A DNA stretch of 53,403 nt from an uncultured Oscillospiraceae bacterium (GTDB taxonomy: Bacteria > Bacillota > Clostridia > Oscillospirales > Oscillospiraceae), in assembly GCA_944387625.1 (NCBI GenBank), contig CALXFQ010000003.1:1-53403 (forward strand). Reading direction: 5' to 3'. The notes below the pieces were generated by a model that saw only the letters and a list, made by a program, of their open reading frames with translations, was not told the origin of the DNA and made no database searches. Numbering within the stretch: position 1 is the stretch's first letter; each line of letters begins with the position of its first letter. Below are positions 1-53,403 of the stretch, piece by piece. The translations under genes and the position numbers were made by a program.

Positions 1-1
1 C

Positions 2-55
2 GGATCTTTGTACTCCATCGGCCCGATCCGGGACGCTTTGGAGGCCCTGAGATAA
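2..55 (+). CDS. 3' end of an unidentified gene (partial)
   Basis: An open frame enters from the left edge and ends at TAA 53-55, giving the C-terminal residues GSLYSIGPIRDALEALR. A clean intrinsic terminator starts five bases later, which supports this as the true end of a plus-strand gene. Seventeen residues are too few to name the product. Confidence 0.45.
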   Translation, partial: GSLYSIGPIRDALEALR

Positions 56-59
56 GATT

Positions 60-92
60 TTCCCCATCCCTTTCGGGATGGGGAATGTTTTT
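60..92 (+). terminator. Intrinsic terminator of the left-edge gene
   Basis: Arms CCCCATCCC (62-70) and GGGATGGGG (75-83) close a TTTC loop and are followed by AATGTTTTT. The T-run is on the plus strand, so it mainly serves the incoming gene. It also lies at the end of the convergent thiT gene and could act on both. Confidence 0.85.
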
Positions 93-685
93 CACTTCTG
101 GATGTCGCTGCCGGCGAAGAACTTCCGCATGGGGACGAACAGGGCACCGGCGATCACCAGGGCGATGATGGTGGTGGGCAGCATATAGGCCCCGTTGTAC
201 ACCAGGGAGTACAGATGGGGGCTGCTGAAAGCGCCCAGGCTCTCCAGGCCCTCCACCACCGTGGGGACTACGATCCGGTACAGGGTGATGCCGCTGATGT
301 GGTGCACCAGGAACCGGGCCAGACAGCCCACGACGATGCCGGGGAAGATCCCCCAGTCCTTGCCCTTGAACAGTCCGCCCAGGCCCAGGGCGGTGTAGGC
401 CACCAGGAAGTCCAGCAGGATGGACTGCCAGCCCCAGGCGTAGCCGCCGTCATAGAGCATATCCAGCACGCCGTAAGCCAGGCCCATGAGCAGGCCCTGG
501 CCCACGCCCCACCGATGGGCATACAGCAGCACCGGGAACATCCCCAGACTGATGGAGCCGCCCTGGGGCAAGCTGGCAAAGATCATGCCGGAAAGGATGT
601 TCAGCACGAAGGCCGCCGCCAGCAAGATCGCGCCTTCCGTCAGCGCCCGGACCCGCAGGTGGCTTTTGGTCACATTGTTTGCCAT
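92..685 (-). CDS. thiT: Thiamine ECF transporter S component (ThiT)
   Basis: This 197-residue membrane protein matches the ThiT family in length (about 180-200) and in its six hydrophobic segments. It would bind thiamine outside the cell and work with the shared EcfA/A'/T module, which is not in this window. The start is ATG at 683-685, preceded by GGGAGG; an upstream in-frame ATG at 772 lies inside the leader. A TPP riboswitch and terminator directly upstream make the thiamine assignment much stronger than sequence alone. It is transcribed as a single gene, convergent with the left-edge gene. Confidence 0.92.
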   Translation of the reverse strand: MANNVTKSHLRVRALTEGAILLAAAFVLNILSGMIFASLPQGGSISLGMFPVLLYAHRWGVGQGLLMGLAYGVLDMLYDGGYAWGWQSILLDFLVAYTALGLGGLFKGKDWGIFPGIVVGCLARFLVHHISGITLYRIVVPTVVEGLESLGAFSSPHLYSLVYNGAYMLPTTIIALVIAGALFVPMRKFFAGSDIQK

Positions 686-699
686 ATCGCAAACCTCCC

Positions 700-745
700 A
701 AAAAAAGATATCGCACCACGACCCGTCTAAGGTGCGTGATGCGAT
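700..745 (-). terminator. Riboswitch expression-platform terminator
   Basis: Read on the minus strand, ATCGCATCACG (745-735) pairs with CGTGGTGCGAT (720-710), with one G-U pair, and is followed by a run of seven T (706-700). It sits between the TPP aptamer and the thiT ribosome binding site, so control is most likely premature transcription termination when TPP is bound. Confidence 0.85.
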
Positions 746-770
746 AACGATAAAATCCTTCTCACCAGGC

Positions 771-864
771 ATCTTTTCCTACGACGGTACTGACCGTATC
801 AGGTTCACGGGTCAGGGCACGCGCTTTGCCCGATCTCAGCCGGAACGTCCGGCCCCCCGAAGAT
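771..864 (-). promoter_or_regulatory. TPP riboswitch (THI element)
   Basis: The minus strand carries the conserved THI blocks in order: GGGGGGCC, GGCTGAGATCGGGC, TGACCCGTGAACCTGAT and CGTAGGAA. P1 is closed by ATCTT (864-860) with AAGAT (775-771). The aptamer is complete and is followed by its own terminator before thiT. Repression of thiT by thiamine pyrophosphate is established for the family and inferred here. Confidence 0.95.
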
Positions 865-888
865 GGATCTATTATGCGATTCGCCGCT

Positions 889-916
889 ATTATACCAAAG
901 GTGAGAAAATTGTCAA
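889..916 (-). promoter_or_regulatory. SigA-type promoter of thiT
   Basis: TTGACA (916-911), a 16-base spacer, then TATAAT (894-889) with an extended TGG just before it. The -35 box overlaps the stop codon of the upstream HIT gene, so thiT has its own promoter embedded in the end of its neighbour. Confidence 0.88.
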
Positions 917-1254
917 GCCATTTCCAGAGTCAGCTGGCGGCCGCCCAGGATGTGGAAGTGCAGATGGTGGACGGACTGACCGGCGTCTGCCCCGCAGTTG
1001 GACACCACCCGATACCCCTGGGTCAGCCCCTCGGCCTGGGCGATCTGGGCGATCGCCTCGAAGACACGGGCCACCAGGTGGCTGTTCTCCGGCGTGACCT
1101 CCGCCACGGACCCGATATGGGCCTTGGGGATCACCAGGATGTGGGTGGGCGCTTGGGGCGCGATGTCCCGGAAGGCGTAGACCAGGTCGTCCTCATAGAC
1201 CTTGGTGGACGGGATCTGGCCCGCCGCGATCTTGCAGAACAAACAATCAGCCAT
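913..1254 (-). CDS. HIT family nucleotide-binding hydrolase
   Basis: The 113-residue product starts MADCLFCKIAAGQIP and carries the histidine triad near the end as HHLHFHILGG, typical of the Hint/PKCI branch that hydrolyses purine nucleoside phosphoramidates. CLFC near the N-terminus is the usual zinc-binding cysteine pair. The start ATG 1252-1254 is set by AGGAGG just upstream. It follows the small export protein gene by 14 bases and is probably co-transcribed with it. The physiological substrate is not predictable. Confidence 0.93.
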   Translation of the reverse strand: MADCLFCKIAAGQIPSTKVYEDDLVYAFRDIAPQAPTHILVIPKAHIGSVAEVTPENSHLVARVFEAIAQIAQAEGLTQGYRVVSNCGADAGQSVHHLHFHILGGRQLTLEMA

Positions 1255-1268
1255 TTTACTTCCTCCTA

Positions 1269-1739
1269 TCAAAGACCGAAGATGTGCAGTCCCAACGCGC
1301 TGACCACGCCCATGATGATGCCCGCGATCACCACGCCCAGGGACACGGAAGCCACGGTGGACTTGAAGCCCATGTTCAAAAAGCTGGCGCCCAGCGCCCC
1401 GGTCCACGCGCCGGTGCCCGGCAGGGGGATGCCCACAAAGATCATCAGCGCCACGAACAGGCCGCCCCGGCCGGCGGTGGCGGTGAGCTTTTTACCGGCC
1501 CTGTCCCCCTTTTCCAGGCAGAAGGTAAAGAACTTGCCGATATAACGCTTGTCCCGGCCCCAGATCAGCACCTTCCGGGCGAAGAAGTAGATAAAAGGCA
1601 CCGGCAGCATATTGCCCAGGATGCAGATGATGTAAGCCGGCACCGTATCGAGCCCCATGCCGAAGGCAATGGGGATCGCTCCCCGAAGTTCGATCAGCGG
1701 CACCATGGACACAAAAAAGACCGCAAGATATTTGCTCAT
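1269..1739 (-). CDS. Small multidrug export-like membrane protein (COG2426)
   Basis: This 156-residue integral membrane protein has the family hallmarks: an N-terminal PLIELRGAIPIA segment, then a PLPGTGAWTG motif near residues 105-115, with four to five hydrophobic segments. The family name 'small multidrug export protein' rests on weak evidence, so a specific drug substrate should not be assumed. Two adjacent ATGs exist; the one at 1739 has better spacing from AAAGGTG. It is the first gene of a two-gene operon with the HIT protein. Confidence 0.85.
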   Translation of the reverse strand: MSKYLAVFFVSMVPLIELRGAIPIAFGMGLDTVPAYIICILGNMLPVPFIYFFARKVLIWGRDKRYIGKFFTFCLEKGDRAGKKLTATAGRGGLFVALMIFVGIPLPGTGAWTGALGASFLNMGFKSTVASVSLGVVIAGIIMGVVSALGLHIFGL

Positions 1740-1767
1740 CATATCACCTTTCCGAAAAACTGGGGCC

Positions 1768-1796
1768 ATCATACCACATTCTTTCGGAAAAGGCAA
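1768..1796 (-). promoter_or_regulatory. Promoter of the export protein/HIT operon
   Basis: TTGCCT (1796-1791), a 17-base spacer and TATGAT (1773-1768) with an upstream TG, about 30 bases before the start codon. Confidence 0.75.
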
Positions 1797-1851
1797 TGGA
1801 AACGACTAAAAAACCCGTGAACGATCCTTAAATTATCCGCGCCTTTGCCGC

Positions 1852-2415
1852 TTATCTCCCCTGCTGGTCCTCCCATTGCTGGTAGAACTCCTGGATCTGC
1901 TGGGAGAACTCTTCGATCGTCAGCTCCTGGTCCATGTTCTGCCCGTCCGGGCCGGTGAGCCGGCCGATCAGGTCCTGCAGATCTGCCTCCAGCTCCTCCA
2001 GCGCCGCCTGGGCCGCCGGGGACAGCGTCCCATCCGCCAGAAGCTGAGCCGTATCCACGTCCTCCCCGATCGCCGTGTCCGCCTCTAGAAAATACCAGTA
2101 AGCGCCGCTGGGGATGCTCTCGTCCAGGTAATGGGCGTTTTGAAACCCATCGGCAAAGTCCGCCAGCTGGAAGCGAAGCAGAAGGAAGCTGTCATACCGG
2201 GCGGTGGGATCGGCATCCTCCGCCAGGACCTTCCCCACCGTCTGGTCCATGTCATACAGGTCCGAAAAGACCTCTCCCATGAACGCCTGGTGGAGCTGGT
2301 CCCGCTCCCGCTGGCGGCAGATCCAGAGCGCCCCGTGAAGGACGAGAAGGGCCGCCACCACAGCCACCACCGCTACGATTTTTTTTCCTGTGGACTTGCT
2401 ACCATTAATTCTCAT
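1852..2415 (-). CDS. Hypothetical membrane-anchored protein
   Basis: The 187-residue product has one N-terminal membrane segment (about residues 12-30, KIVAVVAVVAALLVLHGALW) followed by a soluble, acidic, helix-rich extracytoplasmic part with Gln/Glu-rich ends. No family is recognised. Its ATG lies three bases after the stop of the upstream secreted-protein gene, and its GGGGGTAA ribosome site overlaps that stop, so the two are probably translationally coupled. Its GC-rich codons contrast with the AT-rich partner. Confidence 0.7.
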   Translation of the reverse strand: MRINGSKSTGKKIVAVVAVVAALLVLHGALWICRQRERDQLHQAFMGEVFSDLYDMDQTVGKVLAEDADPTARYDSFLLLRFQLADFADGFQNAHYLDESIPSGAYWYFLEADTAIGEDVDTAQLLADGTLSPAAQAALEELEADLQDLIGRLTGPDGQNMDQELTIEEFSQQIQEFYQQWEDQQGR

Positions 2416-2418
2416 AAC

Positions 2419-3870
2419 TTACCCCCAAAACCCGTCTACAGAGAATGAGATCATAAAACCATACCTACCTGCCGAGGCAGTTTTCACAGTTCCTTTTAAT
2501 CCCATTCTGTCTCCAACATATTTGATATGGCAACCATTGGACTGGAGTGCTATCGCACGACATACTTTTCCATTATAGCGCGCAACCTGTTCCTCGTATG
2601 TCGAACCGATCACATATTCCATAGCATTGAACGCTCCCGTCGTTTGAGTTGAAAATACAGAGCACATTGCCATCAGAACATCTAATTTAGGAATCAAGCC
2701 AAGGAGCGTTGGAACAATAGCCTGGGGTTGATGTACTACACCACCGCGCTCCAATTTGACAAATACGTCTGTGGCATTGCCGCGGAGTTTTGATATCCTC
2801 AAGTTTACATTGCTCACTTTCAACCCAGAATCCGAAATATGAATCACTTCACCAGTAACGGGATAATACTGGAAGTAGATACTATCCTTGATTTCAAGTT
2901 GGGCTTGAATTGTTTCTTCTCCGTCTGTCAGTGTACTCTGATAAACCTTAAAGTCCATTACATTCAAGACCACATATCGATATACATCATACTCCATAAC
3001 ATCATAAGCGCTTGCCCAACCAATACTTTCATAAATTGTGCCTGCTCTGATATGATAAGGGTCACTAAACACATCGGGACTTACTCCAAGATCATACAAA
3101 TTGGTTGTTCCCAGCCTCCTAATCTCGGAAATAAAATCCTGAATGGATTGGTATGTGAAACCGTAAAACGAGTCAATTTCGGCACTAGATGTGGAACTAA
3201 CTGTTGCCTCTTGAATCTCATTGGTCGATTCCGCTTGACCATCATATATAAGTTCTACTGTCTCTGATTGATGACTTCCATCTCCTTCAAACGGAAAACA
3301 CAGTCTAGTGACAAACTCGTCATATTCCGCTTTCGTACTTCCTTCTATACAAGAAACTGAGTTTTCTCTTAATGAAGCAAACTGAATATCGCTGAGGTCA
3401 GAATAAATGCAACGATCATTGCCGTAAAAATCAACATACTTGATGCACAGAACAGGATTTGATGCGCCATAGTGATCATACGCCGCCTGTCCATTTTCAA
3501 CTTTGACGAAAACAACCTCGATATTGCTATCTGTTTGGAAGTCTCCGCCTAATATATCCTCACTGTATGCACCAGATAAAAAAACATAAAATTGTCCGCA
3601 TATGACAATCTTCTCAGAATCCTCTGGCTGAACGATAAGTTGAACTTTCTGTTTACTCCCACAAATCTCAACAGAACCCGTAAGCAACCCACTTTGCTTC
3701 ACAGACTGACTGTCACACGAAGTTTGCCTCGGGCTCATTTTTTCCTGAAAATCAACGATAAATCTGATAGAATTGGTCATTCTCGATGTAACAGCGTAAG
3801 ATTGAATAGGCATTGAAAAGGCCAGCATAATTGCCAAGAACACAAGTAATAATCTGGTTCCAGTTTTCAT
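2419..3870 (-). CDS. Hypothetical secreted protein, low GC
   Basis: The 483-residue product begins with a clear signal peptide (MKTGTRLLLVFLAIMLAFSM, cleavage near SYA-V). The mature part is polar and beta-rich by appearance, with no recognised domain, cysteine cluster or sortase signal. The start at 3870 follows GGAGGAG; an ATG 27 bases upstream lacks a site. Base composition is clearly lower in G+C than nearly every other gene here, with AT-rich codons such as AAA, ATA and TTA, suggesting recent transfer. It is coupled to the following small membrane protein. Confidence 0.75.
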   Translation of the reverse strand: MKTGTRLLLVFLAIMLAFSMPIQSYAVTSRMTNSIRFIVDFQEKMSPRQTSCDSQSVKQSGLLTGSVEICGSKQKVQLIVQPEDSEKIVICGQFYVFLSGAYSEDILGGDFQTDSNIEVVFVKVENGQAAYDHYGASNPVLCIKYVDFYGNDRCIYSDLSDIQFASLRENSVSCIEGSTKAEYDEFVTRLCFPFEGDGSHQSETVELIYDGQAESTNEIQEATVSSTSSAEIDSFYGFTYQSIQDFISEIRRLGTTNLYDLGVSPDVFSDPYHIRAGTIYESIGWASAYDVMEYDVYRYVVLNVMDFKVYQSTLTDGEETIQAQLEIKDSIYFQYYPVTGEVIHISDSGLKVSNVNLRISKLRGNATDVFVKLERGGVVHQPQAIVPTLLGLIPKLDVLMAMCSVFSTQTTGAFNAMEYVIGSTYEEQVARYNGKVCRAIALQSNGCHIKYVGDRMGLKGTVKTASAGRYGFMISFSVDGFWG

Positions 3871-3965
3871 AGTCTCCTCCATTTCGCCACAAATCATTTC
3901 TTACCGGTTTACTAGTAAATGAGGCATAAATCAGATTCCTTAAACAGACTCAACGTCATCCTCCC

Positions 3966-3994
3966 TATTCTTGCATAGGTCACGCACAAGAATA
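3966..3994. repeat. Short dyad upstream of the secreted-protein gene
   Basis: TATTCTTG (3966-3973) and CAAGAATA (3987-3994) form an 8-base perfect dyad with a 13-base centre, about 100 bases upstream of the 3870 start. It has the size of a regulator-binding site, but no regulator is known. Confidence 0.4.
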
Positions 3995-4069
3995 TGTGCT
4001 CAGAAGGCAAAGTATTATTAGGTAAAAACCATAAGTATCATAAGTGTATAGAACAAACGTCTCCTCGAA

Positions 4070-4124
4070 GAAATGACCCTTGACCGATGTCTCTTCTCGA
4101 GATCATACAGCCAAGGGTCATTTC
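4070..4124. repeat. 13-base inverted repeat, possible terminator
   Basis: GAAATGACCCTTG (4070-4082) and CAAGGGTCATTTC (4112-4124) are perfectly complementary with a 29-base centre. On the minus strand the stem is followed by TTCGAGG, so the T-tract is poor. It may end the transcript starting near 4645, or be an operator. Confidence 0.5.
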
Positions 4125-4129
4125 TGTTC

Positions 4130-4640
4130 ACTCTTGGTATCTAACATCATTGGTTAACCTCTCTTTCTGCAAGCTCGACATCCGCTTTCTCTCCGTTCCG
4201 ACCTTTCCCGAAGCTGATACATCTTTTGTCACTTTTATCTCTTCAGCGAGATGGTCTTGTATGCCGGTGATCAGTTTGGTTCAAAAGCATTTGTCTTATC
4301 GATCCAAAGCGTTCCTTTTGCCAGCGGCCCTTCAAAAAATCTCTTTTGCTTACGGTCTTCCATTCAAAACGTTCAAGTAAGATGATCTTCGTCCTTCTCC
4401 TGATCTTTTCGGCTCCAGCCAGATCGGCATCGAATGGGATCTGCTCTTATGGTTCCTTGAGGCTTTGTTCTTGGATCGTTTCGCTATTGGATCTTTTGCC
4501 GGGGATCTTTTGTCTTCTCACAACTTCTTTCGCTCTGATGCCGAGGATCGATGGTCTGGTAGACGTTGGATCGTTCGCATCTGCCGCTTGCTGTAGGTGT
4601 TCTTTGGATCTGAGGTCTACTTGTACATTGGTATCACCTC
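4130..4640 (-). other. AT-richer tract without an intact gene; possible ncRNA or decayed gene
   Basis: About 500 bases, purine-rich on the minus strand, lie between a good minus-strand promoter (4651-4679) and the inverted repeat at 4070-4124. A ribosome site (GAGGTGATACC) and ATG at 4628 exist, but the frame stops after three codons (Met-Tyr-Lys-stop). Readable pieces then continue in different frames, the longest minus-strand run being 4447-4625. This fits either a frameshifted pseudogene or a structured non-coding RNA. No known RNA family was recognised. Confidence 0.4.
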
Positions 4641-4650
4641 TTGTGACTAT

Positions 4651-4679
4651 AAAATACCACACCCTTAAGGTTTTTGCAA
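4651..4679 (-). promoter_or_regulatory. Candidate promoter into the 4.1-4.6 kb tract
   Basis: TTGCAA (4679-4674), a 17-base spacer and TATTTT (4656-4651). A ribosome binding site follows within 20 bases, then an almost immediate stop codon. Confidence 0.55.
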
Positions 4680-4754
4680 GCCGCAATATTGTACGAAAGA
4701 AACAGTTTCTATTTGTTTATTTCATAGATTTCAAACATTCTGCACAAATGCTCG

Positions 4755-4783
4755 TTGACATTCCCCTGAAAAAGTGCTATCAT
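4755..4783 (+). promoter_or_regulatory. Orphan promoter facing the 3' end of mnmG
   Basis: TTGACA (4755-4760), a 17-base spacer and TATCAT (4778-4783) preceded by TGC. The predicted start near 4790 is at once followed by a terminator hairpin, so it would yield a roughly 30-base RNA or an antisense RNA to mnmG. Confidence 0.6.
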
Positions 4784-4792
4784 GAAATTGGT

Positions 4793-4817
4793 GGGCGGCC
4801 TTTTGGCCGCCCATTTT
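4793..4817. terminator. Terminator between mnmG and the orphan promoter
   Basis: GGGCGGCC (4793-4800), TTTT, GGCCGCCC (4805-4812), then ATTTTT on the plus strand. It lies directly past the mnmG stop codon. The plus strand has the better T-tail; the minus-strand tail (ACCAATTTC) is weaker. Confidence 0.75.
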
Positions 4818-6682
4818 TATCGCTGTTCCAGATAGATCAGCAGTACGGCGATGTCCGCCGGGCTGACGCCGGAGATCCGGCCGGCCTGGCCGATGGACAC
4901 CGGGCGGATATCCGCCAGCTTCTGCCGGGCCTCCAGCCGCAGGCCCTGGATCTTTTCATAGTCCAGGTCCCGGGGCAGGAGCCGGGACTCCTCCCTTCGG
5001 AACTGCTCCACCTGCTTTTCCTGCCGGGCCAGGTATCCGGCGTATTTGAGCTGGATCTGGACCGCCTCCGTCACCGCCGGGGGCAGGGCCGGCCGGCCCG
5101 GATCGAAGGGCGCCAGGTCCTCATAGCCTACATTGGGCCGCCGCAGAAGGTCCGCCAGCCGGGCAGATCCTGCCACCGGGGCGGAGCTTCGGGCTGAGAG
5201 CATGGCGTCCAGGGCCGGGGAGGCGGCCACGCCGGTGCTCTCCAAGCGCCGGATCTCCCGGTCCACCTGGTCGTATTTCTCCCGGACCTGCTCCAGCCGC
5301 TCCGGGGGCACCAGGCCCACCTGCGCGCCGATGTGGGTGAGCCGCCGGTCCGCGTTGTCCTGCCGGTGCAGCAGCCGGTATTCCGAGCGGCTGGTCATGA
5401 TCCTGTAAGGCTCCTGGGTGCCTTTGGTCACCAGATCGTCGATCAGCGTGCCGATATAGCTGGTGTCCCGGGTGAGGATCATGGGGGGCCGGCCCTGCAG
5501 CTTCAGGGCGGCGTTGACCCCCGCCACCAGGCCCTGGACCGCCGCCTCTTCATAGCCGGAGGTGCCGTTGAACTGGCCCGCGCCGTAGAGGCCGGAGATC
5601 TTCTTGAACTCCAGGGTGGGCAGGAGCTGGGTAGGATCGACGCACTCGTATTCGATGGCGTAGGCCGGGCGCATCATCTCCGCCCGCTCCAGCCCGGGGA
5701 TGGTGTGGAGCATCCGCAGCTGCACATCCTCCGGCAGACTGGAAGACAGGCCCTGGATGTACATCTCCTCCGTATCCGATCCGCAAGGCTCGATGAAGAG
5801 CTGGTGGCGCTCCTTTTCCGCGAACCGCACGATCTTTGTTTCGATGCTGGGGCAGTATCGTGGCCCTACGCCGCTGATCGTGCCGTCGTACATCGGGCTG
5901 CGGTGCAGGTTGTCCCGGATGATCTGGTGGGTCCGCTGGTTGGTGTAGGTAAGATAGCACACGGCGGAATTGTCCGCCGGCCGCTCCGTCCGAAAGGAGA
6001 ACGGCTCAGGGATCTGGTCCCCGGGCTGGATCTCCATCTTGGAAAAGTCGATGCTCCGCCGGTTCACCCGGGGCGGCGTGCCGGTCTTGAACCGGCGCAG
6101 CCGGAGGCCCAAGGCCCGCAGGCTGTCCGCCAGCTCGGTGGCGGCGTGCATCCCATCCGGCCCGGACCGCTCCACCGACTCGCCGGTGATCACCACGCTG
6201 TCCAGATACGTGCCGGTGGCCACGATCACCGCCCTGGCCTGATACTCGGCCCCCAGCCGGGTCCGCAGGCCCCGCACCGCCCCGTCCTCCGTCAGGATCT
6301 GGGTGACGCTGGCCTGCTTCAGCTCCAGCCCGGGCTGGCGCTCCAGCACCTGCTTCATATACGCCTGATACCGCCGCCGGTCCGCCTGGGCCCGAAGGGA
6401 ATGGACCGCCGGTCCCTTGCCCCGGTTGAGCATCCGATACTGGATGCAGCACGCGTCCGCCGCCAGGCCCATCTGGCCGCCCAGAGCGTCCAGCTCCCGG
6501 ACCAGGTGGCCCTTGCCCGTGCCGCCGATCGCCGGGTTGCAGGGCATATTCCCCACCGCGTCCAGGCTGATGGTGAACAAGATCGTATGCAGCCCCAGCC
6601 GGGCGGCGGCCAGCGCCGCCTCGATCCCGGCGTGACCGGCGCCGATCACCGCCACATCACAGCTGCCTGCCTGGTAGGTCAT
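4817..6682 (-). CDS. mnmG: tRNA uridine-34 carboxymethylaminomethyl-modifying enzyme MnmG (GidA)
   Basis: The 621-residue length is normal for MnmG. The N-terminal FAD-binding GAGHAG motif, the [18 protein letters not shown] block, the KTGTPPR motif and the C-terminal LDYEKIQGL...[12 protein letters not shown] block are all present. With MnmE it installs the 5-carboxymethylaminomethyl group at wobble uridine 34. The start at 6682 follows AGGAGGCGGAAGG and overlaps the trmB stop by four bases (ATGA), so the pair is translationally coupled. mnmE and rsmG, the usual partners, are not adjacent. An ATG 57 bases upstream inside trmB lacks a ribosome site. Confidence 0.97.
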
Positions 6683-7365
6683 CCTTCCGCCTCCTGAGGC
6701 CGCTTCTTCTCCTCCGGGGGCAGCAGGAAGGGCTTGCACACCACCTCACACCGATTGATCGGGGTGCCAAGGGCGTGGAACTTCTCTTCATACCCGGTCA
6801 TGATCCCCACCACGCCGTGGGCGTGAAGGTCCCGGGTGATAGCCTGGACCTCCAGGCCGCAGGCGGCGAACTCCTCCAGAGAATACTCGAACAGGGGGCT
6901 GTTGTCGGTCTTGAAATGGATCTGGCCCCCCGCCCGGACCACCCGGCAGTATTTGTCCAGGAAGCTCCGATGGGTCAGCCGCCGCTTGGCGTTCTTCTTC
7001 CGGGGCCAGGGGTCCGGGAAGTTGATGAACAGCCGGTCGATCTCCGCCTGATCGAAGACCTCCTCGATCTTTGCCACGTCCATATCGATGTAGAACACGT
7101 TCTTCAGGCCCATGGCCTGGGCCTTCTCCATGGCCACCACCATGGCCTCCCGGCACCGTTCCACCGCGATCAGCAGCACCTCCGGGTGCGCCCGGGCGGT
7201 CTCGGCGGTAAACTTGCCCTTGCCGCAGCCCACCTCCACCCAAAGCTGGGTACAGCCGGGCATCAGGTCCCGCCACCGGCCCAGGCGGCGCTCCGGCTCT
7301 TCGATCCGATAGCCGCCGCACTTTTCCATCCGGGGCTGCAGGTTGCGCATCCTTCTCATTCTCAT
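6679..7365 (-). CDS. trmB: tRNA (guanine-46-N7)-methyltransferase TrmB
   Basis: The 228-residue product shows the TrmB signatures: [13 protein letters not shown] for SAM binding, [16 protein letters not shown], and [10 protein letters not shown]. It methylates G46 in the tRNA variable loop. GGAGGAACGATAT precedes the ATG at 7365; further ATGs at codons 3 and 6 are less well spaced. It is first in a two-gene tRNA-modification operon with mnmG, driven by a strong promoter 45 bases upstream. Confidence 0.97.
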
Positions 7366-7409
7366 ATATCGTTCCTCCAGGCCGTTGGCCGCATAATTTT
7401 CATCGTACC

Positions 7410-7438
7410 ATTATAGCACAGCCCCCGGCCTATGTAAA
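7410..7438 (-). promoter_or_regulatory. Promoter of trmB-mnmG
   Basis: TTTACA (7438-7433), a 17-base spacer and a perfect TATAAT (7415-7410) with extended TGC. This is among the best SigA-type promoters in the window. Confidence 0.88.
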
Positions 7439-7545
7439 GAAGATCCCTTTTTCCAAAAATGCGTCGTTTTCCCTGGCAGAAACTCTGGATTATAGGCCAG
7501 TTTTATGCTATCATTACAGAAACGGACTAACAGGAGGTCACCGCT

Positions 7546-9051
7546 ATGAGAGGCATCCCTTCCCTGATCACCGATATCCGCAAAAAGGTCTTCACCGAGG
7601 TGGCCCGGATGGCCTACTCCGGCCAGGGCTACGAGCAGGCGGACGAACTGCCCTATATCATCGTCCCCGGGGACCAGCCGCTGCACCGGGAGTCGGTGTT
7701 CCTGGAGCGGGCCATCGCCAGCGAACGGGTGCGGCTGGCCATGGGCCTGAACCTGCGGCCGATCCAGACCCGGCATCTGCTCACCGAGGGCATGGACCAC
7801 GCCGCCATCGCCCAGCAGTATTATGAGCCGCCGCTGATCAACATCATCCCCTATGCCTGCCACGCCTGTCCCACGGACCGATACCAGATCACCGAGTCCT
7901 GCCAGAACTGCCTGGCCTCCTCCTGCCAGCGGGTCTGCCCCCGGGGGGCGATCAGCCTGCAAAACGGCAAGAAGGTGATCGACCAGAGCAAATGCGTCAA
8001 ATGCGGCAAATGCGCCACCGCCTGCCCCTACCGGGCGATCATCCATCTGGAGCGGCCCTGTCAGGCCGCCTGCGGCGTGGACGCCATCGGCTCGGACCAG
8101 TACGGCCGGGCGGTGATCGACCAAAACAAGTGCGTTTCCTGCGGCCAGTGTCTGGTGAGCTGTCCTTTCGGGGCGATCGCCGACAAGGGCCAGATCTACC
8201 AGCTGATCCAGTCGATCCGCCAGGGAGACCAGGTGATCGCCATCGTGGCCCCGGCCTTCATCGGCCAGTTCGGCAAGCACTCCACCCCGGAGAAATTCGT
8301 TTCCGCCATGAAGGTGCTGGGCTTCCACCAGGTGGTGGAGGTGGCGGTGGGCGCGGATATATGTACCATCGAGGAGGCCAAGGACTTTTTGGAGAAGGTC
8401 CCGGCGGAACAGCCCTTCATGGCCACCTCCTGCTGCCCGGCCTGGCATTCCATGGTCCACAAGCTCTTCCCCACCTTGTCCGGGAACATCTCCATGACCC
8501 TGACCCCCATGGTCTTCACCGCCCGGCTGGTGAAGCGGCAGTATCCCGGCTGTAAGGTGGTGTTCGTAGGACCCTGCGCCGCCAAAAAGCTGGAGGCGAT
8601 CCGGGAGGATATTCGGTCCGACGTGGACTTCGTGCTGACCTTTGAGGAACTGCAGGGGATGTTCGAGGCCAAGGAGGTGGACTTTGCCACCATCGAGCCG
8701 TCGGAGGCCCTGAACGAAGGCACCGCCGCCGGACGGGGCTTCGCCGTTTCCGGCGGAGTGGCCAAGGCGGTCACCGATGTGATCGCCCGGACCCACCCGG
8801 AGGTGGAGGTAAAGACCGCCCGGGCGGAGGGCCTGCGGGCGTGCCGCAAGCTCATGACCCTGGCCAAAGCCGGAAAGTACGACGGCTATCTGCTGGAGGG
8901 CATGGCCTGTCCCGGCGGCTGCGTAGCCGGGGCAGGGACGCTGCTGCCGGTGGACCTGGCCGCCAAGGTGGTGGGCCGGTACCAGACCGAATCGGACCGG
9001 GACAGCCCGCTGGAAAGCCCCTACCGGGACATGGGACACGGATTGGACTAA
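7546..9051 (+). CDS. Monomeric [FeFe] hydrogenase, group-B-like
   Basis: The 501-residue protein has an N-terminal cysteine-rich part with ferredoxin-type clusters (CVKCGKCATACP at 151-161, CVSCGQCLVSCP at about 197-207), then the H-cluster domain. The three H-cluster loops are TSCCPAW (294-300), GPCAAKK (342-348) and EGMACPGGC (451-459). TSCCPAW, and GPC in place of TPC, fit group B rather than the bifurcating group A enzymes. It would evolve or take up H2 with ferredoxin in the cytoplasm. The start follows AACAGGAGGTCACCGCT. HydE/F/G maturases are not in the window. Confidence 0.92.
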   Translation: MRGIPSLITDIRKKVFTEVARMAYSGQGYEQADELPYIIVPGDQPLHRESVFLERAIASERVRLAMGLNLRPIQTRHLLTEGMDHAAIAQQYYEPPLINIIPYACHACPTDRYQITESCQNCLASSCQRVCPRGAISLQNGKKVIDQSKCVKCGKCATACPYRAIIHLERPCQAACGVDAIGSDQYGRAVIDQNKCVSCGQCLVSCPFGAIADKGQIYQLIQSIRQGDQVIAIVAPAFIGQFGKHSTPEKFVSAMKVLGFHQVVEVAVGADICTIEEAKDFLEKVPAEQPFMATSCCPAWHSMVHKLFPTLSGNISMTLTPMVFTARLVKRQYPGCKVVFVGPCAAKKLEAIREDIRSDVDFVLTFEELQGMFEAKEVDFATIEPSEALNEGTAAGRGFAVSGGVAKAVTDVIARTHPEVEVKTARAEGLRACRKLMTLAKAGKYDGYLLEGMACPGGCVAGAGTLLPVDLAAKVVGRYQTESDRDSPLESPYRDMGHGLD

Positions 9052-9057
9052 GCGCAA

Positions 9058-9081
9058 GGCGGGACCCCAGCGGGTCCCGCC
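9058..9081 (+). terminator. Strong hairpin after the hydrogenase
   Basis: GGCGGGACCC, CAGC loop, GGGTCCCGCC: ten perfect G/C-rich pairs seven bases after the stop codon. No T-run follows directly; the shared CAGACTGT repeat motif begins instead. Confidence 0.65.
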
Positions 9082-9083
9082 TC

Positions 9084-9483
9084 CAGACTGTCCAAAAAAC
9101 CTTCGGGGCTTTTTGTGCCAAGCCCCCACATTTTGCCCACCCACTTGCCTCCCCCTTTGGGGGCTGAGCGAAGCGAAGTCGCGGTAGTGAATGACGGTCC
9201 AGTGGACCGTCAGAGCCGCGACCGGGGCGCGCCACAGCGCGCTGGCACGGCGAACGCCGTGACGGAGAGGGTGACCACGCAGGGCTTTTTATACCACTTA
9301 TCAGATCTCCACCTACCCACTTGCCTCCCCCTATGGGGGAGGTGGCAGGCCGAACGGCCTGACGGAGAGGGTGGTCACGTTCATTTTTTGCACGGCGTCC
9401 CTCAAAATACGGAACGCCGCTACCCTCTCAGTCACGGCCCCTGCGGGTCCGTGCCAGCTCTCCCAAAGGGAGAGCCAAGTGGG
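9084..9483. repeat. Composite palindromic repeat, copy 1 (MITE-like)
   Basis: This copy begins with CAGACTGT at the foot of a hairpin, continues through CCCACTTGCCTCCCCCTTT (from 9140), and ends near 9483 with an inverted version of that sequence (GGGAGAGCCAAGTGGG). The ends are therefore imperfect terminal inverted repeats. An internal unit (ACTTGCCTCCCCC...GACGGAGAGGGTG) is present twice, at about 9142-9271 and 9318-9374. The 53.0-53.3 kb copy has it once. No coding content is credible. A partial extra end (CGGGAGAGCCAAGGGCG) lies at about 9511-9527. Confidence 0.85.
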
Positions 9484-9570
9484 TCGGTGGAAGATCGGAC
9501 GCTTTCCCAGCGGGAGAGCCAAGGGCGCTGGCGGAAGGTCGGGGCGGAGCGCCAAGGTCCCGCCTTATTT

Positions 9571-10734
9571 TTATTTGATCTTTCGGACCCGCAGGACCCC
9601 TTCCAACTGCCGCAGGTGGTCCAGGGCCGCGTCCGACACCGGGTCGTCCAGGTCCAGCATGGTGTAGGCGTAGGCGCCTTTGCTCCGATTCACCAGGTCG
9701 GAGATGTTGATCCCCTCCGCTGCCACCGCCGCGGTGGCCCGGCTCAGCGCTCCGGGGATGTTTCGGTGCAAGATCGCCACCCGGGCGGTCTTGGCGCAGA
9801 TCCCCATGTCGCAGTCCGGGAAGTTCACCGAATTGCGGATGTTGCCGTTTTCCAGGTAGTCCATCACCTGGCCCACCGCCATCCGGGCGCAGTTGTCCTC
9901 GCTCTCCTGGGTGGAGGCCCCCAGGTGGGGGATCGGCACCACCCCAGCCATGGCGGCGGTGCGGTCGTTGGGGAAGTCGGTGATGTAACGCCGGAGCTTG
10001 CCGGTGCGGAGGGCCTCCTCCACCGCCTCATCGTCCACCAGGGCGTCCCGGGCGAAGTTCAGCAGTACCGTCCCGGGGCGCATCTTTTCGATCGCCGCCC
10101 GGTCGATCATCCCCCGGGTCTGGGGCAGGAGGGGGGTGTGGAGGGAGATGATGTCACACTGGGCGAACAGCGCCTCCAGGGTGTCCACCCGGATCACATG
10201 GCTGTCCAAATGCCAGGCGGCATCGACGGAGATGAAGGGGTCGTAGCCGTAGACCTCCATCCCCAGCTTCCGGGCGTCGTTGGCCAGCGGGCCGCCTACG
10301 GCGCCCAGGCCGATCACCCCCAGCTTTTTGCCCCGGATCTCAAAGCCGGAGAACCGGGCCTTGGCCTTCTCCACCTGCTTGGCCACGTCCCCGGTGCCGG
10401 CGATCGAGCGAACGTATTCGATCCCGCCGATCACGTCCCGGCACCCCAGGAGCATCCCGCACAGCACCAGCTCCACCACTCCGTTGGCGTTGGCCCCGGG
10501 GGTATTGAACACCACCACCCCTGCCTGGGCGCACGCCTCCAGGGGGATGTTGTTCACCCCCGCCCCCGCCCGGGCCACCGCCAGCAGTCCCTGGGGGAGC
10601 GCCAGACCGTGCATGGAGGCGGAACGGACCAGCACCGCCTGGGCCTGGTCCAGCTCCTGGGTCATTTCATACTGCTTCGTCCACAGCGCTGTGCCCTTTG
10701 GGGAGATCTGGTTCAAATAATGGATCTTGATCAT
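9571..10734 (-). CDS. serA: D-3-phosphoglycerate dehydrogenase, ACT-domain type
   Basis: The 387-residue protein has the two-part D-2-hydroxyacid dehydrogenase fold: substrate part (1-95), NAD-binding part with GLGAVGG near 142-148, catalytic Arg in NFARDALVD and His in PHLGAST. An ACT domain follows from about residue 315. This short SerA form is common in Clostridia. It oxidises 3-phosphoglycerate in the first step of serine synthesis; the ACT domain suggests serine feedback. AGGAAGGATGATGTTTC precedes the start. The rest of the pathway is not adjacent. Arg-Asp replaces the common Arg-Gly after the catalytic Arg. Confidence 0.9.
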   Translation of the reverse strand: MIKIHYLNQISPKGTALWTKQYEMTQELDQAQAVLVRSASMHGLALPQGLLAVARAGAGVNNIPLEACAQAGVVVFNTPGANANGVVELVLCGMLLGCRDVIGGIEYVRSIAGTGDVAKQVEKAKARFSGFEIRGKKLGVIGLGAVGGPLANDARKLGMEVYGYDPFISVDAAWHLDSHVIRVDTLEALFAQCDIISLHTPLLPQTRGMIDRAAIEKMRPGTVLLNFARDALVDDEAVEEALRTGKLRRYITDFPNDRTAAMAGVVPIPHLGASTQESEDNCARMAVGQVMDYLENGNIRNSVNFPDCDMGICAKTARVAILHRNIPGALSRATAAVAAEGINISDLVNRSKGAYAYTMLDLDDPVSDAALDHLRQLEGVLRVRKIK

Positions 10735-10861
10735 GAAACATCATCCTTCCTATATGATCGTCTTAACGGCAGGACTACCATACGCCCCGGACCGGGAAAA
10801 TGCAGTCGCCTTTGGTGGGAAGAAACCGCCGCCCCCTCTTCCCTTTTGGGCCGGATCGGTG

Positions 10862-10867
10862 TATAAT
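10862..10867 (+). promoter_or_regulatory. -10 element for the sortase gene
   Basis: TATAAT lies 29 bases upstream of the sortase start; the matching -35 (TTCCCT at about 10839) is poor, so confidence is modest. Confidence 0.5.
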
Positions 10868-10896
10868 GGAAAAAAACGAGGAAAGCGAGTCACCTT

Positions 10897-11706
10897 ATGA
10901 AGCGGATCTTTTTGTTGCTCCTGGCGGTGCTGACGGCGCTGTCGGCCTGCGCGCAGGCCCCGGAGGAATCCACCGGCACCACCACCGTCCCCACCACCGC
11001 GCCTGTCACCCTGCCCGAGACCACCGCCCCCACCCAGTCGCTCACCGAGCCGGAGCCTACGGATCCTCCAGCCACCGAGCCGCCGCAGACCCAGCCGCCG
11101 CAGACCACCCGGCCTTTTACCGACATCACCAGGGACCTGCAGGAGCTGTATCTGCAAAACTCCGATCTGGTAGGCTGGATCTGCATCCCCAACACCCGGG
11201 TGGACTACCCGGTGTTCCAGACCCCGGACCGGCCCAACTATTACCTGAACAAGGACCTGTACGGCAACTACAGCGTCCGGGGCAGTATCTACATCCGGGA
11301 GGCGTGTGACGTGTTCGCCCCCTCGGACAACCTGACCTTCTACGGCCACGCCATGGGGGACCAGTCCATGTTCGGGGACCTGCACTACTATAAGTCCAAA
11401 AGCTTCTGGCAGAGCCACAAGACCATCCAGTTCGACACCCTGTACGAGAAGCACACCTATGAGATCTTCGCCGTGTTCAACATCGACGTGGACCCGGAGG
11501 TCTTCGAGTTCCGCTATCACCTGTTCGACGACGCGGCGGACCAGGCGGCGTTCGACGAATTCGTTTCCCAATGCGTCAGCCGGAGTTTTTATGACACGGG
11601 CATCGTGCCCCAATACGGCGACAAGCTGATCACCTTATCCACCTGCGACCGAAACGTGCCTCTTCGGGACGGCCGGCTGGTGGTGGTGGCCCGCCGGGTC
11701 AGCTGA
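10897..11706 (+). CDS. Class B sortase with lipoprotein signal
   Basis: The 269-residue protein carries a lipoprotein signal (lipobox LSAC, Cys about 19) and a Thr/Pro/Glu-rich linker (about 22-72), followed by a sortase B domain. The catalytic set is visible: His in FYGHAM, Cys in LSTCDRN and Arg in the terminal RLVVVARR. It would sit on the outer face of the membrane and transpeptidate surface proteins. A lipid anchor instead of the usual N-terminal membrane helix is uncommon. No LPXTG- or NPQTN-like substrate is evident here, and the two giant secreted proteins lack such signals. The ribosome site is weak (GAGGAAAG, distant). Confidence 0.88.
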   Translation: MKRIFLLLLAVLTALSACAQAPEESTGTTTVPTTAPVTLPETTAPTQSLTEPEPTDPPATEPPQTQPPQTTRPFTDITRDLQELYLQNSDLVGWICIPNTRVDYPVFQTPDRPNYYLNKDLYGNYSVRGSIYIREACDVFAPSDNLTFYGHAMGDQSMFGDLHYYKSKSFWQSHKTIQFDTLYEKHTYEIFAVFNIDVDPEVFEFRYHLFDDAADQAAFDEFVSQCVSRSFYDTGIVPQYGDKLITLSTCDRNVPLRDGRLVVVARRVS

Positions 11707-11739
11707 TATCCTCCGCCGCCCCTGTATGGGGCGGCGATT

Positions 11740-13107
11740 TTAAATGACGGGGACCTGAGCCAGGCTCCGAGCGATCTGCTCGTCGGTGGGGATCTGATCG
11801 GTCATGGTGCCGTCGTTGAAGCGCTGGTAGGCGGCCATATCGAAATAGCCGGTACCGCTGAGGCTGAAGACGATGTTCTTCTCCTCCCCGGTCTGCTTGC
11901 ATTTTAGCGCCTGGTCGATCGCCACCCGGATGGCGTGGCCGCTCTCCGGCGCCGGGAGGATCCCCTCCACCCGGGCAAACTCCACGGCGGCGGCGAACAC
12001 GGAGGTCTGATCCACCGCTGCCGCCTGGATCAGGCCGTCGTGGTAGAGCTGGCTCACCAGACGGCTCATGCCGTGGTAGCGCAGTCCGCCCGCGTGGTTG
12101 GGGGAGGGCATGAAGTCGCTGCCCAGAGTGTACATCTTTTGCAGAGGGCAGACCCGGCCGGTGTCGCAGTAGTCGTAGACGAATCGGCCCCGGGTCAGGC
12201 TGGGACAGGAGGCAGGCTCCACCGCCAGGATCTGCATATCCGCCTCTCCCCGCAGCTTCTGGCCTACGAAGGGGGCGATCAGCCCGCCTAAGTTGGACCC
12301 GCCTCCGGCGCAGCCGATCAGGATGTCCGGCCGGATATGGTATTTATCCAGGGCGGCTTTGGTCTCCAGGCCGATCACCGTCTGGTGCAGAAGGACCTGG
12401 TCCAGCACGCTGCCCAGCACATACCGATAGCCGGGCTTCCGGGCCGCCTCCACCGCCTCGGAGATCGCGCACCCCAGAGAACCGTTGGTGCCTGGGAACT
12501 GGGCGTTGATCCGGCGGCCCACCGCCGTGTCCATGGAGGGCGAGGGGGTGACGGTGGCTCCATACGTCCGCATCACCTCCCGGCGGAAGGGCTTCTGCTC
12601 GTAGGACACCTTCACCATGAACACGCTGCACTGCAGTCCCAGATAGGCGCAGGCCATGCTCATGGCCGTGCCCCATTGTCCGGCCCCGGTCTCGGTGGTC
12701 ACCCCGATAAGCCCCTCCTCCTTGGCGTAGTAGGCCTGGGCGATGGCGGAGTTGAGCTTGTGGCTTCCGGAGGTGTTGCTCCCCTCGAATTTGTAGTAGA
12801 TGTGGGCCGGGGTGTCCAGGTATCGTTCCAGACAGTAGGCCCGCACCAGGGGGGAGGGCCGGTACATCCGATAAAAGTCCAGCACCGGCTGGGGGATCGG
12901 CACGTAGGGCGTGGTATCGTCCAGCTCCTGCCGGGCCAGTTCCCGGCAGAACACCTGGCTCAGCCCCTCCAGATCCATCGGCTGGTGGGTCTGGGGATGA
13001 AGGAGCGGGGCGGGCTTGTTGACCATGTCCGCCCGAACATTATACCAGGCCCGGGGCAGCTCCTCCTCTGTCAGGTAGATCTTGTAGGGGATCTTTTCGG
13101 TTGACAT
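11740..13107 (-). CDS. trpB2: Tryptophan synthase beta-like protein TrpB2
   Basis: At 455 residues it is longer than TrpB1 and has the TrpB2-type N-terminal extension. The PLP lysine is in NTSGSHKLNSA, and the phosphate-binding loop is GCAGGGSNLGG. TrpB2 condenses serine with free indole to give tryptophan and often works without TrpA; no trpA or other trp gene is near. An AAAAGGAGG site precedes the ATG. The upstream T-box, with a likely UGG specifier, ties expression to uncharged tRNA-Trp. This suggests indole salvage as a tryptophan source, which would be useful in the gut where other bacteria release indole. Confidence 0.93.
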   Translation of the reverse strand: MSTEKIPYKIYLTEEELPRAWYNVRADMVNKPAPLLHPQTHQPMDLEGLSQVFCRELARQELDDTTPYVPIPQPVLDFYRMYRPSPLVRAYCLERYLDTPAHIYYKFEGSNTSGSHKLNSAIAQAYYAKEEGLIGVTTETGAGQWGTAMSMACAYLGLQCSVFMVKVSYEQKPFRREVMRTYGATVTPSPSMDTAVGRRINAQFPGTNGSLGCAISEAVEAARKPGYRYVLGSVLDQVLLHQTVIGLETKAALDKYHIRPDILIGCAGGGSNLGGLIAPFVGQKLRGEADMQILAVEPASCPSLTRGRFVYDYCDTGRVCPLQKMYTLGSDFMPSPNHAGGLRYHGMSRLVSQLYHDGLIQAAAVDQTSVFAAAVEFARVEGILPAPESGHAIRVAIDQALKCKQTGEEKNIVFSLSGTGYFDMAAYQRFNDGTMTDQIPTDEQIARSLAQVPVI

Positions 13108-13134
13108 AATACTACCTCCTTTTGCGCCGGGGAC

Positions 13135-13179
13135 AAAAAAGCGCTCCTGTCCCAGGCAAATACTTGCTGGGACAGGAGC
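13135..13179 (-). terminator. T-box terminator
   Basis: GCTCCTGTCCCAG (13179-13167) pairs perfectly with CTGGGACAGGAGC (13155-13143) and is followed by GCTTTTTT. The 5' arm would be captured by the antiterminator when uncharged tRNA is bound. Confidence 0.92.
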
Positions 13180-13400
13180 ATATCTCTCTCCTGCGGTGCC
13201 ACCCGGCTTGGCGCGAAGCGCCCGCTTTCACGCGTACCATCATACGCCGGCTTTGTTCACGGAGTGCCGCTCCGGCTCACCTACTGACAATTCGGCTCGC
13301 CCTCAGATGCCCATTGGCCCCGGCCCGCCATACCGCCTTCCACCTACCGGCGGCTCTCTGTGCTTTTGGACGGGGGTTACTCACACATCGTCATCGGTTT
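13135..13400 (-). promoter_or_regulatory. T-box leader, probable tRNA-Trp sensor
   Basis: The minus strand carries the T-box sequence CCGGGTGGCACCGCAG (13206-13191) followed by a terminator. Stem I elements are recognisable: GAGTAA, AGAGAGCCG and GGTGGAAGG. The specifier loop reads CCAATGGGCATC, with TGG (Trp) at 13313-13311. The codon is my reading of the fold rather than a computed structure, but it agrees with the downstream trpB2. Confidence 0.93.
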
Positions 13401-13405
13401 CCACC

Positions 13406-13434
13406 ATTTAAGCACATTTGTCCCCGGTTGTCAA
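13406..13434 (-). promoter_or_regulatory. Promoter of the trpB2 leader
   Basis: TTGACA (13434-13429), a 17-base spacer and TTAAAT (13411-13406), directly upstream of stem I and immediately after the ABC transporter stop codon. Confidence 0.8.
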
Positions 13435-13442
13435 TACACAAT

Positions 13443-15170
13443 TTAAATAACTTTCGCTCCCTCCAGCCGGATCACCTGGCCGTCCCGGACCTGATAGACC
13501 CGCTGGGCCTGGTCCAGCACCGAGGGCCGGTGGGTGGTGACGATGGTGGTGATCCCCCGGCGGCTCAGGTTCTCCAGCACCCGGCGCTCGGTGTCCTGGT
13601 CCAGGGCGCTGGTGACCTCGTCCAGGAGCATCACCGGGGACCGGCGCATCAGCGCCCGGGCGATGGCGATCCGCTGGGCCTGGCCCTCGGAGATCCCCCG
13701 GCCCCCTTCTCCCAGCTGGGCGTGGAGCCCCTGGGGCAGGCCCTTGACGAATTCCCAGGCGCAGGCGTCCTCCAGGGCCTGGATCATCTCCTTCTCCGTG
13801 GCCGCCGGGTCTACCAGGGCCAGGTTCTGGGCCACGGTACCGGCGATCACCGTGTTGCCCTGAGGCACATAGGTGAAAAAGTGCCGGGTATCCGCCCCCA
13901 CGCCCTGGCGCTCCCCATGAGGGCCTACCAGCTCCGCCCGGCCTTCCGTTGGCCGGATCAGCCCCAGCAGGAGCCGCAGCAACGTGGTCTTCCCCTCCCC
14001 GGAGGGGCCGACCAAAGCCACCAGCGATCCGGCAGGGACCTTCAGGTCCACATGGGACAAGATCTGCCGCTCCGGGCCATAGCCCAGGGACACATCCGTC
14101 AGCTCCACGGACCACCGGCCTTCCGGCGGGGCCAGCCGGACGCGGCTTGGCTCTTTGGGAAGCTCCGTCAGCTCCCGGACCCGCTCCGCCGCCACCGAAG
14201 CGGACAGGGCGGTGGGGATCAGGCTCACCAGGCCGGAAAAGGCGCTGGAGAGCCGGGTGCGCTGCTGTAAAAACAGGGTCATGGTGCCAAACAGGATATC
14301 TCCCCGCCACAGCCGCCACAGGCAGTAGGCCAGCGCCCCGTACTCCACCAGGGCGCCCATAACGGTCATCAGATTGTTGGTGCGGATCGAGAACCGATTC
14401 TGTTCCAGCACCGCCTGGCGGTACTCCTCCTGCCGGTCCCGGAGCCGATCGGTCATGGTGTGCTCCACGCCGAAGCTCTTCAAGGTGTCCATATTCCGAA
14501 AGGTCTCCGCCTGGAAGGCGGACATGGCCCCACCCACCTGGCGCATACGCTGGTCGTACCGGCGCTGGCGGCTGAGCACGGACCGGGACATCAGGAACAG
14601 CACCGGGGTGCTGGCACAGCCGATCAGGGCCATCACCGGGTCATAAACGGCCATCACCACCACGGTGGAGATCACGCTGAACAGCTGGATGATCACCTGG
14701 GGCAGCCAGCTCACCGCGCTGGTGGCCACGGTGCCTACATCGGAGGAGAACCGGCTGAGAAGCTCGCCGCTTGGGTAGCGGCTGATATGGAGCCAGTCCG
14801 CGTCCATCATCTGCCGGAACACGGTCTGCTGCACATCGGTGAGCATATCCACGTTCAGCCGGGCCACCATGCGGTTGGTCAGGCTGCGGAAGACCATCAT
14901 CGCCACCACGCTTGCCACCATGTAGCCGCAGCAGGGCAGCAGCCGCCCCATGTCCAGGGACACGATGGCGTCGATCATGTACTTGCTGACCACCCCGGAG
15001 AGCAGTCCCATGCCGCTGGAGATCACGCCGCACAGCACATACATGGCCACCGCCTTCTTCCGCCGGGCGCTGAAGCTCCAGATCCACTTCCAGTCCCGCC
15101 AGATATCCTTTACAGAGCCGTCCTTTGCTTTCTTCCGAAGGGTATGGACCCATTCCGATCTCACGTTCAT
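13443..15170 (-). CDS. ABC exporter, fused membrane and ATPase domains
   Basis: This 575-residue half-transporter has six membrane helices in about residues 35-310 and an ATPase domain from about 345. Walker A is GPSGEGKTT, the signature reads GISEGQAQR (a variant of LSGGQ), Walker B is PVMLLDEVTSALD and the switch His is in TTHRP. It would act as a homodimer exporting a peptide, lipid or drug. The start at 15170 has AAAAGGAGCG upstream. It is divergent from the polysaccharide operon, which may hint at a shared role, but no partner identifies the substrate. Confidence 0.88.
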   Translation of the reverse strand: MNVRSEWVHTLRKKAKDGSVKDIWRDWKWIWSFSARRKKAVAMYVLCGVISSGMGLLSGVVSKYMIDAIVSLDMGRLLPCCGYMVASVVAMMVFRSLTNRMVARLNVDMLTDVQQTVFRQMMDADWLHISRYPSGELLSRFSSDVGTVATSAVSWLPQVIIQLFSVISTVVVMAVYDPVMALIGCASTPVLFLMSRSVLSRQRRYDQRMRQVGGAMSAFQAETFRNMDTLKSFGVEHTMTDRLRDRQEEYRQAVLEQNRFSIRTNNLMTVMGALVEYGALAYCLWRLWRGDILFGTMTLFLQQRTRLSSAFSGLVSLIPTALSASVAAERVRELTELPKEPSRVRLAPPEGRWSVELTDVSLGYGPERQILSHVDLKVPAGSLVALVGPSGEGKTTLLRLLLGLIRPTEGRAELVGPHGERQGVGADTRHFFTYVPQGNTVIAGTVAQNLALVDPAATEKEMIQALEDACAWEFVKGLPQGLHAQLGEGGRGISEGQAQRIAIARALMRRSPVMLLDEVTSALDQDTERRVLENLSRRGITTIVTTHRPSVLDQAQRVYQVRDGQVIRLEGAKVI

Positions 15171-15220
15171 CGCTCCTTTTTCCGGATCTTCCGATCCGCA
15201 CGCCTTTTTAAACTTTTCTA

Positions 15221-15250
15221 TTGCCATCCACCGGCAGTTCATGGTATAAT
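15221..15250 (+). promoter_or_regulatory. Promoter of the polysaccharide-control operon
   Basis: TTGCCA (15221-15226), an 18-base spacer and TATAAT (15245-15250) with TGG before it, 35 bases from the phosphatase start. Confidence 0.78.
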
Positions 15251-15284
15251 TTATTGGATATGTCACGTTTTCTGGAGGCAACCT

Positions 15285-16010
15285 ATGATCGATATCCACT
15301 GCCATATCCTGCCGGACCTGGACGACGGCGCGGCCGACCTGGAAGAGGCGGTCGCCATGGCCCGGATGGCCTGGCGCTCCGGCGTCACCGACATCGCCGC
15401 CACGCCCCATTTCCAGGGGGTGGAGCAGGAGCTGGAGCATCTGCCCTCGATCCGCCGCCGGTCCCAGCTGCTGACCCAGGCGCTGGCCCGGGAGCAGATC
15501 CCGGTGCGGCTCCATCCCGGCGCGGAGGTGCTGTGTCTGCCCCAGACCCCGGCCCTTGCCATGGCCCACCGGCTGCCCACCCTGGGCGAGGGCAGCTATG
15601 TCCTCACCGAGTTTTACTTCGATGAGTCCTTCGCCTTTATGGACCAGATCCTCTCCGACATCGCCGGATGCGGCTACCGGATCGTGGTGGCCCACCCGGA
15701 GCGCTATCACGCCATCCAGCGGGACCCGGGGCTTGCGGCCCGGTGGGCCCGTCAGGGCTACGCCCTCCAGCTGAACAAAGGCTCGATCCTGGGCGCTTTC
15801 GGCCCGGAGCCGGAGGCGGCGGCCCATGGACTGCTGGGCCGGGGCCTGGTCCATCTGATCGCCACCGACGCCCACGCCAGCACCCGCCGGACCCCCCATG
15901 TAGGCGCGCTGCTGGATTGGGCCAGGGAGCGCTGCGACCCGGCCTTTGCCCAGATCCTGCTGGAGGAGAACCCCCGGCGGATCCTGTCCGGCAGGGACCT
16001 GGTCCGCTGA
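15285..16010 (+). CDS. PHP-type protein-tyrosine phosphatase (CpsB/CapC family)
   Basis: The 241-residue protein shows PHP metal ligands in order: DIHCHILPDLDDGA at the start, TPHF near 44, HPER near 128 and TDAH near 194. CpsB/Wzb-type PHP phosphatases remove phosphate from the tyrosine-rich tail of Wzc/CapB-type kinases, two of which follow in this locus. CTGGAGGCAACCT precedes the ATG. It is the first gene of the polysaccharide-control cluster. Confidence 0.92.
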   Translation: MIDIHCHILPDLDDGAADLEEAVAMARMAWRSGVTDIAATPHFQGVEQELEHLPSIRRRSQLLTQALAREQIPVRLHPGAEVLCLPQTPALAMAHRLPTLGEGSYVLTEFYFDESFAFMDQILSDIAGCGYRIVVAHPERYHAIQRDPGLAARWARQGYALQLNKGSILGAFGPEPEAAAHGLLGRGLVHLIATDAHASTRRTPHVGALLDWARERCDPAFAQILLEENPRRILSGRDLVR

Positions 16011-16097
16011 CGGTCTGCCAGGCCATTTTGGGCCATTGTATCACATTTTCGCCCTATACGCCACCTTTATTTACCAAAAACAAAAGCCGAAAAACCA

Positions 16098-16125
16098 TTT
16101 ACTTCATGTCAGATCGTGGTATACT
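16098..16125 (+). promoter_or_regulatory. Internal promoter before the CapD-like gene
   Basis: TTTACT (16098-16103), a 16-base spacer and TATACT (16120-16125) preceded by TGG, in the 168-base gap after the phosphatase gene. Confidence 0.6.
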
Positions 16126-16178
16126 AATATAATGCTGTCCCCCCCGGCAAAGACCCTTTGAAAGGAGAGATCTTGTTT

Positions 16179-18053
16179 ATGGCTCTCTTAAAAGACCGCA
16201 GACCCGATCCCATACTTCTCTCACGGCTGGCCCTGCTGATCGCGCTGGACGTGGTCACGATCAACCTGGCCGCGTTCCTGGCCCTGTTCATTCGATTTGA
16301 ATTCGACATGGACCTGTTGGCCGGCAGCGGCTTCTGGGTAAACTATCAGCACTGGTCCCTGGTCAACACCGCCCTGACCATGGGGACCTTTGGGGTCGCC
16401 CGCCTGTACAGCAGCCTGTGGAGCTTTGCCGGCGCGGATGAACTGGTGCGGATCTTCGCCGCCGCCGTGGCGGTCATGATCACCCAGTTCCTGGCCATCG
16501 TCACCGACATGGTCCCGCTCCCCCGGAGCTTCCCGGTGCTGTATGGTATGCTGCTGTTCATCTTCACCACCGTGCTCCGGTTCTCCTACCGGTTCTTCCG
16601 GCGGGTCCGCGCCTATTACGTCCACGGCAGCCAGCGGCGGACCTTGCTGATCGGCGCGGGCCGGGCAGGCTCTCTGGTGATCCGGGAGTTCCGCGGCAGC
16701 GCCTACTCTCAGAACAAGATCGTCTGCGCCATCGACGACGACCCCGGCAAGCTGGGCCGCCAGATCATGGGGGTGAAGATCGTAGGCGATCGGACCGCCA
16801 TCGCCGATGTGGTGGAGAAATACAACATCGCCGAGATCGTGCTGGCGATCCCCACATTGTCCGTCCAGTCCAAGCGGGAGATCTGGGACATCTGCAGCCG
16901 CACCGGCTGTAAATTCAAGCAGATGCCTGGGCTGTACCAGCTGGCCAACGGCGAGGTAACGATCCAGCAGATCCGGGACATCGATATCGAAGACCTGCTG
17001 GAGCGGGAGCCGGTCCATGTGGACCTGGGCGGCCTTTCGGACCTGATCTGCGGCAAGACCGTGATGGTCACCGGCGGCGGCGGGAGCATCGGCAGTGAGC
17101 TTTGCCGCCAGCTGGCCTCCTACGGCCCTAAGGACCTGGTGATCTTCGACATCTACGAGAACAACGCCTACGCCATCGAGCAGGAACTGCGCCGGGACTA
17201 CCCGGAGCTGACGGTCCACGCCCTGATCGGCTCGGTCCGGGACAAGGACAGGATCGGTTGGGTGATGCAGTCGTACCGCCCTGCCATCGTCTACCACGCC
17301 GCCGCCCACAAGCACGTGCCGCTCATGGAGAACGCCCCTCTGGAGGCGGTGAAGAACAACATTTTCGGTACATACCACACGGCCCTGGCCGCCATGGAGG
17401 CCGGGATAGAACATTTCGTACTGATCTCCACCGACAAAGCGGTGAACCCCACCAACGTGATGGGCGCTTCCAAGCGGGTGTGCGAAATGATCATCCAGTC
17501 CCTGGCGGGCAGGAGCGACACCTGCTTCACCGCGGTGCGCTTCGGCAACGTGCTGGGCAGCAACGGCTCGGTGATCCCGGTCTTCCGGGAGCAGATCCGC
17601 CGGGGCGGCCCGGTGACCGTGACCCACCCGGAGATCACCCGATACTTTATGACCATCCCCGAGGCGGTGACCCTGGTGCTCCAGGCCGGCGCCTACGCCC
17701 AGGGCGGGGAGATCTTCGTGCTGGACATGGGCCAGCCGGTGAAGATCGACGACCTGGCCCGGAATATGATCCGCCTGTCCGGCTTCCAGCCGGATGTGGA
17801 CATCCAAGTGGTCTATACCGGCCTGCGGCCTGGGGAGAAGCTGTATGAAGAGCTGCTCCTCAGCGAAGAGGGCCTGACCAAGACCGCCAACGACCTGATC
17901 TACATCGGCCACAAGCTGGAGTTTGACCAGGACCGATTCTTTGCCCGGCTGGACGCCCTCCATGAACTGCAGGAGGGGCAGGAATATGCCCTGCGCCATC
18001 AGCTCCGGGAGCTGGTGCCTACCTACGCCCCCGCCCAGACCGTGCCGGTATAA
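16179..18053 (+). CDS. Membrane-bound nucleoside-diphosphate-sugar dehydratase/epimerase (CapD/EpsC-like)
   Basis: The 624-residue protein has four N-terminal membrane helices, a first Rossmann-like domain (LIGAGRAGSLV near 155) and an SDR domain with VTGGGGSIGSELCRQL near 300. The active site is atypical of classical SDRs: KAVNPTNVMGASK in place of Tyr-x3-Lys, as in UDP-GlcNAc 4,6-dehydratases of the PglF/CapD group. It would start synthesis of a modified UDP-sugar for a surface glycan. ATG 16179 lies ten bases after AAAGGAGAG; an in-frame TTG at 16158 overlaps that site and is rejected. Confidence 0.92.
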   Translation: MALLKDRRPDPILLSRLALLIALDVVTINLAAFLALFIRFEFDMDLLAGSGFWVNYQHWSLVNTALTMGTFGVARLYSSLWSFAGADELVRIFAAAVAVMITQFLAIVTDMVPLPRSFPVLYGMLLFIFTTVLRFSYRFFRRVRAYYVHGSQRRTLLIGAGRAGSLVIREFRGSAYSQNKIVCAIDDDPGKLGRQIMGVKIVGDRTAIADVVEKYNIAEIVLAIPTLSVQSKREIWDICSRTGCKFKQMPGLYQLANGEVTIQQIRDIDIEDLLEREPVHVDLGGLSDLICGKTVMVTGGGGSIGSELCRQLASYGPKDLVIFDIYENNAYAIEQELRRDYPELTVHALIGSVRDKDRIGWVMQSYRPAIVYHAAAHKHVPLMENAPLEAVKNNIFGTYHTALAAMEAGIEHFVLISTDKAVNPTNVMGASKRVCEMIIQSLAGRSDTCFTAVRFGNVLGSNGSVIPVFREQIRRGGPVTVTHPEITRYFMTIPEAVTLVLQAGAYAQGGEIFVLDMGQPVKIDDLARNMIRLSGFQPDVDIQVVYTGLRPGEKLYEELLLSEEGLTKTANDLIYIGHKLEFDQDRFFARLDALHELQEGQEYALRHQLRELVPTYAPAQTVPV

Positions 18054-18070
18054 AGGAGGAACGATCACAG

Positions 18071-18889
18071 ATGAAGATGATCAGACGGACTTTGATCGCG
18101 GCCTTGGTGGCGCTCTCGATCGCCTATGGCGCCAGCGCCTTCTACCTGGCGGCTTCAGACCAGGATATCGGCCCCAAGATCGAATGTTCGACCCAGCTTC
18201 TGGAAGTCAGCGCCTCCGCCAGCAAGGCGGACCTGCTCTCCGGCGTCACCGCCTACGACGAGCAGGACGGGGACCTGACCGGCAAGATCATGGTGGCCGG
18301 GATCTCCAAGCTGATCTCCAACGACACCGCCAAGGTCACCTATCTGGTCTTTGACAGCGATGACAATATGGCGTCTTTTACCCGGAAGATCCGCTATACC
18401 GACTACCGCAAGCCCCGGTTCACCGTCGATCCGGCGCTGCCGCTCATCTATTCCGCCTCCGGCGACGTGACCGTGCTGGACCGGCTGGGCGCTCAGGACG
18501 TGGTGGACGGGGACATCTCCGACCGGGTCCGGGTGTCCACCCTGTCCCCCACCGACGACCCGGAGATCTATCACATCACCATCCAGGTCACCAACTCCAT
18601 GGGCGACACCGCCTGGCTGAAACTGCCGGTACAGCTGCTGGACAGCGACCCGCAGCGCCCCACGGTGACCTTGTCCGAGCAGCTGGTGTATGTGTCCGCC
18701 GGAGAGCAGATCGACCTGGCTTCCTACCTTTCCGGCGTGACCCTGGCTGACGGCACCGCTGCTGATGCGTCCCAGGTGACGATCTCCGGGGAAGTGGACA
18801 CCACCCAGCCCGGCACCTACTACATCACCTACGCCTACCGCCACGAAGCCAGCCTGGGCCGCGCCCTGCTGACCGTGGTGGTGGTTTGA
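18071..18889 (+). CDS. Secreted Ig-like (DUF5011-type) protein
   Basis: The 272-residue protein has an N-terminal signal/anchor (MKMIRRTLIAALVALSIAYG). Two or three beta-sandwich repeats follow with the phrases DEQDGDLTGKI and QDVVDGDISDRV, the VxDGDxT pattern of DUF5011/bacterial Ig-like domains. It probably sits outside the membrane, perhaps guiding the emerging polysaccharide. AAAGGAGGAACGATCACAG precedes the start, 17 bases after the CapD-like gene, so it is in the operon. Confidence 0.8.
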   Translation: MKMIRRTLIAALVALSIAYGASAFYLAASDQDIGPKIECSTQLLEVSASASKADLLSGVTAYDEQDGDLTGKIMVAGISKLISNDTAKVTYLVFDSDDNMASFTRKIRYTDYRKPRFTVDPALPLIYSASGDVTVLDRLGAQDVVDGDISDRVRVSTLSPTDDPEIYHITIQVTNSMGDTAWLKLPVQLLDSDPQRPTVTLSEQLVYVSAGEQIDLASYLSGVTLADGTAADASQVTISGEVDTTQPGTYYITYAYRHEASLGRALLTVVVV

Positions 18890-18902
18890 AAGGAGGCGGC
18901 CC

Positions 18903-20345
18903 ATGGCTTCCTATCCTGAAAAGGCTTTTGACTGGTCCCACATATCCCTGGCCTGCCTGCTGCGGACCCTCTGGCGCAACCTGTGGATGATCCTGGCCGC
19001 CGGGGCGGTGATGTACCTGGCGGTGACTTTGGCCCTGGAGTGGCTGTATGTCCCCCAGTACCGGGCCTCCATGACCTACGCGGTGAACTCTCGGACCACC
19101 TCTTATTCGTCCTCCGGCAACCTGACCTCCACCAAGGAGGTGGCCGGCATCCTCACCGACTTCCTGGAAACGGACATCCTTACCGACGCGGTCCGAAGCT
19201 ACGACCCCCGGCTGGAAGGGTATGACGGCGCCATCACCGCCACCCAGCTTGACCAGACCAATTTCATCCAGGTACAGGCCCTGGCCTCCACCCCGGAGCA
19301 GGCCTTCCTGGCGCTGGACGCGGTGAGCGTGGTGTTCCCCCAGGTGGCGGACTTTATCTCCAACCGAAACGTGCTCAATGTGCTCCGCGCCCCGACGGTC
19401 TCCTCCGTCCCGGCCAACCAGCTCGACAGCAGCCGGCTGGGGCTGCTGGCCGCCCTGCTGGGCGCGGCGCTCATGGCGGTGCTGCTGGTGTATATGTCCA
19501 TCCAGCAGGAGACCATCCAGACCCGTACCGGCGCCCGGCATCTGCTGGACGCCCCGATCCTGGCCTCTGTGGGCCATGAGTACAAGAACCGCACCGTGAA
19601 GACCAGGCTCCGCAGGAGCAACCGGCAGGTCCGGGTCTTCTCCCCCACCACCAGCTTCGACTATATCGAGCAGATCGGCGCCGTGTGCAGTCAGTTGGAG
19701 CACGAGGCCCAGGCCCGGGGGCGGAAGGTGTTCATGATCGCCGGCGTGGGCGAGAGCGAAGGAAAATCCACGGTCTGTGCCAATGTGGCCGCCACCCTGG
19801 CTTTGAAGGGCTACAACGTGGCCCTGGTGGACTGCGACCTGCGCAAGCCCTCCATGAACGATTTCTTCGACGGGGCCTATTCCTCGGACCTGCCGCTGAA
19901 CAAGATGCTCGCCCGGCCCTATTCCCGGGAGGACCTGCTGCGGTGCATGGTCCGCCATGAGCAGCTGGGGCTTTATATGCTCTTCCCGCTGGATCCGGAC
20001 GGCCGGTCCACCGAGCTGATCTCCTCCCCCACCATGGACAGCCTGATCGCCCAGCTGCGGGTCTTCGACTATGTGATCCTGGATACCCCGCCGATCGGGA
20101 TGTTCCCGGACGCGGAGGTGCTGGCGGACAAGGCCGACGCCTCCTTGCTGGTGGTGCGGCAGGACTATACCATGGCCTGCGACATCAACGACGCCATCGA
20201 TACCCTGCGCCGGTACCGGGCCAGCTTCCTGGGCTGTGTCCTGAACGATATGCGCGGCGCCTCCCCGGGCCAGTACGGCTACGGCGTCTACGGGGCGCAC
20301 AGCCGCCGGTATGGCTACGGCGAGAGCAAGAAGAAGGAGGGCTGA
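18903..20345 (+). CDS. Polysaccharide copolymerase fused to BY-type tyrosine kinase (copy 1)
   Basis: Residues about 1-205 form a Wzz-type domain between two membrane helices (near 25-45 and 175-198). The rest is a bacterial tyrosine kinase with Walker A GVGESEGKST, Walker A' VALVDCDLRKP and Walker B YVILDTPP. The tail carries five tyrosines (QYGYGVYGAHSRRYGYG), the expected autophosphorylation cluster. It would set chain length and be reset by the PHP phosphatase upstream. AAAGGAGGCGGCCC precedes the ATG. In many Firmicutes these two parts are separate proteins; here they are fused. Confidence 0.92.
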   Translation: MASYPEKAFDWSHISLACLLRTLWRNLWMILAAGAVMYLAVTLALEWLYVPQYRASMTYAVNSRTTSYSSSGNLTSTKEVAGILTDFLETDILTDAVRSYDPRLEGYDGAITATQLDQTNFIQVQALASTPEQAFLALDAVSVVFPQVADFISNRNVLNVLRAPTVSSVPANQLDSSRLGLLAALLGAALMAVLLVYMSIQQETIQTRTGARHLLDAPILASVGHEYKNRTVKTRLRRSNRQVRVFSPTTSFDYIEQIGAVCSQLEHEAQARGRKVFMIAGVGESEGKSTVCANVAATLALKGYNVALVDCDLRKPSMNDFFDGAYSSDLPLNKMLARPYSREDLLRCMVRHEQLGLYMLFPLDPDGRSTELISSPTMDSLIAQLRVFDYVILDTPPIGMFPDAEVLADKADASLLVVRQDYTMACDINDAIDTLRRYRASFLGCVLNDMRGASPGQYGYGVYGAHSRRYGYGESKKKEG

Positions 20346-20347
20346 TC

Positions 20348-21802
20348 ATGCAGACCAATGCCCAAAAGCCCATCCGCTTTTCCAGCACCATAGCAGGGCT
20401 GTTTTCCAGCCTGACCCGGCTGTGGCCGCTGATGCTGGCGATCGTGCTGGCCTGTTCCGGGCTGAACACCATCCGCTCCTGGCTGTCCTATGTGCCACAG
20501 TATGAGAGCAAGGCGATCTTCACCGTGTCCTCCGGCTACACCGGCGACGACATCTTCGGCGCCTCCGCCTACTACGATATGTACGCCGCCCAGCAACTGG
20601 CCGCCGCCTTCCCCCAGATCCTCAGCACCGATATGATGAACGACCTGGTGGTGGAACGGCTGGACAAGGGCTATATCAACGGCGTGGCCTCCGCCTACGC
20701 GGTGGCGGACACCAATATGCTGGTCCTCACCGTCAGAAGCACCGTGCCGGAGGACGCCTACGACTACCTGAACGCGGTGATCGAGTGCTATCCCCAGGTG
20801 GCGGTGTACATCGTGGACAACCCCCAGGTGAAGATCATGCAGTCCCCCCAGGTGCCTACCGAGCCGTGTGACCAGTTCTCTCCCTGGATCAGCGCCGTGA
20901 AGGGCGGCCTGATCGGCGTGGTCCTGGCGGCGATCGTGCTGTTGGCGCTCTCCCTGCCCCGCCGGACGATCCAGTCCGCCGACGATCTGAAAAGCGCCGT
21001 CAGCCTGCCGATCCTGGTATCCCTGCCCCGGGTGACCCAAAAGAAGCGCCGCAAGAACGCCAGCACCACGATCACCGCCTCCTCCGATCCGGACATGGCC
21101 GAGTGTATCCGGGGACTGCGTCTGAAAGTGAAGAAGCTTCTGGAGGACAAGGAGCAGAAGACCGTGCTGGTCACCAGCACCCTCCCCAGGGAGGGCAAGT
21201 CCACGGTGGCTGTGAACCTGGCCAAGTCCCTGGTCCGGGAGGGCCACTCGGTGGTGCTTCTGGACGGGGACCTGCGGAACCAAAGCGTGGCCCGGATGCT
21301 GGGCCAGCCCTCCCAGGGCCAGGGCCTGCTGGAATGTCTGAAAGACCCGGGCCTGTCGGTGCTCAGCTGTGTCCGCACGGATCCGAAGAGCAAGCTGTGC
21401 TTCATCTCCGGCCAGAGCACCAGCCAGCGCCACTACTCCATCGAGCACCGGGCCATGCGCCGGATCCTGGACACCCTGGCCCAGCACTTCGAGTATGTGG
21501 TGATCGACACCCCGCCCAGCGAAGTGGTCTCCGATACCTCCGCCCTTTGCCGGTACGCCAGCTGTGTGCTCTATGTGGTCAAGCAGGACCACACCCAGCG
21601 CGGCCAGATCATCAACGCCGTCACCGCCCTGACCCAAAAGGACGTGAAGATCGACGGGTGCGTCTTCAACGCCGTCCCCCAGCGCCACCGGCAATACGGC
21701 TACGGCTACCGCACCGGCTACAGCTACGGCTACCGCAAATACGGCTATCACAACAAATACGGCTACGGCTACAGCAAATACAAAGCCGCCGAAGAGGAAT
21801 GA
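20348..21802 (+). CDS. Polysaccharide copolymerase fused to BY-type tyrosine kinase (copy 2)
   Basis: The 484-residue protein has the same layout as its neighbour but is clearly diverged. It has membrane helices near 28-45 and 190-215, Walker A TLPREGKST, Walker A' VVLLDGDLRNQ and Walker B YVVIDTPPSE. Its tail is much richer in tyrosine: twelve Tyr in the last 36 residues, mostly as Tyr-Gly pairs, then Lys and Glu. The start lies two bases after the previous stop, with GAAGGAGGG inside the upstream gene, so translation is coupled. It is last in the operon; a strong terminator follows. Confidence 0.92.
   Translation: MQTNAQKPIRFSSTIAGLFSSLTRLWPLMLAIVLACSGLNTIRSWLSYVPQYESKAIFTVSSGYTGDDIFGASAYYDMYAAQQLAAAFPQILSTDMMNDLVVERLDKGYINGVASAYAVADTNMLVLTVRSTVPEDAYDYLNAVIECYPQVAVYIVDNPQVKIMQSPQVPTEPCDQFSPWISAVKGGLIGVVLAAIVLLALSLPRRTIQSADDLKSAVSLPILVSLPRVTQKKRRKNASTTITASSDPDMAECIRGLRLKVKKLLEDKEQKTVLVTSTLPREGKSTVAVNLAKSLVREGHSVVLLDGDLRNQSVARMLGQPSQGQGLLECLKDPGLSVLSCVRTDPKSKLCFISGQSTSQRHYSIEHRAMRRILDTLAQHFEYVVIDTPPSEVVSDTSALCRYASCVLYVVKQDHTQRGQIINAVTALTQKDVKIDGCVFNAVPQRHRQYGYGYRTGYSYGYRKYGYHNKYGYGYSKYKAAEEE
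21695..21781 (+). repeat. TACGGC-type codon repeat encoding the Tyr-rich tail
   Basis: Short units of TACGGC, with CGCAAA and AGC insertions, repeat through 87 bases and encode twelve tyrosines. Such a tract could change length by slippage or recombination. Confidence 0.8.
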
Positions 21803-21807
21803 CCCAC

Positions 21808-21847
21808 AAAGAGCATCTGAAACCGCGTGTTTCAGATGCTCTTTTTT
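21808..21847 (+). terminator. Terminator of the polysaccharide-control operon
   Basis: AAAGAGCATCTGAAAC (21808-21823), CGCGT loop, GTTTCAGATGCTCTTT (21829-21844), then T's. Sixteen perfect pairs end the operon six bases after the last stop codon. Confidence 0.95.
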
Positions 21848-21864
21848 CCGCCTCCTCACGATCC

Positions 21865-21893
21865 TTAACGCTGACCCAGCGCTATGCTACAAT
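21865..21893 (+). promoter_or_regulatory. Promoter upstream of the G10-tract gene
   Basis: TTAACG (21865-21870), a 17-base spacer and TACAAT (21888-21893) preceded by TGC. The nearest credible start is 330 bases downstream, so there may be a long leader. Confidence 0.6.
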
Positions 21894-22224
21894 ATATTTG
21901 TCACCAGATATATTCTCTGAACGTGATGGTCTTATGTTTTTGGTCTATGGCTCTGTTGATATGGATACCCTGGTAAAGATCGCCACAGGCATTACAAAAG
22001 AATAATGCAGAACTGTTGTCCCCTTTTTCCTCCTTGTGCGTTATATGGGTGGATCTTTGATCACGCGCAGGGGCAGTATGGTCTTTCCAACGGCGACCGC
22101 AAGGGGCTGTCCACTTCTCCCGGCATTGGGGACAGGCCCCATGCCCAAGGCCCTGTTTGATCCAGTTTGGAAAACAGACCGTACAGGTCTGACGTTCCGC
22201 CAACATTTAATGGAAGGTATGATC
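21894..22224 (+). other. 331-base leader or intergenic tract
   Basis: Between the promoter and the gene at 22225 there is no convincing gene. A 23-codon plus-strand frame ending at TAA 22003-22005 has no clear ribosome site. A 101-codon minus-strand frame (21901-22206) has three Cys-x2-Cys pairs but no start signal. The tract may be a long 5' leader or gene debris. Confidence 0.4.
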
Positions 22225-22782
22225 ATGGACAAGCGAACGAAAACGATCCTGGCAGTGGTGCTGGTGGTCCTGGTGGCGGTGTGCGCCTGGGCCTGGTACC
22301 GCTGGGAACGGCCGAAGGAAACAAAAGTGACCTATACCCTCCAGGGCTATGTGCTCCAGGAGGGGGATGGCGAGCCGGTGAAGCAGACGCTGACCTTTGA
22401 CGGGGTCTACCAGGCCTACATCTTCCACAACGACCTGGACAGCCATTTGGGCTGGCTCAGCCTGGGCGGCCACCAGTTCAATGTCCAGCTCCTGGCATAC
22501 TACAATGACGCCACCGGTGTGGACTGTGCTTTGGTCCGGGGGGGGGGAGATTTCATAGAGTATAAGGCGTGTATGAACAGCCGGGACATGGACTTTTTCA
22601 TGCTGGAGTACCGGGTGGACGAGAACGGACAGATCACCGAAGACGAAAACGGCAGCCGCCGCCTGTTCGTAGGTGTTGCTCAGGATCTGGAGGATGTAGC
22701 CGACCGGTTCGATCAGCTCCAGGACTATCTGGATGCCATGCCAACATGGAGCGATCCCTTTGCCGGGGACTGGAACTACTGA
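22225..22782 (+). CDS. Hypothetical membrane-anchored protein with a poly-G tract
   Basis: The 185-residue product has one N-terminal membrane segment (about residues 8-26, ILAVVLVVLVAVCAW) and an acidic extracytoplasmic part; no family is recognised. The start is ATG 22225, six bases after GGAAGGT; an ATG at 22219 is too close to the site. Ten consecutive G (22538-22547) occur in frame and encode Arg-Gly-Gly-Gly, so a one-base slip would truncate the protein. A cluster of hairpins follows the gene. Confidence 0.72.
   Translation: MDKRTKTILAVVLVVLVAVCAWAWYRWERPKETKVTYTLQGYVLQEGDGEPVKQTLTFDGVYQAYIFHNDLDSHLGWLSLGGHQFNVQLLAYYNDATGVDCALVRGGGDFIEYKACMNSRDMDFFMLEYRVDENGQITEDENGSRRLFVGVAQDLEDVADRFDQLQDYLDAMPTWSDPFAGDWNY
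22538..22547 (+). repeat. G10 homopolymer inside a coding region
   Basis: Ten G in a row about 105 codons into the gene at 22225; this is a possible slippage (phase-variation) site. Confidence 0.9.
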
Positions 22783-22799
22783 GCGGTCTGTATGCAAAA

Positions 22800-23073
22800 G
22801 ATCAGGCTCCGCGTTTTGCGGAGCCTGATCTCAGCCTGTCGAAAAGCCCCTTCGGGGCTTTTCGGCAAAAAGGCTTGCAGTCTGCTGCGCGCATGATCTG
22901 TACGCCTTTGGCGTACAGATCCCACACTTGCAGCCTGAGATGTATTTTCTGCCAGGTACACGCCCTGGCAGAAAATGATCCAGCCTTCTTTGCCGTCTGC
23001 GGACGGCAAACTCTGCGAGGCTTTTTGACGTTCTGCGATCAGGCTCCGCGTTTTGCGGAGCCTGATCTTTTCT
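22800..23073. repeat. Cluster of six perfect hairpins, first and last identical
   Basis: Hairpin arms: 22800-22830 and 23037-23067 (same 31 bases, GATCAGGCTCCGC with loop GTTTT); 22840-22864 (CGAAAAGCCCC); 22895-22921 (GATCTGTACGCC); 22945-22975 (TTTTCTGCCAGG); 22989-23010 (TTTGCCGTC). All arms are 9 to 13 perfect pairs. The last is followed by TTTTCTT and is a good plus-strand terminator. The first is followed by a motif shared with the two composite repeats elsewhere. There is no spacer-repeat pattern of a CRISPR array. Confidence 0.9.
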
Positions 23074-23110
23074 TATGAGATGGGATGAAGGCCCGTTCCG
23101 GGGCGGCGCC

Positions 23111-24280
23111 TCAGATCAGCTGGGCGAACACCGGCAGGCTGTTCACGATCTGCTGGTAGCTGACGCAGTAGCACACCCGGAAATAGCCCGGACAGCCGAA
23201 GCCGTCCCCAGGGACCACCAGCAGGTCCAACTCCTTAGCCCGTTCGCAGAAGGCGTTGGCGTCCCCGCCGGGGGCCTGGACGAACAGGTAGAACGCCCCG
23301 TCCGGCTTGGCCACCTGATAGCCCAGGGCGCACAATCCCTCGTACAGGGCCTTCCGATTTCGGTCATACGCCTGAAGGTCCGGCCGCAGACCGGCGCACC
23401 GGGCGATCACCCGCTGCCACAGGCTGGGGGCGCACACATGGCCGCAAGCCCGGGCGGCCCCGGCGATGGCGGCGTAGAGCCGCTCATGGTCCGCCGCCTG
23501 CCGCGGAACATAGATATACCCGATCCGCTCTCCCGGCAGGGACAGGGATTTGGAATAGGAATAGCACACCACCGTGTCCGGGTAGATCGCGGGGATGAAC
23601 GGCACCTCCACCCCATAGGCCAGCTCCCGGTACGGCTCGTCGGCCACGATGTAGATCGGATGTCCAAACTGCCGGGCCTTCCGCTTCAGCAGGGCCGCCA
23701 GCTCCTCCAGGGTCCGGCGGGTGTAGACCGTGCCTGCCGGGTTGTTGGGGGAGTTGAGGATGATCGCGGCGGTATGGGCCGTGAGCATCTCCTCCACCGC
23801 CTCCAGCCGGATCTGGAAGCCAGGCACATCCGGCGGCACCGCCCGGAAGGCGGCGCCGGTGCCTTCCACGAAGGGCTTATACTCCGGGAAATAGGGAGCC
23901 ACCGCCAGGATCTCCGCCCCGGGGACCGCCAGCGCCCGGAATACCGCCACCAGCTCCGGCGCGGCGCCGCAGCCGATGAACAGGTCCTCCGGCCGGACCC
24001 CGGCGTCATAGCGGTCATTCAGGTCCCGGGCGATCGCCTGGCGGGCGGCCAGGTCGCCTACGGCGGAGGTGTAGCCGTGGACCGCCAGGGACGGCTCTTC
24101 GTCCAGGATCTGGCGGATCGCCTGGTCCACCTCCGGGGGCGCGGGGATCGAGGGGTTGCCCAGGCTGTAGTCGTACACCCGGTCCTCCCCGACCACCGCC
24201 GCCCGCTTCCGGCCATACTCGAACAGCTCCCGGATGCAGGAGCGGTTGGAGCCAAGGTCATAGGATACTTGATCGATCAT
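23111..24280 (-). CDS. PLP-dependent aminotransferase, class I/II
   Basis: The 389-residue fold-type-I aminotransferase has the PNNPAGT motif near 190, a DEPYRELAYG block, the PLP lysine in YSYSKSLSLPGERIGY and a late Arg (FRVCYCVS) for the substrate carboxylate. It resembles AspC/AlaT-type enzymes, but the amino-acid specificity cannot be read from sequence. GGAGGAACAGAAC precedes the start. It lies 14 bases after the exonuclease gene and is probably the last gene of a three-gene operon with it and the CYTH gene. Confidence 0.9.
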   Translation of the reverse strand: MIDQVSYDLGSNRSCIRELFEYGRKRAAVVGEDRVYDYSLGNPSIPAPPEVDQAIRQILDEEPSLAVHGYTSAVGDLAARQAIARDLNDRYDAGVRPEDLFIGCGAAPELVAVFRALAVPGAEILAVAPYFPEYKPFVEGTGAAFRAVPPDVPGFQIRLEAVEEMLTAHTAAIILNSPNNPAGTVYTRRTLEELAALLKRKARQFGHPIYIVADEPYRELAYGVEVPFIPAIYPDTVVCYSYSKSLSLPGERIGYIYVPRQAADHERLYAAIAGAARACGHVCAPSLWQRVIARCAGLRPDLQAYDRNRKALYEGLCALGYQVAKPDGAFYLFVQAPGGDANAFCERAKELDLLVVPGDGFGCPGYFRVCYCVSYQQIVNSLPVFAQLI

Positions 24281-24294
24281 GTTCTGTTCCTCCC

Positions 24295-24969
24295 TTATTG
24301 CTCATATAGGGGCGTCCCGGGCTGGTAGCCCTGGGGCTTGTAGGTCACCGAGCCGATGGCCTTCCCCTCCACACCGTATTTGGGGTTGAAGCCAAATAGG
24401 TTTACATAACGTATCAGATCTTCCCGCTCCGCTTCCATGCGCTCCATCACCGCCAGGGTGGCCAGCACATCGTCGATGGCCCGGTGGGAGTTGACCACCT
24501 GGCCGGACAGGCCGTAGGCTTCGATGGCGGCGCTGAGGCGATGGGGGTAGGGGCGGCGGTCTTTATACACCGTGAGCAGGTCCAGCTTGTCCTTCCCTTT
24601 CAAAATGGCAGGGTCCCCATGGCGAAGCAGTAAGTAATACAAAAAGCTCAGGTCGAAGTGAGCGTTGTAGGCCCCGATCAGCACGTTCCCCTGGAGCATC
24701 CCGGCGATGTCCCGGCACGCCTGCTCCTTGGAGATCCCCCGCTCCCGCAGGTCCCGGTCGGTGATGCCGGTGAGCTGGCGGATCTTCTCCGGCACGAAAT
24801 TCCCAGGGCTGAGGGCTACCAGCTCATCGTACTGCCGGAGCACCCCCTGCCGCCCCACCACCGCGGCGGAGAACTCGATGATCTCGTCCCGCCCGCAGGC
24901 CAGCCCGGTGGTCTCCGTGTCCAGGATCACCAAATGGTCATATTTTTCAAACAGCGTTTCAAATGCCAT
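24295..24969 (-). CDS. DnaQ-like 3'-5' exonuclease
   Basis: The 224-residue protein has the DEDDh motifs: VILDTETTG (Exo I), YNAHFDLSFL (Exo II) and HRAIDD (Exo III). Size and lack of a polymerase domain fit a stand-alone proofreading or repair exonuclease rather than a PolC part. The start at 24969 has GGAGG with five bases of spacing; a neighbouring ATG at 24972 is too close. It overlaps the end of the CYTH gene by 11 bases, indicating coupling. Confidence 0.9.
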   Translation of the reverse strand: MAFETLFEKYDHLVILDTETTGLACGRDEIIEFSAAVVGRQGVLRQYDELVALSPGNFVPEKIRQLTGITDRDLRERGISKEQACRDIAGMLQGNVLIGAYNAHFDLSFLYYLLLRHGDPAILKGKDKLDLLTVYKDRRPYPHRLSAAIEAYGLSGQVVNSHRAIDDVLATLAVMERMEAEREDLIRYVNLFGFNPKYGVEGKAIGSVTYKPQGYQPGTPLYEQ

Positions 24970-25552
24970 CATTTCCTCCATCAGCCAGGTCCAATGCCCG
25001 GCGGAACTTGCTTTTAGTCTGCGGCACCAGCCGGAACCGCCAGGCCAGGGCCTGGGCAAAGCTCGTCGCCTGGATGGGATCTCCGGCCTTCAGCTCCACC
25101 TCCACCTCGCACAAAGGCTCCTCCCGGCCGCCGCCGGTGAGCACCCCCTGGTCCAGGGCGATCTCCACCGCCCCATCCTCCAGCGCCACGGATCCCGCCA
25201 GCCGGCGGAATCGGGCGCCGCAGATCGGCTCCACCCCGGATCGGGTCAGGTCCATCAGCTCCTGAGGCGCTCCAAGTTTACATAATTCTACGATCGCCGT
25301 ACCGATGTCGCCGCACAGACATTCCCACTCGCCCCGGCCGTAGTCGGATATGGGGGTCTTGACGGTGCACATCGCCTGGCCGTTCTCCATCCGCCGCCGA
25401 AGGGTGATCCGCCGCCGGGCCAGCGCCCGGTCCCAGGTGTCGTAGTAGGTGGTCTGCATATCATAGACCTGATAGTCCACCGGGAACGCCTCCCGGATGG
25501 CCTGATGCACCGCCGGTGTGGCAAAGTATTTCAGCTCAAACTCCATCCCCAT
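24959..25552 (-). CDS. CYTH-domain protein
   Basis: The 197-residue protein begins with the CYTH signature ExExK (MEFELKYFA), followed by charged strands such as RITLRRRMENG and CEVEVELKAG that line the triphosphate tunnel. CYTH proteins act on inorganic triphosphate, thiamine triphosphate or as adenylate cyclase; the bacterial single-domain form is most often a triphosphatase. AAGGAGGTACTCGC sets the start at 25552. First gene of the operon with the exonuclease, divergent from spoIIE. Confidence 0.85.
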   Translation of the reverse strand: MGMEFELKYFATPAVHQAIREAFPVDYQVYDMQTTYYDTWDRALARRRITLRRRMENGQAMCTVKTPISDYGRGEWECLCGDIGTAIVELCKLGAPQELMDLTRSGVEPICGARFRRLAGSVALEDGAVEIALDQGVLTGGGREEPLCEVEVELKAGDPIQATSFAQALAWRFRLVPQTKSKFRRALDLADGGNDGI

Positions 25553-25630
25553 GCGAGTACCTCCTTGGTGATATGCTCCATTATACACCCGGAAGGCCGA
25601 TCATGCAAGAAACTTTCCCATCCCTCGGAT

Positions 25631-25639
25631 CCCGACAAA
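25631..25639 (-). promoter_or_regulatory. Possible Spo0A-box-like site before the SpoIIE-type gene
   Basis: On the minus strand TTTGTCGGG matches seven of nine bases of the Spo0A box (TTTGTCGAA). Its position 60 bases before the gene is suitable, but such short matches occur by chance. Confidence 0.3.
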
Positions 25640-25696
25640 ATATTTCTTCCGCCCATGATACCATGGCACTATGAACGGAAGAAAGGCGTGGTACAT

Positions 25697-27619
25697 ATGG
25701 ACTTGTCGATCGGAAGCTATGTACGGCGGGGAAAGCGGTTGGTCCGCCGCTGGACCGCCTCCCCTCGTCTGCGGATGGCCCTGCGGGCCACCGGCGGCGT
25801 GCTGGGGGGACTGGTGCTCAGCGCCGCCAGTCTGGGCCACCGGCCGGTGCCGCTGCTGCTGGGGGCGCTCAGCGCCGGTCTGGGACCCATGCCCTCGATG
25901 ATGATGGCCCTGGGCGGCGGCCTGGGCTACCGGCTGTTCTGGGGTGCCAGAGGGACCATCGGGCTGGTGTGGATCCTGGGCGGTTTGGTGATCGGCCTGA
26001 GTTTGGGGCGACGGCGGCTGACCAGGACCACCCCCTACCTGGCGCCCAGCTTGGCGGCGCTGGCAGCGGCGGCGTCCGGCCTGCTGTTCCGGGCCTGGGG
26101 GCTGGACGAACCGGCCCTGGGCATCTATCTTCTCCAGATCTTCCTGGCCCTCCTTTCCAGCCGGGTGACGGCGCTGGTGCTGGAGCGCCGGGACCCGGTG
26201 GCGGACTGGCTGGCGGCGGCATTGGTGGTGCTGGCCCTGGCCCAGATCGGCCCGACCGCCGCCCTGGACCTGGGTCTGATCGCCGCCGGGGCGCTGGGGG
26301 CGGCGGCGCCCTTCCCGGCCGCGGCCCTGGCAGGCGCGGCCCTGGATCTTGCCCAGATCGTTTCAGTTCCCATGACCGGGGTCATGGCCCTGGCGTTTCT
26401 GGTGCGGCTGTGGCCCCGGCTGCCCCGATGGACCGCCCGACTGGCCCCGGCAGCCATGTACCTGGTGGTAGCCCCCCTTTGTGGGACCTGGGACCTGGGT
26501 CCGGCGGTGGCCCTGGGGATCGGCGGCGGCCTGAGCCTGCTGCTGCCGCCTCAAAGCCCCATGGCCCACCGCCGGGGGGAAACAGGGCTGGCCCAGGTCC
26601 GGCTGGAGCTGTCGGCCCAGGTGATGATGCAGACCGAGGAGCTGCTCCTGGAGGTAACGGACCATCCGATCGATGAAGGCGCCCTGATCGCCAAAGCCGC
26701 CGGAAGAGCCTGCACCGCCTGTCCCTGCCGGAAGGGCTGCCGGGACGCGGAGGCCGCCCGGACCATGCCCCCGGTGGTGTTGCACCGGCCCCTGATCGAC
26801 ACCCAGGACCTGCCCATACGGTGTCGCAAGCCTGGGCGGCTGCTGTTGGAGGTCCGCCGGAGCCAGGACCAGTATCGGTCCATCCGGGCGGACCGGGACC
26901 GACAGCGGGAGTATCGTCAGGCCCTGATCCAGCAGTACCGCTTCCTGGCGGAATACCTTCAGGACCTGGCGGACAGCCTGCCCCGGCGGGGGGAGACCCT
27001 CCAGCCCCGGTTCGATGTGGAGGTGGCCCTGCGGTGCAGCGCCCTGGACACCAGCAGCGGCGACCGGTGCGCCTGGTTCGCCGGGACCCTGTGCCGGTAC
27101 TATGTGCTCCTGTGCGACGGCATGGGCACCGGCGAGGGCGCTGCCCGGGAGGGCCGGACGGCGATCGCCATGCTTCGGCGGCTGCTGTCCGCCGGATACC
27201 CGGCGGAGCACGCTTTGGAGAGCCTGAACAGCCTGTGCGCCCTTCGGGAGCGGGCCGGGGCCGTCACCGTGGACCTGGCCCAGATCGATCTGCAAAGCGG
27301 CCGGACCGCCCTGTACAAATGGGGAGCCGCCCCCTCCCTGCTGCTGACCAAGGGCGGGCCGGAAACGATCGGCACCCCGGTGCCGCCTCCCGGGGTGTCC
27401 CTGGCAGACCGGGAAACGGTAGACCGGCTGTCCCTGCGCCGGGGGGAGGTACTGCTCCTGCTCAGCGACGGGGTGGATACGGAAGCCGCCCTCAGCCGGG
27501 GCTGGGAGCTGGGCGACCAGGACCTGGAAGACCTTACCGCCAAGGTCCTGCGCTTCGGCCGGGGCGCCGCCACCGACGACGCCACCGCCCTGGCCGTCCG
27601 CCTGAAGGCCCTGGCATGA
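25697..27619 (+). CDS. spoIIE: Stage II sporulation protein E-like PP2C phosphatase
   Basis: The 640-residue protein has a long N-terminal membrane region (about residues 28-290, eight to ten helices), a middle part with CTACPCRKGC near 335, and a C-terminal PP2C domain with YVLLCDGMGTGEGA, LLLLSDGVD and DDATALAV metal-binding motifs. SpoIIE dephosphorylates SpoIIAA to activate SigF in the forespore. It is shorter than the roughly 820-residue Bacillus protein, mainly in the linker. The start is ATG 25697 after GAAAGGCG; upstream ATGs lack sites. It points to a spore-forming host or ancestor. Confidence 0.9.
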   Translation: MDLSIGSYVRRGKRLVRRWTASPRLRMALRATGGVLGGLVLSAASLGHRPVPLLLGALSAGLGPMPSMMMALGGGLGYRLFWGARGTIGLVWILGGLVIGLSLGRRRLTRTTPYLAPSLAALAAAASGLLFRAWGLDEPALGIYLLQIFLALLSSRVTALVLERRDPVADWLAAALVVLALAQIGPTAALDLGLIAAGALGAAAPFPAAALAGAALDLAQIVSVPMTGVMALAFLVRLWPRLPRWTARLAPAAMYLVVAPLCGTWDLGPAVALGIGGGLSLLLPPQSPMAHRRGETGLAQVRLELSAQVMMQTEELLLEVTDHPIDEGALIAKAAGRACTACPCRKGCRDAEAARTMPPVVLHRPLIDTQDLPIRCRKPGRLLLEVRRSQDQYRSIRADRDRQREYRQALIQQYRFLAEYLQDLADSLPRRGETLQPRFDVEVALRCSALDTSSGDRCAWFAGTLCRYYVLLCDGMGTGEGAAREGRTAIAMLRRLLSAGYPAEHALESLNSLCALRERAGAVTVDLAQIDLQSGRTALYKWGAAPSLLLTKGGPETIGTPVPPPGVSLADRETVDRLSLRRGEVLLLLSDGVDTEAALSRGWELGDQDLEDLTAKVLRFGRGAATDDATALAVRLKALA

Positions 27620-27623
27620 TCCG

Positions 27624-27651
27624 CCGCCTGTGCCGCCACCGGCACAGGCGG
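27624..27651 (+). terminator. Hairpin after spoIIE
   Basis: CCGCCTGTGCCG, CCAC loop, CGGCACAGGCGG: twelve perfect pairs beginning just past the stop codon; no T-run follows. Confidence 0.6.
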
Positions 27652-27725
27652 TGGTGGGGCAGAAGCGAAAACCAGATCCCCCAGCGAAAATATTTTCACT
27701 TTTCTCCGTTTTTTGCCTTGAAAGG

Positions 27726-27759
27726 ACCCCCCGGGGGGCTTGTACCGGGGGGTGTTTTC
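27726..27759 (+). terminator. Second hairpin after spoIIE with T-tail
   Basis: ACCCCCCG (27726-27733) pairs with CGGGGGGT (27746-27753), followed by GTTTTCC. It overlaps the promoter of the next gene. Confidence 0.55.
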
Positions 27760-27768
27760 CTATAGAAT
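27740..27768 (+). promoter_or_regulatory. Promoter of the ECF S component gene
   Basis: TTGTAC (27740-27745), a 17-base spacer and TAGAAT (27763-27768), 22 bases before the start codon. Confidence 0.55.
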
Positions 27769-27789
27769 AGGGCGGTGAGGTGAATACAT

Positions 27790-28338
27790 ATGAAAGAATT
27801 ATCCACTGTCAAGCGGCTCTGCCTGTGCGCCATGTGCATCGCGTTGTGCTGTGTACTGCCTACGGCGTTCCATGCCCTGTCTTTGGGCCGGCTTTTGTCC
27901 CCCATGCACATCCCGGTACTGCTGTGCGGCCTCCTTTGCGGCCCATGGTGCGGAGCCTTCTGCGGCGTGGCCGGGCCGGTGCTGTCCAGCCTGCTGACCG
28001 GTATGCCCAGCGCCACCGCCCTGATCTCCATGGTGCCGGAACTTTTGACCTACGGTCTGGTCTGCGGTCTGCTCATGAAGCTGGTCCGCACCCGGCACAC
28101 GGCGCTGGACCTCTACCTGTCCATGGTCCCGGCCATGCTCCTGGGCCGGGTGGTGGGAGGCGTGGCCGACGCCCTGTTCTATCTGGGCAGCGGCGAAAGC
28201 TATACCCTGGCCATGTTCGCCGGCAGCTATTTCATCGGCGCTCTGCCTGGGATCGGGATCCAGCTGATCTTGATCCCCCTGCTGGTGCTCGCCCTGGAGA
28301 AGACCCACGCGATCCCCGCCCGCTACCCCCAGGCATGA
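27790..28338 (+). CDS. ECF transporter S component, substrate unknown
   Basis: The 182-residue protein has five to six membrane helices with the small-residue-rich pattern of ECF substrate-binding subunits (SPMHIPVLLCGLLCGPWCGA, then GRVVGGVADALF). It would capture a vitamin and dock onto the shared Ecf ATPase/T module. No riboswitch is seen upstream, so the substrate cannot be inferred as it can for thiT. GGTGAGGTGAATACAT precedes the start. A methyltransferase gene follows by 12 bases, probably in the same transcript. Confidence 0.85.
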   Translation: MKELSTVKRLCLCAMCIALCCVLPTAFHALSLGRLLSPMHIPVLLCGLLCGPWCGAFCGVAGPVLSSLLTGMPSATALISMVPELLTYGLVCGLLMKLVRTRHTALDLYLSMVPAMLLGRVVGGVADALFYLGSGESYTLAMFAGSYFIGALPGIGIQLILIPLLVLALEKTHAIPARYPQA

Positions 28339-28350
28339 TCGGAGCGTGCC

Positions 28351-28953
28351 ATGGATAAACGGACCGTTAAAGAATTTTTCGACCGCTGCGCCCAATGGTG
28401 GGACGAAGACATGGTCCGCAACGAGCCGGTGATCCAACAGATCCTGGACAACGCCGGGATCGGCCCGGGCATGGACGTTTTGGACGTGGCCTGCGGCACC
28501 GGGGTGCTGTTCCCCGACTATCTGGCCCGGGGGGTGGCCTCGGTCACCGGCATCGACATCTCCCCGGAGATGGTGAAGGTCGCCGCCGCCAAGTTCCCCC
28601 AGGTCCGCCTGATCTGCGGAGATGTAGAGCAGACCCCCTTCCACCGTCGATTCGACCGGGTGATGGTCTACAACGCCTTCCCCCACTTCCCGGACCCGGC
28701 GGGCCTGATCCGGGTGCTGGCAGGGCTGGTCAAGCCCGGCGGCAGGCTCTCCGTGGCCCACGGCATGAGCCGCGCCGCCCTGTCTAAGCACCACGCCGGA
28801 CGGGCCGAGGCCGTGTCCATCGACCTGCTGGACGAACAGACCCTGGCACAGCTCTTTTCCCGGTGGTTCGACGTGGATGTGATCGTATCCACGGACCAAA
28901 TGTACCAGGTAGCCGGCACCCGCCGGCAAGACCCGCCCTCCGATCGGGCATAA
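28351..28953 (+). CDS. Class I SAM-dependent methyltransferase
   Basis: The 200-residue protein has motif I VLDVACGTGVLFPDY, an acidic residue at the end of strand two (TGIDISPEMV), and motif II/III blocks (CGDVEQTPF, LVKPGGRLSVAHG). It belongs to the UbiE/Methyltransf_11-like group; the substrate is unknown. GGAGCGTGCC precedes the start. Its place directly after an ECF S component suggests a common small-molecule pathway, but this is only context. Confidence 0.88.
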   Translation: MDKRTVKEFFDRCAQWWDEDMVRNEPVIQQILDNAGIGPGMDVLDVACGTGVLFPDYLARGVASVTGIDISPEMVKVAAAKFPQVRLICGDVEQTPFHRRFDRVMVYNAFPHFPDPAGLIRVLAGLVKPGGRLSVAHGMSRAALSKHHAGRAEAVSIDLLDEQTLAQLFSRWFDVDVIVSTDQMYQVAGTRRQDPPSDRA

Positions 28954-28976
28954 AGAAGTTGATCCTACGACAAACG

Positions 28977-29014
28977 CAGGGGTCAGGCGCATCGCCTGAC
29001 CCCTGTATTTTTTT
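28977..29014 (+). terminator. Terminator of the ECF/methyltransferase unit
   Basis: CAGGGGTCAGGCG, CAT, CGCCTGACCCCTG, then TATTTTTTT. It lies between convergent genes and may also stop the PqqD-like transcript. Confidence 0.95.
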
Positions 29015-29053
29015 AGATCCGATATGGAAGCGAGCCGGACTGATGGCCGCGCT

Positions 29054-29326
29054 TCAAGCCTCCTCCACCAGAAGCTGGTGCTGCCGAAGCTGGTCCAGGA
29101 AGCTCTCCACATCCTGTTGGGCGGTCTGGGGATCGACTTCATACTCCTCCAGCACCGCGTCCACCAAGGACTGGACGGTCTGCTCCTGCTGGAGCTTCTC
29201 GAACAGGAACCGGCTCACCGGGTCCAGGCTGATGATGCCATAAAACTTCTTGGCCGCCTCCCCGGTGGGGATGGCCACCACTTCGTCCATCACTTCCCGG
29301 ACGCAAAATTCATTCAAGATCCGCAT
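29054..29326 (-). CDS. PqqD-like RiPP recognition protein
   Basis: The 90-residue protein matches the PqqD fold: an N-terminal strand-rich part (MRILNEFCVREVMDEVVAIP) followed by helices with FLFEKLQQEQTVQSLVDAVL and EVDPQTAQQDVESFLDQL. Such stand-alone RREs bind the leader of a precursor peptide and present it to a radical SAM enzyme. Such an enzyme lies 5 kb away, beyond a large glycosidase gene. GAGGG precedes the start at 29326. It has its own promoter and is cut off from the upstream operon by a terminator, so its link to the cassette is inferred. Confidence 0.88.
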   Translation of the reverse strand: MRILNEFCVREVMDEVVAIPTGEAAKKFYGIISLDPVSRFLFEKLQQEQTVQSLVDAVLEEYEVDPQTAQQDVESFLDQLRQHQLLVEEA

Positions 29327-29356
29327 GGGTATTCCCTCCCTCATTTCTATGGGTCG

Positions 29357-29385
29357 ATCATACCATATATTTGGAGGAAAATCAA
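29357..29385 (-). promoter_or_regulatory. Promoter of the PqqD-like gene
   Basis: TTGATT (29385-29380), a 17-base spacer and TATGAT (29362-29357) with TGG before it. Confidence 0.75.
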
Positions 29386-29389
29386 CCGC

Positions 29390-29428
29390 AAAAAAGGTCC
29401 CCGGCCAGGACAGCTCCAGGCCGGGGAC
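29390..29428 (-). terminator. Terminator of the surface-protein/RiPP operon
   Basis: GTCCCCGGCC (29428-29419) pairs with GGCCGGGGAC (29406-29397) and is followed by CTTTTTT. It closes the long minus-strand transcript that starts near 40440. Confidence 0.93.
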
Positions 29429-29433
29429 GCAGA

Positions 29434-32400
29434 TCAGTTCAGCAGGTCGTTGTAGCGGACATACTGTACATCGGAGTAGACATACACCGTCTTGCCGGTG
29501 TCGGGATCCACATAGCTCAGGAAGGCCCGCACAGCATAGAGGGTAGTGCCGTAGGTCGGGGACATCTGATAGGTGAAGGAACCGTCCTCCTGGATGCTCC
29601 TGAAGCTCACACGGGTACGGCCCGGCGTCTTGACGTGGAGCACCCGATTGCCCAGCTGGAACTTATACATATACAGCAAGCCGCGGGAAGTGACCTCGTA
29701 GTAGTCATCCTTGTTTTCGTGATCCTCGAACACGCCGGTGAGGACCAGCTTGCCGGTGTCGGGATCGGCCGTCACCTTCAGGGACACGGTGGGGGCCTTC
29801 AGCTCCTTCACAAAGGGGATGCTCTCGGTCTTGGTGCCGCCGCAGACGGTACAGGTGTAGGTCCTGATGCCACCTTCGCTTTCGGTAGGCTCCTTGGTGA
29901 CCACGCCCTCGTCCCAGCTGTGGCCCTTGGCGGCGACCACGGAGCCGGTGGCGATCTTGGCGCCGCAGTCGGTGCAGTAGGTGTCGCCGGTGTAGCCCGT
30001 GGTCTCACAGCCAGCCTCCACCTTATCCCGGACCTGGGTATGCTGGTGGCCGGTGGCGGTGATCACGGTGCCCAGCTCGATCACCTTCTGGCAATCGATG
30101 CAATAGATGTCGCCGGTGTAGCCGTTCTCGGTGCAGGTGGCTGCCTTTAGGTTGCGGATCTCGGTGTTTGCATGGGCGCAGCCGTCCAGGGTCACCTGAT
30201 AGGTCTTGGAAGCGGTGCCGTCCTCGGAGAGGGTGATGATCTTCACCACATCATCCTGGGCAGGCAGCACGGTGATGCCGGCGTTGACATCGGAGGTGGC
30301 GGTGACGGTGGAACCGGCGGCGGTGTAGGCCAGGGTATCGGCAGAGAAGTCCGCCAGGGCGGTGCCGTCCACGGCGATGCCGGACAGGTCGGCGGAGGAA
30401 TTATACTCCAAAGTGGTGGCGGCGGTGTAGAGCTCCAGCTCGGTGACGCCTACACAGTTTAAGCCGCTGGTGCCGTTTTGCTGCTGGAAGGTCACCTTCA
30501 GGTACACCGGGTTGATGGTCTGATCGAAGGTGTAGCTGTAGCAGGCACCCAGGGAGTAGCTCTCCTCCAGGGTCTCGGCGGAACCCACAGTCTGGTAAAT
30601 GGTACCGTCCAGAGAGTACTGGAAGGTGACGGACTGGGGCTTGGCACAGCAGTTGTCGTAGTAGTAGTAGATCGTGGCGCTGCTCAAACTCTGAGCGGTA
30701 TCCCAGCGGAAGGTCAACGTGGCCGTATCGGAAGTGTACCGATTGTTCCAGTTGGTCCAGCGCTCGGAGGTGTTGTCCCCGGGCTTCTGGGTGCCGTTGA
30801 TCACAGAGCGCAGCACATCGGTGGTGTGGGTCACATCCTCGGTCAGATCGGCGGCCATGGGGGCCACGTTGGTGCTGCCCACCACCACCGGCTCCGCCAC
30901 GCGGACGGTGCAGGTCACCGGCAGGGTCTCCTCCCCGAAGATCACCGCGGTGCCGCTGACGGTAACGATGTTGCCTGCGGTGGCGAATCGGCTGGCGTTC
31001 ACATCCTCCCAGGTCACGGTGAACTCCCCGGAGGTCGTACCATCCGCCAGGAGGCCGGTAGCGGTACTGGGCAGGGTGGGCACGGTGCCTTCAGCGGTGA
31101 CGGTGGAAATGTTCCGCAGGGCGATCACATTGTCGATCACATGGAGCCGGGCGGTTACCGGGATCGGATCATAGCCCTCAAAGGTCAATGTACCGGTGAT
31201 GGTGTAGTCCCCGGCCACGTTGTACAGCTCATCGGAGATCGGCTCCCAGGCGATGGTGCCGGTGATGGTCTTGCCGTTGCCCAGGGTGCCGGTGGCGGCG
31301 GTGTCCAGCGTGGGAGCGGTCCCCACCTTCACGGTGTAGTCCCGGATCATGGCGTAGCTGACCAGGTCCGTATCCGCCGCTTCCTCGCCGGTGGGGGTGG
31401 TGGTGACGGTGACGGCGTCCTGAACAAGGCCATTGGAGGACACGGTCACGGTGAAGGACCCGGCCTCCTCAGTGGACTGGACGATCACCAGCGCCTTGCC
31501 GGCGTAAGCGGCGATCTGGGCGGAGGTATCGGAGAAGAGGACGGAAGCCTGCTGATACTTGGCGGTGGTGGCCTGGTCACCGTTGTCCACAGCCAGGATC
31601 TTCCCGTTGCCGGTAAGGCTGATGTTGATGGTGTTGGTGGCGGTGGTGTCCAGGTTGCCGCTGTTGTCGGTCACGTCCACCCAGATGTAGGCCAGGCTGG
31701 AACCGTCGGCCGGGATCTGGGTCTTATTCTGGTAGGCCAGGAGCTGATAAGCGGCATCGGGGGTGGACACGGCATTGCGGCCGCTGTTGCCGGAGAGGGC
31801 GATCTCGTTGCCGCTTTCGTCGAAGGCTTTGGCGTAGATGGTGCCGGATTCATAGGTCACGTTGAACACGGCGTACAGCCCATCCGCGCCGGTGCCGGAG
31901 GAGGTGGTGCAGATGGAAGAGTCATTGCTCTGGGTGGTGTAGGTGTAGTAGGTGTGACCGGCATGGGAAGTGACCTCGTTCCGGGTGGCGGTGCCGATCA
32001 ATTCGCCGTTGCGGTACAGCTTGACCTTCGGGGCGTTGGAGTACACCCACACCGGGGTCTTGCCGTTGGTGGTCATCATGTTGTCGGCGTCCCAGGCGGT
32101 GACCAGGTGGAGGGTGGTCTGGGACTTGTTCCACTGGCTCCGATAGAGGTAGTAGGTGTCCTTCTCAAAGCCGGTGGTCTCTACGATGCCGAAATAGGAG
32201 CTGTTGGGGTAAGCGCCTGCGCCGGAAACGGAGCCGGTGACGGTGCCGTTCCAGGGGGTGGGCTCGCCCAGGTAGTCGAAGCCCGTCCAGACGAACTCAC
32301 CGGCCACGCAGTCGTACTGATAGGTGTTGTAGATGGAGTCGTGGGCGGTGATGCCCCAGCCCACGGCGGAGGTATCGTAGGAGGTCAGGTGATACTTGCC

Positions 32401-34110
32401 GTCGGAGTTGGAGTTGTTGTACTGGTTCCGATACTGGCCCCGGCTGTTGGTGTGGGAGGCGGTCTCGGAGGCGATGATCACACCGCCGTAGCGTTGGGCC
32501 AGGTTGTACAAGGTGGCGGCGGAGTTGGCGTAGTTGAAGCCCACCACACCGCCGGCTTCCAAGATGGTGTTCAGCACATCCACCAGCCGGGAATCGCCGC
32601 CCCGGTTGTTGTCGCCGTTGGTCACCGGGCGGGAGCCGTCTTCGTCTTTGACCCAGGTGATGTAGTCCGCGCAGATCTCATCGTAGCGGCCCACATTGTT
32701 CCAGTTGGTGCCCTCCTGGATCTCGTTGCCGAAGGACCAGGCGATGACGGACGGGGCATTCCTGTCCCGGCGGACGGTGGACCGGGCGGCGTACTCGGCG
32801 CAGGTCATGCCGCTGGAAGCGCCGTAGAGGCCCGTATCCACGGACTGCTCAAAATAGCCGGAAAAGTCATTGGTGTTGCTGTTCTTGGCGTCCACCAGGC
32901 CATCGAAGGTCTCTTCGATCACCAGCAGGCCCAGCTCGTTGCAGATGGCGATAAAGTCCTCATCCGCCGGGTTGTGGGCGGTACGGATGGCGTTGCAGCC
33001 CATATCCTTCATGATGGACAGCTGGCGGTACATGGCGTCATAGTAGGCGGCAGCGCCCAGGCCGCCCTGGTCGTGGTGCATACAAACGCCGTTGAGCTTC
33101 ACATTCTCGCCGTTGAGGTGGAAGCCGGTGCGGTCGAAGCTGAAATACCGGAAGCCGAACTCGGTATCGTAGGTATCCACCACTTCCCCGTCCACGGTCA
33201 GCTCGGTACGCAGGATGTACAGCGCAGGGTCCTCGATGGACCACAGCGCGGGGGACGTGACCACCGGGCTGGCGGTGGTGTCCGCGCTGGAACCGGGGGC
33301 CACGGTGACGGCGGTACTGGCAGAAGCCAGCGCCTCGCTGGAGCCCTTCTTGTACACGGTGTTCGTCACGGTGACGCTGGCGGAGGAATCACCGTCATTG
33401 ACCACGGTGACCTGGCCCTTCACCAAGCCCCGGGTGGGACTGGTGGTCTGGGCAATGTTGGGGGTGGTGATCTGGGTGCCGTTCAGGTCCACATGGACCG
33501 GGTCCAGGACGAACAGGGTCACGTCCCGGTAGATGCCGGAGCCGGAGTACCAGCGGCTGGAGGGCAAGTTGTTCACCGCTTTCACGGCGATCACGTTCTC
33601 GGTCTTGCCGTCGCAGATCAGGTAGTCGGTGATGTCGAAGGCAAAGGCGGTGTAGCCGTAGTGATGCTCGCCCACCTTGGTGCCGTTGACATAGACGTAG
33701 GCGTGCATATATACACCGTCAAAATTCAGCAGGAAGGTCTTCCCCCCGTCGCTTTCCGGCAGGGTAAAGCTCTTCCGATACCAGCCCGTACCGCCGGGCA
33801 GGAAGCCGGACTCGGCCTCCCCGGAGGTGGTGTAGCTCTGGGTGATGCTGAAATCGTGGGGCAGATCAACGCTCTCCCAAGAAGAGTCATCGAAATTTAC
33901 GTTCTGGGCGCTGGAATTGTCCCCCAGATCAAATTTCCAGCCCTTGTTGAAATCACGTTCTCTGCCATCTTCTTGGGCGGTCTGAATGGTCTCCTGGTCT
34001 CCCAAGATGGTCTCGCCGATCGCCAGGGCACTGCCGGGGGCCAATGACAGCAGCATGACCATACACAGTACCATGGAAACGATCCGCTTGAAGTTCGTTT
34101 TACTTTCCAT
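29434..34110 (-). CDS. Large secreted glycoside hydrolase family 2 protein
   Basis: The 1558-residue protein has a signal peptide (about 1-31). The GH2 parts follow in order: sugar-binding beta-sandwich, Ig-like domain and TIM barrel. The predicted acid/base Glu is in SFGNEIQEG near residue 462 and the nucleophile Glu in GEFVWTGFDY near 602. After about residue 780 come Ig-like domains, an F5/8C-like galactose-binding domain and cysteine-rich Cys-x2-Cys repeats (YCIDC, YCTDC, YTCTVCGG). The architecture suggests a beta-galactosidase-like enzyme acting on host or plant glycans; no sortase signal is seen. GAGGAATCATT sets the start. It is 60 bases after the radical SAM gene, without an intervening terminator. 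Confidence 0.92.
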   Translation of the reverse strand: MESKTNFKRIVSMVLCMVMLLSLAPGSALAIGETILGDQETIQTAQEDGRERDFNKGWKFDLGDNSSAQNVNFDDSSWESVDLPHDFSITQSYTTSGEAESGFLPGGTGWYRKSFTLPESDGGKTFLLNFDGVYMHAYVYVNGTKVGEHHYGYTAFAFDITDYLICDGKTENVIAVKAVNNLPSSRWYSGSGIYRDVTLFVLDPVHVDLNGTQITTPNIAQTTSPTRGLVKGQVTVVNDGDSSASVTVTNTVYKKGSSEALASASTAVTVAPGSSADTTASPVVTSPALWSIEDPALYILRTELTVDGEVVDTYDTEFGFRYFSFDRTGFHLNGENVKLNGVCMHHDQGGLGAAAYYDAMYRQLSIMKDMGCNAIRTAHNPADEDFIAICNELGLLVIEETFDGLVDAKNSNTNDFSGYFEQSVDTGLYGASSGMTCAEYAARSTVRRDRNAPSVIAWSFGNEIQEGTNWNNVGRYDEICADYITWVKDEDGSRPVTNGDNNRGGDSRLVDVLNTILEAGGVVGFNYANSAATLYNLAQRYGGVIIASETASHTNSRGQYRNQYNNSNSDGKYHLTSYDTSAVGWGITAHDSIYNTYQYDCVAGEFVWTGFDYLGEPTPWNGTVTGSVSGAGAYPNSSYFGIVETTGFEKDTYYLYRSQWNKSQTTLHLVTAWDADNMMTTNGKTPVWVYSNAPKVKLYRNGELIGTATRNEVTSHAGHTYYTYTTQSNDSSICTTSSGTGADGLYAVFNVTYESGTIYAKAFDESGNEIALSGNSGRNAVSTPDAAYQLLAYQNKTQIPADGSSLAYIWVDVTDNSGNLDTTATNTINISLTGNGKILAVDNGDQATTAKYQQASVLFSDTSAQIAAYAGKALVIVQSTEEAGSFTVTVSSNGLVQDAVTVTTTPTGEEAADTDLVSYAMIRDYTVKVGTAPTLDTAATGTLGNGKTITGTIAWEPISDELYNVAGDYTITGTLTFEGYDPIPVTARLHVIDNVIALRNISTVTAEGTVPTLPSTATGLLADGTTSGEFTVTWEDVNASRFATAGNIVTVSGTAVIFGEETLPVTCTVRVAEPVVVGSTNVAPMAADLTEDVTHTTDVLRSVINGTQKPGDNTSERWTNWNNRYTSDTATLTFRWDTAQSLSSATIYYYYDNCCAKPQSVTFQYSLDGTIYQTVGSAETLEESYSLGACYSYTFDQTINPVYLKVTFQQQNGTSGLNCVGVTELELYTAATTLEYNSSADLSGIAVDGTALADFSADTLAYTAAGSTVTATSDVNAGITVLPAQDDVVKIITLSEDGTASKTYQVTLDGCAHANTEIRNLKAATCTENGYTGDIYCIDCQKVIELGTVITATGHQHTQVRDKVEAGCETTGYTGDTYCTDCGAKIATGSVVAAKGHSWDEGVVTKEPTESEGGIRTYTCTVCGGTKTESIPFVKELKAPTVSLKVTADPDTGKLVLTGVFEDHENKDDYYEVTSRGLLYMYKFQLGNRVLHVKTPGRTRVSFRSIQEDGSFTYQMSPTYGTTLYAVRAFLSYVDPDTGKTVYVYSDVQYVRYNDLLN

Positions 34111-34170
34111 AATGATTCCTCTTTCTCTCTTTTTTATGGATACCCTTTTCAGGGACATCAACACAGGAAC

Positions 34171-35334
34171 TCAGGGCACGCAAATATCGGGCATGGGCTG
34201 CTCCATGGTGGGCAGCTCCTCCACGTCCGGGTAGTGGGCCCGGGCCAGCTCCACATAGTGTCTGGCCGAGGCCTGGTTCATACGGCACAAATATTCCGGC
34301 CGCTCCCTGCCGTCGCCACATTCGTTGCGGACCATGGCGATACAGGTGTGGCATAGATGGGCATTGGGGCACTGGGCGCAGGGGGAATCGTAGACGACCT
34401 GGGCGGTGTGGTCGGTAAGCGCCTGCCAGGCCTGGTCGAAAGGCTTGTCCTCCAGGGAGATCTGAGCGGTGCTGTACATTCCGCAGCCGTCCAGCCTCCC
34501 CTGCCAGTCCACCCAGAAAGAGCACACGCCTGCCCGGCAGACCATGTTCTGGGACACAGGCTCTCCCACCGGGCCCAACCGATCCAGGGGCACGAACCGG
34601 CCAAACCGCTTGGCCTGGCCCACAAAGAACTCAGGCTCCGCCTGGAGCAGGTCGTTGCGGACCCGGGCCAGCCCTGCCTCCTCCGGGGAGAGCCGGTGGT
34701 TCCTGCCCACCATGGAGCTGTCCCGGCGGGTGGGGGGGAACATATAGGTGGCCACCTGGAGGGGGATCTGGAGCTTCCGCGCGAAGGCCACCATGTCGTC
34801 AAGCTCCGCCACGTTCTCCGGGGTGAGGCTGGCGTTGAACTTCACCGGGATCTGATGCTCCTTCAGCAAAAGAGCCCCTTCTCTGGCCCTGTAGAAGGCG
34901 TCGCCGTCGCCGCAAAGGTCTTGGTAGCTCTGGGCAGAGCCGCCATATAAGGTCAGGTTGATCCGCAGGGGCCGATGGTCTGTGAACCAGCGGACCCAGT
35001 CCCGGTCGATCAGGGTGCCGTTGGAATTGATGCTCACCTGCATCCCCAGCTGATTCATCCCGTCCAGGATCACGCGGAAGTCAGGATGGAGCAAAGGCTC
35101 ACCGCCGGTGAGCAAGGGATAGACCAGACCCAGCTCCCGGGCCTGGCGGGCGATGTCCAGCCACCATTGGCCGTCTTTCAGGCCCCCGGCGGCCCGGACC
35201 TCTGCCATGGACTTGCGGACATAGCACATTTTACAGCTCAGATTGCAAACGGGCAGCAGCTCCAGGGCGCACATCACAGGCAACCGCAGGGCGCTGGCCT
35301 TTCTGATCAGTCTGTCTTGCAGTTTATTTCTCAT
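34171..35334 (-). CDS. Radical SAM/SPASM peptide-modifying enzyme
   Basis: The 387-residue protein has the radical SAM cluster motif CNLSCKMC (Cys 30, 34, 37) and the TGGEPLLHPD motif. A C-terminal SPASM region has at least seven cysteines (CRAGVC, DGCGM, CAQCPNAHLCHTC, YLCRMN) for auxiliary [4Fe-4S] clusters. This build is shared by sactisynthases, PqqE and other RiPP enzymes. The start overlaps the kinase-like gene stop as ATGA, so the two are coupled. A small peptide gene upstream is the likely substrate; the modification is unknown. No RRE is obvious in it, fitting use of a separate PqqD-like protein. Confidence 0.93.
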   Translation of the reverse strand: MRNKLQDRLIRKASALRLPVMCALELLPVCNLSCKMCYVRKSMAEVRAAGGLKDGQWWLDIARQARELGLVYPLLTGGEPLLHPDFRVILDGMNQLGMQVSINSNGTLIDRDWVRWFTDHRPLRINLTLYGGSAQSYQDLCGDGDAFYRAREGALLLKEHQIPVKFNASLTPENVAELDDMVAFARKLQIPLQVATYMFPPTRRDSSMVGRNHRLSPEEAGLARVRNDLLQAEPEFFVGQAKRFGRFVPLDRLGPVGEPVSQNMVCRAGVCSFWVDWQGRLDGCGMYSTAQISLEDKPFDQAWQALTDHTAQVVYDSPCAQCPNAHLCHTCIAMVRNECGDGRERPEYLCRMNQASARHYVELARAHYPDVEELPTMEQPMPDICVP

Positions 35335-36194
35335 GAGATCACTCCGTCTGCGGTCAGAGCCTGGTGGAGGCACCGTACCGCGCTTTCGTCAGGTAGACAG
35401 TATAATTCGTAAACGGGGGCCAGGTCCAAGATCCTCAAAAGCAATGCGGAAGCGGCGGTCATGGCCGTCGGATCCCAGGGATCGATCAGCATCATGGGCA
35501 TGAGCTTGGATAAGGCTTCGCCCGGCCGAAGCCGGCGGACCCGATCCTCCGGGCCTTGATGGAGGACCACCAGCGCCCCCAGAGGGGCAGCACGGTTGGT
35601 GCGGATCGGCTCGGAGCCATCCATGGGGCAGCCGTAGCACAGCCCATTGCGGATCAGCACCCGGTCGTTGCACAGGATCTGAGCACCCAGATGCCTGGCC
35701 CAAAGCTTGGCCTGGGTGGTCTTGCCGGTCCCGGAGGGGGCGGTAAATACGATCCCCTTCCCTCCATAGAACACCTGGGAGGCGTGGAGGAAGGCGACTC
35801 CGCTTTTAAGCAGGATCTGGCGGATCGGCATGAACCGAAATATATGCTCTAACGAAGCGATCGGAGCGGAGAAGGGCCGCTCGTTGATAAAACAACAAAT
35901 GTTTGAAAAATCATCCCCACAGACCGAGAGCGCCAAATATCCCTTCTTGCCTTCCAGACAAGCCACCAGTACAGTATCGTCCTGGACGTAAAATGTCTGG
36001 ATCATATCCATACCCGCAGGCTTGGTCGTCGGCAAGGGTGCGGAAGAAAAATCATAGCGCACCTGAATCGTTACGAGGCGGTCAAAGTCGGTGGGCTTTA
36101 TAAAAGGGTCCAGCAGGGTACCGCTGGTCAATTCCCGGGGAGAGGTGACCTGCAGCCGCACGCCGCCCATATAAATATCGTATCGAAAGATCAT
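35331..36194 (-). CDS. HPr-kinase-like protein of a RiPP cassette
   Basis: The 287-residue protein has a P-loop APSGTGKTT (152-160) and a downstream acidic CNDRVLI (175-181), as in HPr kinase C-terminal domains, plus a PIRTN block. It lacks the HPr-kinase N-terminal domain and the usual ptsH context. Related proteins occur beside radical SAM or lasso-peptide genes; one phosphorylates the terminal serine of a precursor. No clear ribosome site precedes either possible start (36194 or 36170), so initiation may be weak or coupled. A long hairpin separates it from the precursor gene. Confidence 0.8.
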   Translation of the reverse strand: MIFRYDIYMGGVRLQVTSPRELTSGTLLDPFIKPTDFDRLVTIQVRYDFSSAPLPTTKPAGMDMIQTFYVQDDTVLVACLEGKKGYLALSVCGDDFSNICCFINERPFSAPIASLEHIFRFMPIRQILLKSGVAFLHASQVFYGGKGIVFTAPSGTGKTTQAKLWARHLGAQILCNDRVLIRNGLCYGCPMDGSEPIRTNRAAPLGALVVLHQGPEDRVRRLRPGEALSKLMPMMLIDPWDPTAMTAASALLLRILDLAPVYELYCLPDESAVRCLHQALTADGVIS

Positions 36195-36223
36195 ATAAAA
36201 GGTAAAAAAAGGAAGGTAATTTA

Positions 36224-36253
36224 GGGGCCGGCAGGCAAGAGCCTGCCGGCCCC
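36224..36253 (-). terminator. Attenuator-like hairpin after the precursor gene
   Basis: GGGGCCGGCAGGC, TCTT, GCCTGCCGGCCCC: thirteen perfect pairs. A T7 run occurs about twelve bases further on rather than directly after, so partial termination is likely. This would give more precursor than enzyme mRNA. Confidence 0.75.
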
Positions 36254-36288
36254 ATCATATCGATGCGATCCGATCGCGAGTGGAATAT

Positions 36289-36549
36289 TTAACTCGTCCA
36301 GTAGCCGTAGTCAGTGGACGACACATAGCAGTCGCAGCCGGTATCGTCGTAGAAGGTTACATTGTACACCGGGGCGTTCTGGATGGAAATGCTGTCCCGG
36401 AAACCGAAGGGAGCAACATACTCATCACACAGCGGATGATTCCCCATTGCCGGTCCGCTGTTGACCACGATTGCACAGTTGCTGGCGATGGACTGGCTCA
36501 TCTCGTAGGTCTGGAATTCCGGCACAGGGGCAGAATACACTTTCTTCAT
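36289..36549 (-). CDS. Candidate RiPP precursor peptide
   Basis: The 86-residue peptide has no signal sequence. The N-terminal part (MKKVYSAPVPEFQTYEMSQS) resembles leaders of clostridial peptides that pair with radical SAM and PqqD proteins. The second half is rich in Tyr, Asp, Ser and Gly, has cysteines at 41, 72 and 74 (another at 25), and ends DYGYWTS with a C-terminal Ser. AGGAGGAAAGAAACG precedes the ATG. It lies 29 bases after the giant surface protein gene and directly before kinase-like and radical SAM genes. No maturation peptidase or exporter is adjacent. The role is inferred from size, position and composition. Confidence 0.75.
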   Translation of the reverse strand: MKKVYSAPVPEFQTYEMSQSIASNCAIVVNSGPAMGNHPLCDEYVAPFGFRDSISIQNAPVYNVTFYDDTGCDCYVSSTDYGYWTS

Positions 36550-36578
36550 CGTTTCTTTCCTCCTTACTGCTGGTTTTC

Positions 36579-39500
36579 TCAGCCGACGATCTCTTCGTTG
36601 TTGACAATGGTGAACTCGGCGGTACCGGTGACCTTGATGTTGGTCAGGGAGATCAGGTGTCCATCAGCCGCAGCGATCACAAACGTAGCAGTCTGGGTGC
36701 TGTCGGCATTGGTGGTCACATCGGCATAGTCGGAGATCTCAAAGTAGCAGTCCGCCGCGTTGCTCAGGTCCAGGGAATGTCCGTTGATCACCACAGTACC
36801 GCTGCCATTGGGCACCTTGATGCCCAGGAACACATGGTTAGCGTCGGCGTCCCACTTGTCCAGGGCGAAGGACACAGACTGACCACCGTACAGATAGACC
36901 TCTTCCTTAGGACCGAAGCTCACATAGTCCTGAGCGTTGACCATCTGGCCATTGTTATCGGTGAAGAGGATGAAGTTATCATCTTTCCCCCAAACCGCGT
37001 TGCCGGACTCATCGACCGTGGCCTCACTGATCAGCTTATCCCGCACCGTGGCAAACACCATGTTTTGCTCACCGTCGGTGTCGTAGGCAATCTGGGCCAG
37101 GGAGATCCGATTATCCTCCGTATCCTCGAAAGAGGTGTCCAGGGGGTTCATGACCCGGATGCCGTCCAGGAAGAACTTACCGCCAAATATCGGCTCTCCA
37201 TTCTGATCCCGGACAATAGAAGCGTTGGCGATAGAAACCTCCACGGTATACGTGCCGTAGCCACGTTCATTATCCTCCGCGTCCCAGGTGAACACGGGGA
37301 TATTGTAGAGGTAGCCGTTCGCATCCAAAACACTACCGGTAGTTTCAGTAGGCTTGTAAATGGTGTTGCGCATGTAGGTAGCCACGACCGTGTCCCCCTG
37401 CTTGATCACGACTTTCATGTAGCCGGTATCCTGGCCCATCCGGCCAAAGAAGGAAGTTCCGGTGCCGGTGAAGGTGTAGCTAAAGGAGGCCGTGCTGTTG
37501 GACACATCCACGAACTTGGACGAACCGTTGCTGTCGCGGCTGTCGTTCTTGTAGGCCACATCGGAGCCGTAGGGGCTGTCGTCCACGGTGCCCACCACGC
37601 CAGGCTCTTGATGCTCGGTCTGGGCGGTGCCCGCAGTCTTCCAGTCACCACTGAAATCCACAAAGTTCCCAAAGTCCTCTTCATAATACATGGAAGTGGC
37701 GGGGAAAATGTAGACCTTGGCCTGGCGGGTAACGATCTCGCCATCACCCTCCACGGTGATCGTATAGGTCAGGACCTCCGGGACAGTCAGCTGCTCGGTC
37801 AGGGTGTAGACGAGCTTGTTGTCCACGATCTGAACCGTGCCATATCGCGCGGGGGTGACTTCAGACAGGGTCATGGAGTGGCCGCGCCAGACGTCATTGG
37901 CCAGCACATCGATCTCCACGCTCAGGCCGTAGTCGATCACGATCTGGTCGTTCATAGGCCGGGCGGAGGGGTTGGGCAGGGTGGTGTTGAGGAAGTTCTC
38001 ACAAACGATCTCCAGAGAATCGTTGGAACCAGGGTCACCGTGGACGGCGATCACGTTGCTCAGGTTGATCGTTTCATACGGATCGAGGATGCCCTTGTCA
38101 GGGATATCAGCAGCCTGCGGGGCTTTGCCCAGCTCATTGAATTCGTCTCCTTCGCGCACATCGTCCGGGCCGGTGATGCCGTAGGTGTAGCCACTGGCGG
38201 CAGTGCCGGAGTAGCTCCAATTGGTGTAGCTGAACAGGTAGGTCTTATTGCCGCTTCCGTCGTCGCTTACGTTGTCCGGGATGATCTCCTCCACACGGTA
38301 ATAGTCTTTGTCAGTCAGCTCGATGTTGAACCTGGCAGTCTGACCATTGGAAAGTCTGAAGATGCCGTCTTTGGAAGTGGCAGGCGTGGAAAGAATCTGG
38401 CCGTTCACATCCAGCAGGTTGTAGTTGGCGTTTGCCACAGGCTCGTAAGCCCCGTGAGCGGCATTATACTTAGTGAGGATGTAGTAGTTGCTGATCTTGT
38501 CCACGGTGGCCTGCTCCGCAGGGGTCAGGGGGGACAGTTCGCCCTCATCCATCTCATTGTTATTATTCTTGTCCGTCCAAGACTGAGTGGCACGCTTGGT
38601 GACGGACAGGGTATCGTTCATGGGCAGGTTGAACTCGATCTTACAGTTGGAAGAACCGGCGCCACGCTCCAAGTAGAACACGGTCAGGGTGTGCTCCGAG
38701 GTGGCGGCGAAAGACTCCCGGGTCTGGCCCAGAATACCGGCGCCCGGACGATCATCATTAAACAGCTTGCCGTTGAGTGCAGCGTCGTTGTAATCATCCA
38801 CTGGAAAACCAGGCGGATCCTCATTTTCGCCTGCGTCATTATTCTCCCAGATCTCCCAGGAGTTTGCGGCAAAGTCCAAGGTCAGGTTCAGGCGGTTGTG
38901 GATGCCGCCCAAGTCGCCCACCAGGATGCCGTCGATGAACACCCACACGTCATCGTCGCCGGAGAACTTGAAGGTGATCGCTTCAGAATCAGGATTGGTA
39001 GGGTTAACTCTGCCATTGGCCGTCATGGTGAAGGGCAGGACCGCCTGCATACCAAAGTGGTAGTCACAGTTGGTTTCGCCGTCGATGGTCCGGGTGCTGT
39101 TGAAAGGCATCCAAACCGTCTTGCTGCCATCGCCATAGCTACCTCCGTTGGACTGAGGGCCCGTCGCATCAAAATACAGCCGGCCGTTGGACCGGGCCGT
39201 GGTGGAGCCCTGGGCAGCGTCTTTCTTAAAGTACACGCCGTTGGCGGAGGCATCGAAGGTGTACATGCCGGTCTCAGAATTAAAGGTAAAGGGCATCTCC
39301 ACGTTGGTGTAAACGGTCTTGCCGCTGACAGCGGTGGTGGTGAACAGGCCGGGGTCGGTCTTGGTCAGGATCAGCTCCTTCCTGGGGCTCAGCAGGGGCT
39401 CCACAAGGCCGGAGTAGGTATACTGGCCCGTTCTGTTGGTGTCCCCACCCTTTTTCCAGAAGTTCCACTCCGCATAGGGCAGGCTGTCGGTGGTGTCCGT

Positions 39501-40373
39501 AGAAGAAACATTCTCCTTCAACTGGTAGATGTAGAAGCGACTGCCGGGGTCATTTTCACCAGACTCATCCCATGCAGAAAAAACGCCCAAATAATCGTGG
39601 CTGTTCAGCCAGTAGCGGTCTCCATTTCCAATGCTGACGCTATTGTCACCATGGCCAGCATCCTCGATCACCAGGTCGTCATGAGAGCCGCTCACACGGA
39701 CGTCCCACTCTTGGATGTTTTTTCTGTAGAATTGGATGTACTGTTCACCGGTGTAGATGTGATAGTTCCCATCGTCCTGCTTTTCGATGGTCCACTTGGT
39801 AGCCCTCTGGATGGCCGTATTACCGGTGTCCACATGCGCACCCTTGGAAGGGGCTACCTGACCATCGGTGGCCAGGATCTTACCTGTTCCTGAAATATAG
39901 CCGGCCTTCATGGTGCGGTAGTTGACGATCACATACTCCCCGGTAGCCGTGATCTCATCCAGGCTCACGGGGACCCAGGCACTCTCGGTACCGCCAGTTT
40001 CATAAACGAAGCTCTCAGCGGCGGGGGTGCCGCTGTTGAAGTACATACCGTTCCACCGGGTCAGGTTGCTGATGCCACCAGCAGCCAGCGCGGCATCCAC
40101 TTCCATCTGGTGGGTGACGGCGTTGATCTCGTCGGTATCATAGTTGTACAAGGTCACCGGGAAATACACCAGCTCCGTTCCGTTGGCGGCATTGGTGGCG
40201 GCGGTATCGGTGCTGTTAGTCTCCAGACCGTCCCCGGACCAACGGCCCAGCAGGCGGGACCACATCGTTCCGGCCCAGTCGCCGCTGAACGGGACTGCGC
40301 CGACCGTCTGCCACAGCATACACACCGCCAGCAGGACGGTCAGAACACGGATACAAATCGTTCTTTTCATCAT
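36579..40373 (-). CDS. Large secreted fibro-slime-domain surface protein
   Basis: The 1264-residue protein has a signal peptide (about 1-28, ending TVGAVP). The central part contains the fibro-slime hallmark KFSGDDDVWVFIDGILV followed by GDLGGIHNRLNL near residue 480. Later come a pilin-like Cna-B-type stretch, a VLANDV Ig-like domain and C-terminal beta-sandwich parts. Fibro-slime domains resemble PA14 and are linked to adhesion or sugar binding. No LPXTG or S-layer motif is visible, so anchoring is unclear. The start at 40373 follows GGGAGG (40370 is also possible). It is first in the operon and may be functionally tied to the peptide behind it. Confidence 0.85.
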   Translation of the reverse strand: MMKRTICIRVLTVLLAVCMLWQTVGAVPFSGDWAGTMWSRLLGRWSGDGLETNSTDTAATNAANGTELVYFPVTLYNYDTDEINAVTHQMEVDAALAAGGISNLTRWNGMYFNSGTPAAESFVYETGGTESAWVPVSLDEITATGEYVIVNYRTMKAGYISGTGKILATDGQVAPSKGAHVDTGNTAIQRATKWTIEKQDDGNYHIYTGEQYIQFYRKNIQEWDVRVSGSHDDLVIEDAGHGDNSVSIGNGDRYWLNSHDYLGVFSAWDESGENDPGSRFYIYQLKENVSSTDTTDSLPYAEWNFWKKGGDTNRTGQYTYSGLVEPLLSPRKELILTKTDPGLFTTTAVSGKTVYTNVEMPFTFNSETGMYTFDASANGVYFKKDAAQGSTTARSNGRLYFDATGPQSNGGSYGDGSKTVWMPFNSTRTIDGETNCDYHFGMQAVLPFTMTANGRVNPTNPDSEAITFKFSGDDDVWVFIDGILVGDLGGIHNRLNLTLDFAANSWEIWENNDAGENEDPPGFPVDDYNDAALNGKLFNDDRPGAGILGQTRESFAATSEHTLTVFYLERGAGSSNCKIEFNLPMNDTLSVTKRATQSWTDKNNNNEMDEGELSPLTPAEQATVDKISNYYILTKYNAAHGAYEPVANANYNLLDVNGQILSTPATSKDGIFRLSNGQTARFNIELTDKDYYRVEEIIPDNVSDDGSGNKTYLFSYTNWSYSGTAASGYTYGITGPDDVREGDEFNELGKAPQAADIPDKGILDPYETINLSNVIAVHGDPGSNDSLEIVCENFLNTTLPNPSARPMNDQIVIDYGLSVEIDVLANDVWRGHSMTLSEVTPARYGTVQIVDNKLVYTLTEQLTVPEVLTYTITVEGDGEIVTRQAKVYIFPATSMYYEEDFGNFVDFSGDWKTAGTAQTEHQEPGVVGTVDDSPYGSDVAYKNDSRDSNGSSKFVDVSNSTASFSYTFTGTGTSFFGRMGQDTGYMKVVIKQGDTVVATYMRNTIYKPTETTGSVLDANGYLYNIPVFTWDAEDNERGYGTYTVEVSIANASIVRDQNGEPIFGGKFFLDGIRVMNPLDTSFEDTEDNRISLAQIAYDTDGEQNMVFATVRDKLISEATVDESGNAVWGKDDNFILFTDNNGQMVNAQDYVSFGPKEEVYLYGGQSVSFALDKWDADANHVFLGIKVPNGSGTVVINGHSLDLSNAADCYFEISDYADVTTNADSTQTATFVIAAADGHLISLTNIKVTGTAEFTIVNNEEIVG

Positions 40374-40446
40374 GCTTTCCTCCCTTGTTCGCGTATATCG
40401 GGTCGATAAGGGTATAGTATCCCCTCTCGTCCATATCCGTGCCTTT

Positions 40447-40475
40447 ATTATACTCCTATACGCACAGGATTGCAA
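40447..40475 (-). promoter_or_regulatory. Promoter of the surface-protein/RiPP operon
   Basis: TTGCAA (40475-40470), a 17-base spacer and TATAAT (40452-40447). No other strong promoter or terminator is seen on this strand before 29.4 kb except the attenuator. Confidence 0.85.
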
Positions 40476-40910
40476 CCATTATTTTCCTCCGATCTGCAAT
40501 TTTTTTCCACATCCGGCCCCATTTTTTTCCTCTTTCCCCCGTTTTATCGAATGATGTCGAATATCATAGGAGAAAAAGGAAGCCAAGCGGCCTTTGTACA
40601 GATCGCACCAACCTTTCCCCCGCCTTTTCCCACCGGATCGTACAGGCCCACGTCAACATCCGGGGCCGCAGGCCCGGGGGAGCGTTCTTTGCGGCCACGC
40701 GGTCGGCCTATTCGGTCCACAGATCTGCCCCGGCTTGCGCCGCGCGGTACGATCGCCGCCGGGAACGCGCCGGGGAGCGCCGATCAGGCCCTTGTTCCGG
40801 CGGTCCGGGCAGGCGGCTTCGGCGTTTTTACCAGATCCGTACCCTGGCCCACCGAATCATTCCATGTATTTTTTGCGTAGAAGACTATTCCCTTTTCGCG
40901 TTTTATTTGA
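40476..40910. other. 435-base intergenic tract without a recognised gene
   Basis: This tract lies between divergent promoters. Its first part has pyrimidine runs (T- and C-tracts); 40660-40830 is very G+C-rich with small self-complementary stretches such as CCGGGGCCGCAGGCCCGG. Open frames exist on both strands but lack ribosome sites and protein-like composition. I see no known RNA family; an unknown ncRNA or control region remains possible. Confidence 0.5.
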
Positions 40911-40916
40911 TATAAT
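40911..40916 (+). promoter_or_regulatory. -10 element of the mdh-fum-hdr-flx-frd operon
   Basis: TATAAT at 40911-40916, 79 bases before the first start codon. The -35 region (TTCCCT at 40888) is poor, suggesting activator dependence or a different -35. No clear Rex or Fnr dyad was found. Confidence 0.55.
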
Positions 40917-40995
40917 AATACCGATTGCGACAGGGCAGATCCATCCGCTGCCCCGATCCGATAAACCATACATTATAATAAGGAGTCTGACATTT

Positions 40996-41943
40996 ATGAG
41001 CAAGAAGATCAGTGTCATCGGTGCCGGCAGCGTAGGCGCCGCCATCGCCAACGATCTGATGATCCAGGGCCTGGCCTCTGAGATCGTACTGATCGATGTG
41101 AACGAGGAAAAAGCCTTCGGAGAGGCTCTGGACATTTATCAGGGCGCCACCTTCGGCTCTCCCGCCATCGTCCGGGCCGGTGACTACACCGACGCCCAAG
41201 GCTCCGACGTGGTGATCATCACCTCCGGCCTGCCCCGGAAGGCCGGTCAGTCCCGGCTGGATCTGGCCCAGGCCAATGTGGAGGTCATCAAGCAGATCAC
41301 CCCCCATATCGTGGCCGCCGCCCCGGACGCCATCTATATCATCGTGTCCAACCCGGTGGACGTGCTGACCTATGTATTCACCAAGATCTCGGGATTGCCG
41401 GAGAACCAGATCATCGGCTCGGGCACCATCCTGGACACCAGCCGCCTTCAGGCCGCCCTGGCCCAGCGGTTCCAGATCAGCCCCCGGAACGTTCACGCCC
41501 ATGTCTACGGCGAACACGGGGACACCTCCTTCGTGCCCTGGTCCCTGGCCCACATCGCCAACAACCACATCGACGACTACAAGGCCCACGCCCCCCACGG
41601 CGATGAGATCCGCTGGGACAAGGACTATGCCGAGGTAGAGGACTTCGTCCAGACCTCCGGCGCCCAGGTGATCAAGGCCAAGGGCGCCACCTTCTTCGCC
41701 GTGGCCGTGTCCGTGTGCCACATCGTCAAGTGCATCTTCAACGGCGCCGGCACCGCCCTGACCGTGTCCACCATGATGCATGGAGAATACGGGGTGGACG
41801 ATGTGTGCCTGTCGGTGCTGACCATGGTGGACAACACCGGCGTCCGGGGCAAGATCACCAACGACCTGACCGCCGAAGAGGTAGAGCGCCTCCGGCTCAG
41901 CGCCGACAAGCTCAAGTCCATCATCGCTCAGCTGGATATTTAA
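40996..41943 (+). CDS. mdh: Malate dehydrogenase of the lactate dehydrogenase-like family
   Basis: The 315-residue protein has the NAD-binding GAGSVGAAIAND motif, the catalytic His in YGEHGDTSFVPW and the substrate Arg in GQSRLDL. The mobile loop reads LPRKAGQSR. The residue aligned with LDH Gln102 is Arg, which in this family selects malate/oxaloacetate over lactate/pyruvate. Other parts (GEHGDTSF, KGAT) are LDH-like, so homology search will likely label it L-lactate dehydrogenase. The operon, with fumarase next and fumarate reductase last, supports malate. The ribosome site is AAGGAG with long spacing. Confidence 0.8.
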   Translation: MSKKISVIGAGSVGAAIANDLMIQGLASEIVLIDVNEEKAFGEALDIYQGATFGSPAIVRAGDYTDAQGSDVVIITSGLPRKAGQSRLDLAQANVEVIKQITPHIVAAAPDAIYIIVSNPVDVLTYVFTKISGLPENQIIGSGTILDTSRLQAALAQRFQISPRNVHAHVYGEHGDTSFVPWSLAHIANNHIDDYKAHAPHGDEIRWDKDYAEVEDFVQTSGAQVIKAKGATFFAVAVSVCHIVKCIFNGAGTALTVSTMMHGEYGVDDVCLSVLTMVDNTGVRGKITNDLTAEEVERLRLSADKLKSIIAQLDI

Positions 41944-41953
41944 GGAGGGGCCT

Positions 41954-43330
<1,377 letters not shown>

Positions 43331-43340
43331 GGAGGTAGTT

Positions 43341-44129
43341 ATGACCTATTCATATTTCCCCGGCTGTACCCTGAAGACCCGGGGCAAGGACCTGGACACT
43401 TGGGGCCGGGCATCCATGGAGGCCCTGGGCATCCATTTGGAGGAGCTGCCCCAGTGGCAGTGCTGCGGGGCGGTGTATCCCCTGGCAAAGGACGAGATCG
43501 GCAGCCGCCTTTCCGCCGTCCGGGCCTTGGCAGCCGCCCGGGACCTGGGGACGCCCCTGGTGACCCTTTGCTCCGCCTGTCACCATGTGATCAAGCGGAC
43601 CAACTACGACATCCGGCACGACGCCCTCTTCCGGGACCGGGCCAACAACTACATGGCCCCGGACACCGCCTACCAAGGGGAGGCCCAGGTGCTCCACTAC
43701 CTGGAGGTCCTGCGGGACCATGTAGGCTTCGACACGCTGGCCAAAAAGGTGGTCAAGCCCCTTACCGGCCGGAAGATCGGGGCCTACTACGGGTGTCTGC
43801 TCCTGCGGCCCAGCAAGGCCATGGCCTTTGATGACCCGGAAAACCCCACCATTTTGGAGGACTTTATCCAGGCGATCGGCGCCCAGCCGGTCTTCTACGC
43901 CCAGCGCAACGAATGCTGCGGCGGGTATGTGACTTTGGAAGACCCGTCCCTGTCCCAGGCCCGGGCCGGCGCGGTGCTCCACAACGCCGCCGCCCAGGGG
44001 GCGGACACGCTGATCACCGCCTGCCCACTGTGCCTGTACAATCTCCAGAAAAACGGTGGGAAGCTGCCGGTGGTGTATTTCACCGAGCTGCTGGCGGAGG
44101 CTCTGGGACTGAAGGAGGTGCCGGTATGA
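43341..44129 (+). CDS. hdrB: Heterodisulfide reductase subunit B-like (HdrB)
   Basis: The 262-residue protein has the two CCG domains of HdrB: the first with QWQCCGAVYP and LCSACHH, the second with NECCGGYVTL and CPLCLYN. In methanogens these hold two non-cubane [4Fe-4S] clusters that cleave the CoM-CoB disulfide. In bacteria the acceptor differs and is usually unknown. The start 43341 follows GAGGAGGTAGTT; an upstream ATG lies inside fumC. The stop overlaps the next start (ATGA). Confidence 0.93.
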   Translation: MTYSYFPGCTLKTRGKDLDTWGRASMEALGIHLEELPQWQCCGAVYPLAKDEIGSRLSAVRALAAARDLGTPLVTLCSACHHVIKRTNYDIRHDALFRDRANNYMAPDTAYQGEAQVLHYLEVLRDHVGFDTLAKKVVKPLTGRKIGAYYGCLLLRPSKAMAFDDPENPTILEDFIQAIGAQPVFYAQRNECCGGYVTLEDPSLSQARAGAVLHNAAAQGADTLITACPLCLYNLQKNGGKLPVVYFTELLAEALGLKEVPV

Positions 44130-44512
44130 GCCAATGGACGGACACGATCCGGCAGATCTCCGGGGTCGATCCCCGGAAGTGTATGAAATGCGGCAAATGC
44201 ACCGCCACCTGCCCGGCCTATGACCATATGGAGTATCACCCCCACCAGTTCGTGGACATGGTGACCACCGGCCGGGTGGAGGAGCTGATGGCGTCCAAAG
44301 GGATCTACACCTGCCTGACCTGCTTTGCCTGTGTGGAGCGCTGCCCCAGGAGCGTGGAGCCGGCGGCGATCATCGAAGCGGTGCGCCTGGCGGTGATCCG
44401 CCAACAGGGCGGCAACCACATGACGCCGGACCAGATCCCCGGGCTGCTGGATGAGGAGCTTCCTCAGCAAGCCATCACCAGCGCCCTGCGCAAGTACAGC
44501 AAGGGAGGTTAA
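44126..44512 (+). CDS. hdrC: Heterodisulfide reductase subunit C-like (HdrC)
   Basis: The 128-residue protein carries two [4Fe-4S] motifs, CMKCGKCTATCP near 19-30 and CLTCFACVERCP near 63-74, matching the short ferredoxin-like HdrC that links HdrA to HdrB. The start is coupled to the hdrB stop by a four-base overlap and is preceded by GAAGGAGGTGCCGGT. Confidence 0.93.
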   Translation: MSQWTDTIRQISGVDPRKCMKCGKCTATCPAYDHMEYHPHQFVDMVTTGRVEELMASKGIYTCLTCFACVERCPRSVEPAAIIEAVRLAVIRQQGGNHMTPDQIPGLLDEELPQQAITSALRKYSKGG

Positions 44513-44514
44513 GT

Positions 44515-46506
44515 ATGCAAAGGATCGGTGTATTCGTATGCTGGTGCGGCAGCAACATCGCCGCCACCGTGGACGTGGTCCAGGTGGCCCAGGCCCTGGC
44601 AAAAGAGCCAGGGGTGGTGTTCGCCACCGACTATCAATATATGTGTTCCCAGGCCGGTCAGGACCTGATCGGGGCGGCGATCAAGGAGCATGGGCTCACC
44701 GGCGTGGTGATCTGCTCCTGCTCCCCCCGGATGCATGAGACCACCTTCCGCAAGACCTGCCAGAAGGCGGGCCTGAACCCCTACATGGTGGAGATCGCCA
44801 ACATCCGGGAGCATTGCTCCTGGATCCACAAGGACAAGCCCACCGCCACCGAGAAGGCGGTGATCTTGGGCCGGGCGGCGATCGCCAAGGTCCACCTGAA
44901 CGCCCCCCTCACCGCCGGCACCAGCCCGGTGACCAAGCGGGCGCTGGTGATCGGCGGCGGCATCGCCGGCATCCAGACCGCTCTGGACATCGCCGACGCG
45001 GGATTCCCCGTGGACATCGTGGAGAAAAAGCCCACGATCGGCGGCAAGATGACCCAGATCGACAAGACCTTCCCCACATTGGACTGCGCCGCCTGCATCC
45101 TCACCCCGAAGATGGTGGACGTGTCCCAGAACGAGAAGATCGATATCATCTCCTACGCCCAGGTGGAAAAGGTCCAGGGCTTCGTAGGCAATTTCTCCGT
45201 GACCATCCGCAAGAAGGCCCGGTATGTGGACGAGAGCAAGTGTACCGGCTGTGGACTGTGTACGGAAAAATGCCCTCAGAAAAAGGTCCCCAACGAGTTC
45301 AACCTGGGGCTGGATACCCGCCGGGCGATCTACATCCCCTTTGCCCAGGCGGTGCCCAAGGTGGCCACCATCGACCCGGACTACTGCTCCATGCTCAAGT
45401 CCGGCAAGTGCGGCGTGTGCGCCAAGGTCTGCGCCGCCGGGGCGATCGACTACAAACAGCAAGATGAGCTGATCACCCGGGAGTACGGCGCGATCGTGGT
45501 GGCCACCGGCTTCGAGCCGATCGGCATGGACAAGTTCGACGAGTTCGCCTACGCCCAAAGCCCGGACGTGGTGACCAGCCTGGAGCTGGAGCGGCTGATG
45601 AACGCGGCCGGTCCCACCGGCGGCACCTTGCTCCGGCCCTCCGACGGCACCCATCCCCACACCCTGGTATTCGTCCAGTGCGTAGGCTCCCGGTGCGACG
45701 GTGGGGAGAAGGGCAAGCCCTACTGCTCCAAGATCTGCTGTATGTACACCGCCAAGCACGCCATGCTGATCCGGGACAAGTACCCGGATACGGAGGTCTA
45801 CGTCTTCTACATCGACGTTCGGACCCCGGGCAAGAACTTCGACGAGTTCTACCGCCGGGCGGTGGAGGAATACGGCGTGCACTACATCAAAGGCATGGTG
45901 GGCAAGGTCACGCCCCAGGACGGCAAGCTGAAGGTCCAGGCCAGCGATCTGCTGGGCGGCCGTCAGCTCCATATCGACGCGGATATGGTGGTGCTGGCCG
46001 CCGCCATCGAGCCGGACAAGTCCGCCCGGCCCCTGGCGACCATGCTCACCGCCTCCATGGATACCAACGACTTCTTCACCGAGGCCCATCCCAAGCTCCG
46101 GCCGGTGGAGAGCCCCACGGCGGGCATCTTCCTGTCCGGCGCCTGCCAAGGCCCCAAGGACATCCCGGAGACCGTGGCCCAGGCGGGGGCCGCCGCCAGC
46201 AAGGTGATCGGCCTGCTCTCCAAGGACGCCCTTACCTGCAACCCCTGCACCGCCCAGCCGGACGAGCTCAAGTGCAACGGCTGCTCCTCCTGTGAGAACG
46301 TGTGCCCCTACGGCGCCATCAGCTACATCGACAAGCCCTTCCGCGGCCCGAACCGGACCACATTGATCCGGCGGGTGGCCCAGGTCAACCCGGCGGTGTG
46401 CCAGGGCTGCGGCGCGTGCACCGTGGCCTGTCCCTCCGGCGCGATGGACCTGCAGGGCTTCTCCAACAAACAGATCATGGCGGAGGTGGATGCGATATGC
46501 AGATGA
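44515..46506 (+). CDS. hdrA: Heterodisulfide reductase subunit A-like flavoprotein (HdrA)
   Basis: The 663-residue protein has the HdrA order: an N-terminal cysteine-rich part with VICSCSPRMHE and IREHCSW, a thioredoxin-reductase-like FAD domain (VIGGGIAGIQ near 144), an inserted ferredoxin part (CTGCGLCTEKCP near 243, CGVCAKVC near 303) and C-terminal clusters (CNGCSSCENVCP, CQGCGACTVACP). HdrA is the flavin centre where electron bifurcation occurs in Hdr complexes. GGGAGGTTAAGT precedes the start, two bases after hdrC. Confidence 0.94.
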   Translation: MQRIGVFVCWCGSNIAATVDVVQVAQALAKEPGVVFATDYQYMCSQAGQDLIGAAIKEHGLTGVVICSCSPRMHETTFRKTCQKAGLNPYMVEIANIREHCSWIHKDKPTATEKAVILGRAAIAKVHLNAPLTAGTSPVTKRALVIGGGIAGIQTALDIADAGFPVDIVEKKPTIGGKMTQIDKTFPTLDCAACILTPKMVDVSQNEKIDIISYAQVEKVQGFVGNFSVTIRKKARYVDESKCTGCGLCTEKCPQKKVPNEFNLGLDTRRAIYIPFAQAVPKVATIDPDYCSMLKSGKCGVCAKVCAAGAIDYKQQDELITREYGAIVVATGFEPIGMDKFDEFAYAQSPDVVTSLELERLMNAAGPTGGTLLRPSDGTHPHTLVFVQCVGSRCDGGEKGKPYCSKICCMYTAKHAMLIRDKYPDTEVYVFYIDVRTPGKNFDEFYRRAVEEYGVHYIKGMVGKVTPQDGKLKVQASDLLGGRQLHIDADMVVLAAAIEPDKSARPLATMLTASMDTNDFFTEAHPKLRPVESPTAGIFLSGACQGPKDIPETVAQAGAAASKVIGLLSKDALTCNPCTAQPDELKCNGCSSCENVCPYGAISYIDKPFRGPNRTTLIRRVAQVNPAVCQGCGACTVACPSGAMDLQGFSNKQIMAEVDAICR

Positions 46507-46937
46507 ACCAGGAATTCAAGCCCACCATCGTGGCATTTTGCTGCAACTGGTGTTCCTACGCCGGCGCGGACCTGTCCGGCACCAACCGGCTCCAATATCC
46601 GGCCAACGTGAAGATCATCCGGATCCCCTGCTCCTGCCGGCTGAACCCCATGTTCATCCTGCGGGCCTTCCAGCGGGGGGCGGACGGGGTGATCTTGTGC
46701 GGCTGCCACCCCGGCGACTGCCACTACACCACCGGCAACTACTATGCCCGCCGCCGGATGACCCTGCTGTTCTCCCTGCTGGACTATATGGGCATCGAGC
46801 GCCAGCGGACCCGGGTGGAGTGGGTCTCCGCCGCCGAAGGCGCCAAGTTCGCCGCGACCATGAACGACTTTGTGGATACCATCACCAAGCTGGGGCCCAA
46901 CCGTAGACTGGAGGACTTAAGATGCAAGAGCGAGTGA
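46497..46937 (+). CDS. flxD: MvhD/FlxD-type iron-sulfur subunit
   Basis: The 146-residue protein matches the MvhD family (PF02662), with IVAFCCNWCSYAGAD at the start and the CGCHPGDCHYTTGN motif near 68, which bind a [2Fe-2S] cluster. It passes electrons between HdrA and the electron-input module. Two starts are possible, 46497 (better spacing from GGAGGT) and 46503 (ATGA overlap with the hdrA stop). Its end overlaps the next gene. Confidence 0.92.
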   Translation: MQMNQEFKPTIVAFCCNWCSYAGADLSGTNRLQYPANVKIIRIPCSCRLNPMFILRAFQRGADGVILCGCHPGDCHYTTGNYYARRRMTLLFSLLDYMGIERQRTRVEWVSAAEGAKFAATMNDFVDTITKLGPNRRLEDLRCKSE

Positions 46938-47896
46938 TCGAAAAAGCCGCCCAGCTCCTGGAGTCCGGCGCCTGCGCCCGGGTCCTGGGCTGGAAGACCG
47001 GCGAATTTTTCTACGATGTGACCCCGGCGGTGTTCACCTCCGCCCAGCAGGTCCGTCAGGAGATGGTCTTCTCCCCCTTCTGCGGGGCGAACCTGTCCAA
47101 ATACCTGATCGCCGAGAGCCGGAAGGAGGGCAAGGTGGGGGTGTTCCTGAAGCCCTGCGACAGCTTCTCCTTCGTCCAGCTCCAGAAGGAGCACCGGATC
47201 TTGCGGGAGAATGTGTACGCCGTAGGCGTGCAGTGCCAGGGCATGAGCGATATCGAGGCCCTGAAGGCCCTGGGCCTGCGGGGCATCACCGCCGTCCAGG
47301 CGGAGGAGGACCGGCTCACCGTGTCCACGTTGTACGGCGAAAAGACCGTGGCGCTGGAAGAGGCCCTGTCCCTTCGGTGCCGCAGCTGCAAGAGCCGGGC
47401 GCTCCACGACTGCGACGAGCTGATCGGGGACCAGGGCCGGGATCTGGACACCGACCGCTTCGGGGAGGTGGCCCGGCTGGAAGCCATGTCCCCGGAGGAG
47501 CGGTTCGCCTTCTGGCGCAGCCAGCTTTCCAAGTGCATCCGCTGCAACGCCTGCCGGAACGTGTGTCCCGCCTGCTCCTGTGAGAAGTGCGTGTTCGACG
47601 ACCCCAACTCCGGCGTCCAGAACAAGGCCGCCGCGGACCCCTTCGAGGAGGACCTGTTCCACATCATCCGGGCCTTCCATGTGGCCGGACGGTGTACGGA
47701 CTGCGGCGAGTGTACCCGGGTCTGCCCCCAGCACATCCCGCTGCACCTGCTCAACCGCAAGCTGATCAAGGATATGAACGCGCTGTACGGCCCTTATCAG
47801 GCAGGCAGCGACTTTGACAGCAAGCCCCCCATGCTCACCTTCACCCAGGAGGACCCGGAGGCATCGATCATCACGGAAGGGAGGGGCATCCAATGA
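46922..47896 (+). CDS. flxC: FlxC-type 4Fe-4S protein
   Basis: The 324-residue protein has an N-terminal FrhB-like part with KPCDSFSF, then CRSCKSRALHDC near 157, and two [4Fe-4S] motifs, CIRCNACRNVCPAC near 204 and CTDCGECTRVCP near 259. It fits the FlxC subunit of FlxABCD-HdrABC complexes. It overlaps the preceding gene by 16 bases and the following one by four. Confidence 0.85.
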   Translation: MQERVIEKAAQLLESGACARVLGWKTGEFFYDVTPAVFTSAQQVRQEMVFSPFCGANLSKYLIAESRKEGKVGVFLKPCDSFSFVQLQKEHRILRENVYAVGVQCQGMSDIEALKALGLRGITAVQAEEDRLTVSTLYGEKTVALEEALSLRCRSCKSRALHDCDELIGDQGRDLDTDRFGEVARLEAMSPEERFAFWRSQLSKCIRCNACRNVCPACSCEKCVFDDPNSGVQNKAAADPFEEDLFHIIRAFHVAGRCTDCGECTRVCPQHIPLHLLNRKLIKDMNALYGPYQAGSDFDSKPPMLTFTQEDPEASIITEGRGIQ

Positions 47897-48891
47897 AAAA
47901 ATGGGAACTTTCCCGGCTCCAGGAGCTGTTTGAAGCGATCGCCGCCCAGGAGCCGCTGTACATCCCCACGGACGTTTCCGGCCAGCCCACCTTCGCTTTG
48001 TGGCAGCCGGGGATGGCCCTGACCCGGGAGCTGAACACCGTCCGCTCCGCCAAGGACCTGTTCTTCCCCCAGGTGGAGGAGCTGGTAAAATTCAAGGTGG
48101 AGGGCAAGAAGATCCAGGTGCTCGATCCCCAGGTCCAGATCCGGGACCAGGTGGTCTTCGGCGTCCGGGCCTGTGACGCCAGGAGCTTCGATATTTTGGA
48201 CTCGGTGTTCCTGGCCGAGCCGGCGGACACCTACTACCGGGACCGGCGGGCGCATACCACGGTGATGACCCTGGCCTGCACCCACCCGGAGGAGAGCTGC
48301 TTCTGCACCAGTCTGGGGATCGACCCCCAGGCCCCAGGCGGGGACGTGTCCTGCTGGATCGAAGGCGAGGCGCTGTACCTGAACGCCAACACGCCCAAGG
48401 GCCAGGCCCTGCTGTCCCGGCTCCCGCTGGACGAGGGGGAAAAGCCGGAAGCGGACCGATCCGTATTTGACCGGCTGCCTTTGAAGGACCTGGACCTGAC
48501 CCGGTTCGGCGAGAAAAAGCTCCTGGACTGGTTCCACAGCCCCAAGTGGGGGGAACTGAGCCAGTCCTGCCTGGGCTGCGGCACCTGCACCTTCGTGTGT
48601 CCCACCTGCCAGTGCTACGACATCCGGGACTTCGACACCGGCCACGGCGTCCAGCGGTTCCGCTGCTGGGACAGCTGTATGTACTCCGACTTTACCATGA
48701 TGGCCCACGGCACCAATCGGCCCACCCAGCTGGAGCGGTTCCGCCAGCGGTTCATGCACAAGCTGGTGTACTACCCCGCCGATCACGGCGGCCAGGTAGG
48801 CTGTGTGGGCTGCGGCCGCTGTCTGCGTAAATGCCCCATTTCCATGAACATCGTCAAGGTCGCCAGGGCCTTGGGAGAGGAGGAAGTATGA
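47893..48891 (+). CDS. flxB: FlxB-type 4Fe-4S protein
   Basis: The 332-residue protein resembles anaerobic sulfite reductase subunit A: an N-terminal domain with GVRACDARSFDILD, then two ferredoxin-like motifs CLGCGTCTFVCPTC near 218 and CVGCGRCLRKCP near 306. In Flx complexes this subunit relays electrons from the FlxA flavin to FlxC/D. Both ends overlap neighbouring genes as ATGA. Confidence 0.88.
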   Translation: MKKWELSRLQELFEAIAAQEPLYIPTDVSGQPTFALWQPGMALTRELNTVRSAKDLFFPQVEELVKFKVEGKKIQVLDPQVQIRDQVVFGVRACDARSFDILDSVFLAEPADTYYRDRRAHTTVMTLACTHPEESCFCTSLGIDPQAPGGDVSCWIEGEALYLNANTPKGQALLSRLPLDEGEKPEADRSVFDRLPLKDLDLTRFGEKKLLDWFHSPKWGELSQSCLGCGTCTFVCPTCQCYDIRDFDTGHGVQRFRCWDSCMYSDFTMMAHGTNRPTQLERFRQRFMHKLVYYPADHGGQVGCVGCGRCLRKCPISMNIVKVARALGEEEV

Positions 48892-49715
48892 GGACCGATC
48901 CGTTGATCCCCATGGTCGCCCAGGTCACCCATATCCGCACCGACACCCCGGATGTAAAGACCTTCCGGGTGGTGGGCCCGGACGGGAAGAAGCCCTTTGC
49001 CCATATCCCCGGCCAGTGCGCCATGCTGTCCATGCCCGGTGTGGGGGAGGCCCTGTTCTCCATCACCTCCTCCCCCACCAATGAAGAATATCTGGAATTT
49101 TCCATCAAAAAATGCGGCTGCGTCACCAGTTGGATCCACGCCATCGAGCCGGGCCAGCAGGTGACCCTCCGAGGCCCCTACGGCAACGGTTTCCCGGTGG
49201 ATACGGACTTTGCCGGTAAGGACCTGGTGTTCATCGCCGGCGGCATCGGCCTGGCCCCTCTTCGGTCGGTGATCAACTACGTCCGCCACTATCGGGACCG
49301 CTACGGCGCGGTGGACATCGTCTACGGCGCCAGGAGCAAGGCGGACCTGGTGGACTACGAAGAGATCTTGCAGGAGTGGTGCCAGGAAGATGGCATCCGC
49401 GTCCATCTGACCATCGACAACGCCCAGCCCGACTGGGACGGCCATGTGGGGTTCGTGCCCAACTATGTGAAAGAGCTGGGCTTCGACACCGGCAAGACCG
49501 TGGTCATGTGCGGCCCGCCGGTCATGATCAAATTCACCCTGGCGGGCCTGGAGGAGCTGGGCTTCCGGCGGGACCAGGTGTACACCACCTTCGAGCTGAA
49601 GATGAAGTGCGCCCTGGGCAAATGCGGCCGGTGCAACATCGGCGACAAGTATGTGTGCAAGGACGGCCCTGTGTTCCGCCTGGACCAGATGACCGAACTG
49701 CCTGACGAGTACTAA
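48888..49715 (+). CDS. flxA: FlxA-type NADH-dependent flavin oxidoreductase
   Basis: The 275-residue protein has a ferredoxin-reductase fold: an FAD part (PGQCAMLSM, LFSITSSP), a pyridine-nucleotide part (FIAGGIGLAPLRS near 115, VVMCGPPVMIKF near 205) and a C-terminal cysteine group (MKCALGKCGRCN, then Cys) for a [2Fe-2S] cluster, as in dihydroorotate dehydrogenase B subunits. It is the likely NADH entry point. The start overlaps the flxB stop. Confidence 0.9.
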   Translation: MRTDPLIPMVAQVTHIRTDTPDVKTFRVVGPDGKKPFAHIPGQCAMLSMPGVGEALFSITSSPTNEEYLEFSIKKCGCVTSWIHAIEPGQQVTLRGPYGNGFPVDTDFAGKDLVFIAGGIGLAPLRSVINYVRHYRDRYGAVDIVYGARSKADLVDYEEILQEWCQEDGIRVHLTIDNAQPDWDGHVGFVPNYVKELGFDTGKTVVMCGPPVMIKFTLAGLEELGFRRDQVYTTFELKMKCALGKCGRCNIGDKYVCKDGPVFRLDQMTELPDEY

Positions 49716-49729
49716 TGGAGAGTTGGAAT

Positions 49730-50404
49730 ATGGAACAAATGGTGAATGTTTTTCTGTTCGGCAAGCGTTATGCCGTGCCTGCCAGCGCCACCATCATGGA
49801 GGCCATGGAGTACGCGGGCTATCAGCTGGTCCGGGGCTGCGGCTGCCGCAACGGCTTCTGCGGCGCCTGCGCCACGCTGTACCGGATCGCCGGGGACCGG
49901 CAGCTCCACGCGTGCCTTGCCTGCTCCACCAAGGTGGAGGACAATATGTACGTGGCCACCCTGCCCTTCTTCCCCCTGGTGAAGGCGGTGTATGACATGG
50001 AGAAGATCAAGCCCTCCCAGCAGATCATGATGCAGCTGTACCCGGAGATCTACGCCTGTGTGGGCTGCAACGCCTGTACCAAGGCCTGCACCCAGGGCCT
50101 GAACGTGATGCAGTACATCGCCTACGCCCAGCGGGGAGAGTATGAAAAATGCGCCGAGGAGAGCTTCGACTGCGTCATGTGCGGCGTGTGCTCCTCCCGG
50201 TGTCCCGCCGGGATCTCCCATCCCCAGGTCGCCATGCTGGCCCGCCGGCTCAACGGCAAGTACCTGGCCCCCCACTGCGATCACCTGGACCAGAGGATCG
50301 ACGAGATCAACGAAGGCAAGTTCCAGGCCCTGCTGTCGGAGCTGATGGACAACTCCCAGGAGGAGATGCGCCGGCTCTACAACACCCGGGACATCGAAAA
50401 GTAA
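49730..50404 (+). CDS. Soluble fumarate reductase iron-sulfur subunit (FrdB-like)
   Basis: The 224-residue protein has an N-terminal plant-type ferredoxin part (CGCRNGFCGAC near 38-48, Cys at 62) and a C-terminal HdrC-like part with CVGCNACTKACTQG near 109 and CVMCGVCSSRCPAG near 147. The second half is closer to HdrC than to the three-cluster FrdB of membrane enzymes. It would connect the FAD subunit to the Hdr proteins. The start 49730 follows GGAGAG; an ATG at 49715 overlaps the flxA stop and lacks a site. Confidence 0.87.
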   Translation: MEQMVNVFLFGKRYAVPASATIMEAMEYAGYQLVRGCGCRNGFCGACATLYRIAGDRQLHACLACSTKVEDNMYVATLPFFPLVKAVYDMEKIKPSQQIMMQLYPEIYACVGCNACTKACTQGLNVMQYIAYAQRGEYEKCAEESFDCVMCGVCSSRCPAGISHPQVAMLARRLNGKYLAPHCDHLDQRIDEINEGKFQALLSELMDNSQEEMRRLYNTRDIEK

Positions 50405-50417
50405 GGAGGCGGAACAA

Positions 50418-52025
50418 ATGTATCAGGACCCCAATATCCAGGCCTCTGCCGAGCTGGTAGCGGCCGCCCGCGCCCATAACATCACATTAGATCCGCCCCG
50501 GATGACGGCGGAGGAAAAGGAACAGCTCCTGCGGACCTATCACCCGGACTACCGGGAGGACCAGTTCGAGCTGCTCCAGGTCGGCCCCAACAAAGGGGAG
50601 AAGGTCCCCAAAGAGCTGGCCGCCCTGCTCCAGGGCCGGTCCCGGATCGACCCGGACAAGCTCGATCTGGATGAACCTGCGTATGATGTGGATGTACTGG
50701 TGATCGGCGGCGGCGGCGCGGGCACCTCCGCGGCGATCGAGGCCCACCAGGCCGGCGCCAACGTGATGGTGGTGACCAAGCTGCGCATGGGCGACGCCAA
50801 CACCATGATGGCCGAGGGCGGCATCCAGGCCGCCGACAAGCCCAACGACTCCCCTGCCCAGCACTATCTGGACGCCTACGGCGGCGGCCACTTTGCCGCC
50901 CAGAAAGACCTGCTGGCAAAGCTGGTCACCGAGGCCCCGGAGGCGATCCGCTGGCTCAGCGACTTGGGGGTGGAATTTGACAAAGCCCCCGACGGCACCA
51001 TGATCACCACCCACGGCGGCGGTACCTCCCGGAAGCGGATGCACGCCGCCAAGGACTACTCCGGCGCGGAGATCATGCGGACCCTCCGGGACGAGGCCCT
51101 GAACCGGCAGATCCCGGTGGTGGACTTCACCGCCGCCATCGAGCTGATCCTGGACGATCAGGGCCGGTGCGCCGGCGCGGTGCTGATGAACATGGAGACC
51201 CGGGAGCTGAAGATCGCCCGGGCCAAGACCGTGATCCTGGCCACCGGCGGTGCCGGGCGGCTCCACTACCAGGGCTTCCCCACCTCCAACCACTACGGCG
51301 CCACCGCCGACGGCCTGGTGCTGGGCTACCGGGCAGGGGCCAAACTGCTCTACCCCGACACCTTGCAGTACCATCCCACCGGCGCCGCCTTCCCCGCCCA
51401 GATCTTCGGCGCGCTGGTCACGGAGAAGGTCCGTTCCGTAGGAGCCATGCTGATCAACGCCAAAGGCGAGGCGTTCATGAACCCCCTGGAGACCCGGGAC
51501 GTGTCCGCCGCTTCGATCATCCGGGAGTGCTCCGACCGGGGCAACGGCGTCAAGACCCCGGCAGGCTGGGCGGTATGGCTGGACACGCCTATGATCGAGC
51601 TGAAGCATGGGGCAGGCACCATCGAGAAGCGGATCCCTGCCATGATGCGGATGTTCGGCAAGTACGGCATCGACATCCGCAAGGAGCCGATCCTGATCTA
51701 CCCCACCCTCCACTACCAAAACGGCGGCCTGAAGATCTCCGTGGACGGCCAGACCGGGGTGGAGAACCTGTTCGTGGCCGGTGAGGCGGTAGGCGGCATC
51801 CACGGCCGGAACCGGCTCATGGGCAACAGCCTGCTGGACATCATCGTCTTCGGCCGCAGTGCCGGACAGCACGCCGCCGCCAAGGCCCAGTCCGTCACCG
51901 TGGGCAAGCTGACCCTTTCCCATGTAGCGCGGTTCCACCAGGCGCTGGAAGAGGCCGGGGTAGACACCGGCAAGATCTCCCCCAAGCTGCTGCCCACCTA
52001 CAATTCCCTGGGCAAGGATTTTTGA
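50418..52025 (+). CDS. Fumarate reductase flavoprotein subunit (FrdA-like), non-covalent FAD
   Basis: The 535-residue protein has an FAD-binding VLVIGGGGAGTSAAIEA motif after an unusual N-terminal extension of about 90 residues. Fumarate-binding blocks are present: MAEGGIQAA, THGGGTSRKR, LQYHPTGAAFP, ETRDVSAASI and GIHGRNRLMGNSL. Where membrane FrdA/SdhA carry the His that binds FAD covalently, the sequence reads DANTMMAEGG, so FAD is probably not covalent. No membrane anchor gene follows, so the enzyme should be cytoplasmic. AAGGAGGCGGAACAA precedes the start. Succinate oxidation is possible, but the context favours reduction. Confidence 0.88.
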   Translation: MYQDPNIQASAELVAAARAHNITLDPPRMTAEEKEQLLRTYHPDYREDQFELLQVGPNKGEKVPKELAALLQGRSRIDPDKLDLDEPAYDVDVLVIGGGGAGTSAAIEAHQAGANVMVVTKLRMGDANTMMAEGGIQAADKPNDSPAQHYLDAYGGGHFAAQKDLLAKLVTEAPEAIRWLSDLGVEFDKAPDGTMITTHGGGTSRKRMHAAKDYSGAEIMRTLRDEALNRQIPVVDFTAAIELILDDQGRCAGAVLMNMETRELKIARAKTVILATGGAGRLHYQGFPTSNHYGATADGLVLGYRAGAKLLYPDTLQYHPTGAAFPAQIFGALVTEKVRSVGAMLINAKGEAFMNPLETRDVSAASIIRECSDRGNGVKTPAGWAVWLDTPMIELKHGAGTIEKRIPAMMRMFGKYGIDIRKEPILIYPTLHYQNGGLKISVDGQTGVENLFVAGEAVGGIHGRNRLMGNSLLDIIVFGRSAGQHAAAKAQSVTVGKLTLSHVARFHQALEEAGVDTGKISPKLLPTYNSLGKDF

Positions 52026-52049
52026 CCGGCCATCCGCCAGGAGGGACCC

Positions 52050-52808
52050 ATGTATCATAAACACCGGGCCAAGCAGGCCTCCGACTCCCTGATCGTCGGG
52101 TGTATGCTCAGCATCTCCGGCGGCTTGCAGGACGCCTATACCTACAACGTCCGGGAGCAGGTATACGCCAACGCCCAGACCGGCAACATCGTACTGCTGG
52201 CGCAAAATCTGGCCACCGGCCAGTTCGGACGGTCCCTGCGCTACCTTCTGCCAGTGCTGGCCTTCGCCGCCGGGATCTTGCTGGCGGAGATGATCCACAA
52301 CCATTTTCGCGCCAAGGAGATCACCACCCACTGGCGGCACGCGGTACTGCTGGCGGAGACCGGGGTACTGGCCCTGGTGGCCTGTATCCCCCAGGAGTTC
52401 AACTGGCTGGCCAACGTGCTGGTGAGCCTGGTGTGCGCCATGCAGGTCCAGTCCTTCCGGCGGCTGGAGGGGAACGCCTACGCCACCACCATGTGCATCG
52501 GCAACCTGCGCAGCTGCATGGAGAGCCTGTACTACTGGCGTCATAACAAGGACAAGGAGCGGCGGCACAAGGCCCTGATCTACAGCGTGGTGATCGTGTT
52601 CTTCATGATCGGTGCCGGACTGGGCGGCGCCCTCTCCCCTAAGTGGGGGGAGGCCACGATCTTGCTGTGCTGCCCCTTCCTGCTGATCGCGGCAGCGCTG
52701 ATGCTCCGGATCCGAAACCGGCATCTGCGGTTCATCTCCCTGATCTCCGGCGCGGTGGAGGACGAAGCCCTCACCCAGTCCGCCCCGGAAGAAGAGGCCC
52801 GCCCCTGA
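52050..52808 (+). CDS. YoaK/DUF1275 family membrane protein
   Basis: The 252-residue protein has about six membrane helices and the family phrases SISGGLQDAYTY, ANAQTGNIVLLAQ and MQVQSFRRLEGNAYATTMCIGN. The function of DUF1275 proteins is unknown. GCCAGGAGGGACCC precedes the start, 24 bases after the fumarate reductase gene, so it may be co-transcribed. It is not a succinate dehydrogenase anchor: no haem-binding His pattern is present. Confidence 0.9.
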   Translation: MYHKHRAKQASDSLIVGCMLSISGGLQDAYTYNVREQVYANAQTGNIVLLAQNLATGQFGRSLRYLLPVLAFAAGILLAEMIHNHFRAKEITTHWRHAVLLAETGVLALVACIPQEFNWLANVLVSLVCAMQVQSFRRLEGNAYATTMCIGNLRSCMESLYYWRHNKDKERRHKALIYSVVIVFFMIGAGLGGALSPKWGEATILLCCPFLLIAAALMLRIRNRHLRFISLISGAVEDEALTQSAPEEEARP

Positions 52809-52820
52809 TATCCATTCCCC

Positions 52821-52849
52821 CCTGCCCACGGCTTATCGCCGTGGGCAGG
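52821..52849 (+). terminator. Hairpin after the YoaK-like gene
   Basis: CCTGCCCACGGC, TTATC loop, GCCGTGGGCAGG: twelve perfect pairs twelve bases after the stop codon, without a T-run. It is the likely end of the long plus-strand operon. Confidence 0.6.
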
Positions 52850-53014
52850 AGCTTCGACCGCTTGTCCGTGACGGAAGAGCGTCCCATCCATTTGCCCCTT
52901 ATTGCCCGATCCCGTTGGCGTATCGTATGCTGATGTTAGGGGCGCGGCGATGATGGTTTGTGATCGCGTTCCGCTCTTCATTATCGTGCCGGAGAGAGAT
53001 CTCCGGCACGGTCT
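52850..53014. other. Intergenic tract ending in a hairpin
   Basis: No gene is credible here. The tract ends with CGTGCCGGAGA, GAGA, TCTCCGGCACG (52985-53010), eleven perfect pairs, directly before the composite repeat, as at the copy 1 site. Confidence 0.6.
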
Positions 53015-53310
53015 CAGACTGTTGAGAAACCATTCGGTGCATTTTGTGCTAAGCCCCGGCATTTTTGCCCACCCACTTGCCTCTCCCTATGGGGGCTGAG
53101 CGAAGCGAAGTCGCGGTAGTGAATGACGGTCCGGTGGACCGTCAGAGCCGCGACCGGGGCGCGCCGCAGCGCGCTGGCAGGCCGAACGGCCTGACGGAGA
53201 GGGTGCTCACGTTTTTCTTTTGCATAGCGTTCCTAAATGCGGAAAGCGGCCACCCTCTCAGTCACGGCCCCTCCGGGTCCGTGCCAGCTCTCCCAAAGGG
53301 TGAGCCAAGG
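53015..53310. repeat. Composite palindromic repeat, copy 2 (MITE-like)
   Basis: This copy begins CAGACTGT after a hairpin and runs nearly identically to copy 1 from CCCACTTGCCTC (53072) through GGGGGCTGAGCGAAGCGAAG, a palindromic ACGGTCC/GGACCGT core and GACGGAGAGGGTG. It ends with the inverted CTCTCAGTCACGG...GAGCCAAG. It lacks the second internal unit of copy 1. Confidence 0.85.
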
Positions 53311-53359
53311 GCGCACTGCGTGCGCCGGCACACTTTTCGATGCCGCCCTTTTATGACGA

Positions 53360-53386
53360 TGGGGCCAGGCTTCTTGCCTGGCCCCA
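53360..53386. terminator. Hairpin near the right edge
   Basis: TGGGGCCAGGC, TTCTT, GCCTGGCCCCA: eleven perfect pairs. It is probably a terminator for a gene beyond the window, on either strand; the T-tails are weak. Confidence 0.5.
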
Positions 53387-53403
53387 CATTTATGATCGGA
53401 CCC

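Follow-up and report, generated by a model that had tools for sequence, protein, structure and literature searches.

The window, that is the whole stretch of 53,403 nucleotides analyzed here, carries on its minus strand a run of genes for a giant secreted protein, a small peptide, an HPrK-like protein, a radical SAM (rSAM)/SPASM enzyme, a GH2 enzyme and a PqqD-like protein (Table 1). The peptide, kinase-like and rSAM genes are present as a sequence-only reading of this DNA had described them, including the coupling of the latter two by an ATGA, in which the kinase stop overlaps the rSAM ATG at 35334; the rSAM frame is listed from a GTG at 35373 and its likely start is this ATG. A Shine-Dalgarno-like GGAGG lies nine bases 5' of the peptide start (36559-36563), and 29 nt separate that start from the end of the giant's gene, for which an ATG near 40373 gives a signal-peptide-like start. 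Upstream of the giant a promoter-like site was found (40475-40447, 10/12 matches), of a kind expected by chance in this region. The PqqD-like protein that had been placed about 5 kb downstream of the cassette proved to be genuine; it lies past the GH2 gene, which occurs at the same position in loci L053, L054 and L057 and is conserved in this locus subtype within the genus. It had also been claimed that no exporter or peptidase is present, and this was borne out: the cassette showed neither an exporter nor a leader peptidase, and this genome contains no Peptidase_C39. Export of the double-glycine (C39) type was rejected for that reason, and a clear full-length C39 match was obtained in one of 12 genomes tested. 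The sequence-only reading was silent on the giant, the most constant partner of the peptide gene, and did not mention the hairpin in the gap between the precursor and kinase genes.

Table 1. Features of the locus in the window, followed by related features located in other loci.
Feature	Location	Strand	Description
Giant secreted protein	36579..40475	minus	1298 aa; Fibro_Slime/PA14-like and Big_9 regions
DOM, domain of ~300 aa in the C-terminal region of the giant	36624..37571	minus	iterated HMM
Precursor peptide	36289..36549	minus	86 aa, ATG start; ORF call and translation
GC-rich hairpin, precursor-kinase gap	36224..36253	minus	13 bp; fold -39.2 kcal/mol, z -6.2
HPrK-like peptide kinase (predicted)	35331..36194	minus	287 aa; invariant motifs, profile, fold
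Radical SAM/SPASM enzyme	34171..35334	minus	387 aa from ATG 35334; PF04055 E 1.4e-18
Secreted GH2 beta-galactosidase-like enzyme	29434..34164	minus	1576 aa, between rSAM and PqqD; Pfam Glyco_hydro_2 domains
PqqD-like RRE (leader-binding protein)	29054..29344	minus	96 aa; PF05402 E 3.8e-17
Accessory protein	L060:7249-8070; equivalents in L061-L064, L068, L082, L086, L098, L140, L150
Aromatic basic tails	L060, L061, L064, L098, L140-L142, L145, L146, L154, L216, L221, L223		giant C-termini
Shorter HPrK-like class with PqqD and S24/S26-like peptidase	L105:6149-7601, L106:5791-7224		231-236 aa

A search of the genus recovered the order giant-peptide-kinase-rSAM-GH2 in genomes G018, G042 and G096; in G034 the genes are split between two contig ends, one carrying the giant and the peptide start and the other kinase and rSAM. 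The genus also yielded many more divergent copies. Among 400 genomes of the family, 32 from 14 genera harbor the precursor family, and a search of 391 genomes across the class detected it once outside the family (G819), in a locus of the same type. A new RiPP cassette had been proposed for this DNA, with the co-occurrence of the peptide family with rSAM genes as one test by which the proposal could fail. This co-occurrence was observed, as the rSAM type was present in 29 of the 32 genomes with the precursor and in 8 of the 368 without it (both 29, precursor only 3, rSAM only 8, neither 360; Fisher p 1.6e-33, with phylogeny ignored), which supports the proposal. The rSAM gene lies within 6 kb and on the same strand in 28 of 51 precursor matches. 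The cassette is more than a chance arrangement, since its gene order is found again not only in further species of the genus but also in other genera and in a second family of the class, and since peptide and rSAM type co-occur.

The precursor begins with the leader MKKVYSAPVPEFQTYEMSQSIASNC, and its core contains Cys41, Cys72, the pair Cys74-Tyr75 and the C-terminal Ser86. In an alignment of 37 precursors (A1) Cys25, Cys72 and Cys74 are invariant, while Met1, Tyr5, Pro8, Tyr75 and Ser86 are kept in 90% or more of the sequences. The family consensus derived from the alignments consists of a conserved MKKxYxKP...IAxxC leader, which contains KxYxKP, and a variable core with conserved Cys, CY and Ser positions; the cores otherwise differ strongly from locus to locus. 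The alignments thus describe a family of ribosomal precursors in which the leader is conserved and the core varies, as is characteristic of RiPPs, and a leader-binding RRE and tailoring enzymes are co-inherited with it. Contrary to the earlier description, the precursor can be recognised, by its RRE-type YxxP leader, conserved Cys and CY residues and a near-invariant C-terminal Ser. None of the Pfam or NCBIfam models matches the family convincingly, and a pattern scan of contigs with the single peptide as query returned one distant relative only. One locus (L180:6330-7500) shows a reversed order, with the kinase gene ahead of a precursor that ends in Ser-Tyr and a very large ORF after it.

The hairpin is a recurrent element as well. 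In 37 loci precursor and kinase are at least 40 nt apart, and 33 of these gaps contain a stem of 9 bp or longer; among 370 stretches drawn at random from these loci, 21 do. Rfam gave no match to the hairpin region at the gathering score. Attenuation between a structural peptide and its enzymes is a common layout in RiPP clusters. We infer that the hairpin acts as an attenuator or RNA-processing element; attenuation would yield giant and precursor in excess over the enzymes.

The association of the precursor with the giant was analyzed for the 70 informative precursors, i.e. those with enough upstream sequence. Directly upstream of 52 of them lies a giant ORF (at least 600 aa, ending at most 300 nt away; median gap 15 nt), and about 26% have none in this position. 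The all-enzyme loci L079, L095 and L103 lack a directly upstream giant. The N-terminal parts of the giants differ and comprise PA14-like, VWA and GH20 regions or Listeria-Bacteroides repeats. With an iterated HMM, 51 of the 52 precursor-linked giants were found to share one domain, here termed DOM, which measures about 280-300 aa and in most cases lies close to the C-terminus; the remaining ORF, that of L093, is probably spurious. The copy of DOM in the window is the only one in this genome and matches no Pfam family. Fold searches with DOM gave weak beta-sandwich matches only, some of them to carbohydrate-binding modules, and with low TM-scores, so that no function is claimed for the domain. 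At the C-terminus of many giants, a stretch rich in Pro, Thr and Glu leads into a short tail of aromatic and basic residues (such as AIGSLLKKWFR, LGKLFSRWF, RSISRLFGR); this tail looks like an undescribed terminal element for sorting or membrane binding.

In a first comparison all 16 genomes that have the system, and none of 16 that lack it, contained DOM. Among the 400 family genomes, DOM and precursor occur together in 30, DOM alone in none, the precursor alone in 2 and neither in 368 (Fisher p 3.5e-43, with phylogeny ignored); in one of the two genomes with precursor only the precursor is a marginal match, and in the other it lies near a contig edge. A precursor follows within 2.5 kb downstream of 35 of the 52 DOM matches in this sample. 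The other 17 matches are in genomes that hold the system elsewhere, and most of them belong to two genera. DOM giants lacking a precursor immediately downstream were read by hand, and a strict one-to-one pairing of DOM giant and precursor was not upheld in two genera. In one genus, g79, enzyme-less precursors follow DOM giants while a kinase-rSAM pair is located on another contig, which we read as probable maturation in trans.

In the subtype whose precursors end in CYHVP...LFNS, a conserved accessory protein is encoded between precursor and kinase. It has a single N-terminal hydrophobic (membrane) stretch and an outer domain, which gave no Pfam match in the three copies checked. This topology hints that the product works outside the cell.

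The last residue of the precursor is Ser in 71 of the 75 precursors examined (58 of 59 in the first set); the other four end in Ser-Gly, in Ser-Ala, in Ser-Tyr or at a contig edge. In contrast, the eight most frequent final residues of the 69 kinase, 59 rSAM and 53 PqqD ORFs of the same loci do not include Ser. As the search model for the precursor includes the C-terminus, leader-only matches were checked separately for their Ser end. Four such matches with wholly different cores (L187-L190) are Ser-terminated, as is L194; L191 ends in Ser-Tyr, and L192, which has a marginal score and no enzymes nearby, ends in Trp. Ser is also the final residue of L195, whose match covers most of the model.

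In the HPrK-like protein His137, Gly157-Lys158, Thr160, Asp177 and Arg178 are invariant among 59 relatives. Comparison of its profile with the PDB gave HPrK/P as the sole match (E 0.007), and an AlphaFold model (pLDDT 95) retrieved PEPCK and HPrK/P in a Foldseek search. The folds of PEPCK and HPrK/P are known relatives of each other. The protein shares with the lasso-type kinases the His, the P-loop GK[ST] and the Asp motif, in which the first Asp of their Asp-Asp pair is here Gly or Asn (PMC10368454). In lasso clusters the HPr-kinase homologues act specifically on the C-terminal Ser, which they phosphorylate (PMC8498205). Because the precursors of the present family end in this residue, Ser86 in the window, the HPrK-like protein is likely to phosphorylate it. 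Since one lasso kinase modifies the internal Ser3 and not the last Ser (PMC10368454), Ser86 is put forward as the predicted site. A second, shorter class of HPrK-like proteins (231-247 aa) was considered as a possible mark of lasso clusters and set aside; of the loci read, two contain PqqD and an S24/S26-like peptidase and none an rSAM. L105 and L106, with kinase-like proteins of 231-236 aa, have this arrangement and are a different system in the same genus.

The rSAM enzyme has the features of a SPASM maturase, as CxxxCxxC and all seven SPASM cysteines are invariant in 58 of 58 relatives. Only about 30 residues precede the cluster motif, i.e. the enzyme has no fused RRE. Among solved structures SkfB is the closest, and no maturase equivalog cut-off was reached by the window protein. 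It is about equally close to several thioether and non-thioether families, and its chemistry is therefore not readable from the sequence. In one locus (L187:4811-7071, G411 contig 11) a single precursor and kinase are followed by two tandem rSAM genes of the cassette type. For the PqqD-like profile the best solved relative is TbiB1 (5v1u), the RRE of a lasso peptide (E 2.9e-11). YxxP is the mapped recognition motif of lasso PqqD/RRE domains, and the sactipeptide RRE StsC recognises KPxWxxP (WxxP) (PMC12710340).

The locus was compared with known systems. The likeness to SynChlorMet (NCBIfam TIGR04248-04251) that had been noted earlier extends to the enzyme superfamilies, since HPrK-like, PqqD-like and rSAM/SPASM proteins are combined in one cassette there too and the ScmC and ScmE models are among the matches. 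However, the scores lie far below the curated cut-offs (ScmC 19.1/125, ScmD 26.6/100, ScmE 72.3/400, ScmF 64.4/400 bits), the precursor falls outside every NCBIfam model, and nearly all cassettes have one rSAM where SynChlorMet has ScmE plus ScmF, L187 with its two being the exception. Membership was rejected, and we regard it as very improbable that the locus belongs to this group. Lasso-peptide clusters that carry an HPr-kinase homologue (paeninodin; ThcoK, SyanK) share with the locus a discrete PqqD-like, B1-like RRE, the YxxP leader, the kinase and the Ser end (PMC8498205), and this combination of kinase homologue and discrete RRE is a closer functional parallel than SynChlorMet. That the locus is itself such a cluster is scarcely credible, as a SPASM rSAM takes the place of the B2 protease and C cyclase: PF13471 (B2) gave no match over cut-off in six genomes including this one, and no C macrolactam synthetase was recognised in or next to the cassette. 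In the absence of the B2/C pair from the cassette lasso membership was rejected. Furthermore, the precursor is longer than those of lasso clusters, carries Cys and is linked to giant secreted proteins. Sactipeptide and ranthipeptide cassettes (SkfB, StsB/StsC) resemble the locus in a SPASM rSAM that would act on Cys-bearing cores, in SkfB as nearest solved rSAM and in the WxxP binding of the StsC RRE; they differ from it in that here an HPrK-like kinase, a C-terminal Ser and a giant partner are added and no exporter is present. GeoRSP (TIGR04302/04303) and HPr-rel-A (TIGR04352/04353) likewise combine a PqqD-like protein with an rSAM or HPrK-like partner, and their models match the locus below cut-off. 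In the open-access literature no description of a precursor-kinase-rSAM-giant system was found.

Taken together, the precursor, the HPrK-like kinase, the SPASM rSAM, the PqqD/RRE and the DOM-bearing giant are a co-inherited set. It is highly probable that the locus encodes a RiPP. We consider it fairly likely that it represents an undescribed RiPP family with a product that acts together with the giant surface protein; the working partnership of peptide and giant, taken by itself, would have a slightly better than even chance. A more detailed proposal, made tentatively and falling a little short of an even chance, is that the rSAM-modified and C-terminally phosphorylated peptide serves as a dedicated part (anchor, ligand or cap) of the giants and recognises DOM, with maturation in trans in some species. 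For the fairly likely reading of an undescribed RiPP system the following mechanism is proposed. Giant and precursor would be co-transcribed and abundant, and the hairpin 3' of the precursor gene would lower expression of the enzymes. The PqqD-like RRE would bind the YxKP leader and present the precursor to the enzymes, upon which the SPASM rSAM would install at least one cross-link in the core at the conserved Cys and Cys-Tyr positions, possibly a thioether or a Cys/aromatic link, and the HPrK-like kinase would phosphorylate the C-terminal Ser. Once mature, the peptide would act together with the giant, perhaps by binding DOM at the cell surface as a ligand, an anchor or a cap. One enzyme set appears to serve several dispersed giant-precursor pairs in trans in some genera.

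The RiPP might instead be a free secreted one, a bacteriocin or signal, with giants that merely share its operon and have no functional tie to it. The three all-enzyme loci without a giant directly upstream would fit such a product, and cores that vary this much between loci are seen in antagonistic peptides. We nevertheless hold it to be rather unlikely, though worth keeping in mind, as giants of otherwise different architecture share a single domain, DOM was found in no sampled genome without the precursor, and the precursors of one genus have kept the giant and not the enzymes; nor was an immunity gene or exporter recognised. Another explanation reverses the roles: the small ORF would encode a chaperone, immunity or regulatory partner of the giant, and rSAM and kinase would modify the giant, e.g. 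its DOM. The position of the small ORF directly behind the giant recalls effector/immunity layouts and DOM is indeed co-inherited with the enzymes, but the peptide has an RRE-type leader, conserved Cys and a near-invariant C-terminal Ser like that of the known kinase substrate, and the hairpin separates it from the enzymes. Moreover, a Sec-type signal peptide is present on the giant but on none of the enzymes, which should be cytosolic. This explanation therefore appears improbable. An immunity protein of a toxin-like giant, considered separately for the peptide, was rejected since leader, Ser end and enzyme linkage do not fit.

RiPPs are usually seen as free small molecules that act as antibiotics, signals or cofactors. 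Under the preferred reading, of a product that works with the giant, the situation would be different, as the precursor gene is tied to giants via a domain found only in precursor-bearing genomes (400 sampled). If this tie is functional, gut bacteria would use rSAM chemistry and phosphorylation of a C-terminus to make part of their surface, and for a whole group of orphan HPrK-like kinases the substrate could be tested directly. The motif shared by the precursors (YxKP leader, CY, C-terminal Ser) offers a way to find such clusters, for which Pfam and NCBIfam hold no precursor model.

Apart from the cassette, further features were observed in the window and in related loci. GH20 enzymes adjoin the cassette in L148, L097 and L153, like the GH2 enzyme in the window, and these neighbours may indicate that the loci are tied to glycan use. 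Downstream of the PqqD-like gene a hairpin of 13-14 bp with a T-run on the plus strand (28976-29006) is likely to be a terminator between this gene and a convergent methyltransferase gene. On the plus strand, positions 41954-52022 harbor an operon-like run that encodes a fumarase-type lyase, a Cys-rich CCG protein and several [4Fe-4S] and FAD proteins; it represents heterodisulfide-reductase-like electron transfer and is unrelated to the RiPP locus.
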